Shown here one piece after another: positions 1-64,000 of a DNA stretch of 64,000 nt. Source of the stretch: Thiobacillus denitrificans (GTDB lineage: Bacteria; Pseudomonadota; Gammaproteobacteria; Burkholderiales; Thiobacillaceae); the NCBI RefSeq assembly GCF_001530125.1, contig NZ_LDUG01000018.1, forward strand, positions 11,901 through 75,900, written 5' to 3'. Position 1 is the stretch's first letter. The number at the start of each line of letters is the position of its first letter. The notes beneath the pieces were generated by a model. It saw only the letters and a program-made list of their open reading frames with translations, made no database searches and was not told the origin of the DNA. A program made the translations under genes and the position numbers.

Positions 1-17
1 GAATTCTGATCCCTGCC

Positions 18-1367
<1,350 letters not shown>

Positions 1368-1393
1368 TTTTAGGGGCTAGGGATCAGGGGGCA

Positions 1394-1492
1394 GGGGTCA
1401 GGATTCAGGGGATGTGCGGCTTCGCCGCGCCAATTTAAATTCAAAAAGCGCGAAGCCCTTCCCCTGATCCCCGACCCCTGAATCCTGACCCC
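1394..1492. repeat. Inverted repeat in the accB-accC spacer
   Basis: Two perfect 18-base arms, GGGGTCAGGATTCAGGGG at 1394-1411 and its complement at 1475-1492, flank an AT-richer centre. The motif is repeated in degenerate form on both sides (GGATCAGGGG, CCTGATCCCC). A related GATCCCTGCCCTAGCCC stretch lies at 9-25, just past the accC stop, in opposite orientation to 1371-1386. It appears to be a dispersed intergenic repeat inserted into an operon. Confidence 0.75.
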
Positions 1493-1503
1493 TGAATCCT
1501 TCC

Positions 1504-1947
1504 TCAGGCAATCACAAACAAGGGTTCGCCATATTCAACCGGCTGGCCGTTTTCGACCAGGATGGCCTTGATTACGCCGCCCTGGTCCGATTCGATTTCG
1601 TTCAAAAGCTTCATCGCTTCGATGATGCACAGCGTATCGCCGGCATTCACGCTTTGGCCGACTTCGGCAAAATTCTTGGTGCCGGGGGCCGGCGCACGGT
1701 AGAAGGTGCCGACCATGGGCGAGCGCACGATGTGGCCTTCGGGCACGGCGTCTTCCACCGGGGCGGCCGTGATCGGTGCCGCCACCGGGGCGGGCGCGTG
1801 CATCATCTGCGGGGCGTGCATCATCATCGGCGCGCCCGCAATGCTTTTGGCGATGCGGACTTTTTCTTCACCCTCGGTGATTTCCAGTTCGGCGATGCCG
1901 GAGGCTTCGACCAGGTCAATGAGCTTTTTCAGTTTTCTGAGATCCAT
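1504..1947 (-). CDS. accB: Acetyl-CoA carboxylase, biotin carboxyl carrier protein
   Basis: This 147-residue protein carries the biotin that shuttles carboxyl groups from AccC to the carboxyltransferase. The N-terminal helix [14 protein letters not shown] is typical of AccB. A flexible segment rich in Met, His, Ala and Pro (residues about 38-66) precedes the biotinyl domain. The biotin attachment site is [10 protein letters not shown] with Lys113. The ATG at 1947 is chosen because it gives the conserved N-terminus and has AGGACC just upstream; longer frames extend into aroQ and do not resemble AccB. The start lies inside the 3' end of aroQ (32-base overlap), which suggests translational coupling. 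Confidence 0.96.
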
Positions 1948-2446
1948 GGGAGGTCCTGTTTGGGAGGTGGCGCAGCGCATATTCCAGCGCCAGTTCGTAA
2001 CCGTGCGCGCCCAGGCCGGACACCACGCCGACCGCGAGGTCGGAAAAATACGAGTGGTGGCGGAAAGGTTCGCGCGCGTAGATGTTGGAAAGATGGACTT
2101 CGACGAACGGAATGGCGGTGGCTGCCAGCGCATCGCGCAAGGCGATGCTGGTGTGGGTATAGCCCGCCGGGTTGATAACGATGAAGTCGACTTGGTCGTG
2201 CGCGGCCTGATGGATGCGATCGATCAGGGCGCCTTCGTGGTTGTTCTGGAAGGTCTCGACCTGTGCGTTAACGGCTTCCCCGCGGCTGACCAGCACACGG
2301 TTGATGTCGTCGAGCGTGGCGAGGCCGTAGTGCCCGGGTTCGCGGCTGCCCAGCAAATTGAGGTTGGGGCCGTGCAGAACCAGCACATGCGGGTGCAGAC
2401 TGGGGACCGATTTGGCAACTGCGCGGCTGGTTCGTTTAGTCGTCAT
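1916..2446 (-). CDS. aroQ: Type II 3-dehydroquinate dehydratase
   Basis: This 176-residue enzyme converts 3-dehydroquinate to 3-dehydroshikimate in the shikimate pathway. The signature HGPNLNLLG is at residues 25-33, followed by the catalytic tyrosine region (REPGHYG, Tyr40). The substrate-binding segments NPAGYTHTS and HLSN are also present. About 20 extra N-terminal residues rich in Thr, Lys and Ser precede the core and are probably disordered. The C-terminus extends past the usual end and overlaps accB. Pairing aroQ with accBC is common in proteobacteria. Confidence 0.96.
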
Positions 2447-2498
2447 GGCGGCGAGTTTGCCGTAAATGAGGGTAAATTGTCCAGATATTGACGCTAAA

Positions 2499-3032
2499 TC
2501 ACAACTGTGGGCCGATTTTGCGCAATGCGCTTTCCAGCTTGACGCGCGGCAACCGCCCCAGGTGGCTCAGGGCGATACTGCCGTCGCGGTCGAGCACGAT
2601 CGTATAGGGTAGCGCCCCGCTCGGGTTACCCAGTTGCCTGGCCAGGCTGTGCGCCGCCCCCTCGCCGATCAGGATCGGATAATTGACCGGCTGGCGCTGC
2701 AAGAACTGCGCGACATTGGCCGGGTTGTCGATGGCGATGCCGACAAACTCCACCCCGCTGGGCCGGAATCGGGTGCGCAAATCGGCAAAGTCCGGCATTT
2801 CCTCGCGGCACGGCGCGCACCAGCTGGCCCAGAAATTCAGCACCACCACCTGGCCGCGCCATTGCGACATCGGCTGCTGGCGTCCCTCAATGTCCGGAAA
2901 ACCGAGCTGCCACAGGGCGGCGAGTGCGGGCGCGGCAGGCACTTGCGGCGCATAGCGCGTCTGCGCCAGCCAGACGCCGGCTGCCAGCGCCGCCAGCGCC
3001 ACGGGGAGGGCATAAAGCCATTTTTTTTGCAT
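2499..3032 (-). CDS. TlpA-type membrane-anchored thiol-disulfide oxidoreductase
   Basis: The protein has 177 residues: an N-terminal signal anchor (about residues 5-23), then a periplasmic thioredoxin fold of the TlpA/ResA class. The redox motif is [10 protein letters not shown] (Cys72, Cys75), and [11 protein letters not shown] supplies the cis-Pro region. It lies immediately downstream of ccsB and resB in the same orientation. By family knowledge and context it probably keeps apocytochrome c haem-binding cysteines reduced for System II maturation, like ResA. A general periplasmic disulfide reductase is the alternative. Confidence 0.88.
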
Positions 3033-3055
3033 GGAGTTGCGCGTGGACCGCGTGA

Positions 3056-3080
3056 CCGATCACCCCGCAGGGGTGATCGG
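3056..3080. repeat. Hairpin between ccsB and the TlpA-like gene
   Basis: CCGATCACCCC and GGGGTGATCGG form a perfect 11-base-pair stem with a 3-base loop in the 58-base spacer. No U-tract follows on either strand, so it is more likely an RNA stability or attenuation element than a strong intrinsic terminator. Confidence 0.5.
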
Positions 3081-3090
3081 TGGGGTTCGT

Positions 3091-4230
3091 TTACAGCGTG
3101 CCGTAGGAATGCAGGCCCGACAGGAACATGTTCACGCCGATGAAGGCGAAGCTGGTGACGAACAGGCCGACCACCGCCCACCAGGCCAGCAGCGGGCCGC
3201 GCAGGCCCTTGACCAGGCGGATATGCAGCCAGGCCGCGTAGTTCAGCCACACGATCAGCGCCCAGGTTTCCTTCGGGTCCCACGACCAGTAGCCGCCCCA
3301 GGCTTCGGCGGCCCACATCGCGCCGAGAATGGTGGCGATGGTGAAGAAGCCAAAACCAATCGCGATCGACTTGTACATCATGTCGTCGATCACCTCCAGC
3401 TTGGGCAGGCGGCTGGCGAGAATGCCCCGCCCGGCAAGCAGGTAGGCCACCCCGAGCATGGCGGCGATGGAGAAGCCGCCATAGCCGACGAAGTTGGCGG
3501 GCACGTGGATCTTCATCCACCAGGACTTGAGCGCGGGCACCAGCGGCTGGATTTCATGTGCGCCGCGGTCAAAGGTGTACCAGAGGATGAAGCCGACCGC
3601 CGCAGAAATCACCAGCAGCACGAATGCACCCAGCTGCCGCGTCTGACAACGCGCTTCGTAGTACAGGTACATCATCGCGGTGATGAGGGAGAACAGCACG
3701 AATACTTCGTACAGGTTGGACACCGGGATATGGCCGACGTCGGCGCCGATCAGGTAGGACTCGTACCAGCGCACCATCAGGCCGATCCAGCCCATGGCCA
3801 CCGCGGACCAGGTCAGCGCGCTGCCGGTTTTCAGCGTGAAGTCCGAACGCGCCAGCAGGCCCGCCCAGTAGGTCAGGGTGGCGAACCCGAACAGCGCGCA
3901 CATCCACATGATGGCGGCCTGGCTGGAGATCAGGAATCTGAGGAAGAAGGCTTCCTCCATGCGCGCGAGGTTGCCGCTGTACTGGCTGATGGCGAACAGG
4001 CTGATCGCGCCGACCACCAGGAACAACGGGCGGAACGGCTTCCAGAACCAGCCAGCCACCGCCAGCGAGGGAATCACCGCCAGCAGGATGGCTTTTTCAT
4101 AGATGTCCATGTAGTCGGCGTACTGCGACAGGGCGAACAGGGCGCCTGCCGCGACGATGGCGGCGAACAGCCAGTCGAACCACGACAGGCGTTTCAATAG
4201 CGGGGCGGGTTGATTGAGAGCGAGTTCCAT
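3091..4230 (-). CDS. ccsB: Cytochrome c biogenesis protein CcsB/ResC (System II haem-handling subunit)
   Basis: This 379-residue multi-spanning membrane protein has the tryptophan-rich haem-handling motif WGGYWSWDPKETWALIVWL (the WWD domain) near residue 310 and about eight hydrophobic segments. With ResB it forms the System II complex that exports haem and ligates it to apocytochromes c. It starts 3 bases after the resB stop, so the two are co-transcribed. An internal RYYEARC-like region separates the N-terminal helices from the CcsA core, as in betaproteobacterial CcsB. Confidence 0.94.
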   Translation of the reverse strand: MELALNQPAPLLKRLSWFDWLFAAIVAAGALFALSQYADYMDIYEKAILLAVIPSLAVAGWFWKPFRPLFLVVGAISLFAISQYSGNLARMEEAFFLRFLISSQAAIMWMCALFGFATLTYWAGLLARSDFTLKTGSALTWSAVAMGWIGLMVRWYESYLIGADVGHIPVSNLYEVFVLFSLITAMMYLYYEARCQTRQLGAFVLLVISAAVGFILWYTFDRGAHEIQPLVPALKSWWMKIHVPANFVGYGGFSIAAMLGVAYLLAGRGILASRLPKLEVIDDMMYKSIAIGFGFFTIATILGAMWAAEAWGGYWSWDPKETWALIVWLNYAAWLHIRLVKGLRGPLLAWWAVVGLFVTSFAFIGVNMFLSGLHSYGTL

Positions 4231-4233
4231 GTT

Positions 4234-6279
4234 TTAAGCCTCCGGATTTTTTGCGGGCGTGGATGCCGGTTGGGTCAGCGTATCCAATGCCTGCGCGTGT
4301 TGGGTGAATTCTTTTTCAAAATCTATCGTCTGCTTGGCCGACGACATCGCCAGCAGCGCGTGGCCCGGCTTGATGCGCAGCCACACCCGACGTTCGCGAA
4401 CATAAAGCATGAAGAATACGCCGAGCGTCAGCAAAAGCGAACCCAGATAGACTACGTTCTGGCCGGGCGACCGGGTCAGCTGCAAACCGCTTGCCTTGAC
4501 CTCGTCATACGACATCAGCTGCAGATAGACCGGCGCACCATAGACGAACATGTCGCTGATGCTGTTGAGGGTGTCGCGCACCAGCCAGCCAGTCGCGTCG
4601 TCAGCCGGGGGCACGGGCAGGCCGGCTTGCTGGTTGGTAAGTTGCAGCGCCTCGAACGTAGCGAGTTCGAGGATGCGCAGATAGGTGCCCACTGCTTTTT
4701 CGCGCTCGGCCTCGGGGATGTTGTCCTCGATAAAACGCCCCAGCGACTGAAAGCCGCCTTCGGCAAACAGCGCCAGCATCTGGCTGGCGCTGAATTTAAG
4801 CTTGTCCTCGATTTCCGTGCTCCGGGCCTCCTGCGGCAAGGCCTGGCGGGCGAAGCGCGCGGCGATTTCGGGACGCAATTCCGCATTCAGCAGCGCGCCG
4901 CGCAGCCGCATGAAGCTGTCAATATCGCCCGCCGCATCGAGCGGCATACGCAGGTAGCGGAAGGCCTCGTTCGGCGTGTCGCGCACGCCTGACATCATGT
5001 ACCAGCGGCCGTCGAGTTCCAGCGGCAGCATGTAGTTGGAGAACTCGCGCGCCTGCCCACGCGCATCGCGCAGCTTGTACTGGAAGCTCGGGCCGACGTT
5101 GCGCAGGTGCCGGTTGTCGCTGACCGGGCTGCCGCCGAGCACGCTCATGGCGCTGCCGGTCTCCACGATGTCGCCGCCCATGTTTTCGATGTTGAACGGG
5201 CGGAAATCGATGAATTCGAGCGTGTGCTCACCCGCTTCGCTGGTCAGGGTCGTGTCCTGGTATACCGTGCCTGCGAGGGGGAAGGAGGATGCCGTGGGGG
5301 CAAACAGATTCCAGCCGCGCAGCGTCAGGCGGGTGCCGCCGTCGGCAAAGCTCGCCTGGTAGATGGCGACGTTATCGTGGACCAGCGGGTGGTTGACGGC
5401 TATCGTCGCTTCGCGGATTTTGTTGCCGGCGTGGTCGAATAGTTCGACGTCGCTTTCGAAGCTCTTCGGCTGCCCCGTCGTGTAGTGCTCGATGCGGAAC
5501 TGCTTCAGCGCCACGGTGAAGGGCAGTTCCTGCACCAGATAGCCGTCGGCCACGTTGAGGAAAGCCACATCCGCGCTGGAGCCCTCGGGAATCTGCACGC
5601 TGCCGCGAAACGACGGATTGGACGGCGACAGGCGCGAAATCGCCGGCACCTGGCTTTGCGGGATGTCGCGCGTCTCGATCTTCTTGTAGCCCAGCACTTG
5701 CTGCGCCTTGAAGATCAGGTTGCCGTCCATCAGGCCGCCGATGCAGATCATCACGATGGAAGAATGCGCCAGAAAATAGCCGAGGCGGTTCCAGCTGCCG
5801 GCCTTGGCGGCGAGCAGCACGCCGTCCTCGCGCGGCAGGTTTTTGACTTTATAGCCCTGGCCTTCGAGATAGGCTTGCGCGCTGGCGGCCAGTGCCTCCG
5901 GCGCGTGCGCGGTGACCGCTTCATGCCGGTGCTTGAACGCGTTGAGCGACTGCTCGCTGACGTGCTCGCGAAAGCTTTTCATCTCGCGCACGAAGTTGGG
6001 CGCGTTACGGGTGATGCACACGCTGGTGGAGACGACGAGGAAGGTCAGGATGACCAGAAACCAGGCCGCGTGATAGACGTCGTACAGGCCCAGCTTTTCA
6101 AACACCAGGAACCAGAACGGCCCAAGCTGCATGATGTAGTTGGCGTAGGGTTCCGACTGCTTCAGCACCGTGCCAATAATGGACGCAACCGCGAGGATGG
6201 ACAGCAGGCTGATGGCAAAACGCATCGAGCTCAGCAGCTCAAACAGGGACTTGCCGAAGGAGGGGGTAGCGGTATTCAT
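4234..6279 (-). CDS. resB: Cytochrome c biogenesis protein ResB
   Basis: At 681 residues this is the second System II subunit. N-terminal transmembrane helices (SMRFAISLLSILAVASIIGTVL and following) precede a large periplasmic domain, and a final membrane helix (VVYLGSLLLTLGVFFMLYVRERR) lies near residue 620. The ATG at 6279 gives the usual start MNTATPSFGKSLFELLSS; a TTG nine codons upstream at 6306 is possible but falls in a terminator U-tract. The gene sits upstream of ccsB and downstream of cytochrome c4, so the locus couples a substrate cytochrome with its maturation machinery. Confidence 0.93.
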   Translation of the reverse strand: MNTATPSFGKSLFELLSSMRFAISLLSILAVASIIGTVLKQSEPYANYIMQLGPFWFLVFEKLGLYDVYHAAWFLVILTFLVVSTSVCITRNAPNFVREMKSFREHVSEQSLNAFKHRHEAVTAHAPEALAASAQAYLEGQGYKVKNLPREDGVLLAAKAGSWNRLGYFLAHSSIVMICIGGLMDGNLIFKAQQVLGYKKIETRDIPQSQVPAISRLSPSNPSFRGSVQIPEGSSADVAFLNVADGYLVQELPFTVALKQFRIEHYTTGQPKSFESDVELFDHAGNKIREATIAVNHPLVHDNVAIYQASFADGGTRLTLRGWNLFAPTASSFPLAGTVYQDTTLTSEAGEHTLEFIDFRPFNIENMGGDIVETGSAMSVLGGSPVSDNRHLRNVGPSFQYKLRDARGQAREFSNYMLPLELDGRWYMMSGVRDTPNEAFRYLRMPLDAAGDIDSFMRLRGALLNAELRPEIAARFARQALPQEARSTEIEDKLKFSASQMLALFAEGGFQSLGRFIEDNIPEAEREKAVGTYLRILELATFEALQLTNQQAGLPVPPADDATGWLVRDTLNSISDMFVYGAPVYLQLMSYDEVKASGLQLTRSPGQNVVYLGSLLLTLGVFFMLYVRERRVWLRIKPGHALLAMSSAKQTIDFEKEFTQHAQALDTLTQPASTPAKNPEA

Positions 6280-6305
6280 TGGCAACAAAAACCCTGTTGG
6301 TAACA

Positions 6306-6334
6306 AGTAAAAAGGGTGACTCGCGTCACCCTTT
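6306..6334 (-). terminator. Intrinsic terminator between cytochrome c4 and resB
   Basis: On the minus strand a 10-base-pair stem (AAAGGGTGAC / GTCACCCTTT, loop GCGA) at 6311-6334 is followed directly by a T-run. It would end transcripts from the cytochrome c4 gene before resB. Confidence 0.75.
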
Positions 6335-6466
6335 CATCGACTCAGGAACGGCCAATAAGTTTACCCGTTAGCCTCGTATGTGCATAAAGGCAAGTCGCGG
6401 TTGCATCGCCGATAAGCTTTGCAAGCTTGATTGAACCCGGATTAACCATGTGGCCAGAAACATCGT

Positions 6467-6529
6467 TGTAGGAGCGGCGCCCTCGCCGCGATTGCGGGCG
6501 CAAATCGCGGCGAGGGCGCCGCTCCTACA
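6467..6529. repeat. REP-like long palindrome
   Basis: Two perfect 27-base arms (6467-6493 and 6503-6529), beginning TGTAGGAGCGGCGCC and ending in its complement, flank a 9-base loop. This is the form of the dispersed extragenic GTAGGAGCGGC... palindromes found in many proteobacterial genomes. It lies 23 bases beyond the cytochrome c4 stop, so a transcript through it would fold into a very stable hairpin. Confidence 0.85.
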
Positions 6530-6552
6530 TGGGAGCCGGCGACAATCCTGCC

Positions 6553-7179
6553 TTAACGCAAGCCCTGAATATAAGCAGAAACGGCCTTCATGTCGGCATC
6601 TGTCATCTTGGCGGCGATGCTGCGCATCATCTTGGCCGCGTCGTTGGCGCGCGCCTCGACGCGGAAGGCATTCAGCTGCGTGTAGATGTATTCGCCATGC
6701 TGGCCGGCCAGACGCGGGAACTGGGTGGGGATGCCTTTGCCCTGTGCACCATGACAGGAAGCGCACGCCGGAACGCCCGCACCCTGAACCCCACCGTGAT
6801 AGATCTTCCTGCCGAGCAGCGCCAGTTCCTGATCCTTGGAGGTGCCGGGTTTGGGCTGCTGGGCGCTGTAATACGCGGCCAGATTCAGCATGTCCTGCGG
6901 GCTCAGGTTGGCAACCATGCTCGTCATGATGGGGTTCTTGCGCGCCCCGGATTGATAGTTGGTGAGCTGCTTGTTGAGGTATTCCGCATTGAGGCCGGCC
7001 AGCTTGGGGTTGGCCGCAGCCGCGCTGTTGCCGTCCACCGCGTGGCACGCCGCGCAAACCTGGGTGACGATGCTTTCCGCCGCCTTGGGGTCGCCTTTGC
7101 TGGCCGGGCCGACGGCGGGGGTAATGGCAAAAGCGGATGTGGCGGCCAGAGCGGCAACCAGAGAGACGACGAGTTTCAT
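6553..7179 (-). CDS. Diheme cytochrome c4
   Basis: This 208-residue periplasmic protein begins with a signal peptide (MKLVVSLVAALAATSAFA). It has two haem-binding motifs, CAACH (Cys42, Cys45, His46) and CASCH (Cys139, Cys142, His143), one in each half of the duplicated fold. Family members carry electrons from quinol oxidation to terminal oxidases. The ATG at 7179 is preferred over the TTG at 7182 because AGGAG lies six bases upstream. The adjacent System II genes provide its likely haem-attachment machinery. Confidence 0.93.
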   Translation of the reverse strand: MKLVVSLVAALAATSAFAITPAVGPASKGDPKAAESIVTQVCAACHAVDGNSAAAANPKLAGLNAEYLNKQLTNYQSGARKNPIMTSMVANLSPQDMLNLAAYYSAQQPKPGTSKDQELALLGRKIYHGGVQGAGVPACASCHGAQGKGIPTQFPRLAGQHGEYIYTQLNAFRVEARANDAAKMMRSIAAKMTDADMKAVSAYIQGLR

Positions 7180-7236
7180 CAAAAGCTCCTGAAGCTTGCA
7201 AAACTTGGGAAAACGGGTAGTTTAGCGGTAACTAAT

Positions 7237-7869
7237 ATGACTGCCAAGCCCGTGCTCAATCGCGCCCAATTCCATACCTCGGTCGCCCAGCTGCGCGACT
7301 TGCCCTACAGCCGTGCCGAAGTTGCGTTTGCCGGGCGTTCCAACGCCGGAAAATCGAGCGCACTCAACCTGTTGACGCGAAAAAACCGCCTGGCGTATAC
7401 CTCCAAAACGCCCGGACGCACCCAGCTCATCAATTTTTTCGAAGTGGACGCCGACACCTATCTGGTCGACCTGCCCGGCTATGGCTACGCAAAAGTGCCG
7501 GCTGCGGTGAAGGCGAAATGGGAGGGTCTGTTGGCCCGTTATCTGCAGGAACGCGAGGCGCTGGTCGGCATGGTGTTGATCATGGATGCGCGCCATCCGC
7601 TCACTCCGCTCGATTGGCAAATGCTCAACTGGTTCACCCCCACCGGCAAGCAGGTGCACATCCTGCTGTCGAAGGCAGACAAACTGTCCAACAGCGAAAA
7701 GACCCTTACCCTGCGCCGCGTCGAACAGGAACTTGCCGCGCTGGGCAACGTCACGGTGCAGCTGTTTTCCAGCCTGTCGCGCCTGGGCGTCGAGGAAGCG
7801 GCGACTGTGGTCGAGGGCTGGCTGAAGCCTGATGAAGTAACGGCGGAGGAAGCGGTTCACAAAGCGTAG
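7237..7869 (+). CDS. engB: Ribosome biogenesis GTP-binding protein EngB (YsxC/YihA)
   Basis: This 210-residue GTPase takes part in 50S ribosomal subunit assembly. Its motifs are complete: G1 GRSNAGKS (residues 33-40), G3 DLPGYGYAK (from residue 78) and G4 SKADKL. The ATG at 7237 gives the conserved N-terminus; the frame stays open far upstream, but that part lies antisense to cytochrome c4 and is not EngB-like. Divergent transcription from cytochrome c4 leaves only 57 bases for both promoters. Confidence 0.95.
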   Translation: MTAKPVLNRAQFHTSVAQLRDLPYSRAEVAFAGRSNAGKSSALNLLTRKNRLAYTSKTPGRTQLINFFEVDADTYLVDLPGYGYAKVPAAVKAKWEGLLARYLQEREALVGMVLIMDARHPLTPLDWQMLNWFTPTGKQVHILLSKADKLSNSEKTLTLRRVEQELAALGNVTVQLFSSLSRLGVEEAATVVEGWLKPDEVTAEEAVHKA

Positions 7870-7874
7870 TGACG

Positions 7875-7981
7875 CTAGGACACGCTGATTTATCCGTCGT
7901 TGCGAGGCGCGCAGCGACGCGGCAATCCAGGAATGCCTGCTTGATCAATGCGCTGGATTGCCGCGCTTCGCTCGCAATGAC
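7875..7981. repeat. Copy 1 of a dispersed palindromic (MITE-like) repeat
   Basis: Bases 7894-7981 are nearly identical to the reverse complement of 41183-41270, differing at only a few positions. The similarity continues outward on the left through ACGCTGATTTATCC to CTAGG at 7875; the other end has decayed. The core contains GCGGCAATCCAG and its complement CTGGATTGCCGC, so it folds on itself. It lies six bases after engB, probably in its 3' untranslated region. Confidence 0.8.
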
Positions 7982-8040
7982 AAGGATAGGGACTTGTTCA
8001 GGTCATGCCTGAATGGCGCAGCAGATTGAATGGTTTCAAC

Positions 8041-8150
8041 AATAAAAAAGCCCCGACCAAGGGAGGGGCCGGGGCTGAAAATGCCTTAAGGGGATTAAGG
8101 CATCCCGCTCAGGGAGGAGAAGCGGGAGACGATGCAAGACCGTCTGCTAT
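8041..8150 (-). ncRNA. Candidate C-rich triple-hairpin small RNA upstream of hemB
   Basis: Read on the minus strand, three consecutive hairpins follow each other. Stem 1 is TCCCGCT/AGCGGGA (8103-8127) with loop TCTCCTCCCTG. Stem 2 is ATGCCTTAA/TTAAGGCAT (8081-8103) with loop TCCCC. Stem 3 (8049-8076) has a CCTCCC-containing loop and ends in TTTTTTATT, a strong intrinsic terminator. There is no open frame here and no minus-strand gene behind the terminator. CUCCUCCC loops are known in bacterial small RNAs that pair with Shine-Dalgarno-like sequences, and I recall a toxic small-RNA family from betaproteobacteria that this may belong to. The 5' end (about 8140-8150) is a guess; TAATAG near 8150 could be its -10 element. 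Confidence 0.65.
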
Positions 8151-8160
8151 TACAGAGTAG

Positions 8161-9219
<1,059 letters not shown>

Positions 9220-9329
9220 ATTTCCGTTCATGTGTCAAGTTTTCGTCTGTTGTTGCCGAAATATTGTCTGTCAACTGCCATCGGACGACGAACATGATCG
9301 CTTTGCATTCATCCCGCAGGATCCGGAAC

Positions 9330-10121
9330 ATGTCTGATACACCCAAACTGCCGATTGGCATCAAGGATCGGCGCCGAGATCCGGACGAATGGGATAAAAC
9401 CATCGTGGCCTTCCAGTCGCCTTACCGGCTGAAGGATTTGTGCATCGATCAGAGCGCGGATGCATCAAAAGAAGAAACCCGGGGAGTCAAACAAGAATTC
9501 AAGGTGCGTCTCGCCACCACGGAAGACCGCCGTAAATCGGCCAGCCTGCTGATCGAGAAAATGTATAGCTGGCGCGGCTATGACGCCGACGCCCTGATCC
9601 AGGATCCGAACAAGATTACCCTGGTGGCTTATCAGGATGACAAAGTGGTTGGTACGCTTACTTTGGGCCTGGATTCACCACAAGGCATGGTGGTGGACGA
9701 ACTCTACAAGCGCGAAGCAGACATTCTGCGCGCTGAGGGCAGAGTACCCAGCGACATTACCCGTCTTGCCGTTGATCAGGACATCAAGTCCAAGAGCGTC
9801 CTGGCCGCACTGTTTCACCTGTCGTTCATTTATGGCCGCAACATCCACCAGGCCACGGATTTTCTGATTGAAGTGAATCCGCGCCATGTGATTTTCTATC
9901 AGCGCATGCTCGGATTTGAACCGTTTGGTGAAGAAAGAATCTGCCCTCGGGTCAATGCGCCAGCCGTGCTGTTGAGGTTGGACCTGGCTCACGCGAATAA
10001 ACAGATCATTCGATACGGCGGGATGGGTGCGGCCGCTACGGGGGTGAAGTCGATCTACCCCTATTTCTTTTCGCGCGAGGATGAACTGGGCATCACCCAG
10101 CGATTGCTTAAGGGAGAATGA
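9330..10121 (+). CDS. FeeM-like N-acyl amino acid synthase / GNAT-fold acyltransferase
   Basis: The protein has 263 residues. The central part resembles the acyltransferase fold shared by FeeM (N-acyl amino acid synthase), LuxI-type autoinducer synthases and PEP-CTERM-associated acyltransferases. Visible elements are TEDRRKSASLLIEKMYSWRGYD (residues 64-85), the strand LVAYQDDKVVGTLTLGLDS, the motif TRLAVDQDIKSK (144-155) and NPRHVIFYQRMLGFEPFG (183-200). The N-terminal 55 residues are charged and unassigned. The ATG at 9330 is chosen; one at 9294 in the same frame is possible. It is 30 bases upstream of the ThiF-like gene. The expected product is an N-acylated amino compound, but acyl donor and acceptor cannot be read from sequence. 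Confidence 0.75.
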   Translation: MSDTPKLPIGIKDRRRDPDEWDKTIVAFQSPYRLKDLCIDQSADASKEETRGVKQEFKVRLATTEDRRKSASLLIEKMYSWRGYDADALIQDPNKITLVAYQDDKVVGTLTLGLDSPQGMVVDELYKREADILRAEGRVPSDITRLAVDQDIKSKSVLAALFHLSFIYGRNIHQATDFLIEVNPRHVIFYQRMLGFEPFGEERICPRVNAPAVLLRLDLAHANKQIIRYGGMGAAATGVKSIYPYFFSREDELGITQRLLKGE

Positions 10122-10151
10122 TCCCTGGTTGGTTTCCAGAGCCTGGCCCCC

Positions 10152-11009
10152 ATGCAATCTTTTATCTATGACGAAGCCTTTTCCCGCAACATCGGCTGGC
10201 TGACCCGGCAGGAGCAGGATCGGTTGCGCCACAAGCGCGTGGCCATCGCCGGTTTGGGTGGTGTGGGCGGGGTGCATCTGCTGACCTTGTGCCGGCTGGG
10301 TATAGGCAAATTCCACTTGGCCGATTTCGATGCCTTCGATCTGGCCAATTTCAATCGCCAGGCAGGGGCGACAGTCAGCACCCTGGGCCAGAACAAACTC
10401 GGCGTCATGATCCGGCAGGCGCTCGACATCAACCCGGAGCTTGAAACCAAGGGGTTTGCCGACGGCGTGACGGCGGACAATCTGGATGTTTTCCTGGACG
10501 GCGTTGACCTTTATATTGATGGCCTGGATTTCTTCGCGTTCGAAGCACGCCAAAAGGTCTTTGCTGCGTGTGCGGCAAAAGGCATTCCCGCTGTCACCGC
10601 CGCCCCGCTGGGAATGGGCGCGGCCGTGCTCAACTTCCTGCCGGGCGGCATGAGTTTTAATGATTATTTTTGCCTGGACGATGGCCCCGAGGCTGAAAAG
10701 CCATTGCGTTTCCTCATGGGCCTCGCGCCTGCCCACCTGCAAATGAGCTACCTGGCCGACCCTTCGACAGTTGATTTGGCCAGCCGCAAGGGCCCCTCCA
10801 CTATCATGGCTTGCCAGCTCTGCGCCGGTGTCGCCGCCACCGAAGCCTTGAAAATCCTCCTCGGTCGCGGCACGGTGCGGGCGGCGCCGAGGGGCTACCA
10901 TTTCGATGCCTACCGCAACAAGCTGGCTCTGACCTGGCGGCCCGGTGGCAATCGCAATCCCCTGCAGCGGGTTCTCATCGCGCTGGCCAAGCGCAAACTG
11001 GGGCTCTAA
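10152..11009 (+). CDS. ThiF/MoeB/HesA-family adenylyltransferase (E1-like)
   Basis: This 285-residue protein has the E1-like Rossmann fold: nucleotide-binding GLGGVGG (residues 34-40), acidic DFDAFDLANFNRQ (58-70) with the conserved Asn-Arg-Gln, Lys82 and Asp123. Canonical MoeB/ThiF have two CxxC zinc pairs; only one pair (CQLC, 221-224) is obvious. No ubiquitin-like or ThiS/MoaD partner gene is nearby. Its stop abuts the start of the nitroreductase-like gene. Family knowledge predicts ATP-dependent adenylation of a carboxylate. The combination recalls mycobacterial Rv1355c-type proteins, in which ThiF and nitroreductase domains are fused; here they are separate genes. Confidence 0.8.
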   Translation: MQSFIYDEAFSRNIGWLTRQEQDRLRHKRVAIAGLGGVGGVHLLTLCRLGIGKFHLADFDAFDLANFNRQAGATVSTLGQNKLGVMIRQALDINPELETKGFADGVTADNLDVFLDGVDLYIDGLDFFAFEARQKVFAACAAKGIPAVTAAPLGMGAAVLNFLPGGMSFNDYFCLDDGPEAEKPLRFLMGLAPAHLQMSYLADPSTVDLASRKGPSTIMACQLCAGVAATEALKILLGRGTVRAAPRGYHFDAYRNKLALTWRPGGNRNPLQRVLIALAKRKLGL

Positions 11010-12083
11010 ATGCAGCCGATCCCTCAGCCCATGGCGGACATTCTCGAACTCGCCCGTTGGGCGCCATCCGGTGATAACTCGCAACCTTGGCGCTTTGAGG
11101 TGTTTGCGGGTGATCGCGCCGTAATACATGTGCACGATACCCGATCGCACTGTGTATACGACTTCCAGGGACGTGCGACTCAGCTGGCCGTGGGGGCGCT
11201 GATAGAGACATTGCACATCGCCGCCTCAAGCATCGGATATCGGGTGACGATTACATCAGAAGCCGGCGCAGTCCCTACACACACAAAACACAATCTTGGT
11301 TTGCAGCCCGATGGCGCCATAAAATCCGATCCACTTGCCGCATCAATCACACGGCGTTGTGTGCAGCGACGCCCTCTGTCATTCCGTTCGCTGACTTTGG
11401 ATCAAAGGCGCGCCCTCGAAGATGCGGCTGCCCCATACACACTTCGCTGGCTGGATACGCCTGGGCAGCGGCTGGAGATGGCACGCCTGCTGTTTATAAG
11501 TGCAAAGACCAGATTGATTGCGCCCGAAGCCTATGAAGTTCACCGTGCCATCATCGCCTGGCGTAGCCGGTATAGCGATGACCGGGTGCCGGATCAGGCG
11601 CTTGGTCTTGACCCGCTCACCTTGCGTCTCATGCAATGGGTGATGCGCAGCTGGAAGCGGGTTCGGTTTTTTAACCGGTATCTGGCGGGCACCTATATGC
11701 CTCGCCTGCAACTGGACTTGATCCCCGGCTTGGCCTGTGCCGCGCATTTCGCCCTGATATCAACTTCTTCGCCGCGCCAGCCTGAGGATTTCGTCGCAGC
11801 GGGACGAGCCATGCAGCGCCTTTGGCTCACCGCCACGCATTTGGGCCTGCAACTACAGCCTGAGATGACCCCGCTCATATTTAGCTGGTATCACGATAGC
11901 GGCACGCGATTTAGCCAGATCGAAGCCGTTCAGCGCACGTTGCCAGCAATACGTGACAGGCTGGCGAAGGTAATGGGGGAGGACGTGCCAAGCCATGGAG
12001 TTTTTATGGGGCGGGTCGGCTGGGGCAAGCAGGCGGCAAGCCGTTCGCGCCGGCTTCCCCTTGATCGTTTGATTAATCGTTGA
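11010..12083 (+). CDS. Nitroreductase-like flavoprotein, third gene of the acyltransferase/E1 cassette
   Basis: This 357-residue protein begins with RWAPSGDNSQPWRF (residues 16-29), the FMN-phosphate-binding signature of nitroreductase-family enzymes. A second helix-rich half ends in a basic tail (SRSRRLPLDRLINR). The family reduces nitro, quinone or other acceptors with NAD(P)H, or performs FMN-dependent oxidations on modified peptides; the substrate here is unknown. The ATG directly follows the TAA of the E1-like gene, so the two are translationally coupled. A membrane-interacting stretch near residues 230-255 (PGLACAAHFALIS) is hydrophobic but short. Confidence 0.78.
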   Translation: MQPIPQPMADILELARWAPSGDNSQPWRFEVFAGDRAVIHVHDTRSHCVYDFQGRATQLAVGALIETLHIAASSIGYRVTITSEAGAVPTHTKHNLGLQPDGAIKSDPLAASITRRCVQRRPLSFRSLTLDQRRALEDAAAPYTLRWLDTPGQRLEMARLLFISAKTRLIAPEAYEVHRAIIAWRSRYSDDRVPDQALGLDPLTLRLMQWVMRSWKRVRFFNRYLAGTYMPRLQLDLIPGLACAAHFALISTSSPRQPEDFVAAGRAMQRLWLTATHLGLQLQPEMTPLIFSWYHDSGTRFSQIEAVQRTLPAIRDRLAKVMGEDVPSHGVFMGRVGWGKQAASRSRRLPLDRLINR

Positions 12084-12101
12084 GTGGGCAAGTGCGGCCG
12101 A

Positions 12102-12118
12102 TGTCGATTTTTTTTACA
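12102..12118 (+). promoter_or_regulatory. PEP-CTERM box 1 (distal)
   Basis: TGTCGATTTTTTTTACA matches the 17-base pattern TGTCGNNNNTTTTTACA shared with boxes 2 and 3. It is just beyond the nitroreductase-like stop and about 310 bases upstream of the sigma54 promoter of the PEP-CTERM gene. It is a probable PrsR-binding site. Confidence 0.6.
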
Positions 12119-12314
12119 GACCATGTCAGGGTTTGTGTGAGATGCGCGTGACGAAAAAGTGAGCCAAACCAGCAAATATGGGCCAACTGGCTTGCAATCG
12201 GTCTAATCCGGGCGGTGGAGGGCTGGGCGCCGGCCATACAACGGTGAGGGTAACCAAGGAATGGCCACAGAGTGGGTGGCCAGTCCAGGCATGCGCGATA
12301 TCACTCGGGCCCGG

Positions 12315-12331
12315 TGTCGGTTTTCTTTACA
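12315..12331 (+). promoter_or_regulatory. PEP-CTERM box 2 (proximal)
   Basis: TGTCGGTTTTCTTTACA lies 96 bases upstream of the -24 element at 12428, a typical enhancer position for a sigma54 activator. It has the same length and layout as box 3 upstream of the second PEP-CTERM gene. The rest of the 427-base intergenic region (12084-12510) contains no convincing gene. Confidence 0.7.
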
Positions 12332-12427
12332 TGTTTTAAAATCGGCCGGGGTCTGAGGCCGTGCCATCCCGGAATGATTGTTTAAAAATTGTTTATAAAC
12401 AATAGCTTGTTGTAGGTGTTCCCAAGA

Positions 12428-12444
12428 TGGCATGGGGGTTGCTT
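12428..12444 (+). promoter_or_regulatory. Sigma54 (-24/-12) promoter of the PEP-CTERM gene
   Basis: TGGCATGGGGGTTGCTT matches the RpoN consensus TGGCAYR-N4-TTGCW. The invariant GG and GC are in correct phase (12 bases apart). Transcription should start near 12453, giving a leader of about 57 bases before the AAGGAG at 12501. Confidence 0.85.
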
Positions 12445-12510
12445 TAAGTTAGGCGTGGCCCATCAGCGGCGCGAACTGTTAGTTAAGTAACCCAACATAT
12501 AAGGAGTGTC

Positions 12511-13395
12511 ATGATGAACTTGAAAAAATCTTTGCTTGGCGTGTCTCTCGCCGCTTCGCTGGGCTTTGGTGCAGCCGCCAATGCAGCTTTTGTCATGGAA
12601 GATCTGACGATCGACTTCACCTCTGTCGGTGGGCCCGTCGTAATGGGCGTGGATGCCATCGGCTTCAACGATGCGCCGTTTCGCTCCATCCTGACTGACG
12701 TCAATGGTAACGGCTTGGATGCCGGCGATTTCTATACGGTTACGGGCAAGGGCGCTGCCGGCACTCTGCTGAGCAATGAGGATGGCACCATTTCTCCGTC
12801 TGGTTTCGGCCTGGCTGGCGGCTTTGAACTGACCTTCGATTTCAATCTGGATGTGTTGGTTACCTCCGTTGTTGGTCCACAGATCAACTTTACCCACATG
12901 GCGGGTGCTGACGCGCTGCGTTTTTACCTCGACGATCTCGATGCGGCCAATGGCGACGGCGGCGTGAAATCCAACCCCGGCACCGGCCTCGGCTACACCG
13001 ATGGCACCCTGGTGCTGACCTTTGACGTTTTGGCAGGTGAAGGTGGCAGTGTGAATGTGAGCACCTTGTTCGATGGCTCGGATGATGCAACTTTCATCCT
13101 GGCAGCGATCAACACGGCGGGTATCTTCAAAGACTCAGAGGGTAAGCCGTTTGTGATCGGCAGCACGCTCGCCCTTACCGACAGCAACTTCGACCTCGAC
13201 TCGAACAACAACAACAAGCTCGACGAAACCCGCGGTGGTTTCGGTTGCACGGAAGCCAACCAAAGCGCTGGCTTCTTCTGCGGCGTGGAAGATGGCACGG
13301 TGCGCTTCGCGGTGCCCGAACCCGGCACGCTCGCGATCATGGGCCTGGGGCTGCTTGGCCTTGGCTGGTCCGCGCGTCGCAAGGCTTCTGTCTGA
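12511..13395 (+). CDS. PEP-CTERM sorting-domain protein
   Basis: The protein has 294 residues: a signal peptide (KKSLLGVSLAASLGFGAAANA), a mature Asp/Gly/Ser-rich beta domain with no recognised enzyme motif, and a C-terminal sorting signal (residues 268-294). That signal is VPEPGTLAIMGLGLLGLGW followed by ARRKASV. Such proteins are exported, cut by an exosortase at the PEP motif and released or linked to exopolysaccharide. EDGTVRFAVPEPG and Cys-containing GCTEANQSAGFFCG precede the signal. AGGAG lies four bases before ATG 12511 and seven before ATG 12514, so the second ATG may be the true start. It is driven by a sigma54 promoter with PEP-CTERM boxes. Confidence 0.9.
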   Translation: MMNLKKSLLGVSLAASLGFGAAANAAFVMEDLTIDFTSVGGPVVMGVDAIGFNDAPFRSILTDVNGNGLDAGDFYTVTGKGAAGTLLSNEDGTISPSGFGLAGGFELTFDFNLDVLVTSVVGPQINFTHMAGADALRFYLDDLDAANGDGGVKSNPGTGLGYTDGTLVLTFDVLAGEGGSVNVSTLFDGSDDATFILAAINTAGIFKDSEGKPFVIGSTLALTDSNFDLDSNNNNKLDETRGGFGCTEANQSAGFFCGVEDGTVRFAVPEPGTLAIMGLGLLGLGWSARRKASV

Positions 13396-13410
13396 GGCAC
13401 TGCCCCGGAC

Positions 13411-13443
13411 GAAAAACCCGCAGCTTGCTGCGGGTTTTTTTTC
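13411..13443 (+). terminator. Intrinsic terminator after the PEP-CTERM gene
   Basis: AAAACCCGCAGC pairs with GCTGCGGGTTTT, followed by an unbroken T-run, 16 bases after the stop. The A-run on the other side could make it bidirectional. Confidence 0.9.
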
Positions 13444-13516
13444 GTCCATGCTTTGCCATCTCTTCGAGTCGTGCCACCATTTCATCACGCATCAAAATTA
13501 TTGGAATGGAAGAAAT

Positions 13517-14398
13517 ATGCCTAGCCTGCCCGTGATCAAGCAATTCATCACCGAACTGGTCTCGCGTCGCGATGCGTTTCGCGTACCTGAGCCCAATCTG
13601 GTGATGGACGACCCCGAGCAGGTGCGCGGGTTTAACGAAGCCGGGCTGGAAGGCGGTGTGATGGCGCCGGTTTACCTGTTTCATGCGATCAATGTAACCG
13701 AGGTGATACGCCCGGGGGACACCGTATTGGATCTTGGCTGCGGGCCGGCCAATCAACTGGCGATGATCGCCCGCTTGAATCCCGAGAGTCAGTTTCTTGG
13801 GCTGGACCTCTCGGACGAGATGCTGATCCGGGCCCAGTCTCAAGTGGATGCGCAGCGCCTGGTCAACGTCAGACTGCGCCACGAGGATATCACCCGGCTG
13901 GAGAGCGTGGCCGATCAAAGCGTGGACGCGGTATTCTCGACCGTGGTGCTTCACCAGTTACCGGATCTTGATGCCTTCAATGCGGTGTTCCGGCAGATAG
14001 ACCGGGTGCTGAAGCCGGAAGGTGGCGTGTATCTGGTTGATTTTGGGCATTTGAAGACCGAGCGCGCGATCGATTATTTCGCTCACCAGTATGCCGATCG
14101 TCAGCCGGATATATTTACGCGCGATTACCATAATTCGTTGCGGGCGGCGTTTGACTACACCGATTGGCAGACCGCGCAGCGTAACAGCCTTGCCTCGCGC
14201 GCCCGGCTATTCAGTACTTTTGCCATGCCTTATATGGTGGCGGTGAAAAGCCGCGGGCGACACTCGCCAAGCGCCGCGCAGCGGGAACAGTTCGGCGCGC
14301 TGTATCGCGCCATGCCTGATTGGCATAGGCGCGATTTCGACGATTTGAGAACCATGTTCAGATTGGGTGGGCTGAAGTTGCACGATTTCCCCAAATGA
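13517..14398 (+). CDS. Class I SAM-dependent methyltransferase
   Basis: This 293-residue protein has the Rossmann methyltransferase motifs: motif I VLDLGCGPANQL (70-81), the acidic LGLDLS (94-99), then ADQSVDAVFSTVVLHQLPD and the post-motif VLKPEGGVYLVDFGHL. The ATG at 13517 follows GGAAG by five bases; the longer upstream frame runs through the terminator. About 65 residues precede motif I. The substrate is not evident. It stands alone after a terminator and converges on prsT, so a role in the PEP-CTERM/EPS system is only suggested by position. Confidence 0.85.
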   Translation: MPSLPVIKQFITELVSRRDAFRVPEPNLVMDDPEQVRGFNEAGLEGGVMAPVYLFHAINVTEVIRPGDTVLDLGCGPANQLAMIARLNPESQFLGLDLSDEMLIRAQSQVDAQRLVNVRLRHEDITRLESVADQSVDAVFSTVVLHQLPDLDAFNAVFRQIDRVLKPEGGVYLVDFGHLKTERAIDYFAHQYADRQPDIFTRDYHNSLRAAFDYTDWQTAQRNSLASRARLFSTFAMPYMVAVKSRGRHSPSAAQREQFGALYRAMPDWHRRDFDDLRTMFRLGGLKLHDFPK

Positions 14399-14516
14399 AG
14401 GGGAGTGCGGCAATTACAGGGTGGTGGATGCCGATCGGGATTCACGAACGGGATGGACGTGAACCCCGTAAGGATTCGAGGCGCTGCGAGATTCAGGAAT
14501 AGGCCTATTCATGGAT

Positions 14517-17300
14517 TTATAACTTGTTGAGCAGTGCGCGTAACGCAGATTGCTGGGGCGAGAGTTTTTGCGAGGCGGGCTGGGCGATAAGACGTGCTTC
14601 ACGCGTTTCGCCGTGTTCTGCCAGCGCGGTTGCCAGATGCAATGCAATCTCCGGGTTCCCGGGTAGCGCGGCATAGGCAGCCTTGAGTGTGGAGATGCCT
14701 TTCTCCAATTGACCGCTCTGAACTTGTATCCAGCCGAGCGTGTCCTGAATCAGCGGATTCTTGGGCGCCGCCTGCGCAGCTTTTTCGGCATAAGACAGGG
14801 CTTTTGCATCCCCGATGGATTGATAGAGAATAGCCAAATTGTTCAGTGCCTGCACGTCGCCGGGGGACTGGCGCAGTATCAGCAAATATTGCTCGATTCC
14901 TTCGCGTGACTGCCCTGATTGTGCATAGAAGCCTGCCAGATGCCGCCGTACGCCACCATCCTTGGGATGTTGGCTCAGCCAGGTTGTCAGTAATCCGTTC
15001 GCCGCGTCGATTTGTCCGCTGCGCACCAAGGCCATGTGCAGGTAGCTTGCGCTACGCGAATCATTGGCGATGGCATGAGCCTGCCGATAAGCTTCGAGTG
15101 CCTGGGCAGATTGCCCTTGCGCGTCAAGCATCTGCCCTTCCTGATACCAGCCTGTTGCAGATTGGGGAAAACGCTGCTTGAGCTCGGCGATGAGCTTTTT
15201 TGATTCGACAAAATTCTTCTCGGCGATACGAAGAGTGGACAGGAGCGCCAGGGTCTCGATGTCGCCTGGGGTGGCGCCGCGCGATTTTTCCAGATTGGCA
15301 ATCGCTTCCGCACGCTTGCCGATGGCAAGCTGGGCGGTAGCCAGTCGATAGAGCAGCCTGGGCGTCGATGACTGTTGCGCGAGCCTGGTATAACTGGCCG
15401 CTGCATTGGCCATGTCGTTGCTGGCGTATTGCACATCGGCAAGCAAGGCTTGCGCGATGGAATTCTCGGGTGCGGCGTTGATGGCGTCGCGGGCCGCCGA
15501 CAAGGCCTGATCAGGCTGGTTTGCATTGATGAGGCCACGTACACGCAGGGCGTGTGCGGGCATATACGCGGGATTTGCCTTGAGTGCCTTGTCGATCCAT
15601 TTCAGAGACGCCTGGCGATTGCCTTTCGAGGCTTCGAGTTCAGCCAGCGTGAATAACGCTTGCGCATGCACAGGAAACTGGTCGACGTAGCGGGTCAGCC
15701 GCGCGATCGATTTGTCGATGGTTTTGGCGCGTTTGTCCAGTTGGGCCAGATTGAGAATCGCCGCGATCGCCTCAGGATCGATGGCGTGCGCCTGCTCGAA
15801 ACTGGCATACCCGCCGTTGATATCGCCGGAAGCCACCTGAGCCATGCCTTTGAGGTTGTAGGCAAGGGCGTTTTTTGAGGCACGCTGGATCAGCCGGTTC
15901 GCGACACCCAGTGCTTCGGCATTCCTCTTTTTCTTGATCAGTTCGGAAATCGCAATGACATCGGCGGATGTGACCTGTCCTTCCGCGCCATTGAGTGCAT
16001 TCAGTTCAGTAAATCCTTGTTCATCGTCGCCAGTTTGAAAATGCAGAGAGGCGAGGCGGGTCAAGATAACTGGGTTCCCTGGCGCAAGTTGATTGGCCTG
16101 CGTGAGCGAGGCGATCGCTTGTGCCGAGTTGCCGCGCGATTGCTGCGTTTGTGCGAGCAGGGCAAGGACTTGCGGGTCGCGGGTGGTGAGCGCGATTGGG
16201 GCGAGCGTCTTGTAAGCAGATTCCGCATCGCCAGTCAGCAGTTGGGCGGACGCCAGATATTTTCTTGCTTCCGTGCGGCCTGGCGAGCGATTTACGACTT
16301 TCGACAGATGCGCGATGGCCTGCTCATACGATTTCATTTCGTAGAGCACCAAGCCCGCCAGAAGGTTGGTCTTGGTGTGGCCTGGCTGGCTCCCCAATAG
16401 CTGCTGAATTGCGGACAGAGCAGCTTGGAATTTGCCCTCTTGGTACTTGAACACCGCATCAAGGTAAAGCAGATCGGCGCTCTTGGGTGCGCTTTCCCGC
16501 AGCACTTCCAGATCCTTGCGCGCACGTTCTTTCTGGTTCATGGACAGCGAGATCAGCGCGTGCTTGAGCAACGCGCTTCTGTTTTCGGGCTGCAGGGCCA
16601 GGGTTTTTGAAAAACTCTTTTCAGCCGCGTCGAGATGGTTCTGATTGAGTTCGATATCGCCAAGCAATATCCAGTTCTCGACGTCCTCTGGCGCGAATTT
16701 GATCGCTGTTTGCAATTGTGCGCGAGCGCGGTCTGGATTCTTGGCATGCATCGCGCAACGGGCACGTCCACGATAGGCGGCACCAAGCTGGCTGTCCAGG
16801 TTCAGTGCGGAGTCGAAAAGCGCGCACCCTGATTCGGGCTGTCGAAGCCCCAGCTTGGCTTCACCCTGCATGCTCAAAAGCATGGCTTTCTGCCGGGAAG
16901 AGGCGTTATCCGATGGAATCGATTTTTCAAGCGCCTGGGTGTAGTCACCTTGCAGCAGCAGCGCTTGTACAAGCTGCGTCTGGAGGGATTCGTGTGCGAC
17001 ACCGAATTCCTCGGCACGTTTAAGCTCTTTTTCAGCATCCGCGCCTTGTCCGAGCTTCAGGTACGCTTCGCCAAGAAGCCAGCGTATTTGGGCATTGTTT
17101 GGGTCTTTCTGGAGCGCGTTCTTGAGCTCCAGGATGCTTCCTTTGAAATCTTTCTGGGTGTGTAGATCCTTCGCGCGTTGGAGGTGCTCCTCGGCCGTGA
17201 GATCGAGAAAGCGGTCACATCCTGCAAGCGTGACAACGGAGAGCAAAGCCAGAGCAAGGGATAGTGCGGGCATTGCGCGTCTAAAGAAATGTGGTCGCAT
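14517..17300 (-). CDS. prsT: PEP-CTERM system TPR-repeat lipoprotein PrsT (first paralog)
   Basis: This 927-residue lipoprotein has a signal peptide ending in the lipobox LAGC (Cys28). More than twenty tetratricopeptide repeats follow (for example HLQRAKDLHTQKDFKGSILELKNALQKDPNN), running to the C-terminus. PrsT-family proteins accompany exosortase/EPS loci and probably scaffold export or assembly of polysaccharide at the outer membrane. It is the last gene of the prs operon, 10 bases after its paralog. Codon use looks less GC-biased than in the upstream copy, in line with a different evolutionary history. Confidence 0.9.
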   Translation of the reverse strand: MRPHFFRRAMPALSLALALLSVVTLAGCDRFLDLTAEEHLQRAKDLHTQKDFKGSILELKNALQKDPNNAQIRWLLGEAYLKLGQGADAEKELKRAEEFGVAHESLQTQLVQALLLQGDYTQALEKSIPSDNASSRQKAMLLSMQGEAKLGLRQPESGCALFDSALNLDSQLGAAYRGRARCAMHAKNPDRARAQLQTAIKFAPEDVENWILLGDIELNQNHLDAAEKSFSKTLALQPENRSALLKHALISLSMNQKERARKDLEVLRESAPKSADLLYLDAVFKYQEGKFQAALSAIQQLLGSQPGHTKTNLLAGLVLYEMKSYEQAIAHLSKVVNRSPGRTEARKYLASAQLLTGDAESAYKTLAPIALTTRDPQVLALLAQTQQSRGNSAQAIASLTQANQLAPGNPVILTRLASLHFQTGDDEQGFTELNALNGAEGQVTSADVIAISELIKKKRNAEALGVANRLIQRASKNALAYNLKGMAQVASGDINGGYASFEQAHAIDPEAIAAILNLAQLDKRAKTIDKSIARLTRYVDQFPVHAQALFTLAELEASKGNRQASLKWIDKALKANPAYMPAHALRVRGLINANQPDQALSAARDAINAAPENSIAQALLADVQYASNDMANAAASYTRLAQQSSTPRLLYRLATAQLAIGKRAEAIANLEKSRGATPGDIETLALLSTLRIAEKNFVESKKLIAELKQRFPQSATGWYQEGQMLDAQGQSAQALEAYRQAHAIANDSRSASYLHMALVRSGQIDAANGLLTTWLSQHPKDGGVRRHLAGFYAQSGQSREGIEQYLLILRQSPGDVQALNNLAILYQSIGDAKALSYAEKAAQAAPKNPLIQDTLGWIQVQSGQLEKGISTLKAAYAALPGNPEIALHLATALAEHGETREARLIAQPASQKLSPQQSALRALLNKL

Positions 17301-17310
17301 GGCAAAGGCC

Positions 17311-20085
17311 TCAATGGGTAGCGGTCAAATGATTGTAGAGCTGGCGGGCCTGTGCTTCGGCGGTGAAGCCCACATTGCGATCCAGCAGCATCTTGAGCTC
17401 TTGGCGTGCGCGTGCCTTGTCGCCGTTTTCATTGAGTGCATAAGCCAGATGCCACTGAATTTCAGCCGCATCAGGGGCTTTTGATTGAGCTTTTTTCAAA
17501 ATGCCCAGGCCCTTGGCAGCGTTCCCCGAGCGAACCAGCAGCCAGCCATAAGTATCGAGTACGGCCGGATTGTCGGGCTTGAGCTTGAGCGCCTGCTCGG
17601 CAAAGGATAACGCGCGCTTGTCGTTGAGTTCGGAAAGCGTCCACGCTAGATTATTCAATACCAGCAGATTGCCGGGGTTGCTCTTGTTCAGCACCAGGTA
17701 ATGCTCGGCCGCGGCAGCGTATTGCTTGCGCCTGATCAGACTTTCGGCCAGCAGGGCGCGCGTGTCCGCGTCTTGGGGATTGGCGACCAGCCAGGCGGCG
17801 AGGCGTTTTTCGCCTTCCCCGGGGCGCTGGGTGGCGTTGAAGACCTGTAACTGGCGGGCGAGCAGCGCGCCGGAAGGCGCCAGTTTGTGCGCGCGCTCGA
17901 AGGCGGCAAGCGCGGCAGGGTAGTCCTTGCGCGCAAATGCGGTATCGCCTTCGAGGATGAAGCCAGCCGGTTTGTCGGGTTTTTGCTGCTGCACCTGTTT
18001 GGCGAGTTTGCTGGCCTCGTCAAAGCGCGCGCCCTGAATCTCGACGCCGCCCAGCATCAGTTGCGCGTCGAGAAAGTCGGGCTGGATGCGCAGCGCGTCC
18101 TGCAGGGTCTTGCGTGCACCGGGGAGGTCTTTGGCCGTGATTTGTGCGGTGGCCACCTTGACCAGGGGGGCAGCCTGGCCGGGCATGCGTTCGGCCAGCT
18201 TGCGGTAGCTGCCCAGCGCGTTGGTGGTGTCGCCCAGCGCCAGCTGGGTGGTGCCGAGGAGGTCGAGCGCAACCGGGTTGTCGGGCTGTGCGTTGACCGC
18301 CTCGCGTGCGGTGGCGAGCGCTTTGTTCCTGTCGCCCTTGGCGAGCTGGTAGCGCGCCAGCGCCACCCGCGGCTGCAGCGCCTGCGGGTGGGCGGCGGCG
18401 GCCTTTTCCAGCCAGTTGACATAGGATTTTTCGTCTTTGTCGCGCAGGGCGAGGTCGGCCAGCGCGAGCATGGCGTTGAGGTGCTTGGGCTCGGCCTTGA
18501 GGATGGCCTCGAAACGCTGGCGCGCGGCAGCGGGCTGCTTGTCCTTGAGGTCGAGTTGCGCCAGGTTGGCCGCAGCGGGGAAGAACGCGGGGTCGAGCTT
18601 GAGTGCCTGGCTGAAGCTGTCGCGCGCGCGGACGGCGTCCTGTTTGCCGAGGTAGGCCGCGCCCCGGTAGTTCCAGATGAGCGGATCGGCGGCCTGTTTC
18701 TTCTCCAGCGTGGCGATGCTGGTCAGCGCGGCGTCGAACTGTTGTTGTCTCAGCTGGTTGAGAATGATGAAGGTGTCGGCGCGGCTGCTGCTGCCTTCCA
18801 TGTCGGCGGCGGCCTGCAGGTCGGCCATGGCACGGCTGTCGCCCTGGGCGAGCCGGGAAATGCCGAGCTCGGTGCGGATGGCGGCGTTGTCGGGGCTGTG
18901 CTGGGCAGCCTGTTCAAAATACGCCGAGGCTTGGGCGAAGTCCTTTTTGGCCAGCGCGATTTCGCCGGCGACGACCAGCACGCCGGGATCCTGGTTGGCC
19001 GACTTGAGCGCCGGGGCGAGTGTTTTCGACGCGTCATCGGGGCGCCCCAGGCGCAGTTGTGTGGCGGCCAGCAGGCGCAGCGCGTACAGGTTGTTCGGCG
19101 CGGCCTTGACCGCTTTGTTGAGGTGCGCCTCGGCGGTCTGCAGGTTGCCCAGTGCGTATTCGATCGAGCCGCCCAGCAGCAGGGCGGGCACGTAATTGGG
19201 CGCGCGCTTCAGCACGGCCGCCAGATGGTCGCGCGCGCGTTCGGTTTTCTTCTCGCGGAAGTCGATGAGCGCCTGGGTGTAACGCGCCTGCAGGTTGTTG
19301 GGGCTGGCTTTCAAGGCGGCATCGACTTCGCTGCGCGCGTCGGCCAGCTTGTTGTCGGCGAGGGCGATGCCCGCCAGTGCCAGCCGGGCATTGGCATGCC
19401 GGGGATCGATCTTGAGGACTTCGCGATAGACCGCGGCGGCTTCGGCCGGTTTCCCGGTGGCGCGCAGCAGGTCGCCCTTCAGCAACAGGCTGTCATGGTG
19501 CCTGGGGTCGATGCGCAAGGCCTGGTCGAGCGCCTGCATGGCCTTGTCGGCATCGCCGTCGGCCAGCGCCAGTTGCGCCAGCGCCAGATGAACCTCGGCA
19601 TTGTCGGGTGCGGCCTGCTGCGTGTGCAGCAGCGTTTTGCGCGCGTCTTCCCTGCGCCCCAGGCTGAGTTCGGCGGTGGCGCGCAGGGCCTGCAGGGTGG
19701 CGGCGTCAGGGCCGGCCGGGGCGGGTAGCTCGTCCAGCACGCGCTGGAATTCGCGCTGACCCAGCAGGGCACGGGCGATCATCGGGTTGATGGCGTTCGC
19801 CGCATAGCCCGCCTCGCGGGCGCGACGGAACTCCTTCTCGGCGCTGGCCAGGTCGTTCTGGTCGAGATAGAGCTTGCCCAGCTCGTAGCGTGCCTCGGGG
19901 TTTTTATCGTCTTCCGCCACGGCATTTTTCAGCTGGATCATCGCCGCCTTGTAGTCCCCCGCCGCGGCCATCGCCCGGGCTTCGGCCACCAGGGTGGCGC
20001 TGTCTTCTCCACTACAGGCAGTCAGCAGGCCGGCACCGAGAATCAGGGCCGGCAGCAGCCGGGATGTGGGGGTGAAGATGGGCAT
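17311..20085 (-). CDS. PEP-CTERM system TPR-repeat lipoprotein PrsT (second paralog)
   Basis: This 924-residue protein is almost the same length as the adjacent prsT product and has the same layout. The lipobox is LTAC (Cys24), followed by tandem TPRs from LVAEARAMAAAGDYKAAMIQLKNAV onward. The end (ADAAEIQWHLAYALNENGD) aligns with the equivalent part of the first copy (GNPEIALHLATALAEHGE). Sequence identity is clearly limited, so this is an old duplication or independent acquisition. It follows prsR by 49 bases in the same operon. It is predicted to be a lipid-anchored scaffold in the cell envelope. Confidence 0.9.
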   Translation of the reverse strand: MPIFTPTSRLLPALILGAGLLTACSGEDSATLVAEARAMAAAGDYKAAMIQLKNAVAEDDKNPEARYELGKLYLDQNDLASAEKEFRRAREAGYAANAINPMIARALLGQREFQRVLDELPAPAGPDAATLQALRATAELSLGRREDARKTLLHTQQAAPDNAEVHLALAQLALADGDADKAMQALDQALRIDPRHHDSLLLKGDLLRATGKPAEAAAVYREVLKIDPRHANARLALAGIALADNKLADARSEVDAALKASPNNLQARYTQALIDFREKKTERARDHLAAVLKRAPNYVPALLLGGSIEYALGNLQTAEAHLNKAVKAAPNNLYALRLLAATQLRLGRPDDASKTLAPALKSANQDPGVLVVAGEIALAKKDFAQASAYFEQAAQHSPDNAAIRTELGISRLAQGDSRAMADLQAAADMEGSSSRADTFIILNQLRQQQFDAALTSIATLEKKQAADPLIWNYRGAAYLGKQDAVRARDSFSQALKLDPAFFPAAANLAQLDLKDKQPAAARQRFEAILKAEPKHLNAMLALADLALRDKDEKSYVNWLEKAAAAHPQALQPRVALARYQLAKGDRNKALATAREAVNAQPDNPVALDLLGTTQLALGDTTNALGSYRKLAERMPGQAAPLVKVATAQITAKDLPGARKTLQDALRIQPDFLDAQLMLGGVEIQGARFDEASKLAKQVQQQKPDKPAGFILEGDTAFARKDYPAALAAFERAHKLAPSGALLARQLQVFNATQRPGEGEKRLAAWLVANPQDADTRALLAESLIRRKQYAAAAEHYLVLNKSNPGNLLVLNNLAWTLSELNDKRALSFAEQALKLKPDNPAVLDTYGWLLVRSGNAAKGLGILKKAQSKAPDAAEIQWHLAYALNENGDKARARQELKMLLDRNVGFTAEAQARQLYNHLTATH

Positions 20086-20134
20086 AGGGATATCCAGTAC
20101 TGTTGAATCAAAGTGTAGGCAAATTACGCAGGGT

Positions 20135-21481
20135 TTATTTCATGCCGATTTTCGCCATCAGGTCATACAGCGTGGGGCGGGTGATGCCGAGCAGTTCGGC
20201 AGCCTGGGCGATGTTGCCGTCGCTGTGGGCGAGCGCGCGGCTGACGGCCAGGCGTTCGGCATGCTCACGCGCCTGGCGCAGGTTGAAGGGCTGCGCCTCG
20301 GCGGGGCCGAGCCCGAGGTCGGCCGCGGTGATCTGGCTGCCGTCGGCCATGATGGTGGCGCGCTTGACCAGGTTTTCCATTTCACGCACGTTGCCGGGCC
20401 AGACGTGGGCTTCGAGCGCGCCCAGCGCGTCGGCGGTGAAGCCCCGCAGGGGGCGCCCCATCTCTCGCGCATAGCGTTCCAGGAACGCCTGGGCCAGCAG
20501 GATGGCGTCGCCGGGGCGTTCGCGCAGCGGTGGAATTTTCACCGTGATTTCGGACAGCCGGTAGTACAGGTCTTCGCGGAAGCTGCCTTCGCGGATCATG
20601 CCGGCGAGGTCGCGGTGGGTGGCGCAGACGACGCGCACGTCGACCGGGATTTCGCCGCGTCCGCCCAGCCGCTCGATCACGCGTTCCTGCAGGAAACGCA
20701 GCAGCTTAGCCTGCAGCGGCATCGGCAGATCGCCGATCTCGTCGAGGAACAGGGTGCCTTCGTTGGCGTATTCGATGCGGCCGATGGTCTGTTTGGCGGC
20801 GCCGGTGAATGCACCTTTTTCATGGCCGAACAGTTCGGATTCCAGCAGGGTGTCGGGGATCGCCGCGCAGTTGATGGCGACAAAGCGCTTGCCGGCGCGC
20901 GGCGACAGTTCGTGCACGCCGCGCGCCAGCACCTCTTTGCCGGTGCCGGATTCGCCCAGCAGCAACACCGTGACGTTGGCCGGGGCGACTTTTTCCACGG
21001 TGTGGCACACCTTGAGCATCGGCTCGCTGCTGGTGATCAGCCCCTGCAAGGCGGAGCCTTGCTGCCTGGCGGCGAGCAGGCGGTTTTCGATTTCCAGCGT
21101 GTGGACATGCAGCGCGCGGGCGATCATCAGTGCCAGCACGTCGGGGTCGAAGGGTTTCTGGAAGAAGTCGTAGGCGCCGAGCTGGATGGCTTTTACCGCA
21201 TTGCTGCGATCGAGGTTGCCAGTGACGACGATGACCTTGGTGGCCGGGGCGAGCGAGAGGATTTGCTGCAGCGTGGCCAGGCCTTCGGTGGCGCCGTCGG
21301 CATCGGGCGGCAGGCCGAGGTCGAGCAGCACCACGGCGGGTTCGTGGCGGCGCAGCTGGGCGATGGCGCTGTCGCGGTCGGCGGCGATCGCCAGTTCGTA
21401 ATCGGCGAGGCTCCACTTCAACTGCTTTTGCAGGCCCGGGTCGTCTTCCACCAGCAGAATTTTTTGCTTGGCGTCGCTCAT
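20135..21481 (-). CDS. prsR: PEP-CTERM-box response regulator, sigma54-dependent activator PrsR
   Basis: This 448-residue NtrC-type regulator has a receiver domain with phospho-acceptor Asp54. Its AAA+ domain has Walker A GESGTGKE (176-183) and the sigma54-contacting loop GAFTGA (223-228). It ends in a Fis-type helix-turn-helix (NIAQAAELLGITRPTLYDLMAKIGMK). The ATG at 21481 is chosen for its GGAGGAG and the REC start SDAKQKILLVEDD; the longer frame is PrsK shadow. It overlaps prsK by four bases (ATGA). It is the natural candidate to act at the PEP-CTERM boxes and sigma54 promoters at 12.4 and 43.9 kb. Confidence 0.93.
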   Translation of the reverse strand: MSDAKQKILLVEDDPGLQKQLKWSLADYELAIAADRDSAIAQLRRHEPAVVLLDLGLPPDADGATEGLATLQQILSLAPATKVIVVTGNLDRSNAVKAIQLGAYDFFQKPFDPDVLALMIARALHVHTLEIENRLLAARQQGSALQGLITSSEPMLKVCHTVEKVAPANVTVLLLGESGTGKEVLARGVHELSPRAGKRFVAINCAAIPDTLLESELFGHEKGAFTGAAKQTIGRIEYANEGTLFLDEIGDLPMPLQAKLLRFLQERVIERLGGRGEIPVDVRVVCATHRDLAGMIREGSFREDLYYRLSEITVKIPPLRERPGDAILLAQAFLERYAREMGRPLRGFTADALGALEAHVWPGNVREMENLVKRATIMADGSQITAADLGLGPAEAQPFNLRQAREHAERLAVSRALAHSDGNIAQAAELLGITRPTLYDLMAKIGMK

Positions 21482-23562
21482 GCGGCGTCTCCTCCAACGT
21501 ATGCGTGATTGTCCAGCGGCAGGCTGATGCGGAAGCGGGTGCCGCGCCCCGGTGCGCTGTCCACTTCCAGTTGTCCGCCCAGCGCGCGGATGGTTTCGCG
21601 GCATTCATACGCGCCGATGCCCATGCCCGCGCCCTTGGTCGAATCGAACGGCTGAAACAGCCGGGTGCGGATGAAGGTGTCGTCCATGCCGCTGCCGCTG
21701 TCGCTGATTTCGACAATCGCCTGCCCGGATTCCTCGAATCCGCGCAGCGAGACCTGGCCGCTCGACGGGGTGGCCTCCAGCGCATTTTGCAGCAGATGGC
21801 CGATGGCGCGGGTGAGCCGGTCGCGCTCGGCGCGCACGCGCAGGCTGGACGGCGGCAGATCGAGGGCGGGACGCAGCTTGAATGCCTGCTTGCTGGCGGC
21901 GGCGTCGGCGAGGATATCCGCCAGCGCTACCGATTGTGCCTGCGCCTCATCGCTGCCCCGGCGCAATTGCGCCAGCACCTTGTTCATGCGGGCGACCGCG
22001 TTCTCAATGGTTTCCAGCATGTCGGCCTGGAACTCGGGGTTGTGCTTGTGCTTTTCGGCATTGGCCAGCAGCAGGGACAACTGGGCGACGAGATTTTTCA
22101 GGTCGTGGATGACGAAGGTGGTGGTGCGGTTGAACGACTCGAACTGGCGCGCCACGATGAGCTGGTTGGCCGCACGCATTTGCGCCAGGTGCGCGGCGGC
22201 CTGGCGCGCAGCGACCTTGAGCAGGTCGCTGATTTCCCAGTTGAAACTGACCTTACCCAATGAATGTTTCAGCACGACAAAGCCGAGCAGTTCATCGTGC
22301 AGCATCAGCGGCACCACCAGCCACGCATCGTCGGCGTGCCGGATCCACGCCGGCATGTCGAGGTCGCCGTACAGGTCGCGCCGGGTTTTCATTTCGTCCA
22401 GGTCCACCACCCACTGCTTGTCGGCGAGCCACTGAATGAAGGGGGAGTCGGCCGGCTCGGTGCCGTTGAGGTCGCGCCAGTTCCAGTGGCTGGCGCGCTG
22501 ATAGCCGGCATCGCCTTCATGCATCCACAGCGCGCCGCCGGGGCTTTCGAGCAGTCGGGCCAGCGCTTCGACGGCGCGTTCGCACAATTGCTCGCCGGGC
22601 TGGCCTTCGGTGAGGGCGCGGGTGAACTTGAGCCATTCTTCCCGGTAGTCGTAGCGATAGCTGAAGAAGTGCTTGGACAGGAACACCCGCAGCCGCGCGC
22701 GCAGGGTGCCGGAGAACATCAGCAGCACCAGCAGCATGGCGGCGGCAAACAGGAACACGGTCTGCACCACGTCGCCCCATTCGCCGCCGAACAGGCGCAG
22801 GTAATAGCCGGCGCCCGCCATCAGCAGCAGATAGACCCCCGCGCCCAGCAGGCTGGCGGTGTGGAAGGCCATGCTGCGCGACAGCCCGACCGGCGCCGCC
22901 CACTCCGGGTTGCGGGCGGCGGAGATCGCGATCAATGGCGTCACCAGCGCCGCCACATAGCCGCGTGCCGCCCATACCTGGGCATCCATCGCGTTGAACA
23001 GCGCAGCATTGGCATAAAGGTAAAAGTCGTAGACGAACAGTCCGCCCAGCCCGAGGCAGAGAAACTTGATCGCCCAGCGGTCTTCCAGACGGGTGCTGCG
23101 GTAGACCTGCTCGACCAGCACCAGCCCCATCACCGTGAGCAGCACCAGTCCCAGATTGCCGGCCCAGCGCGCCAGCACCGGCTGGTCGGGGGCGATGAAG
23201 GGCATGACGCTGGCGAGCAGCAGGGCGCCGATGAGCACGCCGCCCAGGGCACGGATCAGGCGCAGCGGTGCGGGCAGGGTGGCGCCAGGCGGCAGCCGCA
23301 GCCGCAGGATATAGAGCAGCAGCAGCAGCCAGGCACCGTTGCGCGCGACCTCGGCGGTGAGTTCAAGCCGCGGTGGCAACACCCCCCACGCGGTGAGCGC
23401 CGACAGGGCACCCCAAGCAGCGCTGAGTCCGGTGGCGAGCACCAGCAGGCGGCCCTGCGGGCGCTGCCGCCAGCTGGCGACGATGAGGCCGGTCAGCCCC
23501 AGGTAGGCCAGCGTTGCCAGGCCATAGCCGACGGCAGCGAGCAGCAGCAGGGTGTCGGGCAT
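21478..23562 (-). CDS. prsK: PEP-CTERM system sensor histidine kinase PrsK
   Basis: This 694-residue membrane kinase has about nine to eleven N-terminal transmembrane helices (residues 1-290) and a GAF-like region (about 310-450). A dimerisation/phosphorylation helix carries the H-box FVIHDLKNLVAQLSLLLAN. The C-terminal ATPase domain has DSGSGMD and GAGMGIGAYECRE. Its immediate overlap with prsR marks the pair as a two-component system controlling PEP-CTERM/EPS genes. The signal it senses is unknown. Confidence 0.92.
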   Translation of the reverse strand: MPDTLLLLAAVGYGLATLAYLGLTGLIVASWRQRPQGRLLVLATGLSAAWGALSALTAWGVLPPRLELTAEVARNGAWLLLLLYILRLRLPPGATLPAPLRLIRALGGVLIGALLLASVMPFIAPDQPVLARWAGNLGLVLLTVMGLVLVEQVYRSTRLEDRWAIKFLCLGLGGLFVYDFYLYANAALFNAMDAQVWAARGYVAALVTPLIAISAARNPEWAAPVGLSRSMAFHTASLLGAGVYLLLMAGAGYYLRLFGGEWGDVVQTVFLFAAAMLLVLLMFSGTLRARLRVFLSKHFFSYRYDYREEWLKFTRALTEGQPGEQLCERAVEALARLLESPGGALWMHEGDAGYQRASHWNWRDLNGTEPADSPFIQWLADKQWVVDLDEMKTRRDLYGDLDMPAWIRHADDAWLVVPLMLHDELLGFVVLKHSLGKVSFNWEISDLLKVAARQAAAHLAQMRAANQLIVARQFESFNRTTTFVIHDLKNLVAQLSLLLANAEKHKHNPEFQADMLETIENAVARMNKVLAQLRRGSDEAQAQSVALADILADAAASKQAFKLRPALDLPPSSLRVRAERDRLTRAIGHLLQNALEATPSSGQVSLRGFEESGQAIVEISDSGSGMDDTFIRTRLFQPFDSTKGAGMGIGAYECRETIRALGGQLEVDSAPGRGTRFRISLPLDNHAYVGGDAA

Positions 23563-23584
23563 GCTCGCTTTCAGACGCGCGCGG

Positions 23585-24979
23585 TCAGCGCACGCCCTTT
23601 CCCCACAGCACCACCTGGGCGGTCTGGAACAGGATCATGAGGTCGAGAAACAGGCTGTGGTTCTTGACGTAATAGAGGTCGTATTGCAGCTTGTGCATGG
23701 CGTCTTCGTCGGTCGCGCCGTAGGCATAACGCACCTGTGCCCAGCCGGTGATGCCGGGTTTGACGGTGTGACGCACGCCGTAATAGGGGACCTTCTGGGT
23801 CAGGTCCTGCACGAAATAGGGGCGTTCGGGGCGTGGGCCGACGAAGCTCATGTCGCCGAAGAACACGTTGAAGATCTGCGGCAGCTCGTCGATGCGGGTG
23901 CGTCGGATGAAGCGTCCGGTGAGCGTGACGCGGCTGTCGTTCTGTCCGGCCCAGCGTGGTTTGCCGTCTTTTTCGGCGTCGACGCACATGCTGCGGAACT
24001 TGAGGATGGTGAAGCTGCGCCCCCCCTGGCCGACGCGTTCCTGGCGGTACAGCACGGGGCCGGGGCTTTCCAGCTTGATCAGCAATGCGGTCAGCACCAT
24101 GATGGGCAGGGAGACCGCCAGCATGGCCGCACTGACCACCAGGTCGAACAGCCGCTTGATGGTGTCGCGCAGCATGCCCTGGTGAAATCCCTCGGCCAGG
24201 ATCATCCAGCTGGCGTTCATCGAGTCCAGCTGCAGGTGGCCGTTTTCACGCTCGAAAAAGCTGGATAGCTCGAGGATGCGGATCCCGCGCAGCTTGCACC
24301 TGAGCAGATCCGGCACCGGCAGGCCACCGCCGCGGCGGTCGCGCACGGCGAGGATGATTTCACTGATTTGCAGGCGCGCCGCCAGCTCGGGCAAGCTCTC
24401 CTGGGTGTCGAGAATACGGTCATGGTCGACGAAATGATGACTGCCGCCCATCGGCAGGTAGCCGAGCACCTGCACATTGCCGGCCTGGCCGCGCTTGGCC
24501 AGCAGCGCCTCGATGTGGGCGGCGCGGCTGCCGGTGCCGATCACCAGGGCACGGGTCTTGAACGCGCCCGCCCGCGCCCAGCGGATGAACAGCGCGCGGC
24601 TGAGCAGGATGCCCAGCAGCGCCAGGCCGAACGACAGCAGAAAGGCGCCGCGCCCGAACAGCAGGGGGGGAAAGAAATAGAACAGCAGACTCATCGTCAC
24701 CAGGCCGAGCATGAAACTCAGGCCGAGACGCTGCAGCAGCGCACGAACCCCGCCCTGCCATTCCAGATCATAGAGGCCGCTGGCCGTCATCAATCCCAGC
24801 ATGACGACGGTGAAGGTCAGGGCCTTGGGCAGCAGGGGCTGCAGGTCATCCGGAATCACATTGGCGTCAAGGAAGCGCGCGCTGACCCCCGCGTAGATGG
24901 CGCCGCCGAGGATGAATGCTTCGACCAGCACCAGCAGCAGCAAATTCAGGGGCACGTAGTGGCGGAAAAATCGGATCAC
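23585..24979 (-). CDS. PEP-CTERM/EPS-associated sugar transferase (polyprenyl-phosphate glycosyl-1-phosphate transferase)
   Basis: At 464 residues it has the EpsB/WbaP layout. Four or five N-terminal transmembrane helices are followed by a nucleotide-binding-like central domain (TRALVIGTGSRAAHIEALL). The C-terminal initiating transferase domain has KRLFDLVVSAAML, SPGPVLYRQERVGQGG, ILKFRSM and DELPQIFNVFFGDMSFVGPRPERP. It should transfer a sugar phosphate to undecaprenyl phosphate to begin a repeat unit. It is the first gene of the operon with prsK, prsR and two prsT copies. A sigma54-like element lies about 37 bases upstream. Confidence 0.93.
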   Translation of the reverse strand: MIRFFRHYVPLNLLLLVLVEAFILGGAIYAGVSARFLDANVIPDDLQPLLPKALTFTVVMLGLMTASGLYDLEWQGGVRALLQRLGLSFMLGLVTMSLLFYFFPPLLFGRGAFLLSFGLALLGILLSRALFIRWARAGAFKTRALVIGTGSRAAHIEALLAKRGQAGNVQVLGYLPMGGSHHFVDHDRILDTQESLPELAARLQISEIILAVRDRRGGGLPVPDLLRCKLRGIRILELSSFFERENGHLQLDSMNASWMILAEGFHQGMLRDTIKRLFDLVVSAAMLAVSLPIMVLTALLIKLESPGPVLYRQERVGQGGRSFTILKFRSMCVDAEKDGKPRWAGQNDSRVTLTGRFIRRTRIDELPQIFNVFFGDMSFVGPRPERPYFVQDLTQKVPYYGVRHTVKPGITGWAQVRYAYGATDEDAMHKLQYDLYYVKNHSLFLDLMILFQTAQVVLWGKGVR

Positions 24980-25016
24980 GGCCGTTTACTCATCAAGAAC
25001 ACTGTCCAGGCCAATC

Positions 25017-25032
25017 AGCATCTTCCATGCCA
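25017..25032 (-). promoter_or_regulatory. Possible sigma54 promoter of the prs operon
   Basis: On the minus strand TGGCATGGAAGATGCT has the -24 TGGCATG and a -12 ATGCT with GG and GC 12 bases apart, one base off the TTGC consensus. The predicted start is about 27 bases before the sugar-transferase ATG. No PEP-CTERM box was found about 97 bases upstream, inside the neighbouring gene. Confidence 0.5.
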
Positions 25033-25062
25033 GCGCGGGTTGTCGGGTTGTAATGGGGGCGG

Positions 25063-25638
25063 TCAAGTCAGGGCCCGCGCCTGCGGCAGGCGCACGCGCC
25101 GCGGGCTGCCGTCGGCCTGCAGGCGTTTCATGCCGCGCAGCTCGGCGGCCGGGTAGACGATGATTTCGACCGAAGCGCGCGGATCGTCGATGACAAAGCG
25201 GGGGTATATCCGTCCGGGCGCGTCCGCTGCGCGATGTTCGGCGGCCTGGTAAGGCGTGGCCAGGCGCATCAAGAGGAATTCGACTTCCTTCTGCTGGTCG
25301 GTAAACAGTTGCAGGCTGATGCCGGCGTGGCGTCCGGCGGTGCCGTTGAGCACCGAGCCGGTCAGGTGGGGGTCGAAGTCGGCCAGCTGCTCCATGTATT
25401 CAATGGCGACCTGCCGTAGCAAGGCCAGCTGCGCACGCGATTCATCCGCCTGGTAGAGCGCCTGATAGCTGCGCAGGGCCTCCTCGATCTGCTGGTTGTC
25501 GGGCAGGCTGCCGCTGTCGGGCGCACCCAGCTGGCGCGCGGCCTTGCGCTTGGCGCTGCCGTAATCGAGGCTGCCGTCTTCGGCCAGTATGCGTGCCGCC
25601 GCGTGCGCAATGCGGCGGCGCATGTCCTGATTTTTCAT
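25063..25638 (-). CDS. Conserved hypothetical protein, possible nucleotidyltransferase-like
   Basis: This 191-residue soluble protein has no signal or membrane segment. It begins with a helical, basic region (MRRRIAHAAARILAEDG, AKRKAARQLGAPD) and continues with a helix EEALRSYQALYQADESRAQLALLRQVAIEYMEQL. The segment FDPHLTGSVLNGTAGRHAGISLQLF then EVEFLL resembles the GS...D/E pattern of minimal nucleotidyltransferases, but canonical acidic residues are incomplete. The ATG overlaps the mrcA stop by four bases, so it is translated with PBP1A. The function is not recognised. Confidence 0.7.
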   Translation of the reverse strand: MKNQDMRRRIAHAAARILAEDGSLDYGSAKRKAARQLGAPDSGSLPDNQQIEEALRSYQALYQADESRAQLALLRQVAIEYMEQLADFDPHLTGSVLNGTAGRHAGISLQLFTDQQKEVEFLLMRLATPYQAAEHRAADAPGRIYPRFVIDDPRASVEIIVYPAAELRGMKRLQADGSPRRVRLPQARALT

Positions 25639-28019
25639 GGTGGGGTTTCGGCCTCAGCGCGTCCGAACGGCTCAGCCGGTTCGGTGAAGTCGCCCGAGTC
25701 GCCGCCCCAGACGTCTGCAGGCGCAGCGGGCGGGGGAAACTCCTGGTAGAAATGCTCCACCATGCTGGGGGTCTCGACCCCCAGTGCCGTGCCCAGCAAG
25801 GTGTCCCACACCGTGTCGGACAGTCGGGTGCCGGTGGCCGGGTTGATCTTGACGCTGATGATGCCGCCGGGCATTGCCCAGCTTTTTTGCGGCACGCCCT
25901 TGAGCGAGGTGCCCATGAAGTTCATCCAGATGGGCAGCGCGGATTGCGAGCCCGTCTCGCGCCGCCCCAGCGAGCGCGGCTGGTCGTAGCCCATCCAGGT
26001 GATCGCCACCAGGTCGGGGGTGTAGCCGGCGAACCAGGTGTCGAGCGCGTCGTTGGTGGTGCCGGTCTTGCCGGCAAGATCGCTGCGCCCCAACTGGCCG
26101 GCGCGCGCGGCGGTGCCGGAGCGCGTCACGTCCTGCATCATGCTGGTCATCAGCCAGGCATTGCGCGGGTCGATCACGCGCGGCGCGTTGCCGCCGACTC
26201 GTTGCGGGCTGGCCTGCATCAACAGGCGTCCGTCCTTGTCGAACACCTTGTCGATCAGATAGGGATTGACGCTGAAGCCGCCATTGGCGAACACACTGTA
26301 GGCGGTCGCCATCTGCAGCGGGGTGACGCTGCCCGCGCCCAGCGCCATGGTGAGATAAGGCGGGTGGCGCGCCGGGTCGAAGCCGAAGCGGCGGATATAG
26401 TCGCGCGCGTAATTCGGGCCGATGCCCTGCAAAATGCGCACCGAAACCAGGTTGAGCGACTTGGTCAGCGCCGTGCGCATGCGTACCGGACCACTGGTGC
26501 TGCCGTCGTAGTTTTTGGGTTCCCAGACGGTGCTGCCGGTTTCTTCGGCACTCAGTGACAGCGGCGCGTCGTCGATGAGGGTGGCCGGGGTATAGCCTTT
26601 TTCCAGCGCAGCGGAATAGATGAACGGCTTGAAGCTCGATCCCGGCTGCCGCCAGGCTTGCGTCACGCGGTTGAACTTGTTGCGGTTGAAGTCAAATCCG
26701 CCGACCAGTGCGGTGATGGCGCCGTCCTTCGGGTTCAGGGCAACCAGTGCCGCCTCCACCTCGGGCAGCTGCGCCAGCCGCCATTGCGGCTTGCTGCCGA
26801 CTGCCTGTACCCGCACCACCGCGCCGGGGGCGAGCTGCCGCCCCTTTTTGCCGGCGGCCCAGTTCGCCACCCACTTGAGCGAATTGCCCGAAATGTCGAC
26901 CACCGTGTCGTCCTGCAATTGTGCGCGGATCAGTTTGGCGTTGGCGCTTAACACCACCGCAGGCCGCATGTCGCTCACCGGCGCGAGGTCTTCCAGTGCG
27001 CTGGCAATGGCCGCTTCGCGTTGCGCCTTGTCGGCAGGCAGGCTGATCTGCTTTTCCGGCCCGCGATAGCCGTGGCGCAGGTCGTAATCGGCAATGCCCT
27101 CCCACACGGCCCGGTTGGCGGCGGTCTGCTGGTTGCGCTGCAGCGTGGTGACGACCTTGTAGCCTGAGCTGTAGATGGATTCGCCGTATTTCTCGAACAG
27201 GGTCTGACGCACCATTTCGGCGGCATAGTCGGCGCGGACGTCGGCCTGCGGGCGCGTCTGGCGGATCACCAGCTTCTGTTTGACGGCGGCTTGCCAGGTT
27301 GGCTGGCCGATGAACTTGAGGGTGCGCATGCGTCCCAGCACGTATTCCTGGCGTGCCTTGGCGCGCGGGAAGTTGACCACCGGGTTGTAGCGCGACGGTG
27401 CCTTGGGCAGCCCTGCCAGCATGGCGAACTCGGCCAGCGACAGTTCATGCATCGGCTTGCCGAAATAGGTGCGCGCGGCGGCTTCGAAGCCATAGGCGCG
27501 CTGGCCGAGATAGATCTGGTTGATGTACAGCTCGAGGATTTTGTCCTTCGATAGATTGTGCTCGATCTTCATCGCCAGCATGGCTTCGGACAATTTGCGG
27601 GTGAAGGTCTTTTCGTTCGAGAGGAAGAAATTGCGCGCCACCTGCATGGTGATGGTCGACGCGCCTTCCTTGGCGCCGCCGGCGAGCAGGTTCGAGCCAG
27701 CGGCGCGCAATACGCCGAGGGTATCGACGCCGCCGTGGGCATAGAAACGCTCGTCCTCGGCGGCGATGATCGCCTGCTTCATGTAGTTCGGCACCTTGTC
27801 GATGGCAATGAAGGCGCGGCGTTCCTCGCCGAATTCGCCGATCAGCGCGCCGTCGGCGGTGAAGATGCGCAGCGGAAGCTTGGGCTTATAGTCGGTCAGC
27901 GCTTCAAGCGGCGGCAGGTTGGGGTAAATCAGTGCAGCTGCCAGCCCGGCCAGCGCCGTGCCGACGACGCCGAGGCTGACGATCAGTGCCAGTGCGTAAT
28001 GCCACCATTTCGAAAACAT
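25635..28019 (-). CDS. mrcA: Penicillin-binding protein 1A (bifunctional transglycosylase/transpeptidase)
   Basis: This 794-residue class A PBP has an N-terminal membrane anchor (YALALIVSLGVVGTALAGLAAAL). The glycosyltransferase domain has the catalytic EDERFYAHGGVD and GASTITMQVARNFFLS; an OB-like linker follows. The transpeptidase has GSSFKPF (SxxK), SLN (SxN) and GKTGTTND (KTG). It polymerises and cross-links peptidoglycan on the periplasmic face. The Pro-rich acidic tail after residue 770 is probably disordered. It is divergent from pilM, as is usual in proteobacteria. Confidence 0.96.
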   Translation of the reverse strand: MFSKWWHYALALIVSLGVVGTALAGLAAALIYPNLPPLEALTDYKPKLPLRIFTADGALIGEFGEERRAFIAIDKVPNYMKQAIIAAEDERFYAHGGVDTLGVLRAAGSNLLAGGAKEGASTITMQVARNFFLSNEKTFTRKLSEAMLAMKIEHNLSKDKILELYINQIYLGQRAYGFEAAARTYFGKPMHELSLAEFAMLAGLPKAPSRYNPVVNFPRAKARQEYVLGRMRTLKFIGQPTWQAAVKQKLVIRQTRPQADVRADYAAEMVRQTLFEKYGESIYSSGYKVVTTLQRNQQTAANRAVWEGIADYDLRHGYRGPEKQISLPADKAQREAAIASALEDLAPVSDMRPAVVLSANAKLIRAQLQDDTVVDISGNSLKWVANWAAGKKGRQLAPGAVVRVQAVGSKPQWRLAQLPEVEAALVALNPKDGAITALVGGFDFNRNKFNRVTQAWRQPGSSFKPFIYSAALEKGYTPATLIDDAPLSLSAEETGSTVWEPKNYDGSTSGPVRMRTALTKSLNLVSVRILQGIGPNYARDYIRRFGFDPARHPPYLTMALGAGSVTPLQMATAYSVFANGGFSVNPYLIDKVFDKDGRLLMQASPQRVGGNAPRVIDPRNAWLMTSMMQDVTRSGTAARAGQLGRSDLAGKTGTTNDALDTWFAGYTPDLVAITWMGYDQPRSLGRRETGSQSALPIWMNFMGTSLKGVPQKSWAMPGGIISVKINPATGTRLSDTVWDTLLGTALGVETPSMVEHFYQEFPPPAAPADVWGGDSGDFTEPAEPFGRAEAETPP

Positions 28020-28208
28020 CCGGTTCCTTTAATTTAGTGCCTAAAGTTTTCGCCGATTATAGGCGTTAGTGGTGTTGGAAATTGGACACATGTGTTCAAC
28101 CCCTGCAGTGCGGCGAGAAAAAAACTGTTAAAAACCGTGTGTTGTTGCTAGCATCTAAAAAAAATAACAAGAAAAGGTGCCAACTCACAGAAGCGTAAAG
28201 GAAAACTC

Positions 28209-29297
28209 TTGCACCTTAATATCAATCTGGACTGGCTGTCTGCCAAGGGGCTACCCATCCTGGGGCTCGACATCAGCACGACCGCGGTCAAGCTGGTGGA
28301 GTTGTCCGATGCGGGCAAGGGCATGCTGCGGGTGGAACACTATGTCATCGAGCCTTTGCCCAAGGATGCGGTGACGGACGGCAACATCACCAACCTCGAT
28401 CAGGTGGCCGACACCTTGCGTACCGCCTGGAAAAATCTCGGCACGCGGGTCAAAAACGTTGCGCTCGCGCTGCCGTCGTCGGCGGTCATCACCAAAAAGA
28501 TTCTGGTGCCGGCCAGCCTGAGCGGTCTCGACCTGGAAAATCAGGTGGAAGCCGAGGCCAATCAGGCCATCCCCTTCTCGCTCGATGAGGTGAATCTGGA
28601 CTTTCAGGTGCTCGGCGAGTCGCCCGGCAGTCCGGACGATGTGCAAGTCCTGCTCGCCGCCGCGCACAAGGAAAAAGTCGAAGACCGCGTGGCCGTAGTC
28701 GAGGCAGCCGGCCTCAAGGCGCTGATCATGGATGTCGAGTCCTTCGCCACGCAAACCGCGTATGAGCAGATTGCCCACCTGCTGCCCAACAGCGGCGCCG
28801 GGCAGACGGTGGCGATCATCGACGTGGGGGCGCAGAACATGCATATCAACATCCTTCACGACAACGAGCCGGTTTACCTGCGCGAACACGGTTTTGGCGG
28901 CAACCAGCTCAACAACGAAATTTCGCGCCGCTACGGCATGACCAACGAAGAGGCCGACAGTGCCAAGCGCCGCGGCACCCTGCCTGAAAGCTACGACATG
29001 GAAGTGTTGCAGCCCTACAGTGAAACGCTGGCGATGGAAATTGGCCGCGCGCTGCAGTTGTTTACCACGTCCACCCAGTATCGCAAGGTCGATCAGATCC
29101 TGCTGGCCGGTGGCGGTGCCATGATCCCCGGCATCGATGAAGTGGTCGGCCAGCGCACCGGCACCCCGACCATGGTCGTCAATCCGTTTGCCAACATGGC
29201 AGTCGGCTCCAAAATCCGGCCGCAGGCATTGACCGCCGACGCGCCTTCCCTCTTTGTCGCTTGTGGCCTCGCCATGCGGAGGTTTGACCCCCAATGA
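28209..29297 (+). CDS. pilM: Type IV pilus assembly protein PilM
   Basis: This 362-residue cytoplasmic protein has the actin-like ATPase fold: LGLDISTTAVKLVEL (phosphate 1), VAIIDVGAQNMHINIL (phosphate 2) and LLAGGGAMIPGIDEVV. It binds the N-terminus of PilN and links the inner-membrane alignment complex to cytoplasmic motors. The TTG start at 28209 has GGAAAA just upstream; no ATG gives the expected LNINLDWLS N-terminus. The 189-base mrcA-pilM divergent region contains both promoters but no clear operator. Confidence 0.93.
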   Translation: MHLNINLDWLSAKGLPILGLDISTTAVKLVELSDAGKGMLRVEHYVIEPLPKDAVTDGNITNLDQVADTLRTAWKNLGTRVKNVALALPSSAVITKKILVPASLSGLDLENQVEAEANQAIPFSLDEVNLDFQVLGESPGSPDDVQVLLAAAHKEKVEDRVAVVEAAGLKALIMDVESFATQTAYEQIAHLLPNSGAGQTVAIIDVGAQNMHINILHDNEPVYLREHGFGGNQLNNEISRRYGMTNEEADSAKRRGTLPESYDMEVLQPYSETLAMEIGRALQLFTTSTQYRKVDQILLAGGGAMIPGIDEVVGQRTGTPTMVVNPFANMAVGSKIRPQALTADAPSLFVACGLAMRRFDPQ

Positions 29298-29872
29298 TCC
29301 GCATTAACCTGCTCCCCCATCGCGAACTGGCGCGTGCCGCACGGCGCCGCCAGTTCAATGTCCTGCTCGGCATTGCCGTGGCGGCGGGCGTGATCGCCGT
29401 CGTCCTCGGGCATGGCGTGATCGCTGCGAACCAGTCGGCACAGGATGCGCGCAATGCTTTCCTCACACAGGAAATCACCAGGCTCGACGGCCAGATCGGC
29501 GAAATCAAGAAAATCCGCGAACAGACGCAGGCGCTGCTGGAACGCAAACAGGTCGTCGAGACCCTGCAATCCAATCGCACCGAAGTCGTTCACCTGTTTG
29601 ACCAGATGATCCGTCTGCTGCCCGACGGGCTGTATCTCAAGTCCTTCAAGCAGGCGGGCGACATCATCACCATCAGCGGCTATACCCAGTCGAGCGCGCG
29701 CGTCTCCACCCTGATGCGCAATCTGAATGACTCACCCTGGTTCGAGTCGGCCGATCTGGTCGAAATCAAGTCGGCCACCGTGAACAATCTGCGCGCCAAC
29801 GAATTTGTGCTGTCGGTCAAACAGGCCCGCCAGCAGATGGATGACGCAAATAACAAGGGGGGCAAAGCATGA
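29294..29872 (+). CDS. pilN: Type IV pilus assembly protein PilN
   Basis: The 192-residue protein begins MIRINLLPHRE, the short cytoplasmic motif that docks into PilM. It then has one transmembrane helix (FNVLLGIAVAAGVIAVVLGHGVIA), a periplasmic coiled coil (residues 55-90) and a ferredoxin-like domain. Its ATG overlaps the pilM stop (ATGA). It is part of the inner-membrane alignment complex with PilO. Confidence 0.93.
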   Translation: MIRINLLPHRELARAARRRQFNVLLGIAVAAGVIAVVLGHGVIAANQSAQDARNAFLTQEITRLDGQIGEIKKIREQTQALLERKQVVETLQSNRTEVVHLFDQMIRLLPDGLYLKSFKQAGDIITISGYTQSSARVSTLMRNLNDSPWFESADLVEIKSATVNNLRANEFVLSVKQARQQMDDANNKGGKA

Positions 29873-30489
29873 CCCTGGACGACCTCAATAAACTCGACCT
29901 GAAAACGCTGGCCGACTGGCCGTTGCCGACCAAACTGGCGGCGCTGGGGCTATTGTTCGTGGCACTCGTGGTCGCGGGCTGGTGGTTCGACTGGCGTGGC
30001 GGGATGGAAACGCTGGATGCCGCCAAGCAGAAGGAAACCGAACTGCGCAGCGTGTTCACCACCAAGAAAAACCAGGCCATCAATCTGGAGGCCTATACCA
30101 GGCAGCTGGCCGACATCGAGCAGGCCTTCGGCGCGCTGTTGAAGCAATTGCCCAACAAGCAGGAAATGGACGCGCTGATCACCGACGTCAACCAGGCGGG
30201 CCTGGGACGCGGTCTGCAGTTTGACCTGTTCAAGCCCGACGCCGAAACGGCCTCCGAGTTTTATGCCGAAACGCCGATTCGCGTCAAAGTCACCGGTGGC
30301 TACCATGACATTGCAGCCTTCGTCAGCGATGTCTCCAAGCTGTCGCGTATCGTGACGTTACAGAATATCGCCCTGGAACCGGCCAAGGATGGCGTGCTGA
30401 ATATGGACGCCATCGTCAAAACCTACCGTTACCTGGATGATGAAGAAGTCATCGCCCGAAAACAGCAAGCCAAGGAGCAGAAGAAATGA
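29869..30489 (+). CDS. pilO: Type IV pilus assembly protein PilO
   Basis: This 206-residue single-pass membrane protein has a helix LAALGLLFVALVVAGWWFD (about residues 24-42), a coiled coil and a periplasmic domain (AETPIRVKVTGGYHDIAAFVSDVSKLSRIVTLQNI). It heterodimerises with PilN. It overlaps pilN by four bases and pilP by four bases, so the whole cluster is translationally coupled. Confidence 0.93.
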   Translation: MTLDDLNKLDLKTLADWPLPTKLAALGLLFVALVVAGWWFDWRGGMETLDAAKQKETELRSVFTTKKNQAINLEAYTRQLADIEQAFGALLKQLPNKQEMDALITDVNQAGLGRGLQFDLFKPDAETASEFYAETPIRVKVTGGYHDIAAFVSDVSKLSRIVTLQNIALEPAKDGVLNMDAIVKTYRYLDDEEVIARKQQAKEQKK

Positions 30490-30983
30490 AGCGCCTGGCT
30501 ACCTTACTCATTGTGTTGGGCCTGACCGGCTGCGGCGGCGGCAGCATGGACGACCTGCAAACCTTTGTTGCCGAGACCGGCCGCGACATGCAGGGAAAAA
30601 TCGAGCCATTGCCGCAGGTCAAGGTGTATGAGCCGTTTACCTACAACGCCTTTGATCTGCCCGACCCCTTCAAGCCGAGAAAGCTCTCGACCGGCGGCGG
30701 CGGCGGAATGCAGCCTGACCTCAATCGCCCGAAAGAGCCGCTTGAGGCCTACTCGCTGGAAACCCTGAAAATGGTGGGCATGCTGTCCAGACAAGGCGTG
30801 ATTCACGCGGTGATCAAGACACCGGACAACACGATTTACCACGTCAGGAAAGGCAATTACGTCGGGCAGAACTTTGGCATCATCACGCAGATCCGCGATG
30901 GCGAAGTGAGCTTGCGTGAAATTGTCCAGGATAGCGCCGGAGATTGGTCCGATCGCATCAGCGCCCTGCTTTTGCAAGAATGA
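30486..30983 (+). CDS. pilP: Type IV pilus lipoprotein PilP
   Basis: This 165-residue protein has a short signal peptide with the lipobox LTGC (Cys16) and a flexible Pro-rich linker. The C-terminal beta domain (LETLKMVGMLSRQGVIHAVI ... HVRKGNYVGQNFGII) contacts the PilQ secretin. It joins the PilMNO inner-membrane complex to the outer-membrane pore. Confidence 0.93.
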   Translation: MKRLATLLIVLGLTGCGGGSMDDLQTFVAETGRDMQGKIEPLPQVKVYEPFTYNAFDLPDPFKPRKLSTGGGGGMQPDLNRPKEPLEAYSLETLKMVGMLSRQGVIHAVIKTPDNTIYHVRKGNYVGQNFGIITQIRDGEVSLREIVQDSAGDWSDRISALLLQE

Positions 30984-31013
30984 CCTTTAGCACTGATTTT
31001 AAAAGAGGCTGAC

Positions 31014-33296
31014 ATGAACGCATTGCCCAAAACCATTGGACGTAGCATTGCCCAGAAAATGCCCCACAAGGGGACTCCGACTTTCTCCCCGCAAGGGGGA
31101 GGCCGATGGGTACCCAACGGCTGCGCCGTTACCCATTCGCTCTACGAGCTGAAGCTCGTGAAAGATCGTATGACCCGTCATCTGTTCGGGATTGCCCTGC
31201 TCGCCGGTTTGGCGCTGCCGTTTGCGGCGCGCGCTGCCGATGCGCCCCCCACCGGCAACGCGGTGCAAAGCGTCGAGACCACGACCCTGCCTGGTGGCAA
31301 GGTCGTGGTGCGCGTCAACCTGAAGAATGCGCTGACTGCCACACCGGCCGGCTTCACCGTCGGCAACCCGCCGCGCATCGCCCTGGACCTGCCCGACACC
31401 GGCAATGCCATGGGGCGCAACACCGTGGAGGCCAATCTCGGCCCGCTGTCCAGCGTGAATGTGGTGCAGGCAGGCACGCGCACGCGCCTGGTGCTGAACC
31501 TGAACAAATCGGTCGAGTACGAAGCCCGGATCGATGGCAAATCGCTGCTCGTCGCACTGGGTGATGTCGGCGTCGGGGCCGCGCCGGTGAATGTCAGCCC
31601 GCGTTTTGCCGAAGCGTCACCCGATGGGGCGCGCCACAGCATTCGCGACATCGATTTCCGGCGCGGCGAGGCGGGCGAGGCACGCATCGTGACCACCCTG
31701 TCCGACGCCCAGGCGGGCATCAACATTCGCCAGCAGGCCGGCGGCGTAGTCGTCGATTTCATCGGCACCGAACTGCCCAAGGCCTTGCAGCGCCGTCTCG
31801 ACGTGGCCGATTTTGGCACCCCGGTGCAGATCGTCGAAACCTATACCCTGGGCGACAACACCCGCATGGTGATCCAGCCCAAGGGCGGCTGGGAGTATTC
31901 GGCCTACCAGACCGACAACAGCTTCATCGTTGAAGTGAAACAGAGCGACGATGCGCAGAAGAAAACCGCTGACGGCAAGGTGAAATACGTCGGTGAAAAA
32001 CTCTCGCTCAACTTCCAGAACGTCGAAGTGCGCTCGGTGCTGCAGGTCATCGCCGACTTCACCGGCCTCAACATCATCGCCAGCGACTCTGTGACCGGCA
32101 ACCTGACCCTGCGCCTGAAGGATGTGCCGTGGGACCAGGCGCTCGATCTCATCATGCAGACCAAGGGCCTCGACAAGCGCCAGAACGGCAATGTGATCTG
32201 GATCGCGCCCAAGGATGAGTTGATGGCCAAGGAGAGGCTCGAGTATGAAGCCCGGTCGGCAGTGGCGGATCTGGAGCCCCTGACCACCGAGTACATCCAG
32301 CTCAACTACATGCGGGCGGATGAAGCGCAAACCATGCTGTACGGCTTTGCCTCCGGCGCCTTCCTCGCTTCCGCCGGCAACAATGCGGTGAACTGTTCGG
32401 CGCAGGCGCAGGGCCTGGGCGGCGCAGCGGCTGCGCAGGCCTCGCAGCAGGGCAAGGGGGAAAATGACCAGAAAGTCCTCACCAAGCGCGGCCGCGCAAC
32501 CTATGAACTGAAAACCAACACGCTGATCATCACCGATACGGCGCGCAAGATTCAGGAAGTTCGCGAACTGCTCGCACGGCTGGATGTCCCCGCGCGTCAG
32601 GTCATGATCGAGGCACGGGTCGTGGTGGCAATCGATGGCTGGAGCCGCGATCTGGGCGCACGTCTGAGTTTTTCGGCTGCAAACAGTAGTGGCAGCCGGA
32701 GTATCAGTGGGGGTGGACAGGCGCTTCCCAATGTTCTTCCCAACCTGATCCTGAACCTGCTGGATCCTGCCAACGGGAGCTTGTTGAACCTGGAATTGCG
32801 TGCGCTGGAGGCGGATAACAAAGGCAAGGTGATTTCCAATCCGCGCGTGATGACCACCAACCAGAAGCCTGCGGTGATTCTCAACGGCACGCAGATCCCG
32901 TACATCACCCCCGGAACGGCCAACACCCCTGCGACGGTGACGTTCAAGGACGCCTTCCTTTGCCTGCTGGTCGATCCGCAGATACTCAACAACGACTCGG
33001 TCATCCTGACCGTCGAGGTGCAGAAAGATGCAGTGCGCTTCATCTCGGGCATCTCCGATCCGGCAATCGACACCAAGCGGATCAAGACCCAGGTACGGGT
33101 GAACAACGGTGAAACGCTGGTGCTGGGCGGCATCTTTGAGGGCGACGAAAGCTCGACCGTGAACAAGGTGCCGCTGCTGGGCGATATTCCTGGGCTGGGC
33201 CATTTGTTCAAGACCACCACCAAGGAAAACAGCAAGACCGAGCTGATCATCTTCCTCACGCCGCGCATCCTCGACGATCGCCTGTCGCTGCGCTGA
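31014..33296 (+). CDS. pilQ: Type IV pilus secretin PilQ
   Basis: This is the outer-membrane secretin through which the pilus passes. It has tandem AMIN domains (about residues 85-290), a secretin N-domain (LSLNFQNVEVRSVLQVIADFTGLNII), N1-type repeats and the C-terminal secretin core (VDPQILNNDSVILTVEVQ ... GGIFEGDESSTVNKVPLLGDIPGLGHLF). Two starts compete. ATG 31014 has a good GAGG six bases upstream but gives 52 extra residues before the signal peptide. ATG 31170 gives the usual MTRHLFGIALLAGLALPFAARA but lacks a clear ribosome site. Palindromes occupy the region between them, so a repeat insertion probably pushed the start away from its leader. Confidence 0.92.
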   Translation: MNALPKTIGRSIAQKMPHKGTPTFSPQGGGRWVPNGCAVTHSLYELKLVKDRMTRHLFGIALLAGLALPFAARAADAPPTGNAVQSVETTTLPGGKVVVRVNLKNALTATPAGFTVGNPPRIALDLPDTGNAMGRNTVEANLGPLSSVNVVQAGTRTRLVLNLNKSVEYEARIDGKSLLVALGDVGVGAAPVNVSPRFAEASPDGARHSIRDIDFRRGEAGEARIVTTLSDAQAGINIRQQAGGVVVDFIGTELPKALQRRLDVADFGTPVQIVETYTLGDNTRMVIQPKGGWEYSAYQTDNSFIVEVKQSDDAQKKTADGKVKYVGEKLSLNFQNVEVRSVLQVIADFTGLNIIASDSVTGNLTLRLKDVPWDQALDLIMQTKGLDKRQNGNVIWIAPKDELMAKERLEYEARSAVADLEPLTTEYIQLNYMRADEAQTMLYGFASGAFLASAGNNAVNCSAQAQGLGGAAAAQASQQGKGENDQKVLTKRGRATYELKTNTLIITDTARKIQEVRELLARLDVPARQVMIEARVVVAIDGWSRDLGARLSFSAANSSGSRSISGGGQALPNVLPNLILNLLDPANGSLLNLELRALEADNKGKVISNPRVMTTNQKPAVILNGTQIPYITPGTANTPATVTFKDAFLCLLVDPQILNNDSVILTVEVQKDAVRFISGISDPAIDTKRIKTQVRVNNGETLVLGGIFEGDESSTVNKVPLLGDIPGLGHLFKTTTKENSKTELIIFLTPRILDDRLSLR
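31062..31159. repeat. Run of four hairpins in the pilQ leader/N-terminal extension
   Basis: Stems seen in order are CCCC/GGGG (31062-31073), TCCCC/GGGGA (31086-31100), ATGGGT...AACGG/CCGTT...ACCCAT (31106-31136) and ACGAGCT/AGCTCGT (31144-31159). They fall between the good ribosome site at about 31005 and the PilQ signal peptide. Confidence 0.65.
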
Positions 33297-33314
33297 TCGC
33301 GTTGACCCATTCAG

Positions 33315-33340
33315 GCGCGGGCTTGTCCCGCGCTTTTTTT
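33315..33340 (+). terminator. Intrinsic terminator of the pil operon
   Basis: GCGCGGG/CCCGCGC with loop CTTGT, followed by seven T residues, begins 18 bases after the pilQ stop. It separates pil transcription from aroK. Confidence 0.93.
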
Positions 33341-33410
33341 CGTCCTGATTTTCGCGTTCTGCGCCTCCGCGAGCCGTCGTCATTCGGCAGCCGTCAATTA
33401 GAATGGCGCC

Positions 33411-33962
33411 ATGAGCAAGCGAGACAATCTTTACCTCGTCGGACTGATGGGCGCCGGCAAGACCACGGTGGGCCGGCTGCTGGCCAAACATTACGGTTGC
33501 ACCTTCTACGATTCGGACCACGAGATCGTGGCGCGCACCGGCGTCAAGATTCCGGTAATCTTCGAGATCGAGGGCGAAGCGGGATTCCGCAAGCGCGAGG
33601 AGGCGGTGATCGCCGAGCTGACCGCCCTGTCCGGCATCGTGCTGGCCACCGGCGGCGGCGCGGTCCTGTCGCCGACCAACCGCGAAAATCTGAAGAAAAA
33701 CGGGGTGGTGATTTATTTGCGCGGCACGCCCGAGCATCTGTACGAACGCACCCGGCACGACCGCAACCGTCCGCTGCTGCAAACTGACAACCCGCTGGCC
33801 AGGCTGCGCGAGTTGTACCAGCAGCGCGACCCGCTGTACCGTGAAGTGGCCGACATCGTGGTGGATACCGGGCGCCAGGGCGTGGGGGGAATGGCCCGTG
33901 TGCTCTGCGGCAAGGTGGATTTGTTGAGGAGCGGGCTGCCGCTACCCGATACGGCGGATTAG
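33411..33962 (+). CDS. aroK: Shikimate kinase I
   Basis: The 183-residue kinase phosphorylates shikimate at the 3-hydroxyl. It has the P-loop GLMGAGKTT (11-19), the substrate-binding DSD, GEAGFRKREE, GGGAVLS and the lid RNRPLL. In most betaproteobacteria aroB follows aroK after pilQ; here aroB is absent. Instead a terminal-inverted-repeat element begins within the aroK stop codon. Confidence 0.96.
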   Translation: MSKRDNLYLVGLMGAGKTTVGRLLAKHYGCTFYDSDHEIVARTGVKIPVIFEIEGEAGFRKREEAVIAELTALSGIVLATGGGAVLSPTNRENLKKNGVVIYLRGTPEHLYERTRHDRNRPLLQTDNPLARLRELYQQRDPLYREVADIVVDTGRQGVGGMARVLCGKVDLLRSGLPLPDTAD

Positions 33963-34257
33963 GGCGTGTTAAACACTAATTTCACGCCCGCGACGAGGCC
34001 GATTCGGGATGCAGCCCGCGAAGCGGGCCGCGCCGCAGTGTCATTCACTGCAAGCGGCTCGCGACAAAGGGATGCGCCCGGCTGGATTAAACCTTGGCCG
34101 TCCCGTCCCTTCGGGTTGCTGCGAGAAAGCGCGCTGCTTTTATTTAATACGGCGGCGTTGCGTCGTTTGGCAAGGGATAGCCCTTGCCAAGCGACGCGCC
34201 TTGCATCCATCGCTTTCTCGCAGCAACGCGGACGCGAAATTAGTGTTTAACACGCCC
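33962..34257. mobile_element. 296-bp non-coding element with perfect terminal inverted repeats
   Basis: The ends are perfect 22-base inverted repeats beginning GGGCGTGTTAAACACTAATT (33962-33983 and 34236-34257), and the complementarity continues imperfectly inward. The interior holds further palindromes (AGCCCGCGAAGCGGGC, AGTGTCATTCACT, AAGGGATAGCCCTT). No transposase is encoded. The left end contains the last base of the aroK stop codon; the right end stops three bases before the next gene's ATG. The form is that of a miniature inverted-repeat element (MITE); no target duplication is obvious. Confidence 0.75.
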
Positions 34258-34260
34258 CAA

Positions 34261-35508
34261 ATGCGGCAAGCCGTCTGCGCAGGTCTGCTCTGCCTGCTGA
34301 CGGGCGTGGCCGCCGCAGCGGACTATCGCGCGGGCACGGAAGATTACCGCGATTATTTACGCCGCCTGCAGCCCGGCGACCGCCTGCTGCTCGAGCCCGG
34401 CGATTACCGCCAGGGCTTGCCGCTGAGCAATTTGTCCGGGCATGCCGGCCAGCCGATCGTTATCGAAGCCGCCGACTCCGCTGCGCCGCCGCGCTTTATC
34501 GCGCGGCCGCGCGCCAATACGGTCAGTTTGGTCAATGTGCGTCATCTGGTGTTGCGCCATCTGCAGCTCGATGGCGGCAACCTGCCGGTGGATGCGGTCA
34601 AGGCCGAGGGCCACAGCCGCTATGCCGATTTCATCACGCTGGAACATCTCTTCATCCACGACCATGCGGCGTCACAACAGAATGTGGGCATTTCGACCAA
34701 GTGCCCGGCATTCGGCTGGGTGGTCAGAAACAACCGCATCGAGCGGGTGGGAACCGGCATGTATTTTGGCGATGCGGATGGCAGCGATCCCTTTGTCGGC
34801 GGCGTCATCGAGGGCAACCGGATTACGCACACGCTGGGTTACAACCTGCAGATCAAGCATCAAAAATTCCGCTCAAGTGAATATGCGGATCGCTACGACA
34901 CGGTGATCCGCTACAACGTGTTTTCCAAGCAGGACGCATTGCCCGGTCCGCAGGCGCGCCCCAACGTCTTGCTGGGGCATGTTCCGCTGACGGGCGTGGG
35001 CAGCGAAGACCGCTATCTGGTCTATGGCAACCTCTTCCTGCACAATCCCAGCGAAGCGCTGTTGCAGGTGGAGGGACGGGTGGCGGTGTACGACAATGTG
35101 TTCATCAACGGCAGCGGCGATGCGATTCGCATCCAGCCGCACAACGACGTACCGCGCGATATGGACATTTTTTCCAATACCGTGCTGGCGTCGGGCACGG
35201 GCATCCAGGTGCGCCAGGCCGAGGGTGCGGCGTATCGCCAGCGCGTGGTCGCCAATGTGGTGGCCGCCGTCACACCCTTGCGCGGCGGCGAGGCCGCGCA
35301 CAACCTCACTCTGGACTATCAACCCGATTGGCTGGATGTCGCCGTGGCGGAACTGACGCCGCGCCTGCTTGCGAGCCAGCCGTCGCGCCGCCTGCCGGAT
35401 GGGCTGGTGCGCGAGTTGGCGGCCTATCCCGGCTGGCAGGGGGCGTCGCGACCAGGCGCGAACGTCGCCCCGGCCTTGCTGCGCACGCTGGACGCCGCCC
35501 AGCCATGA
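34261..35508 (+). CDS. Secreted right-handed beta-helix repeat protein
   Basis: This 415-residue protein has a signal peptide (CAGLLCLLTGVAAA) and a parallel beta-helix body: IVIEAADSAAPPRFI, VRHLVLRHLQLDGG, FGWVVRNNRIERVGTGMYFGD, GVIEGNRITHTLGYNLQIKHQ, LVYGNLFLHNPSEALLQVEG, VAVYDNVFINGSGDAIRI. The start resembles chondroitinase-B/alginate-lyase type (PL6) proteins, so it may bind or cleave an acidic polysaccharide; catalytic residues were not confirmed. The ATG lies three bases past the terminal-repeat element, with no ribosome site, so its leader was replaced. It overlaps the VanZ-like gene by four bases. Confidence 0.78.
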   Translation: MRQAVCAGLLCLLTGVAAAADYRAGTEDYRDYLRRLQPGDRLLLEPGDYRQGLPLSNLSGHAGQPIVIEAADSAAPPRFIARPRANTVSLVNVRHLVLRHLQLDGGNLPVDAVKAEGHSRYADFITLEHLFIHDHAASQQNVGISTKCPAFGWVVRNNRIERVGTGMYFGDADGSDPFVGGVIEGNRITHTLGYNLQIKHQKFRSSEYADRYDTVIRYNVFSKQDALPGPQARPNVLLGHVPLTGVGSEDRYLVYGNLFLHNPSEALLQVEGRVAVYDNVFINGSGDAIRIQPHNDVPRDMDIFSNTVLASGTGIQVRQAEGAAYRQRVVANVVAAVTPLRGGEAAHNLTLDYQPDWLDVAVAELTPRLLASQPSRRLPDGLVRELAAYPGWQGASRPGANVAPALLRTLDAAQP

Positions 35509-37805
35509 GCCGGAACGCGGGAACGACCGGCAATCCCCGCAACCTGTTGTGGCTGGCCGCGCTGGTGTACACCGCGTTTGTCATTTACGGCAGCCTGGTG
35601 CCGCTGGAATTCCGTGCGCTGCCGTGGGATGAAGCGGTGGCCCGCTTCGGCGCGATACCGTTTCTTCAACTCGGCATCGGTTCGCGCGCCGACTGGGTGG
35701 CCAATCTGCTGCTGTTCATTCCGCTGACCTTCCTGTGGATGGGCGCGCTGTCGGCAGGTGCCGGCCGCCTGCGAACGGCGCTTGTGACGCTGGCGCTGAT
35801 TCCGGCGGCCATTGCCTTGAGCGTCGGCATCGAATTCACCCAGCTGTTTTTCCCGCAGCGCACGGTGTCGCAGAATGACATTTATGCTGAAACCCTGGGC
35901 GGCGTCATCGGCGTGCTGGCCTGGTGGGGAACGAGCAGCCGTTTCGTCGACTGGCTGCAGTCCTGGCAACAGGTCCATGCTCGTGCCGCGCTGGCCGAGC
36001 GCCTGGCCTGGGTGTATCTGGCAGGGGTGCTGGTTTACAACGTCCTGCCACTCGACCTGACCATCAGCCTGGTCGAGATTTTCCATCAATGGCGGGACGG
36101 CAAGATCAACCTGATTCCGTTTGGCCGCTTGCCGGATGATGCCGCCTACGCGCTGTATGAAATCGCCACCGATGCCCTGATCTGGACGCCGCTTGCGCTG
36201 CTGTGGCGGCTCGACGGCATGCGCAGCGCGTGGCGCGTGTGGGGCATGACGTTCGGTACCGCGGCCCTGCTGGAATTCATGCAGTTGTTCGTGTATTCGC
36301 GGGTCAGCGATGTCACCGACCTGTTCACGGCCGCCGCCGGCGCGGCGCTGGGCGTCTGGGTGGGCGGCCGCCTGGCCGCGCGTGAGGCACCCGCCAGCCA
36401 GGTGCCGGCGTGGTCGGCGTGGTTGCCGTTCGCGCTGGCAACAGGGTGGATGGCCGCGCTGCTGTTCGTGTTCTGGTTCCCCTTCGATTTCCGTACCGAT
36501 GGCGCCTTCATCAAAAGCCGGCTCGATTTCGTGCAGCGGGTGCCGTTCGAGGTGTATTACTTCGGCACCGAATATCGCGCCATCACCGAGGTGCTGCGCA
36601 AGACACTGTTCTTCGCGCCGCTCGGCGGCCTGCTGGCGTGGGGCATGGCACGCCAGCCGTGGCGCTGGCGCGGCCCGTTGTTTGCGCTGGCCATGCTGGT
36701 GCTGGCGGGACTGCCCGCAGTGATCGAGGGAGGGCAGTTGATGCTGCCGCACAAGATCGTCGATCTCACCGACTGGCTGCTGGCCTGGCTGGGTGGTCTG
36801 GTGGGCTATGCCGTGGCGTGGCGCTTGCTGCGGGCGCCGCGCCACGCTGTGTCCGCGCGGCCGGCCGCCAAGGCGGAACCCGCCGCACCAGTCGCCGCGT
36901 CTGGCGCGCGCTGGCATCTGCCGCTGATGGTGGGCGGCATGACGCTGCTGTTCTGGGGCGCGGCGCATGCGCCCTTCGTGCCTTACAACGTACGCGAGTT
37001 GCTGCGACAGGACAGCGCCTGGCTGTCGTCATTGTTGCTCGCACTGGCGTGCTACTGGCTGGCCGTATGGCCGGTATGGCTGGCGCGACGGCGCGTGTCC
37101 GGCCTGGCTCGGCTGGGGCAACTGCCGCTCGGTTTGCTGGTGTATGGCGGGGCCGCCTTCCTGCTGCTGGTTGCCGCCGTGCCGGATGAAAGCCTCCACG
37201 ACCTGGTCGGCAGCCCGGTGCTGCACTGGCCGGGACAGTGGGAGACCGGGCTGCGCTGGGTGGCGCTGACTACGGTCCCCGGTGCCTTGCTGTATCTGGC
37301 CGTGCAGACCGTTCGCCGCTGGCGTGGGCGGCGTCTGGGTGCGCTGCATTTCTGGGCAGCGGGTCTAGTACTGCTACTGGCGTATTGGGGCGTGGTTGCT
37401 CAGGCTGCCACCGACAACCTCACCGAACTCATCGCCGTACCGCAGCCGCTGGCTTTTGCGGCGCTATGCGTCTGGCTCTACACCCTGTTCCTCGCCGCGG
37501 CAGTGCTCGCTTCGCCAGCGGCGCATCGCACTGCGCGGCTGGTTACTGTGGCGGCCTCGCTGCCGCTGGCGGTCTTGTTTCTGCACCTCGGGCTGGCCGG
37601 CGAGATCGACAAATACGGCCAGCAATTTTCAGCCATGCAGTTCTTGCTGAGCGCCGATCGCCAGCATTACGCCACGCAACCTGTCGTCTGGCTGCGCTAC
37701 AGTGCGCTGCATGTGCTTGTCATCACGACGCTTGCATTCTTACAATGGCCACACTTCCGATCCGCTCGGCAACTTCACGCCCAACCCACTCATGCATTTC
37801 ATTGA
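35505..37805 (+). CDS. Large multi-spanning VanZ-like membrane protein
   Basis: At 766 residues this is far longer than ordinary VanZ (about 160). At least three VanZ-type units are visible: WVANLLLFIPLTFLWMG...SVGIEFTQLFFPQRTVSQNDI...GGVIGV (about 60-145), the ALLEFMQLFVYSRVSDVTDLFTAAAGAALG unit (about 245-285), and VLRKTLFFAPLGGLL...VIEGGQLMLPHKIVDLTDWLLAWLGG (about 365-430). A further hydrophobic C-terminal half has about eight helices. VanZ-like proteins are common in EPS/exosortase loci but their activity is unclear. It is coupled to the beta-helix gene upstream and overlaps the DHH gene by 14 bases. Confidence 0.8.
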   Translation: MSRNAGTTGNPRNLLWLAALVYTAFVIYGSLVPLEFRALPWDEAVARFGAIPFLQLGIGSRADWVANLLLFIPLTFLWMGALSAGAGRLRTALVTLALIPAAIALSVGIEFTQLFFPQRTVSQNDIYAETLGGVIGVLAWWGTSSRFVDWLQSWQQVHARAALAERLAWVYLAGVLVYNVLPLDLTISLVEIFHQWRDGKINLIPFGRLPDDAAYALYEIATDALIWTPLALLWRLDGMRSAWRVWGMTFGTAALLEFMQLFVYSRVSDVTDLFTAAAGAALGVWVGGRLAAREAPASQVPAWSAWLPFALATGWMAALLFVFWFPFDFRTDGAFIKSRLDFVQRVPFEVYYFGTEYRAITEVLRKTLFFAPLGGLLAWGMARQPWRWRGPLFALAMLVLAGLPAVIEGGQLMLPHKIVDLTDWLLAWLGGLVGYAVAWRLLRAPRHAVSARPAAKAEPAAPVAASGARWHLPLMVGGMTLLFWGAAHAPFVPYNVRELLRQDSAWLSSLLLALACYWLAVWPVWLARRRVSGLARLGQLPLGLLVYGGAAFLLLVAAVPDESLHDLVGSPVLHWPGQWETGLRWVALTTVPGALLYLAVQTVRRWRGRRLGALHFWAAGLVLLLAYWGVVAQAATDNLTELIAVPQPLAFAALCVWLYTLFLAAAVLASPAAHRTARLVTVAASLPLAVLFLHLGLAGEIDKYGQQFSAMQFLLSADRQHYATQPVVWLRYSALHVLVITTLAFLQWPHFRSARQLHAQPTHAFH

Positions 37806-38748
37806 CGTTTTCAACGGCGACGCCGATGGCATCTGCGCGCTGCATCAGTTGCGTCTGGACGAGCCAGCCGATTCCGAACTGGTCACCGGACCCAAGCGCG
37901 ATATCAGCCTGCTGAAACGGGTCAAGGCGCAGGCGGGCGATCGCATCACCGTGCTCGATATTGCACTGTCGAAAAACCGTGAGGCACTGGACAGGCTGCT
38001 GGCAACAGGCGCTCAGGTGCGCTACTTCGATCATCACCAGCCGGGCGACATTCCGGCGCATCCGCACTTCGAGCCGCATATCGACACCGATGCCAATGTC
38101 TGCACCAGTCTGCTGGTAAATCACTATTTGCAAGGCAGGCAGTTGGCATGGGCGGTGACCGCCGCGTTTGGCGACAATCTCGCCGATGCCGCGCGGCAGG
38201 CTGCCGGGCCGCTCAATCTGTCTGCCGACCAGTTGGCGCAATTGCAGTCGCTGGGCGAATGCCTCAACTACAACGGCTACGGTGAAACGCTCGACGACTT
38301 GTTCTTTGACCCTGCCGATTTGTATCGCCAGCTGCGCCCGTTTGCCGACCCCTTCGCCTTCATCGCCGAATCGCCCGCCTATCAAATTCTGAAAACCGGC
38401 TATCAGGACGACATGGCGCGCGCCGTTGCCTTGGACGCAACGGAAACGCGCGACACCGGGCGCATTTTCATGCTGCCTGCCGAGAAATGGGCGCGGCGGA
38501 TTTCCGGCGTGTTCGGCAATCAACTGGCAGTCGAGTCGCCTGCGCAGGCGCATGCCGTGCTCACCGCCAAAGCGGGCGGCGGCTATCTCGTCAGCGTGCG
38601 CGCGCCGCTGATTGCCCGGTCGGGAGCGGACGATTTGTGCAGCCAGTTCGACAGCGGCGGTGGGCGCCGTGGCGCCGCCGGCATCAATTATTTGCCCGAC
38701 GCCGAGCTTGGCCGGTTTATTGCGCTGTTTTTCAAAACTTTTGGCTAA
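37792..38748 (+). CDS. DHH-family phosphoesterase
   Basis: This 318-residue protein has the DHH superfamily motifs: DVFNGDADGICALHQL (5-20), ITVLDIALSKN, the signature RYFDHHQPGD and IDTDANVCTSLLVNHYL. A C-terminal DHHA1-like segment ends GGGRRGAAGINYLP. Family members hydrolyse small nucleotides such as pAp, linear or cyclic dinucleotides, or short RNA using two metal ions. Because the next gene makes PAPS, a role in removing pAp left after sulfation is attractive but inferred. The ATG at 37792 lies inside the VanZ-like gene. Confidence 0.85.
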   Translation: MHFIDVFNGDADGICALHQLRLDEPADSELVTGPKRDISLLKRVKAQAGDRITVLDIALSKNREALDRLLATGAQVRYFDHHQPGDIPAHPHFEPHIDTDANVCTSLLVNHYLQGRQLAWAVTAAFGDNLADAARQAAGPLNLSADQLAQLQSLGECLNYNGYGETLDDLFFDPADLYRQLRPFADPFAFIAESPAYQILKTGYQDDMARAVALDATETRDTGRIFMLPAEKWARRISGVFGNQLAVESPAQAHAVLTAKAGGGYLVSVRAPLIARSGADDLCSQFDSGGGRRGAAGINYLPDAELGRFIALFFKTFG

Positions 38749-38769
38749 CGCGGTTTTACCTGAGCTGAC

Positions 38770-40413
38770 ATGAATCATCTGATCGCACCTTACGGCGGCA
38801 CCCTCGTCAATCTGATCGACCCCACAAAGGGTGAAGCACTCAAACAGGAAGCCCTGAGCCTGCCTTCGCTCGACCTTGGCTGGCGGCAGCAGTGCGAGCT
38901 TGAAATGTTGATGACCGGCACCTATTCGCCGCTCACCGGCTTCATGACGCGCGCCCAGTGCGCGCGCATCGAGTCGGACCGGCAACTCGATGACGGCACC
39001 TTCTGGCCGTTGCCTGTCGCCCTGAGTAGCCGACAAAAAATCGCCGGTGACCTGAAGCCGGATGATCGGGTGGCGCTGCGCGACGGTGAAGGTTTCATGC
39101 TCGCGGTGCTGACCGTCAGCGACGTGTGGGATGACAGCGGCACCGAGCCCAATAAAATCTGGCATCTAGGCGGCGCGGTCGAGGGCGTGGCCCTGCCGTC
39201 GCATCCGGATTTTGTCAGCCTGCGTGCCACCCCGGCCGAACTGCGCGCGCTGTTTGCCCGCCGCGGCTGGCGCCGCGTGGTCGCCTGGCAGGCACACCAC
39301 CCGATGCACCGCGCGCAGTTCGAGTTTTGCCTGAAAAGTGCGATCGAAAACGAAGCCAACCTGTTGCTGCATCCTCAGGTGGGCGGGGACATCACCGATG
39401 CGCCCGGTTATTTTGGTCTGGTGCGCAGCTTTCTTGCCATCCGCGAACGCTTTCCCGCCGCCACCACCCAACTGTCGCTGCTGCCGGCGCCGCCGCGCGA
39501 AGCCAGCGCCCGTGCATTGCTGCTGCGCGCCATCGTCGCACGCAATTACGGTTGCAGCCTGCTGATTGCCGGCGGCGAACACCAGGCCGACGGCAACTGT
39601 CGGCGCGGCGAAGATCTCAGCCAGCCCCACGCTGATCTGCCCGTGGCTGAGTTGGCCGATAAAATCGGCGTGCAGCTCATTGCCTACCCTCGCATGGTGT
39701 ATGTGGAGGATCGCGCCGAACATCTGCCGGAATTCGACGCGCCCTCCGGCGCACGTCTGCTCACCCTCAGCGGCGCGGAATTCCAGCGCCGCATGCGGGC
39801 TGGACTGAAAATCCCCGACTGGTATAGCTTCCCTGAAGTGCTGAGTGAACTGCACCGGCAGAGCCCACCGCGCGAACGGCAGGGCTTCACCGTGTTCTTC
39901 ACCGGCCTGTCAGGCTCGGGCAAGTCCACCCTGGCGCGCGCGCTGACCGCACGGCTGATGGAAATGGGTGGGCGCTCCGTGACCCTGCTCGACGGCGACA
40001 TCGTGCGCCGCAACCTTTCGTCCGAACTGGGGTTCTCCAAAGCGCACCGCGACATCAACGTGCGGCGCATCGGTTTCGTCGCGTCCGAAATCACGAAAAA
40101 CCGCGGCATCGCCATCTGTGCGCCGATTGGGCCGTATCGGCAGACGCGCCGTGACGTGCGCGCCATGATCGAAGCCGTCGGCGGCTTCGTCGAAATCCAC
40201 GTCGCCACCCCCATCGAAACCTGCGAGTCGCGCGACCGCAAAGGGCTCTACGCCAAGGCGCGCGCGGGGCTGATTCCGGAATTCACCGGCGTCTCCGATC
40301 CCTACGAAGTGCCGGAAAAACCGGAACTGGCGATCGACACCACCAGCCTCGGCATTGACGAAGCGGTGCAGCAAATCCTGCTCAAGCTGGAGCACGAGGG
40401 GTATCTGCGCTGA
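38770..40413 (+). CDS. APS kinase fused to a degenerate ATP-sulfurylase-like domain
   Basis: The protein has 547 residues. Residues 1-365 have the ATP-sulfurylase layout (PUA-like start, MLMTGTYSPLTGFM, GVALPSHPDF). The catalytic region normally reading QTRNPxHRAH is here QAHHPMHRAQ (174-183), so the Arg, Asn and second His of the signature are changed. The downstream GRDHAG is GGEHQAD (268-274). Residues 370-547 are a complete APS kinase: P-loop GLSGSGKST (379-387), DGDIVRRNLSSELGFSKAHRD and RDVRAMIE. The kinase makes PAPS from APS. The sulfurylase half may be inactive, structural or altered in substrate. Its neighbours suggest sulfation of an exopolysaccharide. Confidence 0.85.
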   Translation: MNHLIAPYGGTLVNLIDPTKGEALKQEALSLPSLDLGWRQQCELEMLMTGTYSPLTGFMTRAQCARIESDRQLDDGTFWPLPVALSSRQKIAGDLKPDDRVALRDGEGFMLAVLTVSDVWDDSGTEPNKIWHLGGAVEGVALPSHPDFVSLRATPAELRALFARRGWRRVVAWQAHHPMHRAQFEFCLKSAIENEANLLLHPQVGGDITDAPGYFGLVRSFLAIRERFPAATTQLSLLPAPPREASARALLLRAIVARNYGCSLLIAGGEHQADGNCRRGEDLSQPHADLPVAELADKIGVQLIAYPRMVYVEDRAEHLPEFDAPSGARLLTLSGAEFQRRMRAGLKIPDWYSFPEVLSELHRQSPPRERQGFTVFFTGLSGSGKSTLARALTARLMEMGGRSVTLLDGDIVRRNLSSELGFSKAHRDINVRRIGFVASEITKNRGIAICAPIGPYRQTRRDVRAMIEAVGGFVEIHVATPIETCESRDRKGLYAKARAGLIPEFTGVSDPYEVPEKPELAIDTTSLGIDEAVQQILLKLEHEGYLR

Positions 40414-40419
40414 GCCTGA

Positions 40420-40806
40420 TCAGACGAGCCTCACCCCGTCCCAATAGCCGACAAATGCGGCATCGTTGGTCAACAAGACCAGCGGCTCGATCATGCTTTG
40501 CGCCACCAGCATGCGGTCAAACGGGTCTTTATGAATGGCGGGAAGTTTCAGCACCTGCTCGGCGTGGCTTCCCAATACCGGCAGCTCTGCGATATCCATC
40601 TCCACCATGGCGGCGCGTAAAGCCGGAATATCCACCACGAAGTCCTGGCGTCTGAGCCCGGCTTTGATGGCGATCTCCCAAAGGCTTGCCGTGCTGCAAA
40701 AAAGCGCATTGTCAGGGTCTTCCAGCAGCCCACGAGCATCCTGAGGCAAGCGGCTGCTTTGCGCTACCGCCCACAGCAGCACATGCGTATCCAGCAGTAT
40801 CCGCAT
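40420..40806 (-). CDS. PIN-domain toxin (VapC-like ribonuclease)
   Basis: This 128-residue protein begins MRILLDTHVLLWA. The acidic residues of the PIN active site are present: Asp6, Glu44 (SLWEIAIK), Asp94/Asp97 (HKDPFDRML) and Asp115 (TNDAAF). Such toxins cleave RNA with Mg2+ and are held inactive by the upstream antitoxin. It follows the antitoxin by 14 bases and converges closely (6 bases) on the APS-kinase gene. No strong ribosome site precedes it, consistent with coupled translation. Confidence 0.88.
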   Translation of the reverse strand: MRILLDTHVLLWAVAQSSRLPQDARGLLEDPDNALFCSTASLWEIAIKAGLRRQDFVVDIPALRAAMVEMDIAELPVLGSHAEQVLKLPAIHKDPFDRMLVAQSMIEPLVLLTNDAAFVGYWDGVRLV

Positions 40807-40820
40807 TAATCGGGTTGGGC

Positions 40821-41111
40821 TTAGCGTTTGCTCCCTCTCCCTCTGGGAGAGGGTTGGGGTGAGGGCAGCGGTGCCCTGCCTTCAAAGGCGGCTTGAATTT
40901 CATCAGGCAAGGGTGCGTTGAAGTCGTCCGGTACGCTGAACTGTCCATCAAGCAAGCCCAGCGGACGCTTGCGGGTTTTAGGTTCGATACGGATCAGGCG
41001 GGCAACCGGTTTGCCGGCGCGCGCGATGACAATATCCTCGCCTCGCTCGGCCTCATCCACCAAACGGGATAAATGGGTTTTGGCTTCGTAGATATTGATG
41101 ATGTGTTTCAT
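40821..41111 (-). CDS. Phd/YefM-type antitoxin
   Basis: This 96-residue antitoxin begins MKHIINIYEAKTHLSRLVDEAERGEDIVIARAGKPVARLI, a typical Phd/YefM DNA-binding N-terminus. ATG 41111 is fixed by AGGAGG eight bases upstream. The C-terminal half should bind the PIN toxin. The last residues (APLPSPQPSPRGRGSKR) are encoded by a dispersed GGGAGAGGG-type repeat rather than by family-conserved sequence. It is probably autoregulated with its toxin. Confidence 0.87.
   Translation of the reverse strand: MKHIINIYEAKTHLSRLVDEAERGEDIVIARAGKPVARLIRIEPKTRKRPLGLLDGQFSVPDDFNAPLPDEIQAAFEGRAPLPSPQPSPRGRGSKR
40831..40865. repeat. Dispersed CCCTCTCCC / GGGAGAGGG repeat at the antitoxin 3' end
   Basis: CCCTCTCCCTCTGGGAGAGGG followed by TTGGGGTGAGGG is a widespread proteobacterial intergenic palindrome. 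Here it is read through in frame as the antitoxin's C-terminal PSPQPSPRGRG. Confidence 0.75.
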
Positions 41112-41152
41112 GCGCGACCCTCCTGCGTAATTTCGAAGTTGGTCTTGTTGGT

Positions 41153-41292
41153 CTAGGGAAACACTGATTAATTCGATATAGCCGTCATTGCGAGCGAAGC
41201 GCGGCAATCCAGCGCATTGATCAAGCAGGCATTTCTGGATTGCCGCGTCGCTTCGCTCCTCGCAAAGACGGATTAATCAGCGTCTCCCTAGA
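41153..41292. mobile_element. 140-bp MITE-like palindromic element (copy 2)
   Basis: The terminal inverted repeats CTAGGGAAACACTGATTAAT (41153-41172) and, read from the other end, CTAGGGAGACGCTGATTAAT (41273-41292) match at 18 of 20 bases. The interior contains GCGGCAATCCAG and CTGGATTGCCGC arms. It carries no coding capacity. Most of it is repeated in opposite orientation at 7875-7981. It lies 41 bases upstream of the antitoxin start and may hold or disrupt that promoter. Confidence 0.78.
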
Positions 41293-41332
41293 CGTGTTCG
41301 ACAAGCAACGTAGAGGAAAATCCACAACAAAA

Positions 41333-41359
41333 AAACGGCGGCTGGATACCGCCGTTTTG
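41333..41359. terminator. Bidirectional-type hairpin terminator
   Basis: AAAACGGCGG and CCGCCGTTTT flank a 7-base loop, with A-rich sequence on one side and T residues on the other. No gene immediately precedes it on the plus strand; on the minus strand it lies 246 bases beyond the Fic stop. Confidence 0.65.
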
Positions 41360-41393
41360 ACTCGTTACGCAGACATTTATCATGTCCCCATTA

Positions 41394-41475
41394 TTGAGAC
41401 GGCCAGATTATGTTTGAACCCACGAAGGACTATTCACGCTATCTTGCCTCGTCCAGCCTGTAGAGCCGTCTCAAT
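41394..41475. repeat. Inverted-repeat pair A
   Basis: ATTGAGACGGC (41394-41404) and its perfect complement (41465-41475) bracket 60 bases of non-coding sequence. It is followed 18 bases later by a second similar structure (pair B). Confidence 0.55.
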
Positions 41476-41493
41476 AAAGCGCTGTTTTTAATG

Positions 41494-41584
41494 GTTATTG
41501 ATTCGGCACACCTCGCTCCGGCATCGGGACGTGGCACATCGATCCAAGCCACTCATTCAAACTTCATCGTGCCGAATCAATAAC
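41494..41584. repeat. Inverted-repeat pair B
   Basis: GTTATTGATTCGGCAC (41494-41509) and its perfect 16-base complement (41569-41584) bracket 59 bases, just beyond the Fic stop. Spacing is nearly equal to pair A but the arm sequence is unrelated. Confidence 0.6.
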
Positions 41585-41605
41585 GTGACGTGGCAGCCTG
41601 AACAT

Positions 41606-42727
41606 TCAGTCCAGGGGCTTCAGTTCGTAACGGGTGCTTCGGCCACCCGCATCGGATTTCATCAGTACACCGCTGGCGATCAGACCCGTGATGTCACGCA
41701 GTGCTGTATCCGGTGAGCACTTGGCGATGGCTGCCCACTTGCTGCTGGTCAGCTTGCCGTCAAAGCCGTCAAGCAGCCGGTCGATCAGCTTGACCTGCCT
41801 CTCATTCAAAGGCGTTCCCATCCAGCGCTGCCAGAACCGGGCCTTGGTCAGTACGGCAGACAGCGTGACTTCTGCGCCCTGCAAGGCGCGCAACAGACAG
41901 CCCAGAAACCATTCCAGCCAATCGGTGACATTGAGTGTGCCTTTTTGCGTGTGCTCGAGCATGTCGTAATAGGCTTTGCGTTCGCGCTGTATTTGCGCAG
42001 ACAGGCTGTAGAACCGTTGCGTCGATTGTTCAGCGCGCGCCAGAGCCATGTCACCCACCGCACGCGCGATACGACCATTGCCATCGTCAAACGGGTGGAT
42101 GGTCACAAACCACAGATGGGCCAAGCCCGCCTTCACCACCGGATCAGGTTCATTGTGCACATTGAACCAGAGCAAAAAATCCGCCATCTCGGCTTCCAGC
42201 AGATGCGCGGGCGGCGCTTCGTAATGCACCTTTTGCCGACCAACGGGGCCGGAAACGACTTGCATCTGCCCCGAGGCATCATCGCGCCAGCCACCGGCCC
42301 GGATCGCGGCCAGACCGCTGTAGCCGGTTGGAAACAGCGCCGCATGCCAGCCGAACAAACGCTTAGCGGTCAACGGTTGATCAAAGTGGCCGGTAGCATC
42401 CAGCACCATATCAACCACGCCGTCCACCTGCCGGTCAGCCGGAGCCAGGGCGCCGACATCGACGCCCAGACGGCGTGCGATGGAAGAACGGACCGTGTCC
42501 GGACTCAGTCGCTCGCCTTCTATCTCGCTGGTTTTGAGCACATCCTCGGTCAACACCTGCAAAGTGGCCTGGTCGCGCAGACCGGTCCCCAAGTCACGCA
42601 TTCGACCCAGCAAGTGGCCTTGAGCGTGGTGCACCTGAGCCAGCAGACCGGCCAGACGTTGCGTGTCATAGCGCCAGAGGGGCCAGTCGGATTGTTGCCA
42701 AAGGTAGGTATTATTTCCGCTAATCAT
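41606..42727 (-). CDS. Fic-family protein with N-terminal DUF4172 and C-terminal winged helix
   Basis: This 373-residue protein has the full Fic motif HPFDDGNGRIAR (211-222). An N-terminal inhibitory helix carries SEIEGE (67-72), so it is an auto-inhibited (class II) Fic enzyme. A flap region (RQKVHYEAPPAHLLEAEM) binds target. The C-terminal 70 residues (LNERQVKLIDRLLDGF ... WAAIAKCSPDTALRDITGLI) look like a winged helix-turn-helix. These proteins usually AMPylate (or de-AMPylate) target proteins using ATP. It is monocistronic and surrounded by repeats, typical of accessory DNA. Confidence 0.9.
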   Translation of the reverse strand: MISGNNTYLWQQSDWPLWRYDTQRLAGLLAQVHHAQGHLLGRMRDLGTGLRDQATLQVLTEDVLKTSEIEGERLSPDTVRSSIARRLGVDVGALAPADRQVDGVVDMVLDATGHFDQPLTAKRLFGWHAALFPTGYSGLAAIRAGGWRDDASGQMQVVSGPVGRQKVHYEAPPAHLLEAEMADFLLWFNVHNEPDPVVKAGLAHLWFVTIHPFDDGNGRIARAVGDMALARAEQSTQRFYSLSAQIQRERKAYYDMLEHTQKGTLNVTDWLEWFLGCLLRALQGAEVTLSAVLTKARFWQRWMGTPLNERQVKLIDRLLDGFDGKLTSSKWAAIAKCSPDTALRDITGLIASGVLMKSDAGGRSTRYELKPLD

Positions 42728-42863
42728 GCGGAGATTATGGGATACAAGCTCCGCAACGTCAAATTATTCACCGTATTATGTGCGGCGATCAAACTGATCA
42801 ATCTCCGCAGGCTACCCGGTTGCTGAATTCAGGCCGGTCTAAGATACCTTTTCATATGGAAAT

Positions 42864-42882
42864 GGTGTCTGACCCTATTTTC
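42864..42882. repeat. GTGTCTGACCC repeat, left copy
   Basis: TGGTGTCTGACCCTATTTT is nearly the reverse complement of AAATGGGGTCAGACACG at 43805-43821. The two copies flank the ice-binding-like gene in inverted orientation. The 208-base gap 42728-42935 holds nothing else recognisable. Confidence 0.6.
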
Positions 42883-42935
42883 CCGCTATTTTCCCGCGAC
42901 CGCAGCCGCCGTTCTGCCGCCAAGAATCAGACGGT

Positions 42936-43781
42936 TTAAACAGCCTGCTTGCGGCGGCGGGTTGCACCCAGGCCGGCCAGACCGATGCCGAGCAGTGCCA
43001 GCGAAGCAGGTTCCGGGACGACGTGGCCCCCCGACCCGCCAGTGCCCCCCGACCCAATATCGACGCCTTGGTCAAAGCCGCCGCTTCCGAACCCAATACC
43101 CACGCAGCCGATGGAGATATTGTCTTGATTCAACGTCACTTGTTTCTCGGACGATAAGAGTCTGCCGCAACCAATTGTTAGAGAGCCGTCACTGCTGACG
43201 ATGTCCGGCGCGAGGACATTTCCTGCGAACGTAGGGCCGTTGAGGGTCGCGGCGCTGCCGACACTCCAGTACAGCCCGACATTTTCACCGCCACCTACAT
43301 TAACCACAGTAACCGTCGAGGTGGTCGAGGTGATAAGCGTGCTCGGAAATAGAAAAACCCACACCGCGTCATTGCTGCCTCCACCGTCGAGTATGAGTGC
43401 CCCGGACAAATTACTGGCTGCGGCGGGAACCGTATAGATGCCTGGAAAGATTGTGCCTGTAAGGTCTGGACCAATGGTAAGGCCGGGCCCCATCCCGTTA
43501 ATAGCGAGGATCGCAGCGTCGAGATCAAGCTGGGCTTGTTGCGCCAGTGTGGTATTGGCTTGTATCGAACCGGATGTGAAAACGTATCCTCCGCCTACTG
43601 AAGGGTTGGGTGCAGAACCCAGATTTCCGCCAATAGTGCTGAAGGGCACATTGGTCACCCCGGTGGCCCCTAGAACCGCAAAGCTCGCTAAATCTGAACC
43701 CAATATGGGCGCGGCCAATACCGGGGAGGCACCGTAAGCCACTGCTAGCAACAACGGTACTGCTAATTTCGTAGCGTTCAT
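42936..43781 (-). CDS. PEP-CTERM ice-binding-like protein (DUF3494)
   Basis: This 281-residue protein has a signal peptide (LAVPLLLAVAYGASPVLA). The DUF3494/ice-binding beta-solenoid follows (FAVLGATGVTNVPFSTIGGNLGSAP, DLTGTIFPGIYTVPAAASNLSGALILDG, VWVFLFPSTLITSTTSTVTVVNVG). After a Gly-rich linker it has a sorting signal VPEPASLALLGIGLAGLGATRRRKQAV. Family members include ice-binding proteins and surface adhesins; in an exosortase host an EPS-matrix role is more likely. ATG 43781 follows GGTGA by six bases. It has its own sigma54 promoter and PEP-CTERM box. Confidence 0.9.
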   Translation of the reverse strand: MNATKLAVPLLLAVAYGASPVLAAPILGSDLASFAVLGATGVTNVPFSTIGGNLGSAPNPSVGGGYVFTSGSIQANTTLAQQAQLDLDAAILAINGMGPGLTIGPDLTGTIFPGIYTVPAAASNLSGALILDGGGSNDAVWVFLFPSTLITSTTSTVTVVNVGGGENVGLYWSVGSAATLNGPTFAGNVLAPDIVSSDGSLTIGCGRLLSSEKQVTLNQDNISIGCVGIGFGSGGFDQGVDIGSGGTGGSGGHVVPEPASLALLGIGLAGLGATRRRKQAV

Positions 43782-43804
43782 TATATTCACCAGACAAATG
43801 GGAC

Positions 43805-43821
43805 AAATGGGGTCAGACACG
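43805..43821. repeat. GTGTCTGACCC repeat, right copy (in the 5' leader)
   Basis: AAATGGGGTCAGACACG lies between the sigma54 promoter (43867-43883) and the start codon of the ice-binding-like gene, so it is transcribed as part of the leader. Confidence 0.6.
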
Positions 43822-43866
43822 ATTTATTTCCTTTATATTCAATCGGCTGAGTCTTGTAAGACTTAC

Positions 43867-43883
43867 AAGCACACGCCATGCCA
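43867..43883 (-). promoter_or_regulatory. Sigma54 promoter of the ice-binding-like PEP-CTERM gene
   Basis: On the minus strand TGGCATGGCGTGTGCTT matches the -24/-12 consensus with correct GG-GC spacing (one mismatch in TTGC). The -24 half TGGCATGG is identical to the promoter at 12428. The start point should be near 43857, with a leader of about 75 bases. Confidence 0.75.
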
Positions 43884-43980
43884 AGACAGAAGTCCTGCCG
43901 TGAATATCCATTTATTACAATTAGTTAAGAAATTTCTGGCGGCGGGTGGCCGGCGGAAATGAAAAGATTTCAGCCCGGAA

Positions 43981-43997
43981 TGTAAAAATTTTCGACA
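43981..43997 (-). promoter_or_regulatory. PEP-CTERM box 3
   Basis: On the minus strand TGTCGAAAATTTTTACA lies 97 bases upstream of the -24 element, matching the 96-base spacing of box 2 to its promoter. It sits between the symporter stop and the promoter. Confidence 0.7.
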
Positions 43998-44052
43998 CTC
44001 GGCGCGCTTTGATCTCTACACACTTGCGCGACCGCACCCGGCGCTGAGGTTG

Positions 44053-45471
44053 TCAGCGCCGGGTGGTCAGTGACCCCGCCACCATTCCCATCGCACTCGC
44101 GATCAAACCCGCAAACTGCGGCGGCAGCGCGGCTTCGGGTGAGATGAACTCCATCGCAATCCACGCGGCCAGTCCCAGCACAATGGACAATCCCGCCCCC
44201 AGATTATTGGCACGCCTCCAGTACAACCCCGTCACCAGCGGAACGAAGGCGCACGCCAGCGTGACCTTGTAGGCGTTTTCCACCATCTGGTGGATGCTGG
44301 TTTCGCTTTGCAGCGACCACAGGGAATAAAACACCACCAGCACGGTGAAGACGACGACCACGCTGCGGGTGATCCACAGCAGTTTCTTCTGGCTCATGCG
44401 GTGATGCGGCATGAATTCCTTGATGATGTTTTCCGAAATGGTGACGGAGGGCGCCAGCAGGGTGCCGGAGGCGGTGGACATGATGACCGAGAGCAGGGCG
44501 CCGTAGAAAATGATCTGCGCATAGAGCGGCAGATGGGTTTTGACGAAGGTGGGCAGCACCCGTTGGGCATCGTCGGCCAACAGTGCCGTGGTCATGGCCG
44601 GGTCGACCAGGGTGGCGGCATAGGTGAGGTAAATGGGCACGGCGGCAAACACGAAATACAGCGAGCCGCCGATCAGCGTGCCCCACACGGCGATGCGTTC
44701 GTTTTTGCTGGCGTTGGCGCGCTGGAACACGTCCTGCTGGGGAATCGAGCCCAGGCCCAGGGTGAGAAAGCCGGCGATGAAGGTGACCAGCGCCGCCCAT
44801 TCCATTGGTGGCCAGAATTCGAACTTGCCTGCCGCAGCGGCGTGCTCGATTACCGGGGCGACGCCGTTCACCTCGGGCATGTCGCTCACCAGTTTGGCAA
44901 TCCATAGCAGGCCGATGATGATAACGGTCATCTGAACCAGGGTGGTCAGTGCCACCGACCACATACCGCCGAACAGGGTATAGAGCAGTACAACCGCTGC
45001 ACCGATGTAAATGCCCTGTACCTGGGTGATGATGCCATCGGACAGCACATTGAACACCAGCCCCAGCGCCACCACCTGTGCCGACACCCAGCCCAGGTAG
45101 GACAGTGCGATTGCCGACGAGATCACGATCTCGACCGGGCGGTTGTAGCGCCGGCGAAAGAAGTCGCCCAGGGTGAGCAGCTTCATTCGGTACAGCGGGC
45201 GGGCGAAGAACAGGCCGAAAAGGATCAGCGCGAGCGAGGCGCCGAAGGGATCGGAAATCGTGCCGCCGAGATTTTCGTCGAGGAAGGTGGCGGGGATGCC
45301 GAGCACGGTTTCGGCACCGAACCAGGTGGCGAACACCATCGCCACTACTACGATCATCGGCAGCGAGCGGCCGGCGGTGATGTAGTCAGACGCATTGTGG
45401 ACCTTGGTGGCGGCGTACAGGCCAATGCCGATGGATAACACCAGGTACAGCACGACGAAACCGATCAGCAT
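44053..45471 (-). CDS. Sodium/solute symporter family transporter
   Basis: This 472-residue protein of the SSS family has about thirteen transmembrane helices. Family features include the N-terminal SIGIGLYAATKVHNASDYITAGRSLP, the helix-5 region GLGSIPQQDVFQRANASKNE and the core SVIMSTASGTLLAPSVTISENI. The substrate cannot be assigned. It begins nine bases after ubiB in the same direction, with AGGA before the ATG, so it is probably read from the ubi operon. Confidence 0.9.
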   Translation of the reverse strand: MLIGFVVLYLVLSIGIGLYAATKVHNASDYITAGRSLPMIVVVAMVFATWFGAETVLGIPATFLDENLGGTISDPFGASLALILFGLFFARPLYRMKLLTLGDFFRRRYNRPVEIVISSAIALSYLGWVSAQVVALGLVFNVLSDGIITQVQGIYIGAAVVLLYTLFGGMWSVALTTLVQMTVIIIGLLWIAKLVSDMPEVNGVAPVIEHAAAAGKFEFWPPMEWAALVTFIAGFLTLGLGSIPQQDVFQRANASKNERIAVWGTLIGGSLYFVFAAVPIYLTYAATLVDPAMTTALLADDAQRVLPTFVKTHLPLYAQIIFYGALLSVIMSTASGTLLAPSVTISENIIKEFMPHHRMSQKKLLWITRSVVVVFTVLVVFYSLWSLQSETSIHQMVENAYKVTLACAFVPLVTGLYWRRANNLGAGLSIVLGLAAWIAMEFISPEAALPPQFAGLIASAMGMVAGSLTTRR

Positions 45472-45480
45472 GGCGAGTCC

Positions 45481-47007
45481 TTATCGCAGGTTGAAATAAA
45501 GGGTGGCGGCCGCCAGTACGGCGAGCAGGCCGGCGATGATGCCGAGCCAGCGGTTGCGGGCGTGCTGCTGGCGCAGCATGAGGGTGAGGCCGGTTTCCAG
45601 CTGGGCCAGCCGGTTTTCGTTCAAGGCCTGGTGCGCCAGGCGCGGCAGCTGCGGCAGCAGCGCCGCCCATTTGGGCGCTTCGGTCTGCAGGTTCTTTACC
45701 AGCGCGCGCCAGCCGAGCTGTTCGTTCATCCAGCGTTCCAGAAACGGCTTGGCGGTTTTCCACAGGTCGAGTTCGGGGTCGAGCTGGCGGCCGAGGCCTT
45801 CGATGTTGAGCAGGGTTTTTTGCAGCAGCACCAGCTGCGGCTGGATTTCCACGTTGAAGCGGCGCGAGGCCTGGAACAGCTGCAGCAACACGCGGCCGAA
45901 GGAAATGTCTTTCAGCGGGCGGTCGAACACCGGCTCGCACACCGCGCGTACTGCGGCCTCGAGTTCGTCCATGCGGGTGTCGGCCGGCACCCAGCCGGAT
46001 TCCAGGTGTGCCAGCGCCACCCCCTTGTAGTCACGGCGGAAGAAGGCGAGGAAGTTGCGCGCAAGGTACTGCTTGTCGACCTCGGTGAGCGTGCCCATGA
46101 TGCCGAAGTCGAGCGCGATGTACTGCTCGGAGCCGGGGCGCACCAGGATGTTGCCGGGATGCATGTCGGCGTGGAAGAAGCCGTCGCGGAACACCTGGGT
46201 GAAAAAGATCTCGACGCCGGTGGCGGCGAGTTGCGGCAGGTCGACGCCGGATTCGCGCAGACGCTTGATCTGGCTCACCGGGATGCCGTCCATGCGGTCC
46301 ATCACCATCACGTCGTGGCCGCAATAATCCCAGTACACCCCGGGCACCAGGAGTAGCGGCGAATCCTTGAAATTGCGCCGCAACTGCGAGCAGTTGGCGG
46401 CTTCGCGCATCAGGTCGAGTTCGTCTTCCAGGTGCTTCTCGAACTCGGCGATCACTTCGCGTGGGCGCAGCCGAGGGCCGTCAGCAAACAGTTTCTCGAC
46501 CAGAGTCGCGGCCGCATAGAGCAGCGATACGTCGTGCGCGATCACCGGCGCGATGCCGGGGCGCAGCACCTTCACCGCGACGGCGGTGCCGTCGTGCAAG
46601 CGGGCGAAATGCACTTGCGCCACCGAGGCGGAAGCGATCGGCGTGGCATCGAATTCGGCGAACGCTTCGGCCAGCGGTTTCTTGTACAGCCTCTCCAGCG
46701 TGGCGACGGCCTGGTTGGAGGGGAACGGCGGCACCCGGTCCTGCAGTTGGGCGAGTTCGTCGGCGATGTCGAGCGGCACCAGATCGCGCCGGGTCGACAG
46801 CATCTGCCCGAACTTGACGAAGATCGGCCCCAGCGCCTCCAGCGCACGGCGCAGGCGTACTCCGCGCGGCTCGGAGAGCGTCCGCCAGAACAGCGTGGTG
46901 CGCACCAGCCAGCGCAGCGGGTGCACCCGCTCGTGGCCGAGGAAGAATTCCTCCAGCCCGAAGCGCAGGCCGACGATCAGAATGCGGGCGAGGCGCAGCA
47001 GTTTCAT
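45481..47007 (-). CDS. ubiB: Ubiquinone biosynthesis regulatory kinase-like protein UbiB
   Basis: This 508-residue atypical protein-kinase-like ATPase is needed for coenzyme Q synthesis. It has the KxGQ region [16 protein letters not shown], the alanine-rich loop [11 protein letters not shown], the catalytic-like [12 protein letters not shown] and DFGIMG, and a C-terminal membrane helix ([19 protein letters not shown]). ATG 47007 is chosen because it follows GAGG by eight bases; the frame open upstream reads into a CACAGAGGC repeat. Confidence 0.95.
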
Positions 47008-47018
47008 TCTAAATTCCT

Positions 47019-47146
47019 CACCACAGAGGCACAGAGGCACAGAGAAAGACAATCCATCAATGACCCGTCAGCCGGTTGGCGCTCGTCCGGCGGGTGATCC
47101 GCCCTGGCAGTGCAAGGCTTTGTTTTTCCTCTGTGCCTCTGTGGTG
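47019..47146. repeat. Inverted CACCACAGAGGCACAGAGG repeat in the ubiJ-ubiB spacer
   Basis: Two perfect 19-base arms (47019-47037 and 47128-47146) enclose 90 bases. The GGCACAGAGGCACAGAG unit is a widely dispersed intergenic repeat. It forms part of the 157-base gap in an otherwise tight operon and begins 12 bases upstream of the ubiB start. Confidence 0.75.
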
Positions 47147-47164
47147 CAACTGGTTTTTTCAGTT

Positions 47165-47758
47165 TCATGCGTGGCCTGCTTCCAGCAAGCGCAGGCGGGC
47201 ATCCAGCCGTGCGGCATCGTCGGCAAGCTGATCCACGCCATGATTGAAGCGCGCGACATCAACGCCGCGCGCCATCAGTTCGGCTTCCTCGACCATGTAT
47301 TCGCTGGCGTTGTGGCCGAGCGCGGAGAAGGTGTGGGCGAGGTCGGCGAGGGCGTCGCGCCCGAATGCATGCAGGCGATGCGCGGCGATGTCGCCAACGA
47401 GCGGCGCGAGGTCGGCTTCGACGTCCCAGTTCAACTGTTTGAACACGCGGTCGAGCGTGGCGAGCAGCGCGGGATCGCCGCTGTATTCGGCAAAACGCCA
47501 CGCCTCGCGGCCGAAAAACGGCAAGCGGGCGACGAGCGCGGGGGTGGGGCGGATGACGGCGTCTGGCGTGCCGACCGCCGCCTCGGAAAAGCAGCCGTCG
47601 TCAGCGATGCGGCAGTCGTATTGGGCGAGTGTGAGATCGAAGCGCACGCTGCGCCCGGCGTGACGGCGCAGCGCCTCGGTCGCGCCGGGCGACTGCAGCA
47701 GCAGGTGATTGAGGCTGCGCTCGAAAAGGGCCGCCGTGATTAAACCAAGCGAGATCAA
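47165..47758 (-). CDS. ubiJ: Ubiquinone biosynthesis accessory factor UbiJ (SCP2-like)
   Basis: This 197-residue protein has an SCP2-like lipid-binding N-terminus ([59 protein letters not shown]) and a long C-terminal coiled coil ([16 protein letters not shown] ... [13 protein letters not shown]). UbiJ binds hydrophobic ubiquinone intermediates for the Ubi complex. There is no ATG at the expected place; a TTG whose last two bases are the T and G of the ubiE stop (TTGA overlap) gives the right N-terminus. Confidence 0.88.
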
Positions 47759-48489
47759 ACCTTGAAACCCTTGTGCAGGGCCACCACGCCGGCCGTCAGG
47801 TTGTGATAGCTGACCTTGGCAAAGCCGGTCGCCTCCATCATGGTCTTCAGCGCTTCCTGCCCCGGGTGCATGCGGATCGACTCGGCCAGGTACTGGTAGC
47901 TGGCGGCATCCTGGGCGACGAGCTTGCCCATCAGCGGCAGCAGCTTGAAGGAATATAGGTCGTAGGCCGGTTCCAGCGGCTTCCACACCTTGGAAAACTC
48001 CAGCACCAAGAGCCGCCCGCCGGGTTTCAGCACGCGGTGCATCTCGGCCAGCGCCTGGTCCTTGTGCGTCATGTTCCTGAGGCCGAAGGCCACCGACACG
48101 CAATCGAAATAATTGTCGGGAAACGGCAGCCGCTCACCGTCGCACTGCACGGTGGGCGGCGCTTTTCCCTCGTTCAGCATGCGGTCGCGGCCTTCGCGCA
48201 GCATGGAGAAGTTGATGTCGGTGAGCAGCACGGTGCCGGTTGCGCCGACTTCTTTCAGGAACAGGCGCGTCAGATCGGCGGTGCCGCCCGCCACGTCAAG
48301 TACCTTCATGCCCGGCCGCAGACCCGCCTGCGCCACCGCAAAGCGCTTCCACAACCGGTGCAGGCCGGCCGACATGAGGTCGTTCATGAGGTCGTACTGC
48401 GCGGCGACGGAATGGAAGACCTCGGCCACCTTGGCAGCTTTGTCGGATTCGGCGACCTGCTGGTAGCCGAAATGGGTGGTTTTATCCAT
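47755..48489 (-). CDS. ubiE: Ubiquinone/menaquinone C-methyltransferase UbiE
   Basis: This 244-residue SAM-dependent methyltransferase acts in ubiquinone (and menaquinone) synthesis. It has [36 protein letters not shown], motif [29 protein letters not shown] and [18 protein letters not shown] 48489 gives the conserved start MDKTTHFGY; a longer frame upstream is unlikely. It is first in ubiE-ubiJ-ubiB and divergent from phoB. Confidence 0.96.
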
Positions 48490-48564
48490 GGCAGACGGGG
48501 CGGAATGGGAACCCGCGAATTCTACCAGTGCACGGCTGGCAAGGACTCGTGGGAAGTTTAGTGG

Positions 48565-48593
48565 TGTCATAAATCAGTCATACTGCTGTCATA
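48565..48593 (+). promoter_or_regulatory. Pho box upstream of phoB
   Basis: Three half-sites, TGTCATA (48565-48571), AGTCATA (48576-48582) and TGTCATA (48587-48593), are spaced exactly 11 bases apart, the pattern bound by PhoB dimers. phoB begins 33 bases downstream, so autoregulation under phosphate starvation is expected. Confidence 0.85.
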
Positions 48594-48626
48594 GGATGGC
48601 CAACATTCAATAAAGCTGGAGTCACC

Positions 48627-49319
48627 ATGGCTGCCAATATTTTGCTGGTCGAAGACGAACCCGGGATTCAGGAGCTGCTCAAGTTCAACCTGACTCAGGC
48701 GGGGCATCAGGTCACTGCCGCCGGCGACGCCGAGCACGCGCTGACATTCCTCAAGACCACGCTGCCCGACGTCATCCTGCTCGACTGGATGCTGCCCGGC
48801 ATGTCGGGCATCGACCTGTGCCGCCGCCTGCGCAGCGATGAACGCTACCAGCCGATCCCCATCATCATGCTGACCGCGCGCGGCGAAGAGCGCGACAAGG
48901 TGATGGGGCTGGATAGCGGCGCCGACGATTACATCACCAAGCCGTTCTCGCCGCGCGAGCTGGTGTCGCGCATCAAGGCCGTGCTGCGCCGCCGCGCGCC
49001 GCAGATGACCGACGACCTGGTGGAAATCAACGGCCTGCGGCTCGATCCCGCTAGCCACCGGGTAGTGGGCAATGGCCAGCCGCTGGAATTGGGGCCGACC
49101 GAGTTCCGCCTGCTGCATTTCTTCATGACCCACCCCGAGCGCGTCTATTCGCGTACCCAGCTGCTCGACCAGGTGTGGGGCGACGATGTGTTTGTGGAAG
49201 AGCGCACGGTCGATGTCCACATTCGCCGCCTGCGCCTGGCGCTGGAGCCGTCCGGCCACGCCGAACTGATCCAGACCGTGCGCGGATCGGGCTACCGCTT
49301 TTCGGCCGAAGTGGGATAA
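48627..49319 (+). CDS. phoB: Phosphate regulon response regulator PhoB
   Basis: This 230-residue OmpR-type regulator has a receiver with acidic pocket VEDEP and phospho-acceptor Asp53 ([11 protein letters not shown]). Thr and Lys switch residues are in MLTARGEE and [17 protein letters not shown]. The C-terminal winged helix ([31 protein letters not shown] ... [11 protein letters not shown]) is typical of PhoB. GGAG lies six bases before the ATG. It is paired with phoR and preceded by a Pho box. Confidence 0.95.
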
Positions 49320-49353
49320 TCCGCCCACCTTGGTTTCATTGGGTTAGGTCAAC

Positions 49354-50700
49354 ATGGGTTTCTGGTGGCGTCCGCTCGGCGTGCTGGCCAGCGTCATGCT
49401 GGTGGCGCTGGTTTTATGGGCGGCCTCCGGTTGGGTGGCTGCGCTGGGTTTTCTGGCGGGCATCCAGGCCTATGTCATGCTGCGCCGCCTGTGGCAGGAA
49501 TACCGCCTGTCGCGCTGGCTGGAAAACCCTGATGAAGTCACCCCGCCCGACGCCGCCGGCAGCTGGGGCGATATATTCTATCGTCTCGAAAGACTTCAGC
49601 GCCGCCAGAAAGCCAGCCGCAGCGAACTCTCCAACGCGCTCGAACAGTTCGAGCATGCCGCGATGGCGGTGCCCGACGGCATGGTCATCCTCAACGACAA
49701 CGAGCAGATTGATTGGTGCAACCCCGCCTCGCGCAAATACATGGGGCTGGACTGCGAGCGCGACCGCGGCCAGTTCATCCGCTATCTGATGCGGCAGGCG
49801 GATTTTCTGGATTTTCTCGACGCCGCCGATTATTCGCGTCGGCTGGTATGCAAATCGCCAATCAACCGCGAGCTGACCCTGTCGCTGCAGTTGGTGCCGT
49901 TTGGTGTAGGCAAGAAACTGCTGGTCGCCCGCGACATTACCGACCTCGAGCGGGTCGATGCCATGCGGCGCGACTTTATCGCCAACGTCTCGCATGAGTT
50001 GCGCACGCCGCTGACCGTGGTCGGCGGCTTCGTTGAAACCCTCGCCGATGCGCCCGACCTGCCACCTGGCGAATCGCGCCGCTATTTCGACCTGATGCTC
50101 GATCACACCCGGCGCATGCAGCATCTGCTGGATGACCTGCTGACCCTGTCGCGCCTGGAAAGCACCGATGACACGCTAAAAGACGAGCCCGTCAATGTCG
50201 CCGAACTGGCACACGCACTGAAATCCGAAGCGGAGTCGCTAAGCCATGGGCGGCATCGCGTCAGCCTGCAGCTCGACAGCAGCGCCTGGCTGAAAGGCAG
50301 CCTGCAGGAAATCCGCAGCGCGCTGGGCAACCTGGTGTCGAACGCCGTGCGCTATACCCCGGATGGCGGCGAAATCACGCTGACCTGGCGCGAGCGTGAT
50401 GGGGAGGGCATTTTTTCCGTCACCGATAGCGGCGAAGGCATCGCCGCCGAACACATTCCGCGCCTGACCGAACGCTTCTACCGCGTCGACCGTAGCCGCT
50501 CGCGCGAAACCGGCGGCACCGGACTCGGGCTTGCCATCGTCAAGCACGTCCTCACCCGCCACGGCGCGCGGCTGGACATCCAGTCCATTCCCGGCAAGGG
50601 CAGCACCTTCTCTGTGGTCTTCCCCGCGCAGCGCCTGATGACGGCCCCGCCTTCCGCTACCGTCATTCCGTTTCCGGGGCAGGGACAAGCCGCAGGGTGA
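49354..50700 (+). CDS. phoR: Phosphate regulon sensor kinase PhoR
   Basis: This 448-residue kinase has two N-terminal membrane helices (residues 8-45), a PAS domain (about 95-195) and an H-box FIANVSHELRTPLTVVGGF with His214. The ATPase domain has NAVRYTPDGG, DSGEGI and GTGLGLAIVKHVL. It lacks a large periplasmic sensor, as in PhoR proteins that sense phosphate through the Pst transporter. It starts 34 bases after phoB. Confidence 0.95.
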   Translation: MGFWWRPLGVLASVMLVALVLWAASGWVAALGFLAGIQAYVMLRRLWQEYRLSRWLENPDEVTPPDAAGSWGDIFYRLERLQRRQKASRSELSNALEQFEHAAMAVPDGMVILNDNEQIDWCNPASRKYMGLDCERDRGQFIRYLMRQADFLDFLDAADYSRRLVCKSPINRELTLSLQLVPFGVGKKLLVARDITDLERVDAMRRDFIANVSHELRTPLTVVGGFVETLADAPDLPPGESRRYFDLMLDHTRRMQHLLDDLLTLSRLESTDDTLKDEPVNVAELAHALKSEAESLSHGRHRVSLQLDSSAWLKGSLQEIRSALGNLVSNAVRYTPDGGEITLTWRERDGEGIFSVTDSGEGIAAEHIPRLTERFYRVDRSRSRETGGTGLGLAIVKHVLTRHGARLDIQSIPGKGSTFSVVFPAQRLMTAPPSATVIPFPGQGQAAG

Positions 50701-50813
50701 GCGTGGTTCTTGATGCTTTAGCGGCTTTAGAACCACGGCCTACCCCTTGCGGGTGGAGCGTGGTTCTTGATGCTTTAGCGGCTTTAGAACCACGGCCTAC
50801 CCTTGCGGGTGGA
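50701..50813. repeat. Two tandem copies of a 57-base hairpin repeat
   Basis: The unit starting GCGTGGTTCTTGATGC is present at 50701-50757 and 50758-50813, differing by one C. Each copy contains CGTGGTTCT/AGAACCACG and so folds separately. The array starts at the base after the phoR stop. Confidence 0.85.
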
Positions 50814-50815
50814 TT

Positions 50816-50945
50816 CAACCTAAAAACCGCAGTTGACCGCAAAGGACTCCGATCCACTATGGGCTGAAGCCCATAGTGGAATCGTATGCGGCAGACACAC
50901 GCCCAGACGCACCATCGGGCGCGTCCAACTGCGGTTTCCAGGTTG
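50816..50945. repeat. Nested palindrome downstream of phoR
   Basis: Outer arms at 50816-50835 and 50926-50945 (CAACCT..AACCGCAGTTG, 18 of 20 matching) enclose a perfect stem TCCACTATGGGC/GCCCATAGTGGA with loop TGAA (50853-50880). Confidence 0.8.
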
Positions 50946-50948
50946 AAG

Positions 50949-51122
50949 CTTGCCTATCCGGTTTGTTGCCAAAACCAATCCCCTGTAGGGCGGATGAGCG
51001 CAGCGTTATCCGCCGAATGAGCGACCCACATTCGGCGGAATGCGCTTCGCTTTTCCGCCCTACGAAGGCCAATACCGCTTTGGGTACGCTCAATCACTTT
51101 GGCAACAAACCGGATAGGCAAG
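50949..51122. repeat. Nested palindrome overlapping the HIT gene 3' end
   Basis: Perfect 25-base outer arms (50949-50973 and 51098-51122) enclose GTAGGGCGG/CCGCCCTAC (50985-50993, 51055-51063) and CCGCCGAATG/CATTCGGCGG (51011-51020, 51029-51038). The right arm encodes the C-terminal residues of the HIT protein. The GTAGGGCGGAT...CCGCCCTAC core is a known dispersed repeat type. Confidence 0.82.
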
Positions 51123-51512
51123 GATTGAAGCGGCGAGCAGCGCGTCCAGATCGGGCGGCACGGCATGCGGCGTATCGCGTTGTCTCGCGCCCCACACCGG
51201 GTTGGGGAAATGCGGGTCATCCGCAAAACGTGGAATCACATGCCAGTGCAGGTGCGGCACCACGTTGCCGAGCGAGGCAAGGTTGACCTTGTCGGGCGCC
51301 ATCACCCCGCGCAGCGCGGCTTCGGTGGCGAACACCACGCGCATCAGGGCTTGCTGATCGGCGGCCGGCAGGTCGGTCATTTCCTTGACGTGGGCATTCA
51401 GAATGACACGCAGAAAGCCGGGGTAGTCCGGCTCGTCGGCGCGCACCACGCGGCAGAACTCGTCCTGCCACAGCAGCGTGCCACCGGGTGCGTCACACAG
51501 TGGACAGCTCAA
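51090..51512 (-). CDS. HIT-family protein (histidine triad hydrolase)
   Basis: This 140-residue protein has the histidine triad [10 protein letters not shown] near residue 94. An N-terminal CPLC pair and the body [25 protein letters not shown] are HIT-like. HIT enzymes hydrolyse nucleoside phosphoramidates or dinucleoside polyphosphates. There is no ATG; a TTG at 51512 overlapping the stop of the oxidoreductase gene (TTGA) gives [11 protein letters not shown]. The last residues ([10 protein letters not shown]) come from an inverted-repeat arm, so the original C-terminus has been replaced. Confidence 0.85.
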
Positions 51513-54500
51513 AGCAGTACCCGCTCGATGCCGCCGTTGCCGACGCGGGCGAGGTAGTTCGTCATCCAGTTTTCCCCCAGCAGGTTTTTCGCCAGTTCGA
51601 TCACGATGTAATCCGGCTCGGTGTTCGTGTCGTCGCTGTAGCGTGCCAGTCCCTGCAGGCACGACGGGCAGCTGGTGAGGAGCTTCACTGTCTGATTGCC
51701 TGTTCCGAGCGCTTTGATGCCGGCGCGGATTTCCTCTTCCTTGCGGAAGCGGATCTGGGTGGAAATGTCTGGGCGGGTGACGGCGAGCGTGCCGGATTCG
51801 CCGCAGCAGCGGTCGGACAAAGCAACCCCGCCACCGAGCAGCGCATTGGCGACTTTCATCGGCGCGTGGGTCTTCATCGGCGTGTGGCAGGGGTCGTGGT
51901 AGAGGTATTTCTCGCCACTGACGCCTTCCAGCTTCACGCCTTTTTCCATCAGGTATTCGTGGATGTCGAGCAGGCGGCAGCCGGGGAAGATCTTCTCGAA
52001 TTCGTATTTCAGCAGCTGGTCCATGCAGGTGCCGCACGACACGATCACGGTCTTGATGTCGAGATAGTTGAGCGTGTTGGCGACGCGGTGGAACAGCACC
52101 CGGTTGGCCGCGGTGATCGCCTCGCCCTTGTCGGCCTGGCCGCCTGCGGTCTGCGGGTAGCCGCAGCACAGGTAGCCGGGCGGCAGCACGGTCTGAGTGC
52201 CGAGTTCGAACAACATCGCCTGGGTGGCAAGGCCGACTTGCGAGAACAGCCGCTCCGAGCCGCAGCCCGGGAAGTAGAACACCGCGTCGGCATCGTCGGA
52301 CAGCTTGGCCGGGTTGCGGAGAATTGGAACAATCGAGGCATCTTCCAGCCCCAGCAGCGCGCGCGAGGTTTTCTTCGGCAGCCCGCCCGGCATCGGCTTG
52401 TTCACCAGATGGATGACCTGCGCGACGAGCTTGGGCTTGCCCAGGCTGGCTGGCGGATTTTTCGTCTGCGCCTGGATCAGCCCCATGCGCTTGAACAGGG
52501 TGTGCCCCGTGCGTTGCGCGGCGTAGCCCCATTCGATCAGCGGTTTCCGCAGCGCCTTGATGGTGGCGGGATCGGTTGCATTCAGAAATGCCATCGACGC
52601 CCAGGTGCCGGGGTTGAATTTCTTCTTGCCCTGCTTGCGCAGCAGGTTGCGCATGGCGATCGAGACGTCGCCGAAGTCGATGTCGACCGGGCAGGGGTTT
52701 TTGCACTTGTGGCAGATGGTGCAGTGGTCGGCGACGTCGCCGAATTCGTCGAAGTGCTTCAAGGATATCCCGCGCCGGGTCTGCTCTTCGTACAGAAACG
52801 CTTCGATCAGGAGCGAGGTGGCGAGGATCTTGTTGCGCGGCGAGTACAGCAGGTTGGCGCGCGGGATATGGGTGTTGCACACCGGCTTGCACTTGCCGCA
52901 GCGCAGGCAGTCCTTGATCGAGTCGGCGATGGCCCCGGTCTCGGAGGCTTCGAGGATGATCGACTCGGCTTCCAGCAGACCGAACGATGGCGTGTAGGCA
53001 TTGCGCAGATCCGCGCCGGGCAAGAGCTTGCCCTTGTTGAAGCGGCCGGTGGGGTCGACCTTGTTCTTGTAGTGGGCGAAGCTCGCGATGGTGGCGTCGT
53101 CGAGGAATTCCAGCTTGGTCAGCCCGATGCCGTGTTCGCCCGAAATCACCCCGCCGAGTTCAGTCGCCAGCGCCATGATGCGCGCAACTGCGGCGTTGGC
53201 GGCCTGCAACATGGCGTAGTCGTCGGAGTTGACCGGGATGTTGGTGTGCACGTTGCCGTCGCCGGCGTGCATGTGCAGGGCGACGAACACGCGGCTTTTC
53301 AACACCTCTTTATGGATGCGGTCGCAGGCCTCGAGCACCCGGGTATATTCGCGGCCGATGAACAGCTGGTGCAGCTCGCGGCGGACTTCGCGCTTCCACG
53401 ACACGCGGATGTGCTTGTCGCGCAGCGCGGTGAAAACGGTGAGGGGGGCCTCGCTTCCCTCCGCGGACGGCGGGCGTGTCGCGTCGAGGTCGCCCGCATA
53501 GCCCTGCCAGCGTGTTTTCACCGAGTCGATCAATGCCAGCGCGCGCTGACGCTTGTCCTCCACCTGCACCGGATCGGCCACGGTCTCGTCGTCTTCCAGC
53601 AGCGGCAGCGGCGCGGCGAAGAACTCAGCCAGCGCGTCGAGCAGTTTGAGCTTGTTGGTAATCGACAGTTCGATGTTGATGCGATCGATGCCGTCGGTGT
53701 AGTCGCCCAGGCGCGGCAGCGGAATCACCACGTCCTCGTTGATCTTGAAGGCGTTGGTGTGGGCCGCGATGGCGGCGGTGCGGGCGCGGTCGAGCCAGAA
53801 TTTCCTGCGCGCGTCCGCCGACACCGCGATGAAGCCTTCGCCGCCGCGCGCGTTGGCGATGCGCACGATGTGCGAGGCGGCTTCGCCCGCCGCGATTTCA
53901 TGGTCGGACGCCACGTCGATCAGCAGCACCATGTTCGGACGGGTGGCACGCGGCGCCTTGGTCGCATAGCCGACCGCCTTGACGTAGCGCGCGTCGAGGT
54001 GCTCCAGCCCGGCGAGCAGGACGTCGGCGTGGGCGTCGCAATACTGCTTGATTTCGACGATCGCCGGGGTGGCCTCGGAGGCGTGGCCGAAGAATTCCAG
54101 GCACACAGTGCGGGTGTGTGCGGGCAGCCGGTGCAGGATGAAACGCGCCGAGGTGATGAGGCCGTCGCAGCCCTCCTTCTGGATGCCGGGCAGACCGGAG
54201 AGAAACTTGTCGGTGACGTCCTTGCCGAGCCCGATCTTGCGGAAGCGGCTGCCGGGAATGAGGAGAATTTCCGGCGAGCCTTTCAGTGTCTTGCCGTCGG
54301 CGGCAAAGCGGCGGATTTCAAAGGTGGCCGAGGGCACGTCGTGGATCTTGCCGCGGTTGTGGTTGAGCCGGGTGACCTCGATCCAGTCGGCGTCGGGGGT
54401 GACCATGCGCCACGACACCAGGTTGTCCAGCGCGGTGCCCCACAGCACGGCCTTCTTGCCGCCTGCGTTCATCGACACGTTGCCGCCGATGGTCGAGGCG

Positions 54501-55333
54501 TCCGCCGAAGTCGGGTCGACCGCGAACACCAGGCCGGCGGCGTCGGCCGCATCCATCACCCGCTTGGTCACCACCCCCGCGCCGCAGTGGATCGTCGGCA
54601 CCTCGAATTCGACGCCGGGCAGGTGGGTCATCTCCACTGCGCTCATCGCTTCGAGTTTTTCGGTGTTGATGACCGCAGCCTGGTCGGTGAGCGGCACCGC
54701 GCCGCCGGTGTAGCCGGTGCCGCCGCCGCGCGGGATGATGGTCAGCCCCAGTTCGATCAGCCCGGCCACCAGCCCGGCCATCTCGGCCTCGGTGTCCGGG
54801 GTCAGCACCACGAACGGATATTCGACGCGCCAGTCGGTCGCGTCGGTGACATGCGAGACGCGCGCCAGGCCGTCGAACCCGATGTTGTCGCGGCGCGTTA
54901 CCCCGGCCAGGCGGCGCCGGACGCGCGCGCGCAGACTGGCGGTGTCGGCGAACCAGGCCTCGAATTCGCGCACCGCGCGTGCGGCGGCTTCCAGCAACTG
55001 GCCGACCAGTTCGTTGCCCTCGCCAGAAGCGACAACGGCCCCGCTGTCCTGGCGCCGCACCTCGATCTCGTGCAGGCGATGCCGCAGCGCCTCGACCAGC
55101 ATCTGGCGCCGCTTGGGGTTGTCGAGCAGGTCGTCTTCCAGGTAGGGGTTGCGCCGCACCACCCAGATGTCGCCCAGCACCTCGAACAGCATGCGCGCCG
55201 AGCGCCCCGTCCTGCGCTCGGCGCGCAGCGTGTTGAGTACGCCCCAGGCATCCACACCGAGCAGGCGGATGACGATTTCGCGGTCTGAAAACGAGGTGTA
55301 GTTGTAGGGGATTTCGCGCAGGCGTGTTGACAT
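51509..55333 (-). CDS. Giant FAD-linked / iron-sulfur oxidoreductase (DUF3683 type)
   Basis: This 1274-residue protein has an N-terminal DUF3683-like region (residues 1-180). It has a PCMH-type FAD-binding domain ([37 protein letters not shown]) and an FAD-oxidase C-terminal domain ([31 protein letters not shown]). Two ferredoxin clusters follow ([25 protein letters not shown]), then two cysteine-rich CCG domains ([15 protein letters not shown]). This is a glycolate/D-lactate dehydrogenase-like electron path in one chain. The substrate is unassigned. ATG 55333 is chosen from the conserved start; no ribosome site is obvious. The HIT gene is coupled downstream. Confidence 0.87.
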
Positions 55334-55560
55334 GCTGGGTGTGTTCGGACGTCGCCCGGGCGATGCCGAATCCATTTGCTTCAAAGCCGGTATTTTACGG
55401 GATATGGCTTTGTTTCGGGCGGGCAGGCCGGGTTGTGGCAATGCGCCCGACCCTGATTGGTACATTGGTTTTCGATACTTCAGTTTTTGCCGGGCAAGCC
55501 GATAAACGTACAACGGTAAAAGATTGCCGCGCGACTACTAATAATATTCAGGAGATCGAC

Positions 55561-56847
55561 TTGCAGGTTGGTTTGAGTACCAAGCTCCTCGGCTACGTCT
55601 TGGCAGGCGTGCTGATCACGTCGGCCACCATTGGCGTGGTCCGGGTCCAGAACGAGCGCGGCCCACTCAACGAACTGATCGACAAGTCGGGTCAGAGCGT
55701 AGCCAATGCCACCGCCTCCGGCGCGGCCTCCCTGGTTGCCGGATACGACTATGGCAATCTGGAAATTCTCGCCGCCAATGTCGCGCGGCAGGCCAACGTG
55801 ACCCGCGTCATCATCCGTAACCAGAATGATCGCGTGATGACCCAGGCCAGCGGGGAGACGGCCGGGGCATACAAGCGTTTCGAATCCCCTGTCGTGTTCG
55901 ACGGCCAGACCATCGGCAGCACGATTGTCGATGTTTCCACCGAAGCGCTGGAAACGGCGCTCAACGACCTCTACTGGCGCGTCTTCATCGAACAGCTCAT
56001 CTTCGGCGCGATTCTCGGCCTGATCGTCTATTTGTTCACCGCGAGCGGCATCGTCTCGCCGATCCGCAAGCTGACGATGGCGATGGAGGAAGCGATGGAA
56101 AAGGGCGACTCGTTCGTCGCCCGTGATCTGGAGGTGAAAAGCCGTGACGAGATCGGGCGGCTGGTGTCGGTATTCAATACCCTGAACAAATCGCTCGCCA
56201 ATTATCACCGCCAGTTGCATAGCAAGATCGACCTGGCCAACCAGGAGCTGCGGGACAAGAACCTCCAGCTGGGCGGGCGCACCCTGGAGCTTGAGAATGC
56301 GCTCGACTTGCTCAGCACCATGGCCACGACCGACTGGCTGACCGAGCTGCCCAACCGGCGCAAATTTGATGAAACCCTGTCACGGATGTTCCATCAGTCC
56401 GAGCGTTTCGCGGAAGAGATCACCCTGGTGCTGTTCGACATCGACCACTTCAAGCTGATCAACGACAGCCATGGCCATGGCGCGGGGGATGAGGTGTTGC
56501 GCGATATCGGCACCCTTTTGCGCCTGCATGTCCGCAAGTCCGATGTGCCTGCGCGCCTCGGCGGCGACGAATTCGGCATCGTGCTGTATCACACCAATAC
56601 CGAGCAGGCCGAACGGTTCGTCGAGATCCTGATGGAGGGTGTGCGGGCGCATGCGTTTGACTACGATGGGTTCCGGCTGAATATCGGCCTCAGTATCGGC
56701 ATTGCACAGTACGACGCGTCCATGAGCACCCCTCAGGAACTCTACTATGCGGCCGATAAAGCCCTCTATCAGGCCAAGCATGGTGGGCGTGGCCGTTACT
56801 GTGTGTATTCCGAAGCAAGTCTTTCCCAGGAGAAAGCATCATCATGA
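55561..56847 (+). CDS. Membrane-bound diguanylate cyclase (HAMP-GGDEF)
   Basis: This 428-residue protein has a first membrane helix (about 9-27), a periplasmic sensor, a second helix (FIEQLIFGAILGLIVYLFTASGIV, about 142-165) and a HAMP domain. The GGDEF domain has intact GGDEF (334-338) and the inhibitory-site motif RKSD (325-328) five residues before it. It should make cyclic di-GMP. The start is TTG 55561, with AGGAG seven bases upstream; longer frames include intergenic sequence. It overlaps the PhnD-like gene (ATGA), suggesting that a solute-binding protein feeds its periplasmic domain. Confidence 0.92.
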   Translation: MQVGLSTKLLGYVLAGVLITSATIGVVRVQNERGPLNELIDKSGQSVANATASGAASLVAGYDYGNLEILAANVARQANVTRVIIRNQNDRVMTQASGETAGAYKRFESPVVFDGQTIGSTIVDVSTEALETALNDLYWRVFIEQLIFGAILGLIVYLFTASGIVSPIRKLTMAMEEAMEKGDSFVARDLEVKSRDEIGRLVSVFNTLNKSLANYHRQLHSKIDLANQELRDKNLQLGGRTLELENALDLLSTMATTDWLTELPNRRKFDETLSRMFHQSERFAEEITLVLFDIDHFKLINDSHGHGAGDEVLRDIGTLLRLHVRKSDVPARLGGDEFGIVLYHTNTEQAERFVEILMEGVRAHAFDYDGFRLNIGLSIGIAQYDASMSTPQELYYAADKALYQAKHGGRGRYCVYSEASLSQEKASS

Positions 56848-57695
56848 AACCGAAACGGGTATTTCAGGGCCTGCTGGCCGCGCTGCTGATGGGGGTGTCG
56901 TCTGCGTCCGCCTGGGCTGCAACCCCCCCGAGTGCTCAAGCTGCCGGGGTGACCATGGGGTCGGTAGCCATGGACATTCCGGTCGAGATGATCAAGCGCA
57001 TGAGTGCGCTGACCAATCACCTGGCACTGAATACCAATCTCAATGTCCGCTTCCGGCCATCGCCGAACCTGGGCTCGGCCGTGGACGATCTGGGCACCGG
57101 CCAGACACAGATTGCCTACCTCACGCCGGTGGCCTATATCGAGGCGCGCAAGAAATACGGGGTGATCCCGCTGGTCGCGCCCACCGCAGGCGGACGACCA
57201 CACTTCGCCCTGGTGATCGGCGTGAAGGCCGGATCGGGCATCAGCTCGCCGGAAGGGCTCAAGGGCAAGCGCTTTGCCTTTGGCGATGAAAAGGCCTTGC
57301 TGCAACGGGCGGCGGTCGAGTCGATGGGGCTGAAATCCGGCGACTTTTCGGCCTTTGCCTACCTCAAGCATTACGACAACATCGCCAAGGCGGTGCTGGC
57401 GGGTGATTTTGACGGCGGCATCCTCAAGGATTCCATCGCCGACGAGTTCAAGAGCAAGGGGCTTGTCGTGGTGGGCAGTACCGCGCCGTTGCCTTCGTAC
57501 ATTTTTGCCGTGCACCCCGGCATGCCGGTGGCGGTGCGAAAGCAGTTGCGTGACGCGCTGCTGGCGCTGAACAAGAGCACCCCCGAGCAGGCCGCCACGC
57601 TGGAAGCGTTCGACAAGTCCTATGATGGCTTCGTCGTGGTCGATGACCCCGCCTACGACACGGTGCGTAAGCTGATCCAGCCTTTCCAGAAATAA
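56844..57695 (+). CDS. PhnD-like periplasmic solute-binding protein
   Basis: This 283-residue protein has a signal peptide (LLAALLMGVSSASAWA). The phosphate/phosphonate-type binding fold follows (VRFRPSPNLGSAVDDLGTGQTQIAYLTPVAYIEARKKYG, GISSPEGLKGKRFAFGDEKALLQRA, AGDFDGGILKDSIADEF). No ABC permease or ATPase genes lie next to it. It is translationally coupled to the diguanylate cyclase, so it is more likely a signalling partner than a transport component. The ligand is unknown. Confidence 0.87.
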   Translation: MKPKRVFQGLLAALLMGVSSASAWAATPPSAQAAGVTMGSVAMDIPVEMIKRMSALTNHLALNTNLNVRFRPSPNLGSAVDDLGTGQTQIAYLTPVAYIEARKKYGVIPLVAPTAGGRPHFALVIGVKAGSGISSPEGLKGKRFAFGDEKALLQRAAVESMGLKSGDFSAFAYLKHYDNIAKAVLAGDFDGGILKDSIADEFKSKGLVVVGSTAPLPSYIFAVHPGMPVAVRKQLRDALLALNKSTPEQAATLEAFDKSYDGFVVVDDPAYDTVRKLIQPFQK

Positions 57696-57705
57696 GGCGA
57701 CCGGA

Positions 57706-58626
57706 TTACCGGAACAGACGCCGGGCGGCCGTCACACCGCCCAGAACCAGCCCGCCCGCGACGATGCCTGCCAGCGCATCGATCAACAGGGGGACAAGCA
57801 CAGCCAGTGCACCGCCGATCGCCGGCAGGGATTCTGCAGCCTGAGTGACGGCGTTGACCAGATCATGCGTGCCCGGCACGCCGTGGACCAGGATGCCGCC
57901 GCCAACGAGAAACATCGCCGCAGTGCCGATGATTGCAAGGCTTTTCATCAGAACCGGCGCAGCCGCGAGGATGCGGCGCCCCAGCGCGCGAGCCCAGCGG
58001 GCGGGGCGCTGGCTGAGGTAGAGCCCGGCGTCGTCGAGCTTGACGATCCCGGCGACCAGGCCGTAGACGCCGACGGTCATGACGAATGCGATGCCTGCGA
58101 GCACGGTGACCTGTTTGCCGAAGGACGCTGCGGCGACGGTGCCGAGGGTGATGACGATGATTTCGGCGGAGAGGATGAAATCGGTGCGGATCGCGCCCTT
58201 GATTTTGTCTTTTTCCAGCGCCACCAGATCGATCTCCGGATCGGCCACCGCCTGTGCAAGTTCGGTACGATGGGCCGCGGCTTCCTCACGGTGCAGGAAT
58301 TTGTGCGCCAGCTTCTCGAAACCTTCAAAACAGAGAAACGCGCCGCCCAGCATCAACAGCGGGGTCACCGCCCATGGCGCGAAGGCGCTGATGGCGAGCG
58401 CCGCCGGCACCAGAATCGCCTTGTTGACGAGCGAGCCCTTGGCAACCGCCCACACCACCGGCAGTTCGCGCTCGGCCTTCACGCCCGCGACCTGCTGGGC
58501 GTTCAGCGCAAGGTCATCGCCCAGCACACCGGCGGTTTTTTTCGCCGCGACCTTGGTCATCACCGACACATCGTCGAGGATGGTGGCGATGTCGTCGATC
58601 AGCGCGAGCAGGCTGGCTCCAGCCAC
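57706..58626 (-). CDS. DUF808 family membrane protein (YedI-like)
   Basis: This 306-residue membrane protein starts [46 protein letters not shown], the DUF808/YedI signature. Six or so hydrophobic segments follow, including [36 protein letters not shown]. The function is not established for the family. It begins one base after nadA and converges on the PhnD-like gene. Confidence 0.88.
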
Positions 58627-58627
58627 C

Positions 58628-59692
58628 TTAATCTCCCAACTGGATATGCCCCGCCTTCTCGGCGGCGGCGAAATCCAGCATTTTCTGGATCGACAGCCGG
58701 GCGCGGGCGCGGATGCTTTCCTCGATATGGATTTCGTTTCCGCCGTTCTCCAGTACGGCGACGAGCTTTCTCAGGCCGTTCATCGCCATCCACGGACAGT
58801 GTGCGCACGAGGTGCAGGTGGCGCCCTCGCCTGCGGTCGGCGCTTCCAGCAGGATCTTTCCGGGCGCGGCCGCGTGCATCTTGTGGAAGATGCCGTTGTC
58901 GGTGGCGACGATGAATTCGGGATTGGGCAGGGTGCGCACCGCCTCGATCAGCTGGGTGGTCGAGCCGACCACGTCGGCCAGCGCGATCACAGCTTCGGGC
59001 GACTCGGGATGCACCAGCACCGCGGCATCCGGGTGCTCGGTGCGCAGTTTCTTCAGCGCCTCGGCCTTGAACGCCTCGTGCACTACGCACGAGCCCTGCC
59101 ACAGCAGCATGTCGGCACCGGTGATGCGCTGCACGTAATCACCCAGATGGCGGTCCGGCGCCCACAGCAGCTTGTGGCCCTGCTGGTGCAGGTATTTGAC
59201 GATCTTGGCGGCGATGCCGGAGGTGACCACCCAGTCGGCGCGTGCTTTCACCGCTGCGCTGGTGTTGGCGTAAACCACCGAAACACGATCCGGATGGGCG
59301 TCGCAGAAGGCGGTGAACTCGTCCGCCGGGCAGGCGAGATCGAGCGAGCACTCTGCGCCGAGGTCGGGCATGATGACGCGCTTTTCCGGGTTGAGGATCT
59401 TGGCGGTCTCGCCCATGAACTTGACCCCGGCGACAATCAGCGTTTTCGCCGGGTGGGCATGGCCGAAGCGCGCCATCTCCAGTGAATCCGACACGCAGCC
59501 GCCGGTTTCCTCGGCCAGATCCTGCAGGTCGGCCGAGGTGTAGTAATGCGCGACCAGGACGGCATCCTGCTGTTTCATCAGCGTCTTGATGCGCGCTTTC
59601 AACGTTTCGCGCTCGGCGTCATCGAGCACTTCCTCCACCATCGGCGGCTGCTGGATCACGGGTCTGACCGGAACGGGAAAGGCAGGGCTCAT
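58628..59692 (-). CDS. nadA: Quinolinate synthase NadA
   Basis: This 354-residue iron-sulfur enzyme condenses iminoaspartate with dihydroxyacetone phosphate in NAD synthesis. Conserved segments are [20 protein letters not shown], the cluster cysteine regions [19 protein letters not shown] and [13 protein letters not shown], and HPESPEAV. The first 30 residues are variable. DUF808 follows with only one base between. Confidence 0.95.
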
Positions 59693-59814
59693 CGGGCGGC
59701 TCGGACATCAAAGCGGAAACGCCAAGTATAGCTGCGTGCGGTAGGCGTTTTCACCTGGCGGCGCCCGGGTTTTTCTGGAGTGGATCGGGACTTTTGCCTT
59801 ATCCTTGCGCCCCT

Positions 59815-60462
59815 ATGCAACAGCTGCTTCTCGATATCCGCCCCCCCGCCCGGCCCGAACTCGCCCGCTTTGTGGCGGGGCGCAATGTCGAGCTGATGGC
59901 GCAGCTTACGGCCATGCTCGACGGCAGCGCGGCCGAGCGTATGGTCTATGTGTGGGGCGCGCCGGGCAGTGGCAAGCGCTATCTGCTGGCTGCCTGGGCG
60001 CACGCCTGCCAGGCGCGCGGCATGACGGTCGACTTCAGCGGGCAGCAGGCCGCGCAGGCGGTGATTGCGGATCAGGTGGAGGCATGGAGCGGGGCGCAGC
60101 AGCACGCCGGCTTTGCCGCATTCAACCGGGTGCGCGAGGCGGGTGGGTTGTGGCTGGCGGCGGGGAATGTGGCACCGGCCGAATTGCCGGTGATGCCGGA
60201 ATTGCAGACCCGGCTGGGCTGGGGCCTGGTGTTTCAGCTGCAGGCCCTGGACGACGCCGAAAAGCGCGCCGCATTGAGCCAGCACGCCGAAACCCTGGGG
60301 TTCCGGCTGGACTCCCAGGTGGCGGACTATCTGTTGAACCACACCGCGCGCGACATGCAGAGCCTGCTGCGGGTGCTGGAGGCGCTGGACCGTTTCAGTC
60401 TCGAAACGCGGCGCCCGATCACCTTGCCGCTGCTACGGCAACTACTGTTGAATCAGGCCTGA
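59815..60462 (+). CDS. hda: DnaA regulatory inactivator Hda
   Basis: This 215-residue AAA+ protein begins MQQLLLDIRPP; QQLLLDI is the beta-clamp binding motif that places Hda at the replisome. Walker A is GAPGSGKR (48-55). FNRVREAGGLWLAAGN and PELQTRLGWGLVFQLQALDD are typical of Hda/DnaA ATPase domains. It stimulates ATP hydrolysis by DnaA after initiation. ATG 59815 is chosen because it starts directly with the clamp motif. It overlaps the convergent thioredoxin gene by ten bases. Confidence 0.9.
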   Translation: MQQLLLDIRPPARPELARFVAGRNVELMAQLTAMLDGSAAERMVYVWGAPGSGKRYLLAAWAHACQARGMTVDFSGQQAAQAVIADQVEAWSGAQQHAGFAAFNRVREAGGLWLAAGNVAPAELPVMPELQTRLGWGLVFQLQALDDAEKRAALSQHAETLGFRLDSQVADYLLNHTARDMQSLLRVLEALDRFSLETRRPITLPLLRQLLLNQA

Positions 60463-60827
60463 TCCGGCGCCTGCTGTTCGGCGATATCCTTGTGAACCTG
60501 CGCCATATCCAGTCCCATCACCTGATCGATCAGCGCATCGAGCGCGCTGACGGGCAGCGAACCGGCTTCGGAATAGAGGATGACCTGTTCGCGGAACACC
60601 ATCAAGGTGGGGATGGAGCGGATCTGGAAGTAGCCGGCCAGCTCCTGTTCGACTTCGGTGTTGACCTTGGCGAAGACGATGTTGGCGCGCTTCTCGGCCG
60701 CGGCTTCGAAAATCGGCGCAAAACCGCGGCAGGGGCCGCACCACGGGGCCCAGAAGTCGACGACGACGACGTCGTTGCCGTTGATGGTGGATTCGAAGTT
60801 GTCCTGGGTGAGTTCGATGACGGCCAT
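60453..60827 (-). CDS. Thioredoxin
   Basis: This 124-residue cytoplasmic protein has no signal peptide. It has DFWAPWCGPC (Cys30, Cys33) and cis-Pro SIPTLMVF. The C-terminal extension after residue 105 (DMAQVHKDIAEQQAPDQA) is longer than in standard TrxA. It is probably a secondary thioredoxin or co-chaperone type. It is preceded by a strong terminator and converges on hda. Confidence 0.92.
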   Translation of the reverse strand: MAVIELTQDNFESTINGNDVVVVDFWAPWCGPCRGFAPIFEAAAEKRANIVFAKVNTEVEQELAGYFQIRSIPTLMVFREQVILYSEAGSLPVSALDALIDQVMGLDMAQVHKDIAEQQAPDQA

Positions 60828-60839
60828 GCGGGTTCCTGC

Positions 60840-60883
60840 GAAAAATAAAAAATAAAAAGGCGCGAGGACGAATCCTCGCGCCT
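60840..60883 (-). terminator. Intrinsic terminator upstream of thioredoxin
   Basis: AGGCGCGAGGA/TCCTCGCGCCT with a four-base loop (60858-60883) is followed on the minus strand by a long T/A-rich tract. It should end the transcript of the small gene at 60996-61310. Confidence 0.9.
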
Positions 60884-60995
60884 GAGTGCCACCGTATCAC
60901 GGATGGCGGGCCTCCGACAAACGGAGGCTTGGTATGGGTAGTTCAGCCTGGCTGGGCGCTACCCAGGTCCAGTCGAAGCCGGCTGGCCTTGAAAC

Positions 60996-61310
60996 TTATT
61001 TGGCAAAAGCCTGGTTGAACAGGCCGCGCCTGTGCTCGGCCGGCGGGGCGTCGCGCACCACGTTCTGGCTGTGCTTGAGGTTGCTGCGCACTTCGGCGCG
61101 GTTGACCGCCATGATGAGCTCGGTCGCCAGTACCCGCGCCTGGTGCGGGGTGAGGTTGAGCGAACACCCTGGTGACTGGAGCGTGACCTCCACGCGGTCG
61201 CGGCCCTGGGCATCTTCTTTCAGGCTGATATCCAGGGTGTTGCCGGGTTCAAGTTCGATCATGTCGGTCTCTCCTTGCGTTGTCTTTGCAAGGTAATCAG
61301 CAGAGTTCAT
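60996..61310 (-). CDS. Small conserved hypothetical protein
   Basis: This 104-residue protein has no recognised domain. The core MIELEPGNTLDISLKEDAQGRDRVEVTLQSPGCSLNLTPHQARVLATELIMAVNRAEVRSNLK looks like a compact beta-sheet plus one helix. Two starts are possible: ATG 61310 after GGGAG, and ATG 61262 after AAGGAG, which would begin at MIELEPG. It lies between the RND gene and a terminator. Confidence 0.65.
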   Translation of the reverse strand: MNSADYLAKTTQGETDMIELEPGNTLDISLKEDAQGRDRVEVTLQSPGCSLNLTPHQARVLATELIMAVNRAEVRSNLKHSQNVVRDAPPAEHRRGLFNQAFAK

Positions 61311-61392
61311 GCCAGTCTCCCGTGTCGCCGGATGGCGTGGAAAACCGCATTAAATCAGGCGGGTTTGACGGCTTGATGAATTGACGCCGACG

Positions 61393-61420
61393 CGGCCCTG
61401 ACGAAGCTTCGTCAGGGCCG
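61393..61420. terminator. Perfect 28-base palindrome after the RND gene
   Basis: CGGCCCTGACGAAG and its exact complement abut without a spacer, 12 bases beyond the RND stop. No T-run follows, so it may be a stabilising 3' hairpin rather than a classic terminator. Confidence 0.55.
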
Positions 61421-61432
61421 TGGGCGAGTTCA

Positions 61433-64000
61433 TCATTCCGGGTTGGGTTCGAGCGACGCTGTCGAGATGATGGTGGTACGGCGTTCGCGCGTCAGCAGCG
61501 TGTAGGCGACCGGAATGACGAACAGCGTCAGCAGGGTGCCGAGCAGCAGACCGCCGACGATGACCCAGCCGATCGGGGAACGTGATTCCGCCCCGGCGCC
61601 GGTGGCGATGGCGAGCGGCACCGCGCCCAGCACCATCGCGGCGGTGGTCATCAGGATCGGCCGCAGACGCAGGCTGGCCGCCTCGATTACCGCCTCGACC
61701 TTGGGCTTGCCGCGGTCGCGCAGCTGGTTGGCGAATTCGACGATCAGGATACCGTGCTTGGTGATCAGGCCGACCAGCATGATTAGCCCAATCTGGCTGT
61801 AGACGTTGAGGGTGGCGCCGGTGAGCTTCAGCGCCAGGAGCGCGCCGGTGGCGGCGAGCGGCACGGTCAGCAGGATGATGAAGGGGGCGACGAAGCTTTC
61901 GAACTGCGCTGCCAGCACCAGATAAATCACGATCAGCGCCAGTGCAAAGGTGATGGCGAGCGTCTTCCCGGATTCGCCGAATTCACGCGACTGGCCGTCG
62001 AGCGCGGTGTGGGTGCCGGGCGGCAGCGCGTCGGCCGCCGCTTGGTCCATGAAGGCGAGCGCTTCGCCCAGGGTGTAGCCGGGGGCGATGTTGGCCGAAA
62101 TGATCGCCGCGCGCTGGCGATTGAAGTGGTTGAGCTCCTTCGGCGCGACGGTTTCGGTGACGACGACCAGGTTGGACAGCGGCGTCAGGCTGCCCTCCCT
62201 GCCGCGCACATACAGTGCGGTCAGATCCTGCGGCGTGGCGCGCGCGTCGGGGTCGAGCTGGACCACCACGTTGTACTGTTCGCCCGCCTGCTTGAAGCGG
62301 GTGACTTCGCGGCCGCCGAGCAGGGTTTCCAGGGTGCGCCCGATGGTGTCGACGCCGACGCCCATTTGCGCGGCCTTGTCGCGATTGATGTCGACCTTGA
62401 GCTGCGGCTTGTTGAGCTTGAGGTCGGTGTCGGCGTTGGCCAGCCCGGGGTAGGCCCGCACCTTGACCATCAGCGCCTCCACTGCGGTGTCGAGTTCGGC
62501 GTAACTCGGCGCCTGCACCACGAACTGCAGCGGTGGGTTGCGGAAACTCTGCCCGAGCGAGGGCGGGTTGATCGGGAAGGCGAGCACACCCGGCATGCCC
62601 ATGAACATCTGCGGGCCGAGGCTGGCGGTGATGTCCATCTGGCTGCGGCTGCGTTCCTCCCACGGCTTCAGCATGACGAACGACAGCGAGGTGTTGACCG
62701 GGTTGGGGCGCTCCAGGCCAGGTGCCACCACGACGAAGGCGGTATTCACCTCCGGCACGTTCTGATAGATGCCCTCGAGCTGGCGCGCGTACTGGTCGGT
62801 GTACTGCAGGGTCGAGCCTTCGGGCGCCAGCATGAAGCCGATGAAGAAGCCGCGGTCTTCGGTCGGCGCCAGTTCCGATTTCAGCGATTTCAGCAGGCCG
62901 AAGGCGGCGACCGCGACCAGCACGAAGACGCCGGCAACGATCAGCGGGTGCCGCACGACGCGGGTGAGGCCGCGGACATAGCCACCGTTGAGGCCGTTCA
63001 GCATGCGCTCGCCGAAGTTGAAAAACGCGCCGTGGCGGGTTTCGTGGCGCAGCATCCTGCTCGCCATCATCGGCGTCAGCGTCAGCGCGACAAAGCCCGA
63101 CACCAGCGCGGCAGCGGCCACGGTCAGGGCAAATTCGGTGAACAGCTTGCCGGTGTTGCCCTCGGCGAAGGCCAGCGGCGCGAACACCGCGACCAGCGTC
63201 AGCGTCATCGCCACCACCGCGAAGCCGATTTCCTTAGCGCCCTTGATTGCCGCCTCGAACGGCGGCTCGCCGTTCTCGATGTGGCGGTAGATGTTTTCCA
63301 GCATGACGATGGCGTCGTCCACCACCAGACCGATCGCCAGCACCAGCCCCAGCAGGGTCAGCACGTTGATGGTGAAGCCCATCGAATAAAGGAAGATGAA
63401 GGCGCCGATCAGCGACACCGGAATGGTGACGAAGGGGATCAGCGTGGCGCGCCAGTTGCGCAGGAACAGGAAGATGACGGCCACCACCAGCACCATGGCT
63501 TCGAGCATGGTGGTGTAGGCGGCGTCGATCGACTTTTCGATGAAGATCGAGCTGTCGAAGCCGACCTTGAGCTGCATGCCTTCCGGCAGTGCCGCTTCCA
63601 GGCGCGGCAGTTCGGCCTTCACCGCGCGGGCGACTTCCAGCGTGTTGGCGGTCGACTGCTTGACGATGCCGAGACCCACGGCGGCGCGACCGTTGACCCG
63701 CACGATGTTGCGTTCGTCCTCGGCCCCGATTTCGGCGCGGCCGATGTCGGCCAGACGCACCAGCACCCCGCTGCTGTCGCGGATGATGACGCGCTCGAAT
63801 TCGGCCGGGGTTTTGAGGTCGGTTTGGGCCAGCACGGAAAACTCGCGCGTCTGGCTTTCGATGCGGCCGGAGGGCAGCTCGGTGTTCTGGCTTCTGAGCG
63901 CGGTCTCGACGTCCTGCACCGTCACCCCCAGCGCCGCCATACGGGCCGGGTCGAGCCAGATGCGCATGGCGTAGCGGCGCTCGCCGCCGATGATGACCGA
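61433..64000 (-). CDS. RND efflux transporter permease (AcrB/HAE1 type), partial
   Basis: The gene continues past the right edge of the window. The visible part covers about 855 residues, reading in frame from the edge through GGERRYAMRIWLDPARMAALGV. The inner-membrane proton/drug antiporter core is present: GLVVDDAIVMLENIYRH with the paired Asp of helix 4, GFAVVAMTLTLVAVFAPLAF, GFVALTLTPMMASRML, and the helix-10/11 LALIVIYLVLAAQFESF and MLVGLITKHGILIVEF. It is part of a tripartite pump; the membrane-fusion partner presumably lies beyond the window edge. The stop is TGA at 61433. Confidence 0.95.
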   Translation of the reverse strand, partial: SVIIGGERRYAMRIWLDPARMAALGVTVQDVETALRSQNTELPSGRIESQTREFSVLAQTDLKTPAEFERVIIRDSSGVLVRLADIGRAEIGAEDERNIVRVNGRAAVGLGIVKQSTANTLEVARAVKAELPRLEAALPEGMQLKVGFDSSIFIEKSIDAAYTTMLEAMVLVVAVIFLFLRNWRATLIPFVTIPVSLIGAFIFLYSMGFTINVLTLLGLVLAIGLVVDDAIVMLENIYRHIENGEPPFEAAIKGAKEIGFAVVAMTLTLVAVFAPLAFAEGNTGKLFTEFALTVAAAALVSGFVALTLTPMMASRMLRHETRHGAFFNFGERMLNGLNGGYVRGLTRVVRHPLIVAGVFVLVAVAAFGLLKSLKSELAPTEDRGFFIGFMLAPEGSTLQYTDQYARQLEGIYQNVPEVNTAFVVVAPGLERPNPVNTSLSFVMLKPWEERSRSQMDITASLGPQMFMGMPGVLAFPINPPSLGQSFRNPPLQFVVQAPSYAELDTAVEALMVKVRAYPGLANADTDLKLNKPQLKVDINRDKAAQMGVGVDTIGRTLETLLGGREVTRFKQAGEQYNVVVQLDPDARATPQDLTALYVRGREGSLTPLSNLVVVTETVAPKELNHFNRQRAAIISANIAPGYTLGEALAFMDQAAADALPPGTHTALDGQSREFGESGKTLAITFALALIVIYLVLAAQFESFVAPFIILLTVPLAATGALLALKLTGATLNVYSQIGLIMLVGLITKHGILIVEFANQLRDRGKPKVEAVIEAASLRLRPILMTTAAMVLGAVPLAIATGAGAESRSPIGWVIVGGLLLGTLLTLFVIPVAYTLLTRERRTTIISTASLEPNPE

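Follow-up and report, generated by a model that had tools for sequence, protein, structure and literature searches.

What is made by an acyltransferase, an adenylating enzyme and a flavoprotein whose genes lie beside a PEP-CTERM locus, and where does the product go? The question arises from the window considered here, the whole analysed stretch of 64,000 nucleotides from Thiobacillus denitrificans (contig NZ_LDUG01000018.1). A sequence-only reading had described three neighbouring same-strand genes with gaps of 30 and 0 bases. ORF calls, which took in ORFs of at least 60 aa, confirmed this arrangement: the three ORFs are located side by side on the + strand, with 30 bp between the FeeM-like and ThiF-like genes and 0 bp between the ThiF-like and nitroreductase-like genes.

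8167..9219, + strand: upstream neighbour of the synthase gene, presumably HemB-like
9330..10121, + strand: FeeM-type N-acyl amino acid synthase (NAS; PF21926, 182.6 bits)
10152..11009, + strand: putative ThiF/E1-like adenylating cyclase, family PRK08223 (NF006077, 462 bits, cut-off 266)
11010..12083, + strand: putative Acg-like flavin oxidase (FDO), nitroreductase-like (NF005901, 118 bits, and NF047509, 119 bits, both below cut-off)

The NAS comprises 263 aa when counted from the ATG at 9330, while the listed ORF begins earlier, with a TTG at 9264. The order HemB-NAS-ThiF-nitroreductase was also found in three related loci (L063, L086 and L118; 77-91% identity).

Domains, folds and conserved residues of the three proteins

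The earlier assignments as FeeM-like, E1-like and nitroreductase-like proteins were borne out by Pfam domains above their cut-offs, namely FeeM (PF21926, cut-off 27), ThiF (PF00899, 144.6 bits, cut-off 28.1) and nitroreductase (PF00881, 42 bits, cut-off 23.5). For the NAS, FeeM itself (2g0b, E 2.7e-11) was the sole PDB sequence match at E <= 1, which answers the concern that the first gene might match only ordinary acetyltransferases. Furthermore, the three proteins match successive parts of one 989-aa model, PRK14852 (NF011425, 'hypothetical protein' in NCBIfam), in the order positions 83-211, 312-586 and 623-786, with scores of 61.7, 275.5 and 44 bits that are each far under the whole-protein cut-off of 1337. 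The AlphaFold2 model of the ThiF-like protein (pLDDT 90.8) had ThiF 1zfn as its best Foldseek match. The FDO model (pLDDT 88.0) best matched the Acg homologue 2ymv (E 2.1e-12, next match E 1.3e-4).

The adenylation site of the ThiF-like enzyme is intact, with G34xGGxG, D60, N66, N68, R69, Q70, K82, D123 and D126 in 81 of 81 sequences. The Asp equivalent to D217 of TrzS, or to the ATP-site Asp of ThiF, appears to be among these, as judged from the alignment with E. coli ThiF. In the FDOs of the window and all 14 relatives having one (alignment A4), P19, S20, D22, N23, Q25 and W27, which we read as the FMN motif, were unchanged (15/15), as were R116, R120, R270 and R335, which were looked at with R540 and Q651 of TrzS in mind. 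In a further alignment (A3), the window was joined by 19 relatives, all of the 20 except L038.

Given its ThiF/MoeB fold, the ThiF-like protein might instead be a genuine E1 that serves a small protein of the ThiS, MoaD or ubiquitin-like type and neighbours the NAS by coincidence. We regard this as highly improbable. E. coli ThiF carries Cys184, which we take to be its catalytic Cys; Leu185 of the window protein aligns with it in a pairwise alignment, and no Cys was found in columns 180-190 in any of the 81 aligned sequences. Because the E1 cysteine has been lost, a protein carrier is unlikely, and the role of carrier-protein E1 was rejected. Moreover, ThiF co-occurs strongly with NAS and FDO.

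Conservation of the gene set in relatives

Of 473 confirmed relatives, the best 80 (hereafter the named loci) had their flanking genes annotated, using HMM score cut-offs that were fixed before the matches were seen and are uncalibrated. By these cut-offs, an FDO gene lies immediately 3' of ThiF in 64 of these best 80 loci, and a NAS was recognised in the flank of 52 and not recognised in that of the other 28. Genome-wide searches for 19 of those 28 revealed a FeeM match above cut-off in 16 genomes (weak in four, 28-42 bits) and none in three. The FDO is absent from most loci with an MMPL-type exporter that were seen: a recognisable FDO nearby was lacking in 4 of the 6 MMPL-type loci among the best 80, and in 6 of the 8 MMPL-type (Module B) regions fetched. 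An apparent NAS-ThiF fusion in L033 was rejected, as hmmscan of the 673-aa ORF gave ThiF-type families only; the NAS is therefore a separate ORF in another frame. The worry that the three genes might not be neighbours in related genomes is not substantiated, the gene set being conserved in relatives. The proposal that they form one pathway, with activation of a carboxylate, acylation of an amine and a subsequent flavin reaction, is probably right as far as the sequences tell.

Association with XrtA/PEP-CTERM genes

Downstream of the cassette, the window continues as follows:

12428..12443, + strand: sigma54 (-24/-12) promoter-like site, exact consensus match upstream of the PEP-CTERM gene
12511..13395, + strand: PepA-like flocculation-associated PEP-CTERM protein (NF033554, 85.4 bits, cut-off 80; TIGR02595, 23 bits, cut-off 16)
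13400..14398, + strand: SAM methyltransferase, provisional start (PF13847, 73 bits)
14517..17300, - strand: PrsT, XrtA/PEP-CTERM TPR protein, copy 1 (TIGR02917, 637 bits, cut-off 312)
17311..20085, - strand: PrsT, copy 2 (TIGR02917, 982 bits)
20135..21604, - strand: PrsR, PEP-CTERM-box response regulator (TIGR02915, 769 bits)
21478..23562, - strand: PrsK, XrtA system histidine kinase (TIGR02916, 929 bits)
23585..24979, - strand: EpsB2, XrtA system glycosyltransferase (TIGR03013, 550 bits)

The sigma54/PEP-CTERM locus that had been noticed here is thus supported by a real PepA-like gene and one exact sigma54 match. For the latter we used the sigma54 -24/-12 consensus; 0.05 exact matches were expected by chance, and 4 of 100 shuffled sequences had one. 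PepA, both PrsT copies, PrsR, PrsK and EpsB2 are all within 13 kb of the trio, while XrtA is 195 kb from the cassette in this genome. Homologues of the SAM methyltransferase are present in the L034, L042 and L046 regions. The PEP-CTERM neighbourhood had rightly been considered relevant; what appears to be new is the surroundings of the trio in relatives, on which the earlier reading only touched. Craig et al. (2011) reportedly described NAS genes beside PEP-CTERM genes and a linkage between NAS and exosortases, and one paper remarks on this linkage in the stieleriacine cluster of a planctomycete.

We compared the presence of exosortases in two genome samples spread evenly across the respective group, of which the order sample served as a coarse control. 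In the class sample (E <= 1e-6), exosortases were found in 20 of 21 ThiF-positive versus 55 of 208 ThiF-negative genomes; in all 20 of the former, the match was far stronger than the threshold of 1e-20 used for the order sample, where the counts were 27 of 29 versus 25 of 111. Pooled as plain genome counts that ignore kinship, this amounts to 45 of 48 versus 80 of 319, the ThiF-positive genomes in which no exosortase was found being G098, G290 and G410. Among the named ThiF-positive genomes, 47 of 49 have an exosortase, which was not found in two Undibacterium genomes. Similarly, the NAS family TIGR03694 scored above cut-off in 16 of 21 ThiF-positive and 12 of 208 ThiF-negative genomes of the class sample. 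Of the 45 sampled genomes with both ThiF and exosortase, 19 carry the two on one contig, and 13 of these 19 have them inside a stretch of 22 kb. Among the best 80 loci, 36 have a recognised Prs, EpsB2 or EPS gene in the flanking sequence, which extended to at most 10 kb.

Exosortases without a PRK08223-type ThiF are common among the sampled genomes. Within families the picture looks mixed, with no one-to-one match; since several families have an exosortase and lack ThiF, ThiF seems to be nested among the exosortase carriers. One could argue that the co-occurrence with exosortases reflects only shared habitat or ancestry and that the cassette is unrelated to the sorting system. The ThiF-negative exosortase carriers of the same order (25/111) show that the two are separable, and the flanks of six Janthinobacterium loci yielded no recognisable Prs or EPS gene. 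However, those same six genomes have their FeeM match at a distance of about 10 kb from an exosortase, many loci have cassette genes right beside PrsT/R/K, EpsB2 or EPS genes, and ThiF and exosortase share a contig in the proportion given above. We therefore hold an explanation by habitat or ancestry to be quite unlikely.

Two candidate export modules

Two alternative export modules adjoin the ThiF gene of relatives, encoding either an MMPL pump or a LolCDE-like ABC transporter. In both modules, the transporter is accompanied by a LolA-like carrier and by a putative outer-membrane protein that is in part DUF1302-like (presumably an outer-membrane family). One of the two was present in 13 of 20 fetched regions and in 27 of the best 80 of 473 loci; both together occurred in none of these 80, nor in any of the stretches examined. 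Seven of the eight Module B pumps could be aligned (A1), as the L046 pump ran beyond its stretch. Among the candidates scored per genome (at most 4 or 7), the MMPL family was found in 13 of 48 ThiF-positive and 0 of 319 ThiF-negative genomes. Seven of these 13 had supplied the query, and the other six are all ThiF-positive. Neither exporter family was found in 7 of 21 ThiF-positive genomes of the class sample, among at most 4 and 8 candidates scored per genome, and two genomes (G206 and G091) have the ABC exporter and lack the PRK08223-type ThiF. In the genome of the window, a different contig from that of the trio carries the MMPL and outer-membrane genes, whose neighbourhood yielded no LolA-like homologue. 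An assignment of the conserved genes near ThiF in L035 as XrtA-associated acyl-CoA ligase or PLP-enzyme genes was rejected, as they are LolD-, LolC/E-, LolA- and DUF1302-like.

Proposed pathway and product

We consider it probable that the trio is an acyl-oxazolone cassette of XrtA/PEP-CTERM/EPS systems, whose product reaches the cell surface through an export route of its own. From the gene order, domain identity, conserved residues, folds, co-occurrence and co-location observed here, we infer which substrates are used, in what order the steps run, what is made, and how it is exported and acts at the surface, as follows. The FeeM-type NAS would acylate an amino acid, most likely Tyr or Phe, at its amine with a fatty acyl chain. 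With ATP, the ThiF-like enzyme would then adenylate the free carboxylate, allowing the amide oxygen to close a five-membered oxazolone (azlactone) ring. The Acg-like FMN enzyme may desaturate the amino acid moiety with O2, possibly before ring closure, and water could open the ring to yield an N-acyl dehydro-amino acid. The product would be a component of XrtA/PEP-CTERM/exopolysaccharide systems, delivered by the inner-membrane pump (MMPL or LolCDE-like ABC) via the LolA-like periplasmic carrier to the putative outer-membrane protein. In the sampled bacteria, the cassette is found in the company of a sorting and slime system and of dedicated lipid exporters, which points to a surface lipid of this system as the product.

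Two other products need to be weighed. The end product may be an open N-acyl dehydro-amino acid of the kyonggic acid, thalassotalic acid or stieleriacine type, the ThiF-like enzyme activating the carboxylate only or making a fleeting oxazolone that hydrolyses. This is a serious possibility, although we think it the less probable outcome: Massilia kyonggiensis and Thalassotalea with NAS, ThiF and nitroreductase make dehydro-amino acids, and oxazolones were not seen there (PMC12479983). Four Massilia loci (L108, L126, L128 and L129) are among the best 80 of 473 relatives, with a FeeM-type NAS directly 5' in 4/4 and an FDO recognised in 3/4. On the other hand, TyzB, TrzS and OxzB are described as making oxazolones (PMC10404671, PMC12856293), and tryptazolones are reported to be acid labile (PMC12856293), so that the absence of oxazolones could reflect ring loss on extraction. 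We find it rather unlikely that the product is a diffusible AHL-like signal that times matrix production through PrsK/PrsR or another receptor, instead of a structural surface lipid. NAS enzymes are indeed described as structurally akin to AHL synthases (PMC10404671), and the PrsK/PrsR two-component genes are close by in the window. But tryptazolones and C12 tyrazolone were reportedly found mostly in cell pellets (PMC12856293 and PMC10404671, respectively), and LolA-like and putative outer-membrane partners better suit the delivery of an insoluble lipid than diffusible release.

Returning to the acyl-oxazolone lipid, we speculate, with little confidence, that proteobacterial XrtA systems own a private surface lipid of this kind, made by NAS-ThiF-(FDO) and exported by one of two interchangeable pumps through a shared LolA-like/outer-membrane route. 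As a ready electrophile opened by amines, its azlactone could bind PEP-CTERM proteins or matrix sugars covalently and so keep them at the surface. If true, this attachment would answer the question of what the exosortase system anchors to. Should these enzymes be oxazolone synthases with their own exporters, a function would be given to the NCBIfam 'hypothetical protein' families PRK08223, PRK14851 and PRK14852, with a bearing on how wastewater and methane-eating bacteria form flocs and biofilms.

Comparison with known systems

The trio had been named the best candidate for an undescribed pathway in the window, and the fusion of ThiF and nitroreductase domains in uncharacterised Rv1355c-type proteins had been pointed out. 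Undescribed chemistry was rejected, as OxzAB, TyzACB and TrzAS are published acyl-oxazolone producers, and Rv1355c is now TrzS (PMC10404671, PMC12856293). TyzACB of Mycobacterium tuberculosis (Rv2336, Rv2337c, Rv2338c) resembles the trio, by its description, in its separate NAS, single-domain FDO and ThiF-like cyclase; the cyclase and the FDO are predicted to share an operon, and the transporter gene mmpL9 is nearby (PMC10404671). It differs in being actinobacterial and in having tyzA on the opposite strand, and neither exosortase nor PEP-CTERM is among the words of its paper (PMC10404671). OxzA/OxzB of Pseudoalteromonas rubra likewise combine acyltransferase, ThiF and nitroreductase domains and yield acyl-oxazolones, whereas OxzB is a ThiF-FDO fusion and the window genes are separate; this likeness too is one of description (PMC10404671, PMC12856293). 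TrzA/TrzS (Rv1356c/Rv1355c) form the same enzyme set, but TrzS is fused and tryptophan-specific, and the window FDO and ThiF match the Rv1355c model with 118 and 77 bits, far under its cut-off of 476. PRK14852 unites all three domains and PRK14851 ThiF and nitroreductase in one model, whereas the window has a gene for each, none of which reaches the whole-protein cut-offs.

The clusters for kyonggic acid, thalassotalic acid and stieleriacines share NAS, ThiF and nitroreductase with the trio, and N-acyl dehydrotyrosines have been assigned to such clusters (PMC12479983). No oxazolone was seen from them, and the passages considered describe neither an exporter module nor a genome-wide exosortase link. 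In Stieleria maiorica, the stieleriacine cluster includes a PEP-CTERM gene as well, EPS genes lie upstream, and a link to matrix assembly has already been proposed by the authors (PMC7293339). Published phenotypic support is at the level of the NAS and from another species: in Methylomonas sp. LW13, disruption of an XrtA-linked NAS is reported to abolish a distinct polysaccharide band that complementation restores (PMC11072679). In our literature searches, no paper turned up that connects exosortases with oxazolone synthesis or with these exporters. Taken together, the chemistry of the cassette does not appear to be new, but its setting, in the company of exosortase and exporters, does.

The cassette and its predicted chemistry

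Three neighbouring genes on the plus strand, separated by gaps of 30 bp (NAS to ThiF) and 0 bp (ThiF to nitroreductase), were assigned by family matches:

9330-10121, plus strand: N-acyl amino acid synthase (NAS), FeeM-type, family match
10152-11009, plus strand: ThiF/E1-like protein, family PRK08223, family match
11010-12083, plus strand: nitroreductase-fold protein, Acg-like (flavin oxidase, FDO), family match

This agrees with the adjacency and spacing described for 9330-12083 in the sequence-only reading. Each of the three proteins matched its own stretch of PRK14852, a three-domain model (989 aa, 'hypothetical protein'), so the same three domains occur elsewhere as a single chain. FeeM was the sole PDB match of NAS in the sequence search. 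AlphaFold2 models were confident for both the ThiF-like protein (pLDDT 90.8), with E. coli ThiF as its nearest Foldseek neighbour, and the nitroreductase-like protein (pLDDT 88.0), for which the M. smegmatis Acg homologue 2ymv ranked top in Foldseek (E 2.1e-12; runner-up 1.3e-4).

Across 81 ThiF sequences (the window protein and the best 80 of at least 473 named relatives), G34xGGxG, D60, N66, N68, R69, Q70, K82, D123 and D126 were identical; judged by this alignment, the window ThiF keeps the adenylation residues. It carries Leu185 at the position of the E. coli ThiF cysteine that we take to be catalytic, and none of the same 81 sequences (window plus best 80 of at least 473) has a cysteine in columns 180-190.

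According to passages of PMC10404671, TyzA N-acylates tyrosine, the ThiF homologue TyzB closes the ring with ATP and the FDO TyzC performs a desaturation with O2, the product of TyzACB being an acyl-oxazolone; OxzAB of Pseudoalteromonas rubra is described there as performing the same chemistry. Rv1355c, called uncharacterised in the sequence-only reading, now appears in excerpts of PMC12856293 as TrzS, a tryptazolone synthase, while sections of PMC12479983 tie clusters of NAS, ThiF and nitroreductase to N-acyl dehydrotyrosines and report no oxazolone seen. Given this chemistry, the kept adenylation residues and the lack of a cysteine in those columns, homology points to the trio as most likely attaching an acyl group to an amino acid, closing it into a ring and oxidising it.

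Genes of the XrtA (exosortase)/PEP-CTERM system (PrsT, PrsR, PrsK and EpsB2) also lie near the cassette in the window, where the start of a PepA-like ORF is preceded at 67 bp by an exact match to a sigma54-type site. A SAM methyltransferase gene near the cassette (13400-14398) has homologues near ThiF in four relatives' loci (L034, L042, L046 and L133); by analogy with the stieleriacines, for which methylation has been proposed, it might methylate the product. Elsewhere, a Fic-domain protein (41606-42727) scored 47.7 bits against a SoFic-type model (cut-off 550), and a 690-aa ORF (4234-6306) had no NCBIfam match at E 0.001 and may not be a gene.

The trio in related genomes

Of 229 genomes sampled across the class, 21 exceeded the curated cut-off for PRK08223 (PRK08223+), and regions of 10-20 kb were fetched around 20 of these genes, the window's own being left out. 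By blastp, ThiF was 40-68% identical to the window protein in all 20 regions and FDO 26-52% in 14 of them; the two form one ORF in some regions and separate neighbours, as in the window, in others. The NAS family TIGR03694 was over its cut-off in 16/21 PRK08223+ versus 12/208 other genomes. With coordinates compared by hand, a NAS (TIGR03694 or FeeM) lay within about 12 kb of ThiF in 18 of the 21; FeeM was on another contig in two further genomes, and G066 had neither type at the thresholds used.

A scan of named genomes yielded at least 473 confirmed relatives, the best 80 of which, a biased draw of the nearest relatives, were analysed together with at most 10 kb of flanking sequence. Among these best 80 of at least 473, FDO was directly downstream of ThiF (same strand, ≤350 bp) in 64 loci and present in the flank of 69, NAS in 52, and a Prs, EpsB2 or exopolysaccharide (EPS) gene in 36. 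For the 28 loci without a recognised flank NAS, 19 whole genomes were searched: FeeM was over its cut-off in 16 (above 75 bits in 12, weak at 28-42 bits in four) and was not found in three. It was located about 10 kb from an exosortase in all six Janthinobacterium genomes without flank NAS, and likewise in the genomes of L074 and L088. The trio proposed in the sequence-only reading as a functional unit recurs in other genomes, and the window order HemB-NAS-ThiF-NTR was found again in L063, L086 and L118.

Two contigs labelled as Bryobacterales and Planctomycetota MAGs (L103, L107) carry a ThiF 66-67% identical to the window's, which we attribute to misbinning or transfer. In G206, a genome without PRK08223, an FDO-like remnant of 72 aa (L057, 9343-9558) between NAS and an ABC export module suggests loss of ThiF-FDO.

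Association with exosortases

With shared ancestry ignored, exosortase (PF09721) was found in 20/21 PRK08223+ versus 55/208 other genomes of the class sample (Fisher p 4.6e-10), in 27/29 versus 25/111 of an order-level sample (n = 140; p 2.2e-12), and in 45/48 versus 80/319 when pooled. The samples share the window genome and G107, and possibly G224 (neither ThiF nor exosortase; unmatched genomes are partly listed). Fifty named loci drawn from the best 80 of at least 473 gave an exosortase in 47 of 49 searched genomes, with no match in two Undibacterium genomes that have the trio (L097, L101). The PRK08223+ sampled genomes without a match were G098, G290 and G410. The link is one-sided, as numerous exosortase-bearing genomes lack this ThiF.

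ThiF and exosortase shared a contig in 19 of the 45 sampled genomes having both. They spanned 11-22 kb in 13 of these and 28, 38, 47, 73 and 195 kb in five, the last being the window genome, and lay about 1.8 Mb apart in G382. PrsT, PrsR, PrsK or EpsB2 is close to ThiF in many loci. The window genome has a second exosortase (contig C27, L055), whose flanking genes are weakly similar (29-45%) to Wza, a tyrosine kinase and EpsB2.

Two putative export modules

Near the cassette, 13 of the 20 regions that were fetched hold one of two gene sets. Module B (eight regions) consists of a LolA-like protein (PF17131), a putative outer-membrane protein of 580-790 aa and an MMPL/RND pump, which in L046 starts just outside the region (L060). 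Those of its outer-membrane-type proteins that were scanned in Pfam match DUF1302 weakly (L044 and the window genome), only LysM or SPOR (others) or nothing (L052). Module D (five regions) consists of a LolD-like ATPase, two LolC/E-like permeases, a LolA-like protein and a DUF1302 protein, assigned by Pfam or NCBIfam on L035 and partly L037 and by similarity in the other members. Because the large proteins of both modules are related (hhalign probability 99.1%) and their LolA-like proteins probably so (85.3%), there seems to be one route served by two different pumps.

The two pumps occurred together in none of the 20 fetched regions and in none of the best 80 of at least 473 named loci, where Module B was found in seven (once by the outer-membrane-type protein alone) and Module D in 20; no class-sample genome had both at high scores (MMPL >900, ABC permease >590 bits). 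Within the same best 80 of at least 473, matched stretches of permease and ThiF were ≤202 bp apart in 11 of the 20 Module D loci, and MMPL and ThiF were 73-76 bp apart in both Ectothiorhodospira loci.

An MMPL profile, scored on the first four (class) or seven (order) candidates per genome, exceeded 900 bits in nine class-sample genomes (next best 401) and six order-sample genomes (no others passing E 1e-100). These 13 distinct genomes are all PRK08223+, against 0/319 PRK08223- genomes in both samples; seven of them had served to build the profile, leaving 6/6 as the independent part. In one of these six, G410, which has no exosortase match, the pump gene sits 1 kb away from ThiF; the pump's occurrence thus tracks ThiF rather than exosortase. 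In the window genome, the pump and a large outer-membrane-type gene are on a contig other than the cassette's, and no LolA-like homologue was found beside them. The ABC permease profile exceeded 590 bits in seven class-sample genomes (next 270): five are PRK08223+ profile seeds, and G206 and G091 lack PRK08223 but have NAS and exosortase. By these profiles, one or the other exporter family occurs in 14 of the 21 PRK08223+ genomes of the class sample, and neither in the remaining seven.

FDO was not recognised nearby in four of six named MMPL-type loci (from the best 80 of at least 473) and six of eight fetched Module B regions. Since MMPL-type loci usually lack it, desaturation is not universal. 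ThiF and the MMPL module without recognisable FDO nearby were seen in L096, L110, L132, L135, L033, L041, L044, L045, L051 and L052, possibly an FDO-free form of the pathway.

Proposed role and comparison with known systems

Craig et al. 2011 reportedly linked NAS to PEP-CTERM genes. Portions of PMC7293339, PMC4897644 and others cite this link, and the former describes a stieleriacine cluster of one planctomycete with a PEP-CTERM gene inside and EPS genes upstream, proposing a functional link. In Methylomonas sp. LW13, according to parts of PMC11072679, disruption of an XrtA-linked NAS abolished the distinct polysaccharide band that complementation restored; two unrelated genes gave the same effect. 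A locus of Methylomonas koyamae (L117) combines ThiF and FDO with PrsT-like and EpsB2 genes. PMC9850573 does not use the terms ThiF, nitroreductase or acyltransferase, and a literature search, with subscription journals mostly outside its scope, gave two papers that proved unrelated and otherwise nothing joining exosortases to oxazolone, ThiF, LolA, or acyltransferase and nitroreductase with PEP-CTERM. Most likely, the trio would provide the XrtA/EPS machinery with a lipid for the cell surface, which may serve as structural component, anchor or signal.

By sequence relationship, the trio belongs to the acyl-oxazolone/N-acyl dehydro-amino acid kind. The sequence-only reading had seen in it the best candidate for an undescribed pathway; its predicted chemistry is already known from TyzACB, OxzAB, TrzS and the dehydrotyrosine clusters, as portions of PMC10404671, PMC12856293 and PMC12479983 attest. 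Compared with these, the trio is new at the system level, because it is nearly confined to exosortase genomes and has two exchangeable export modules.
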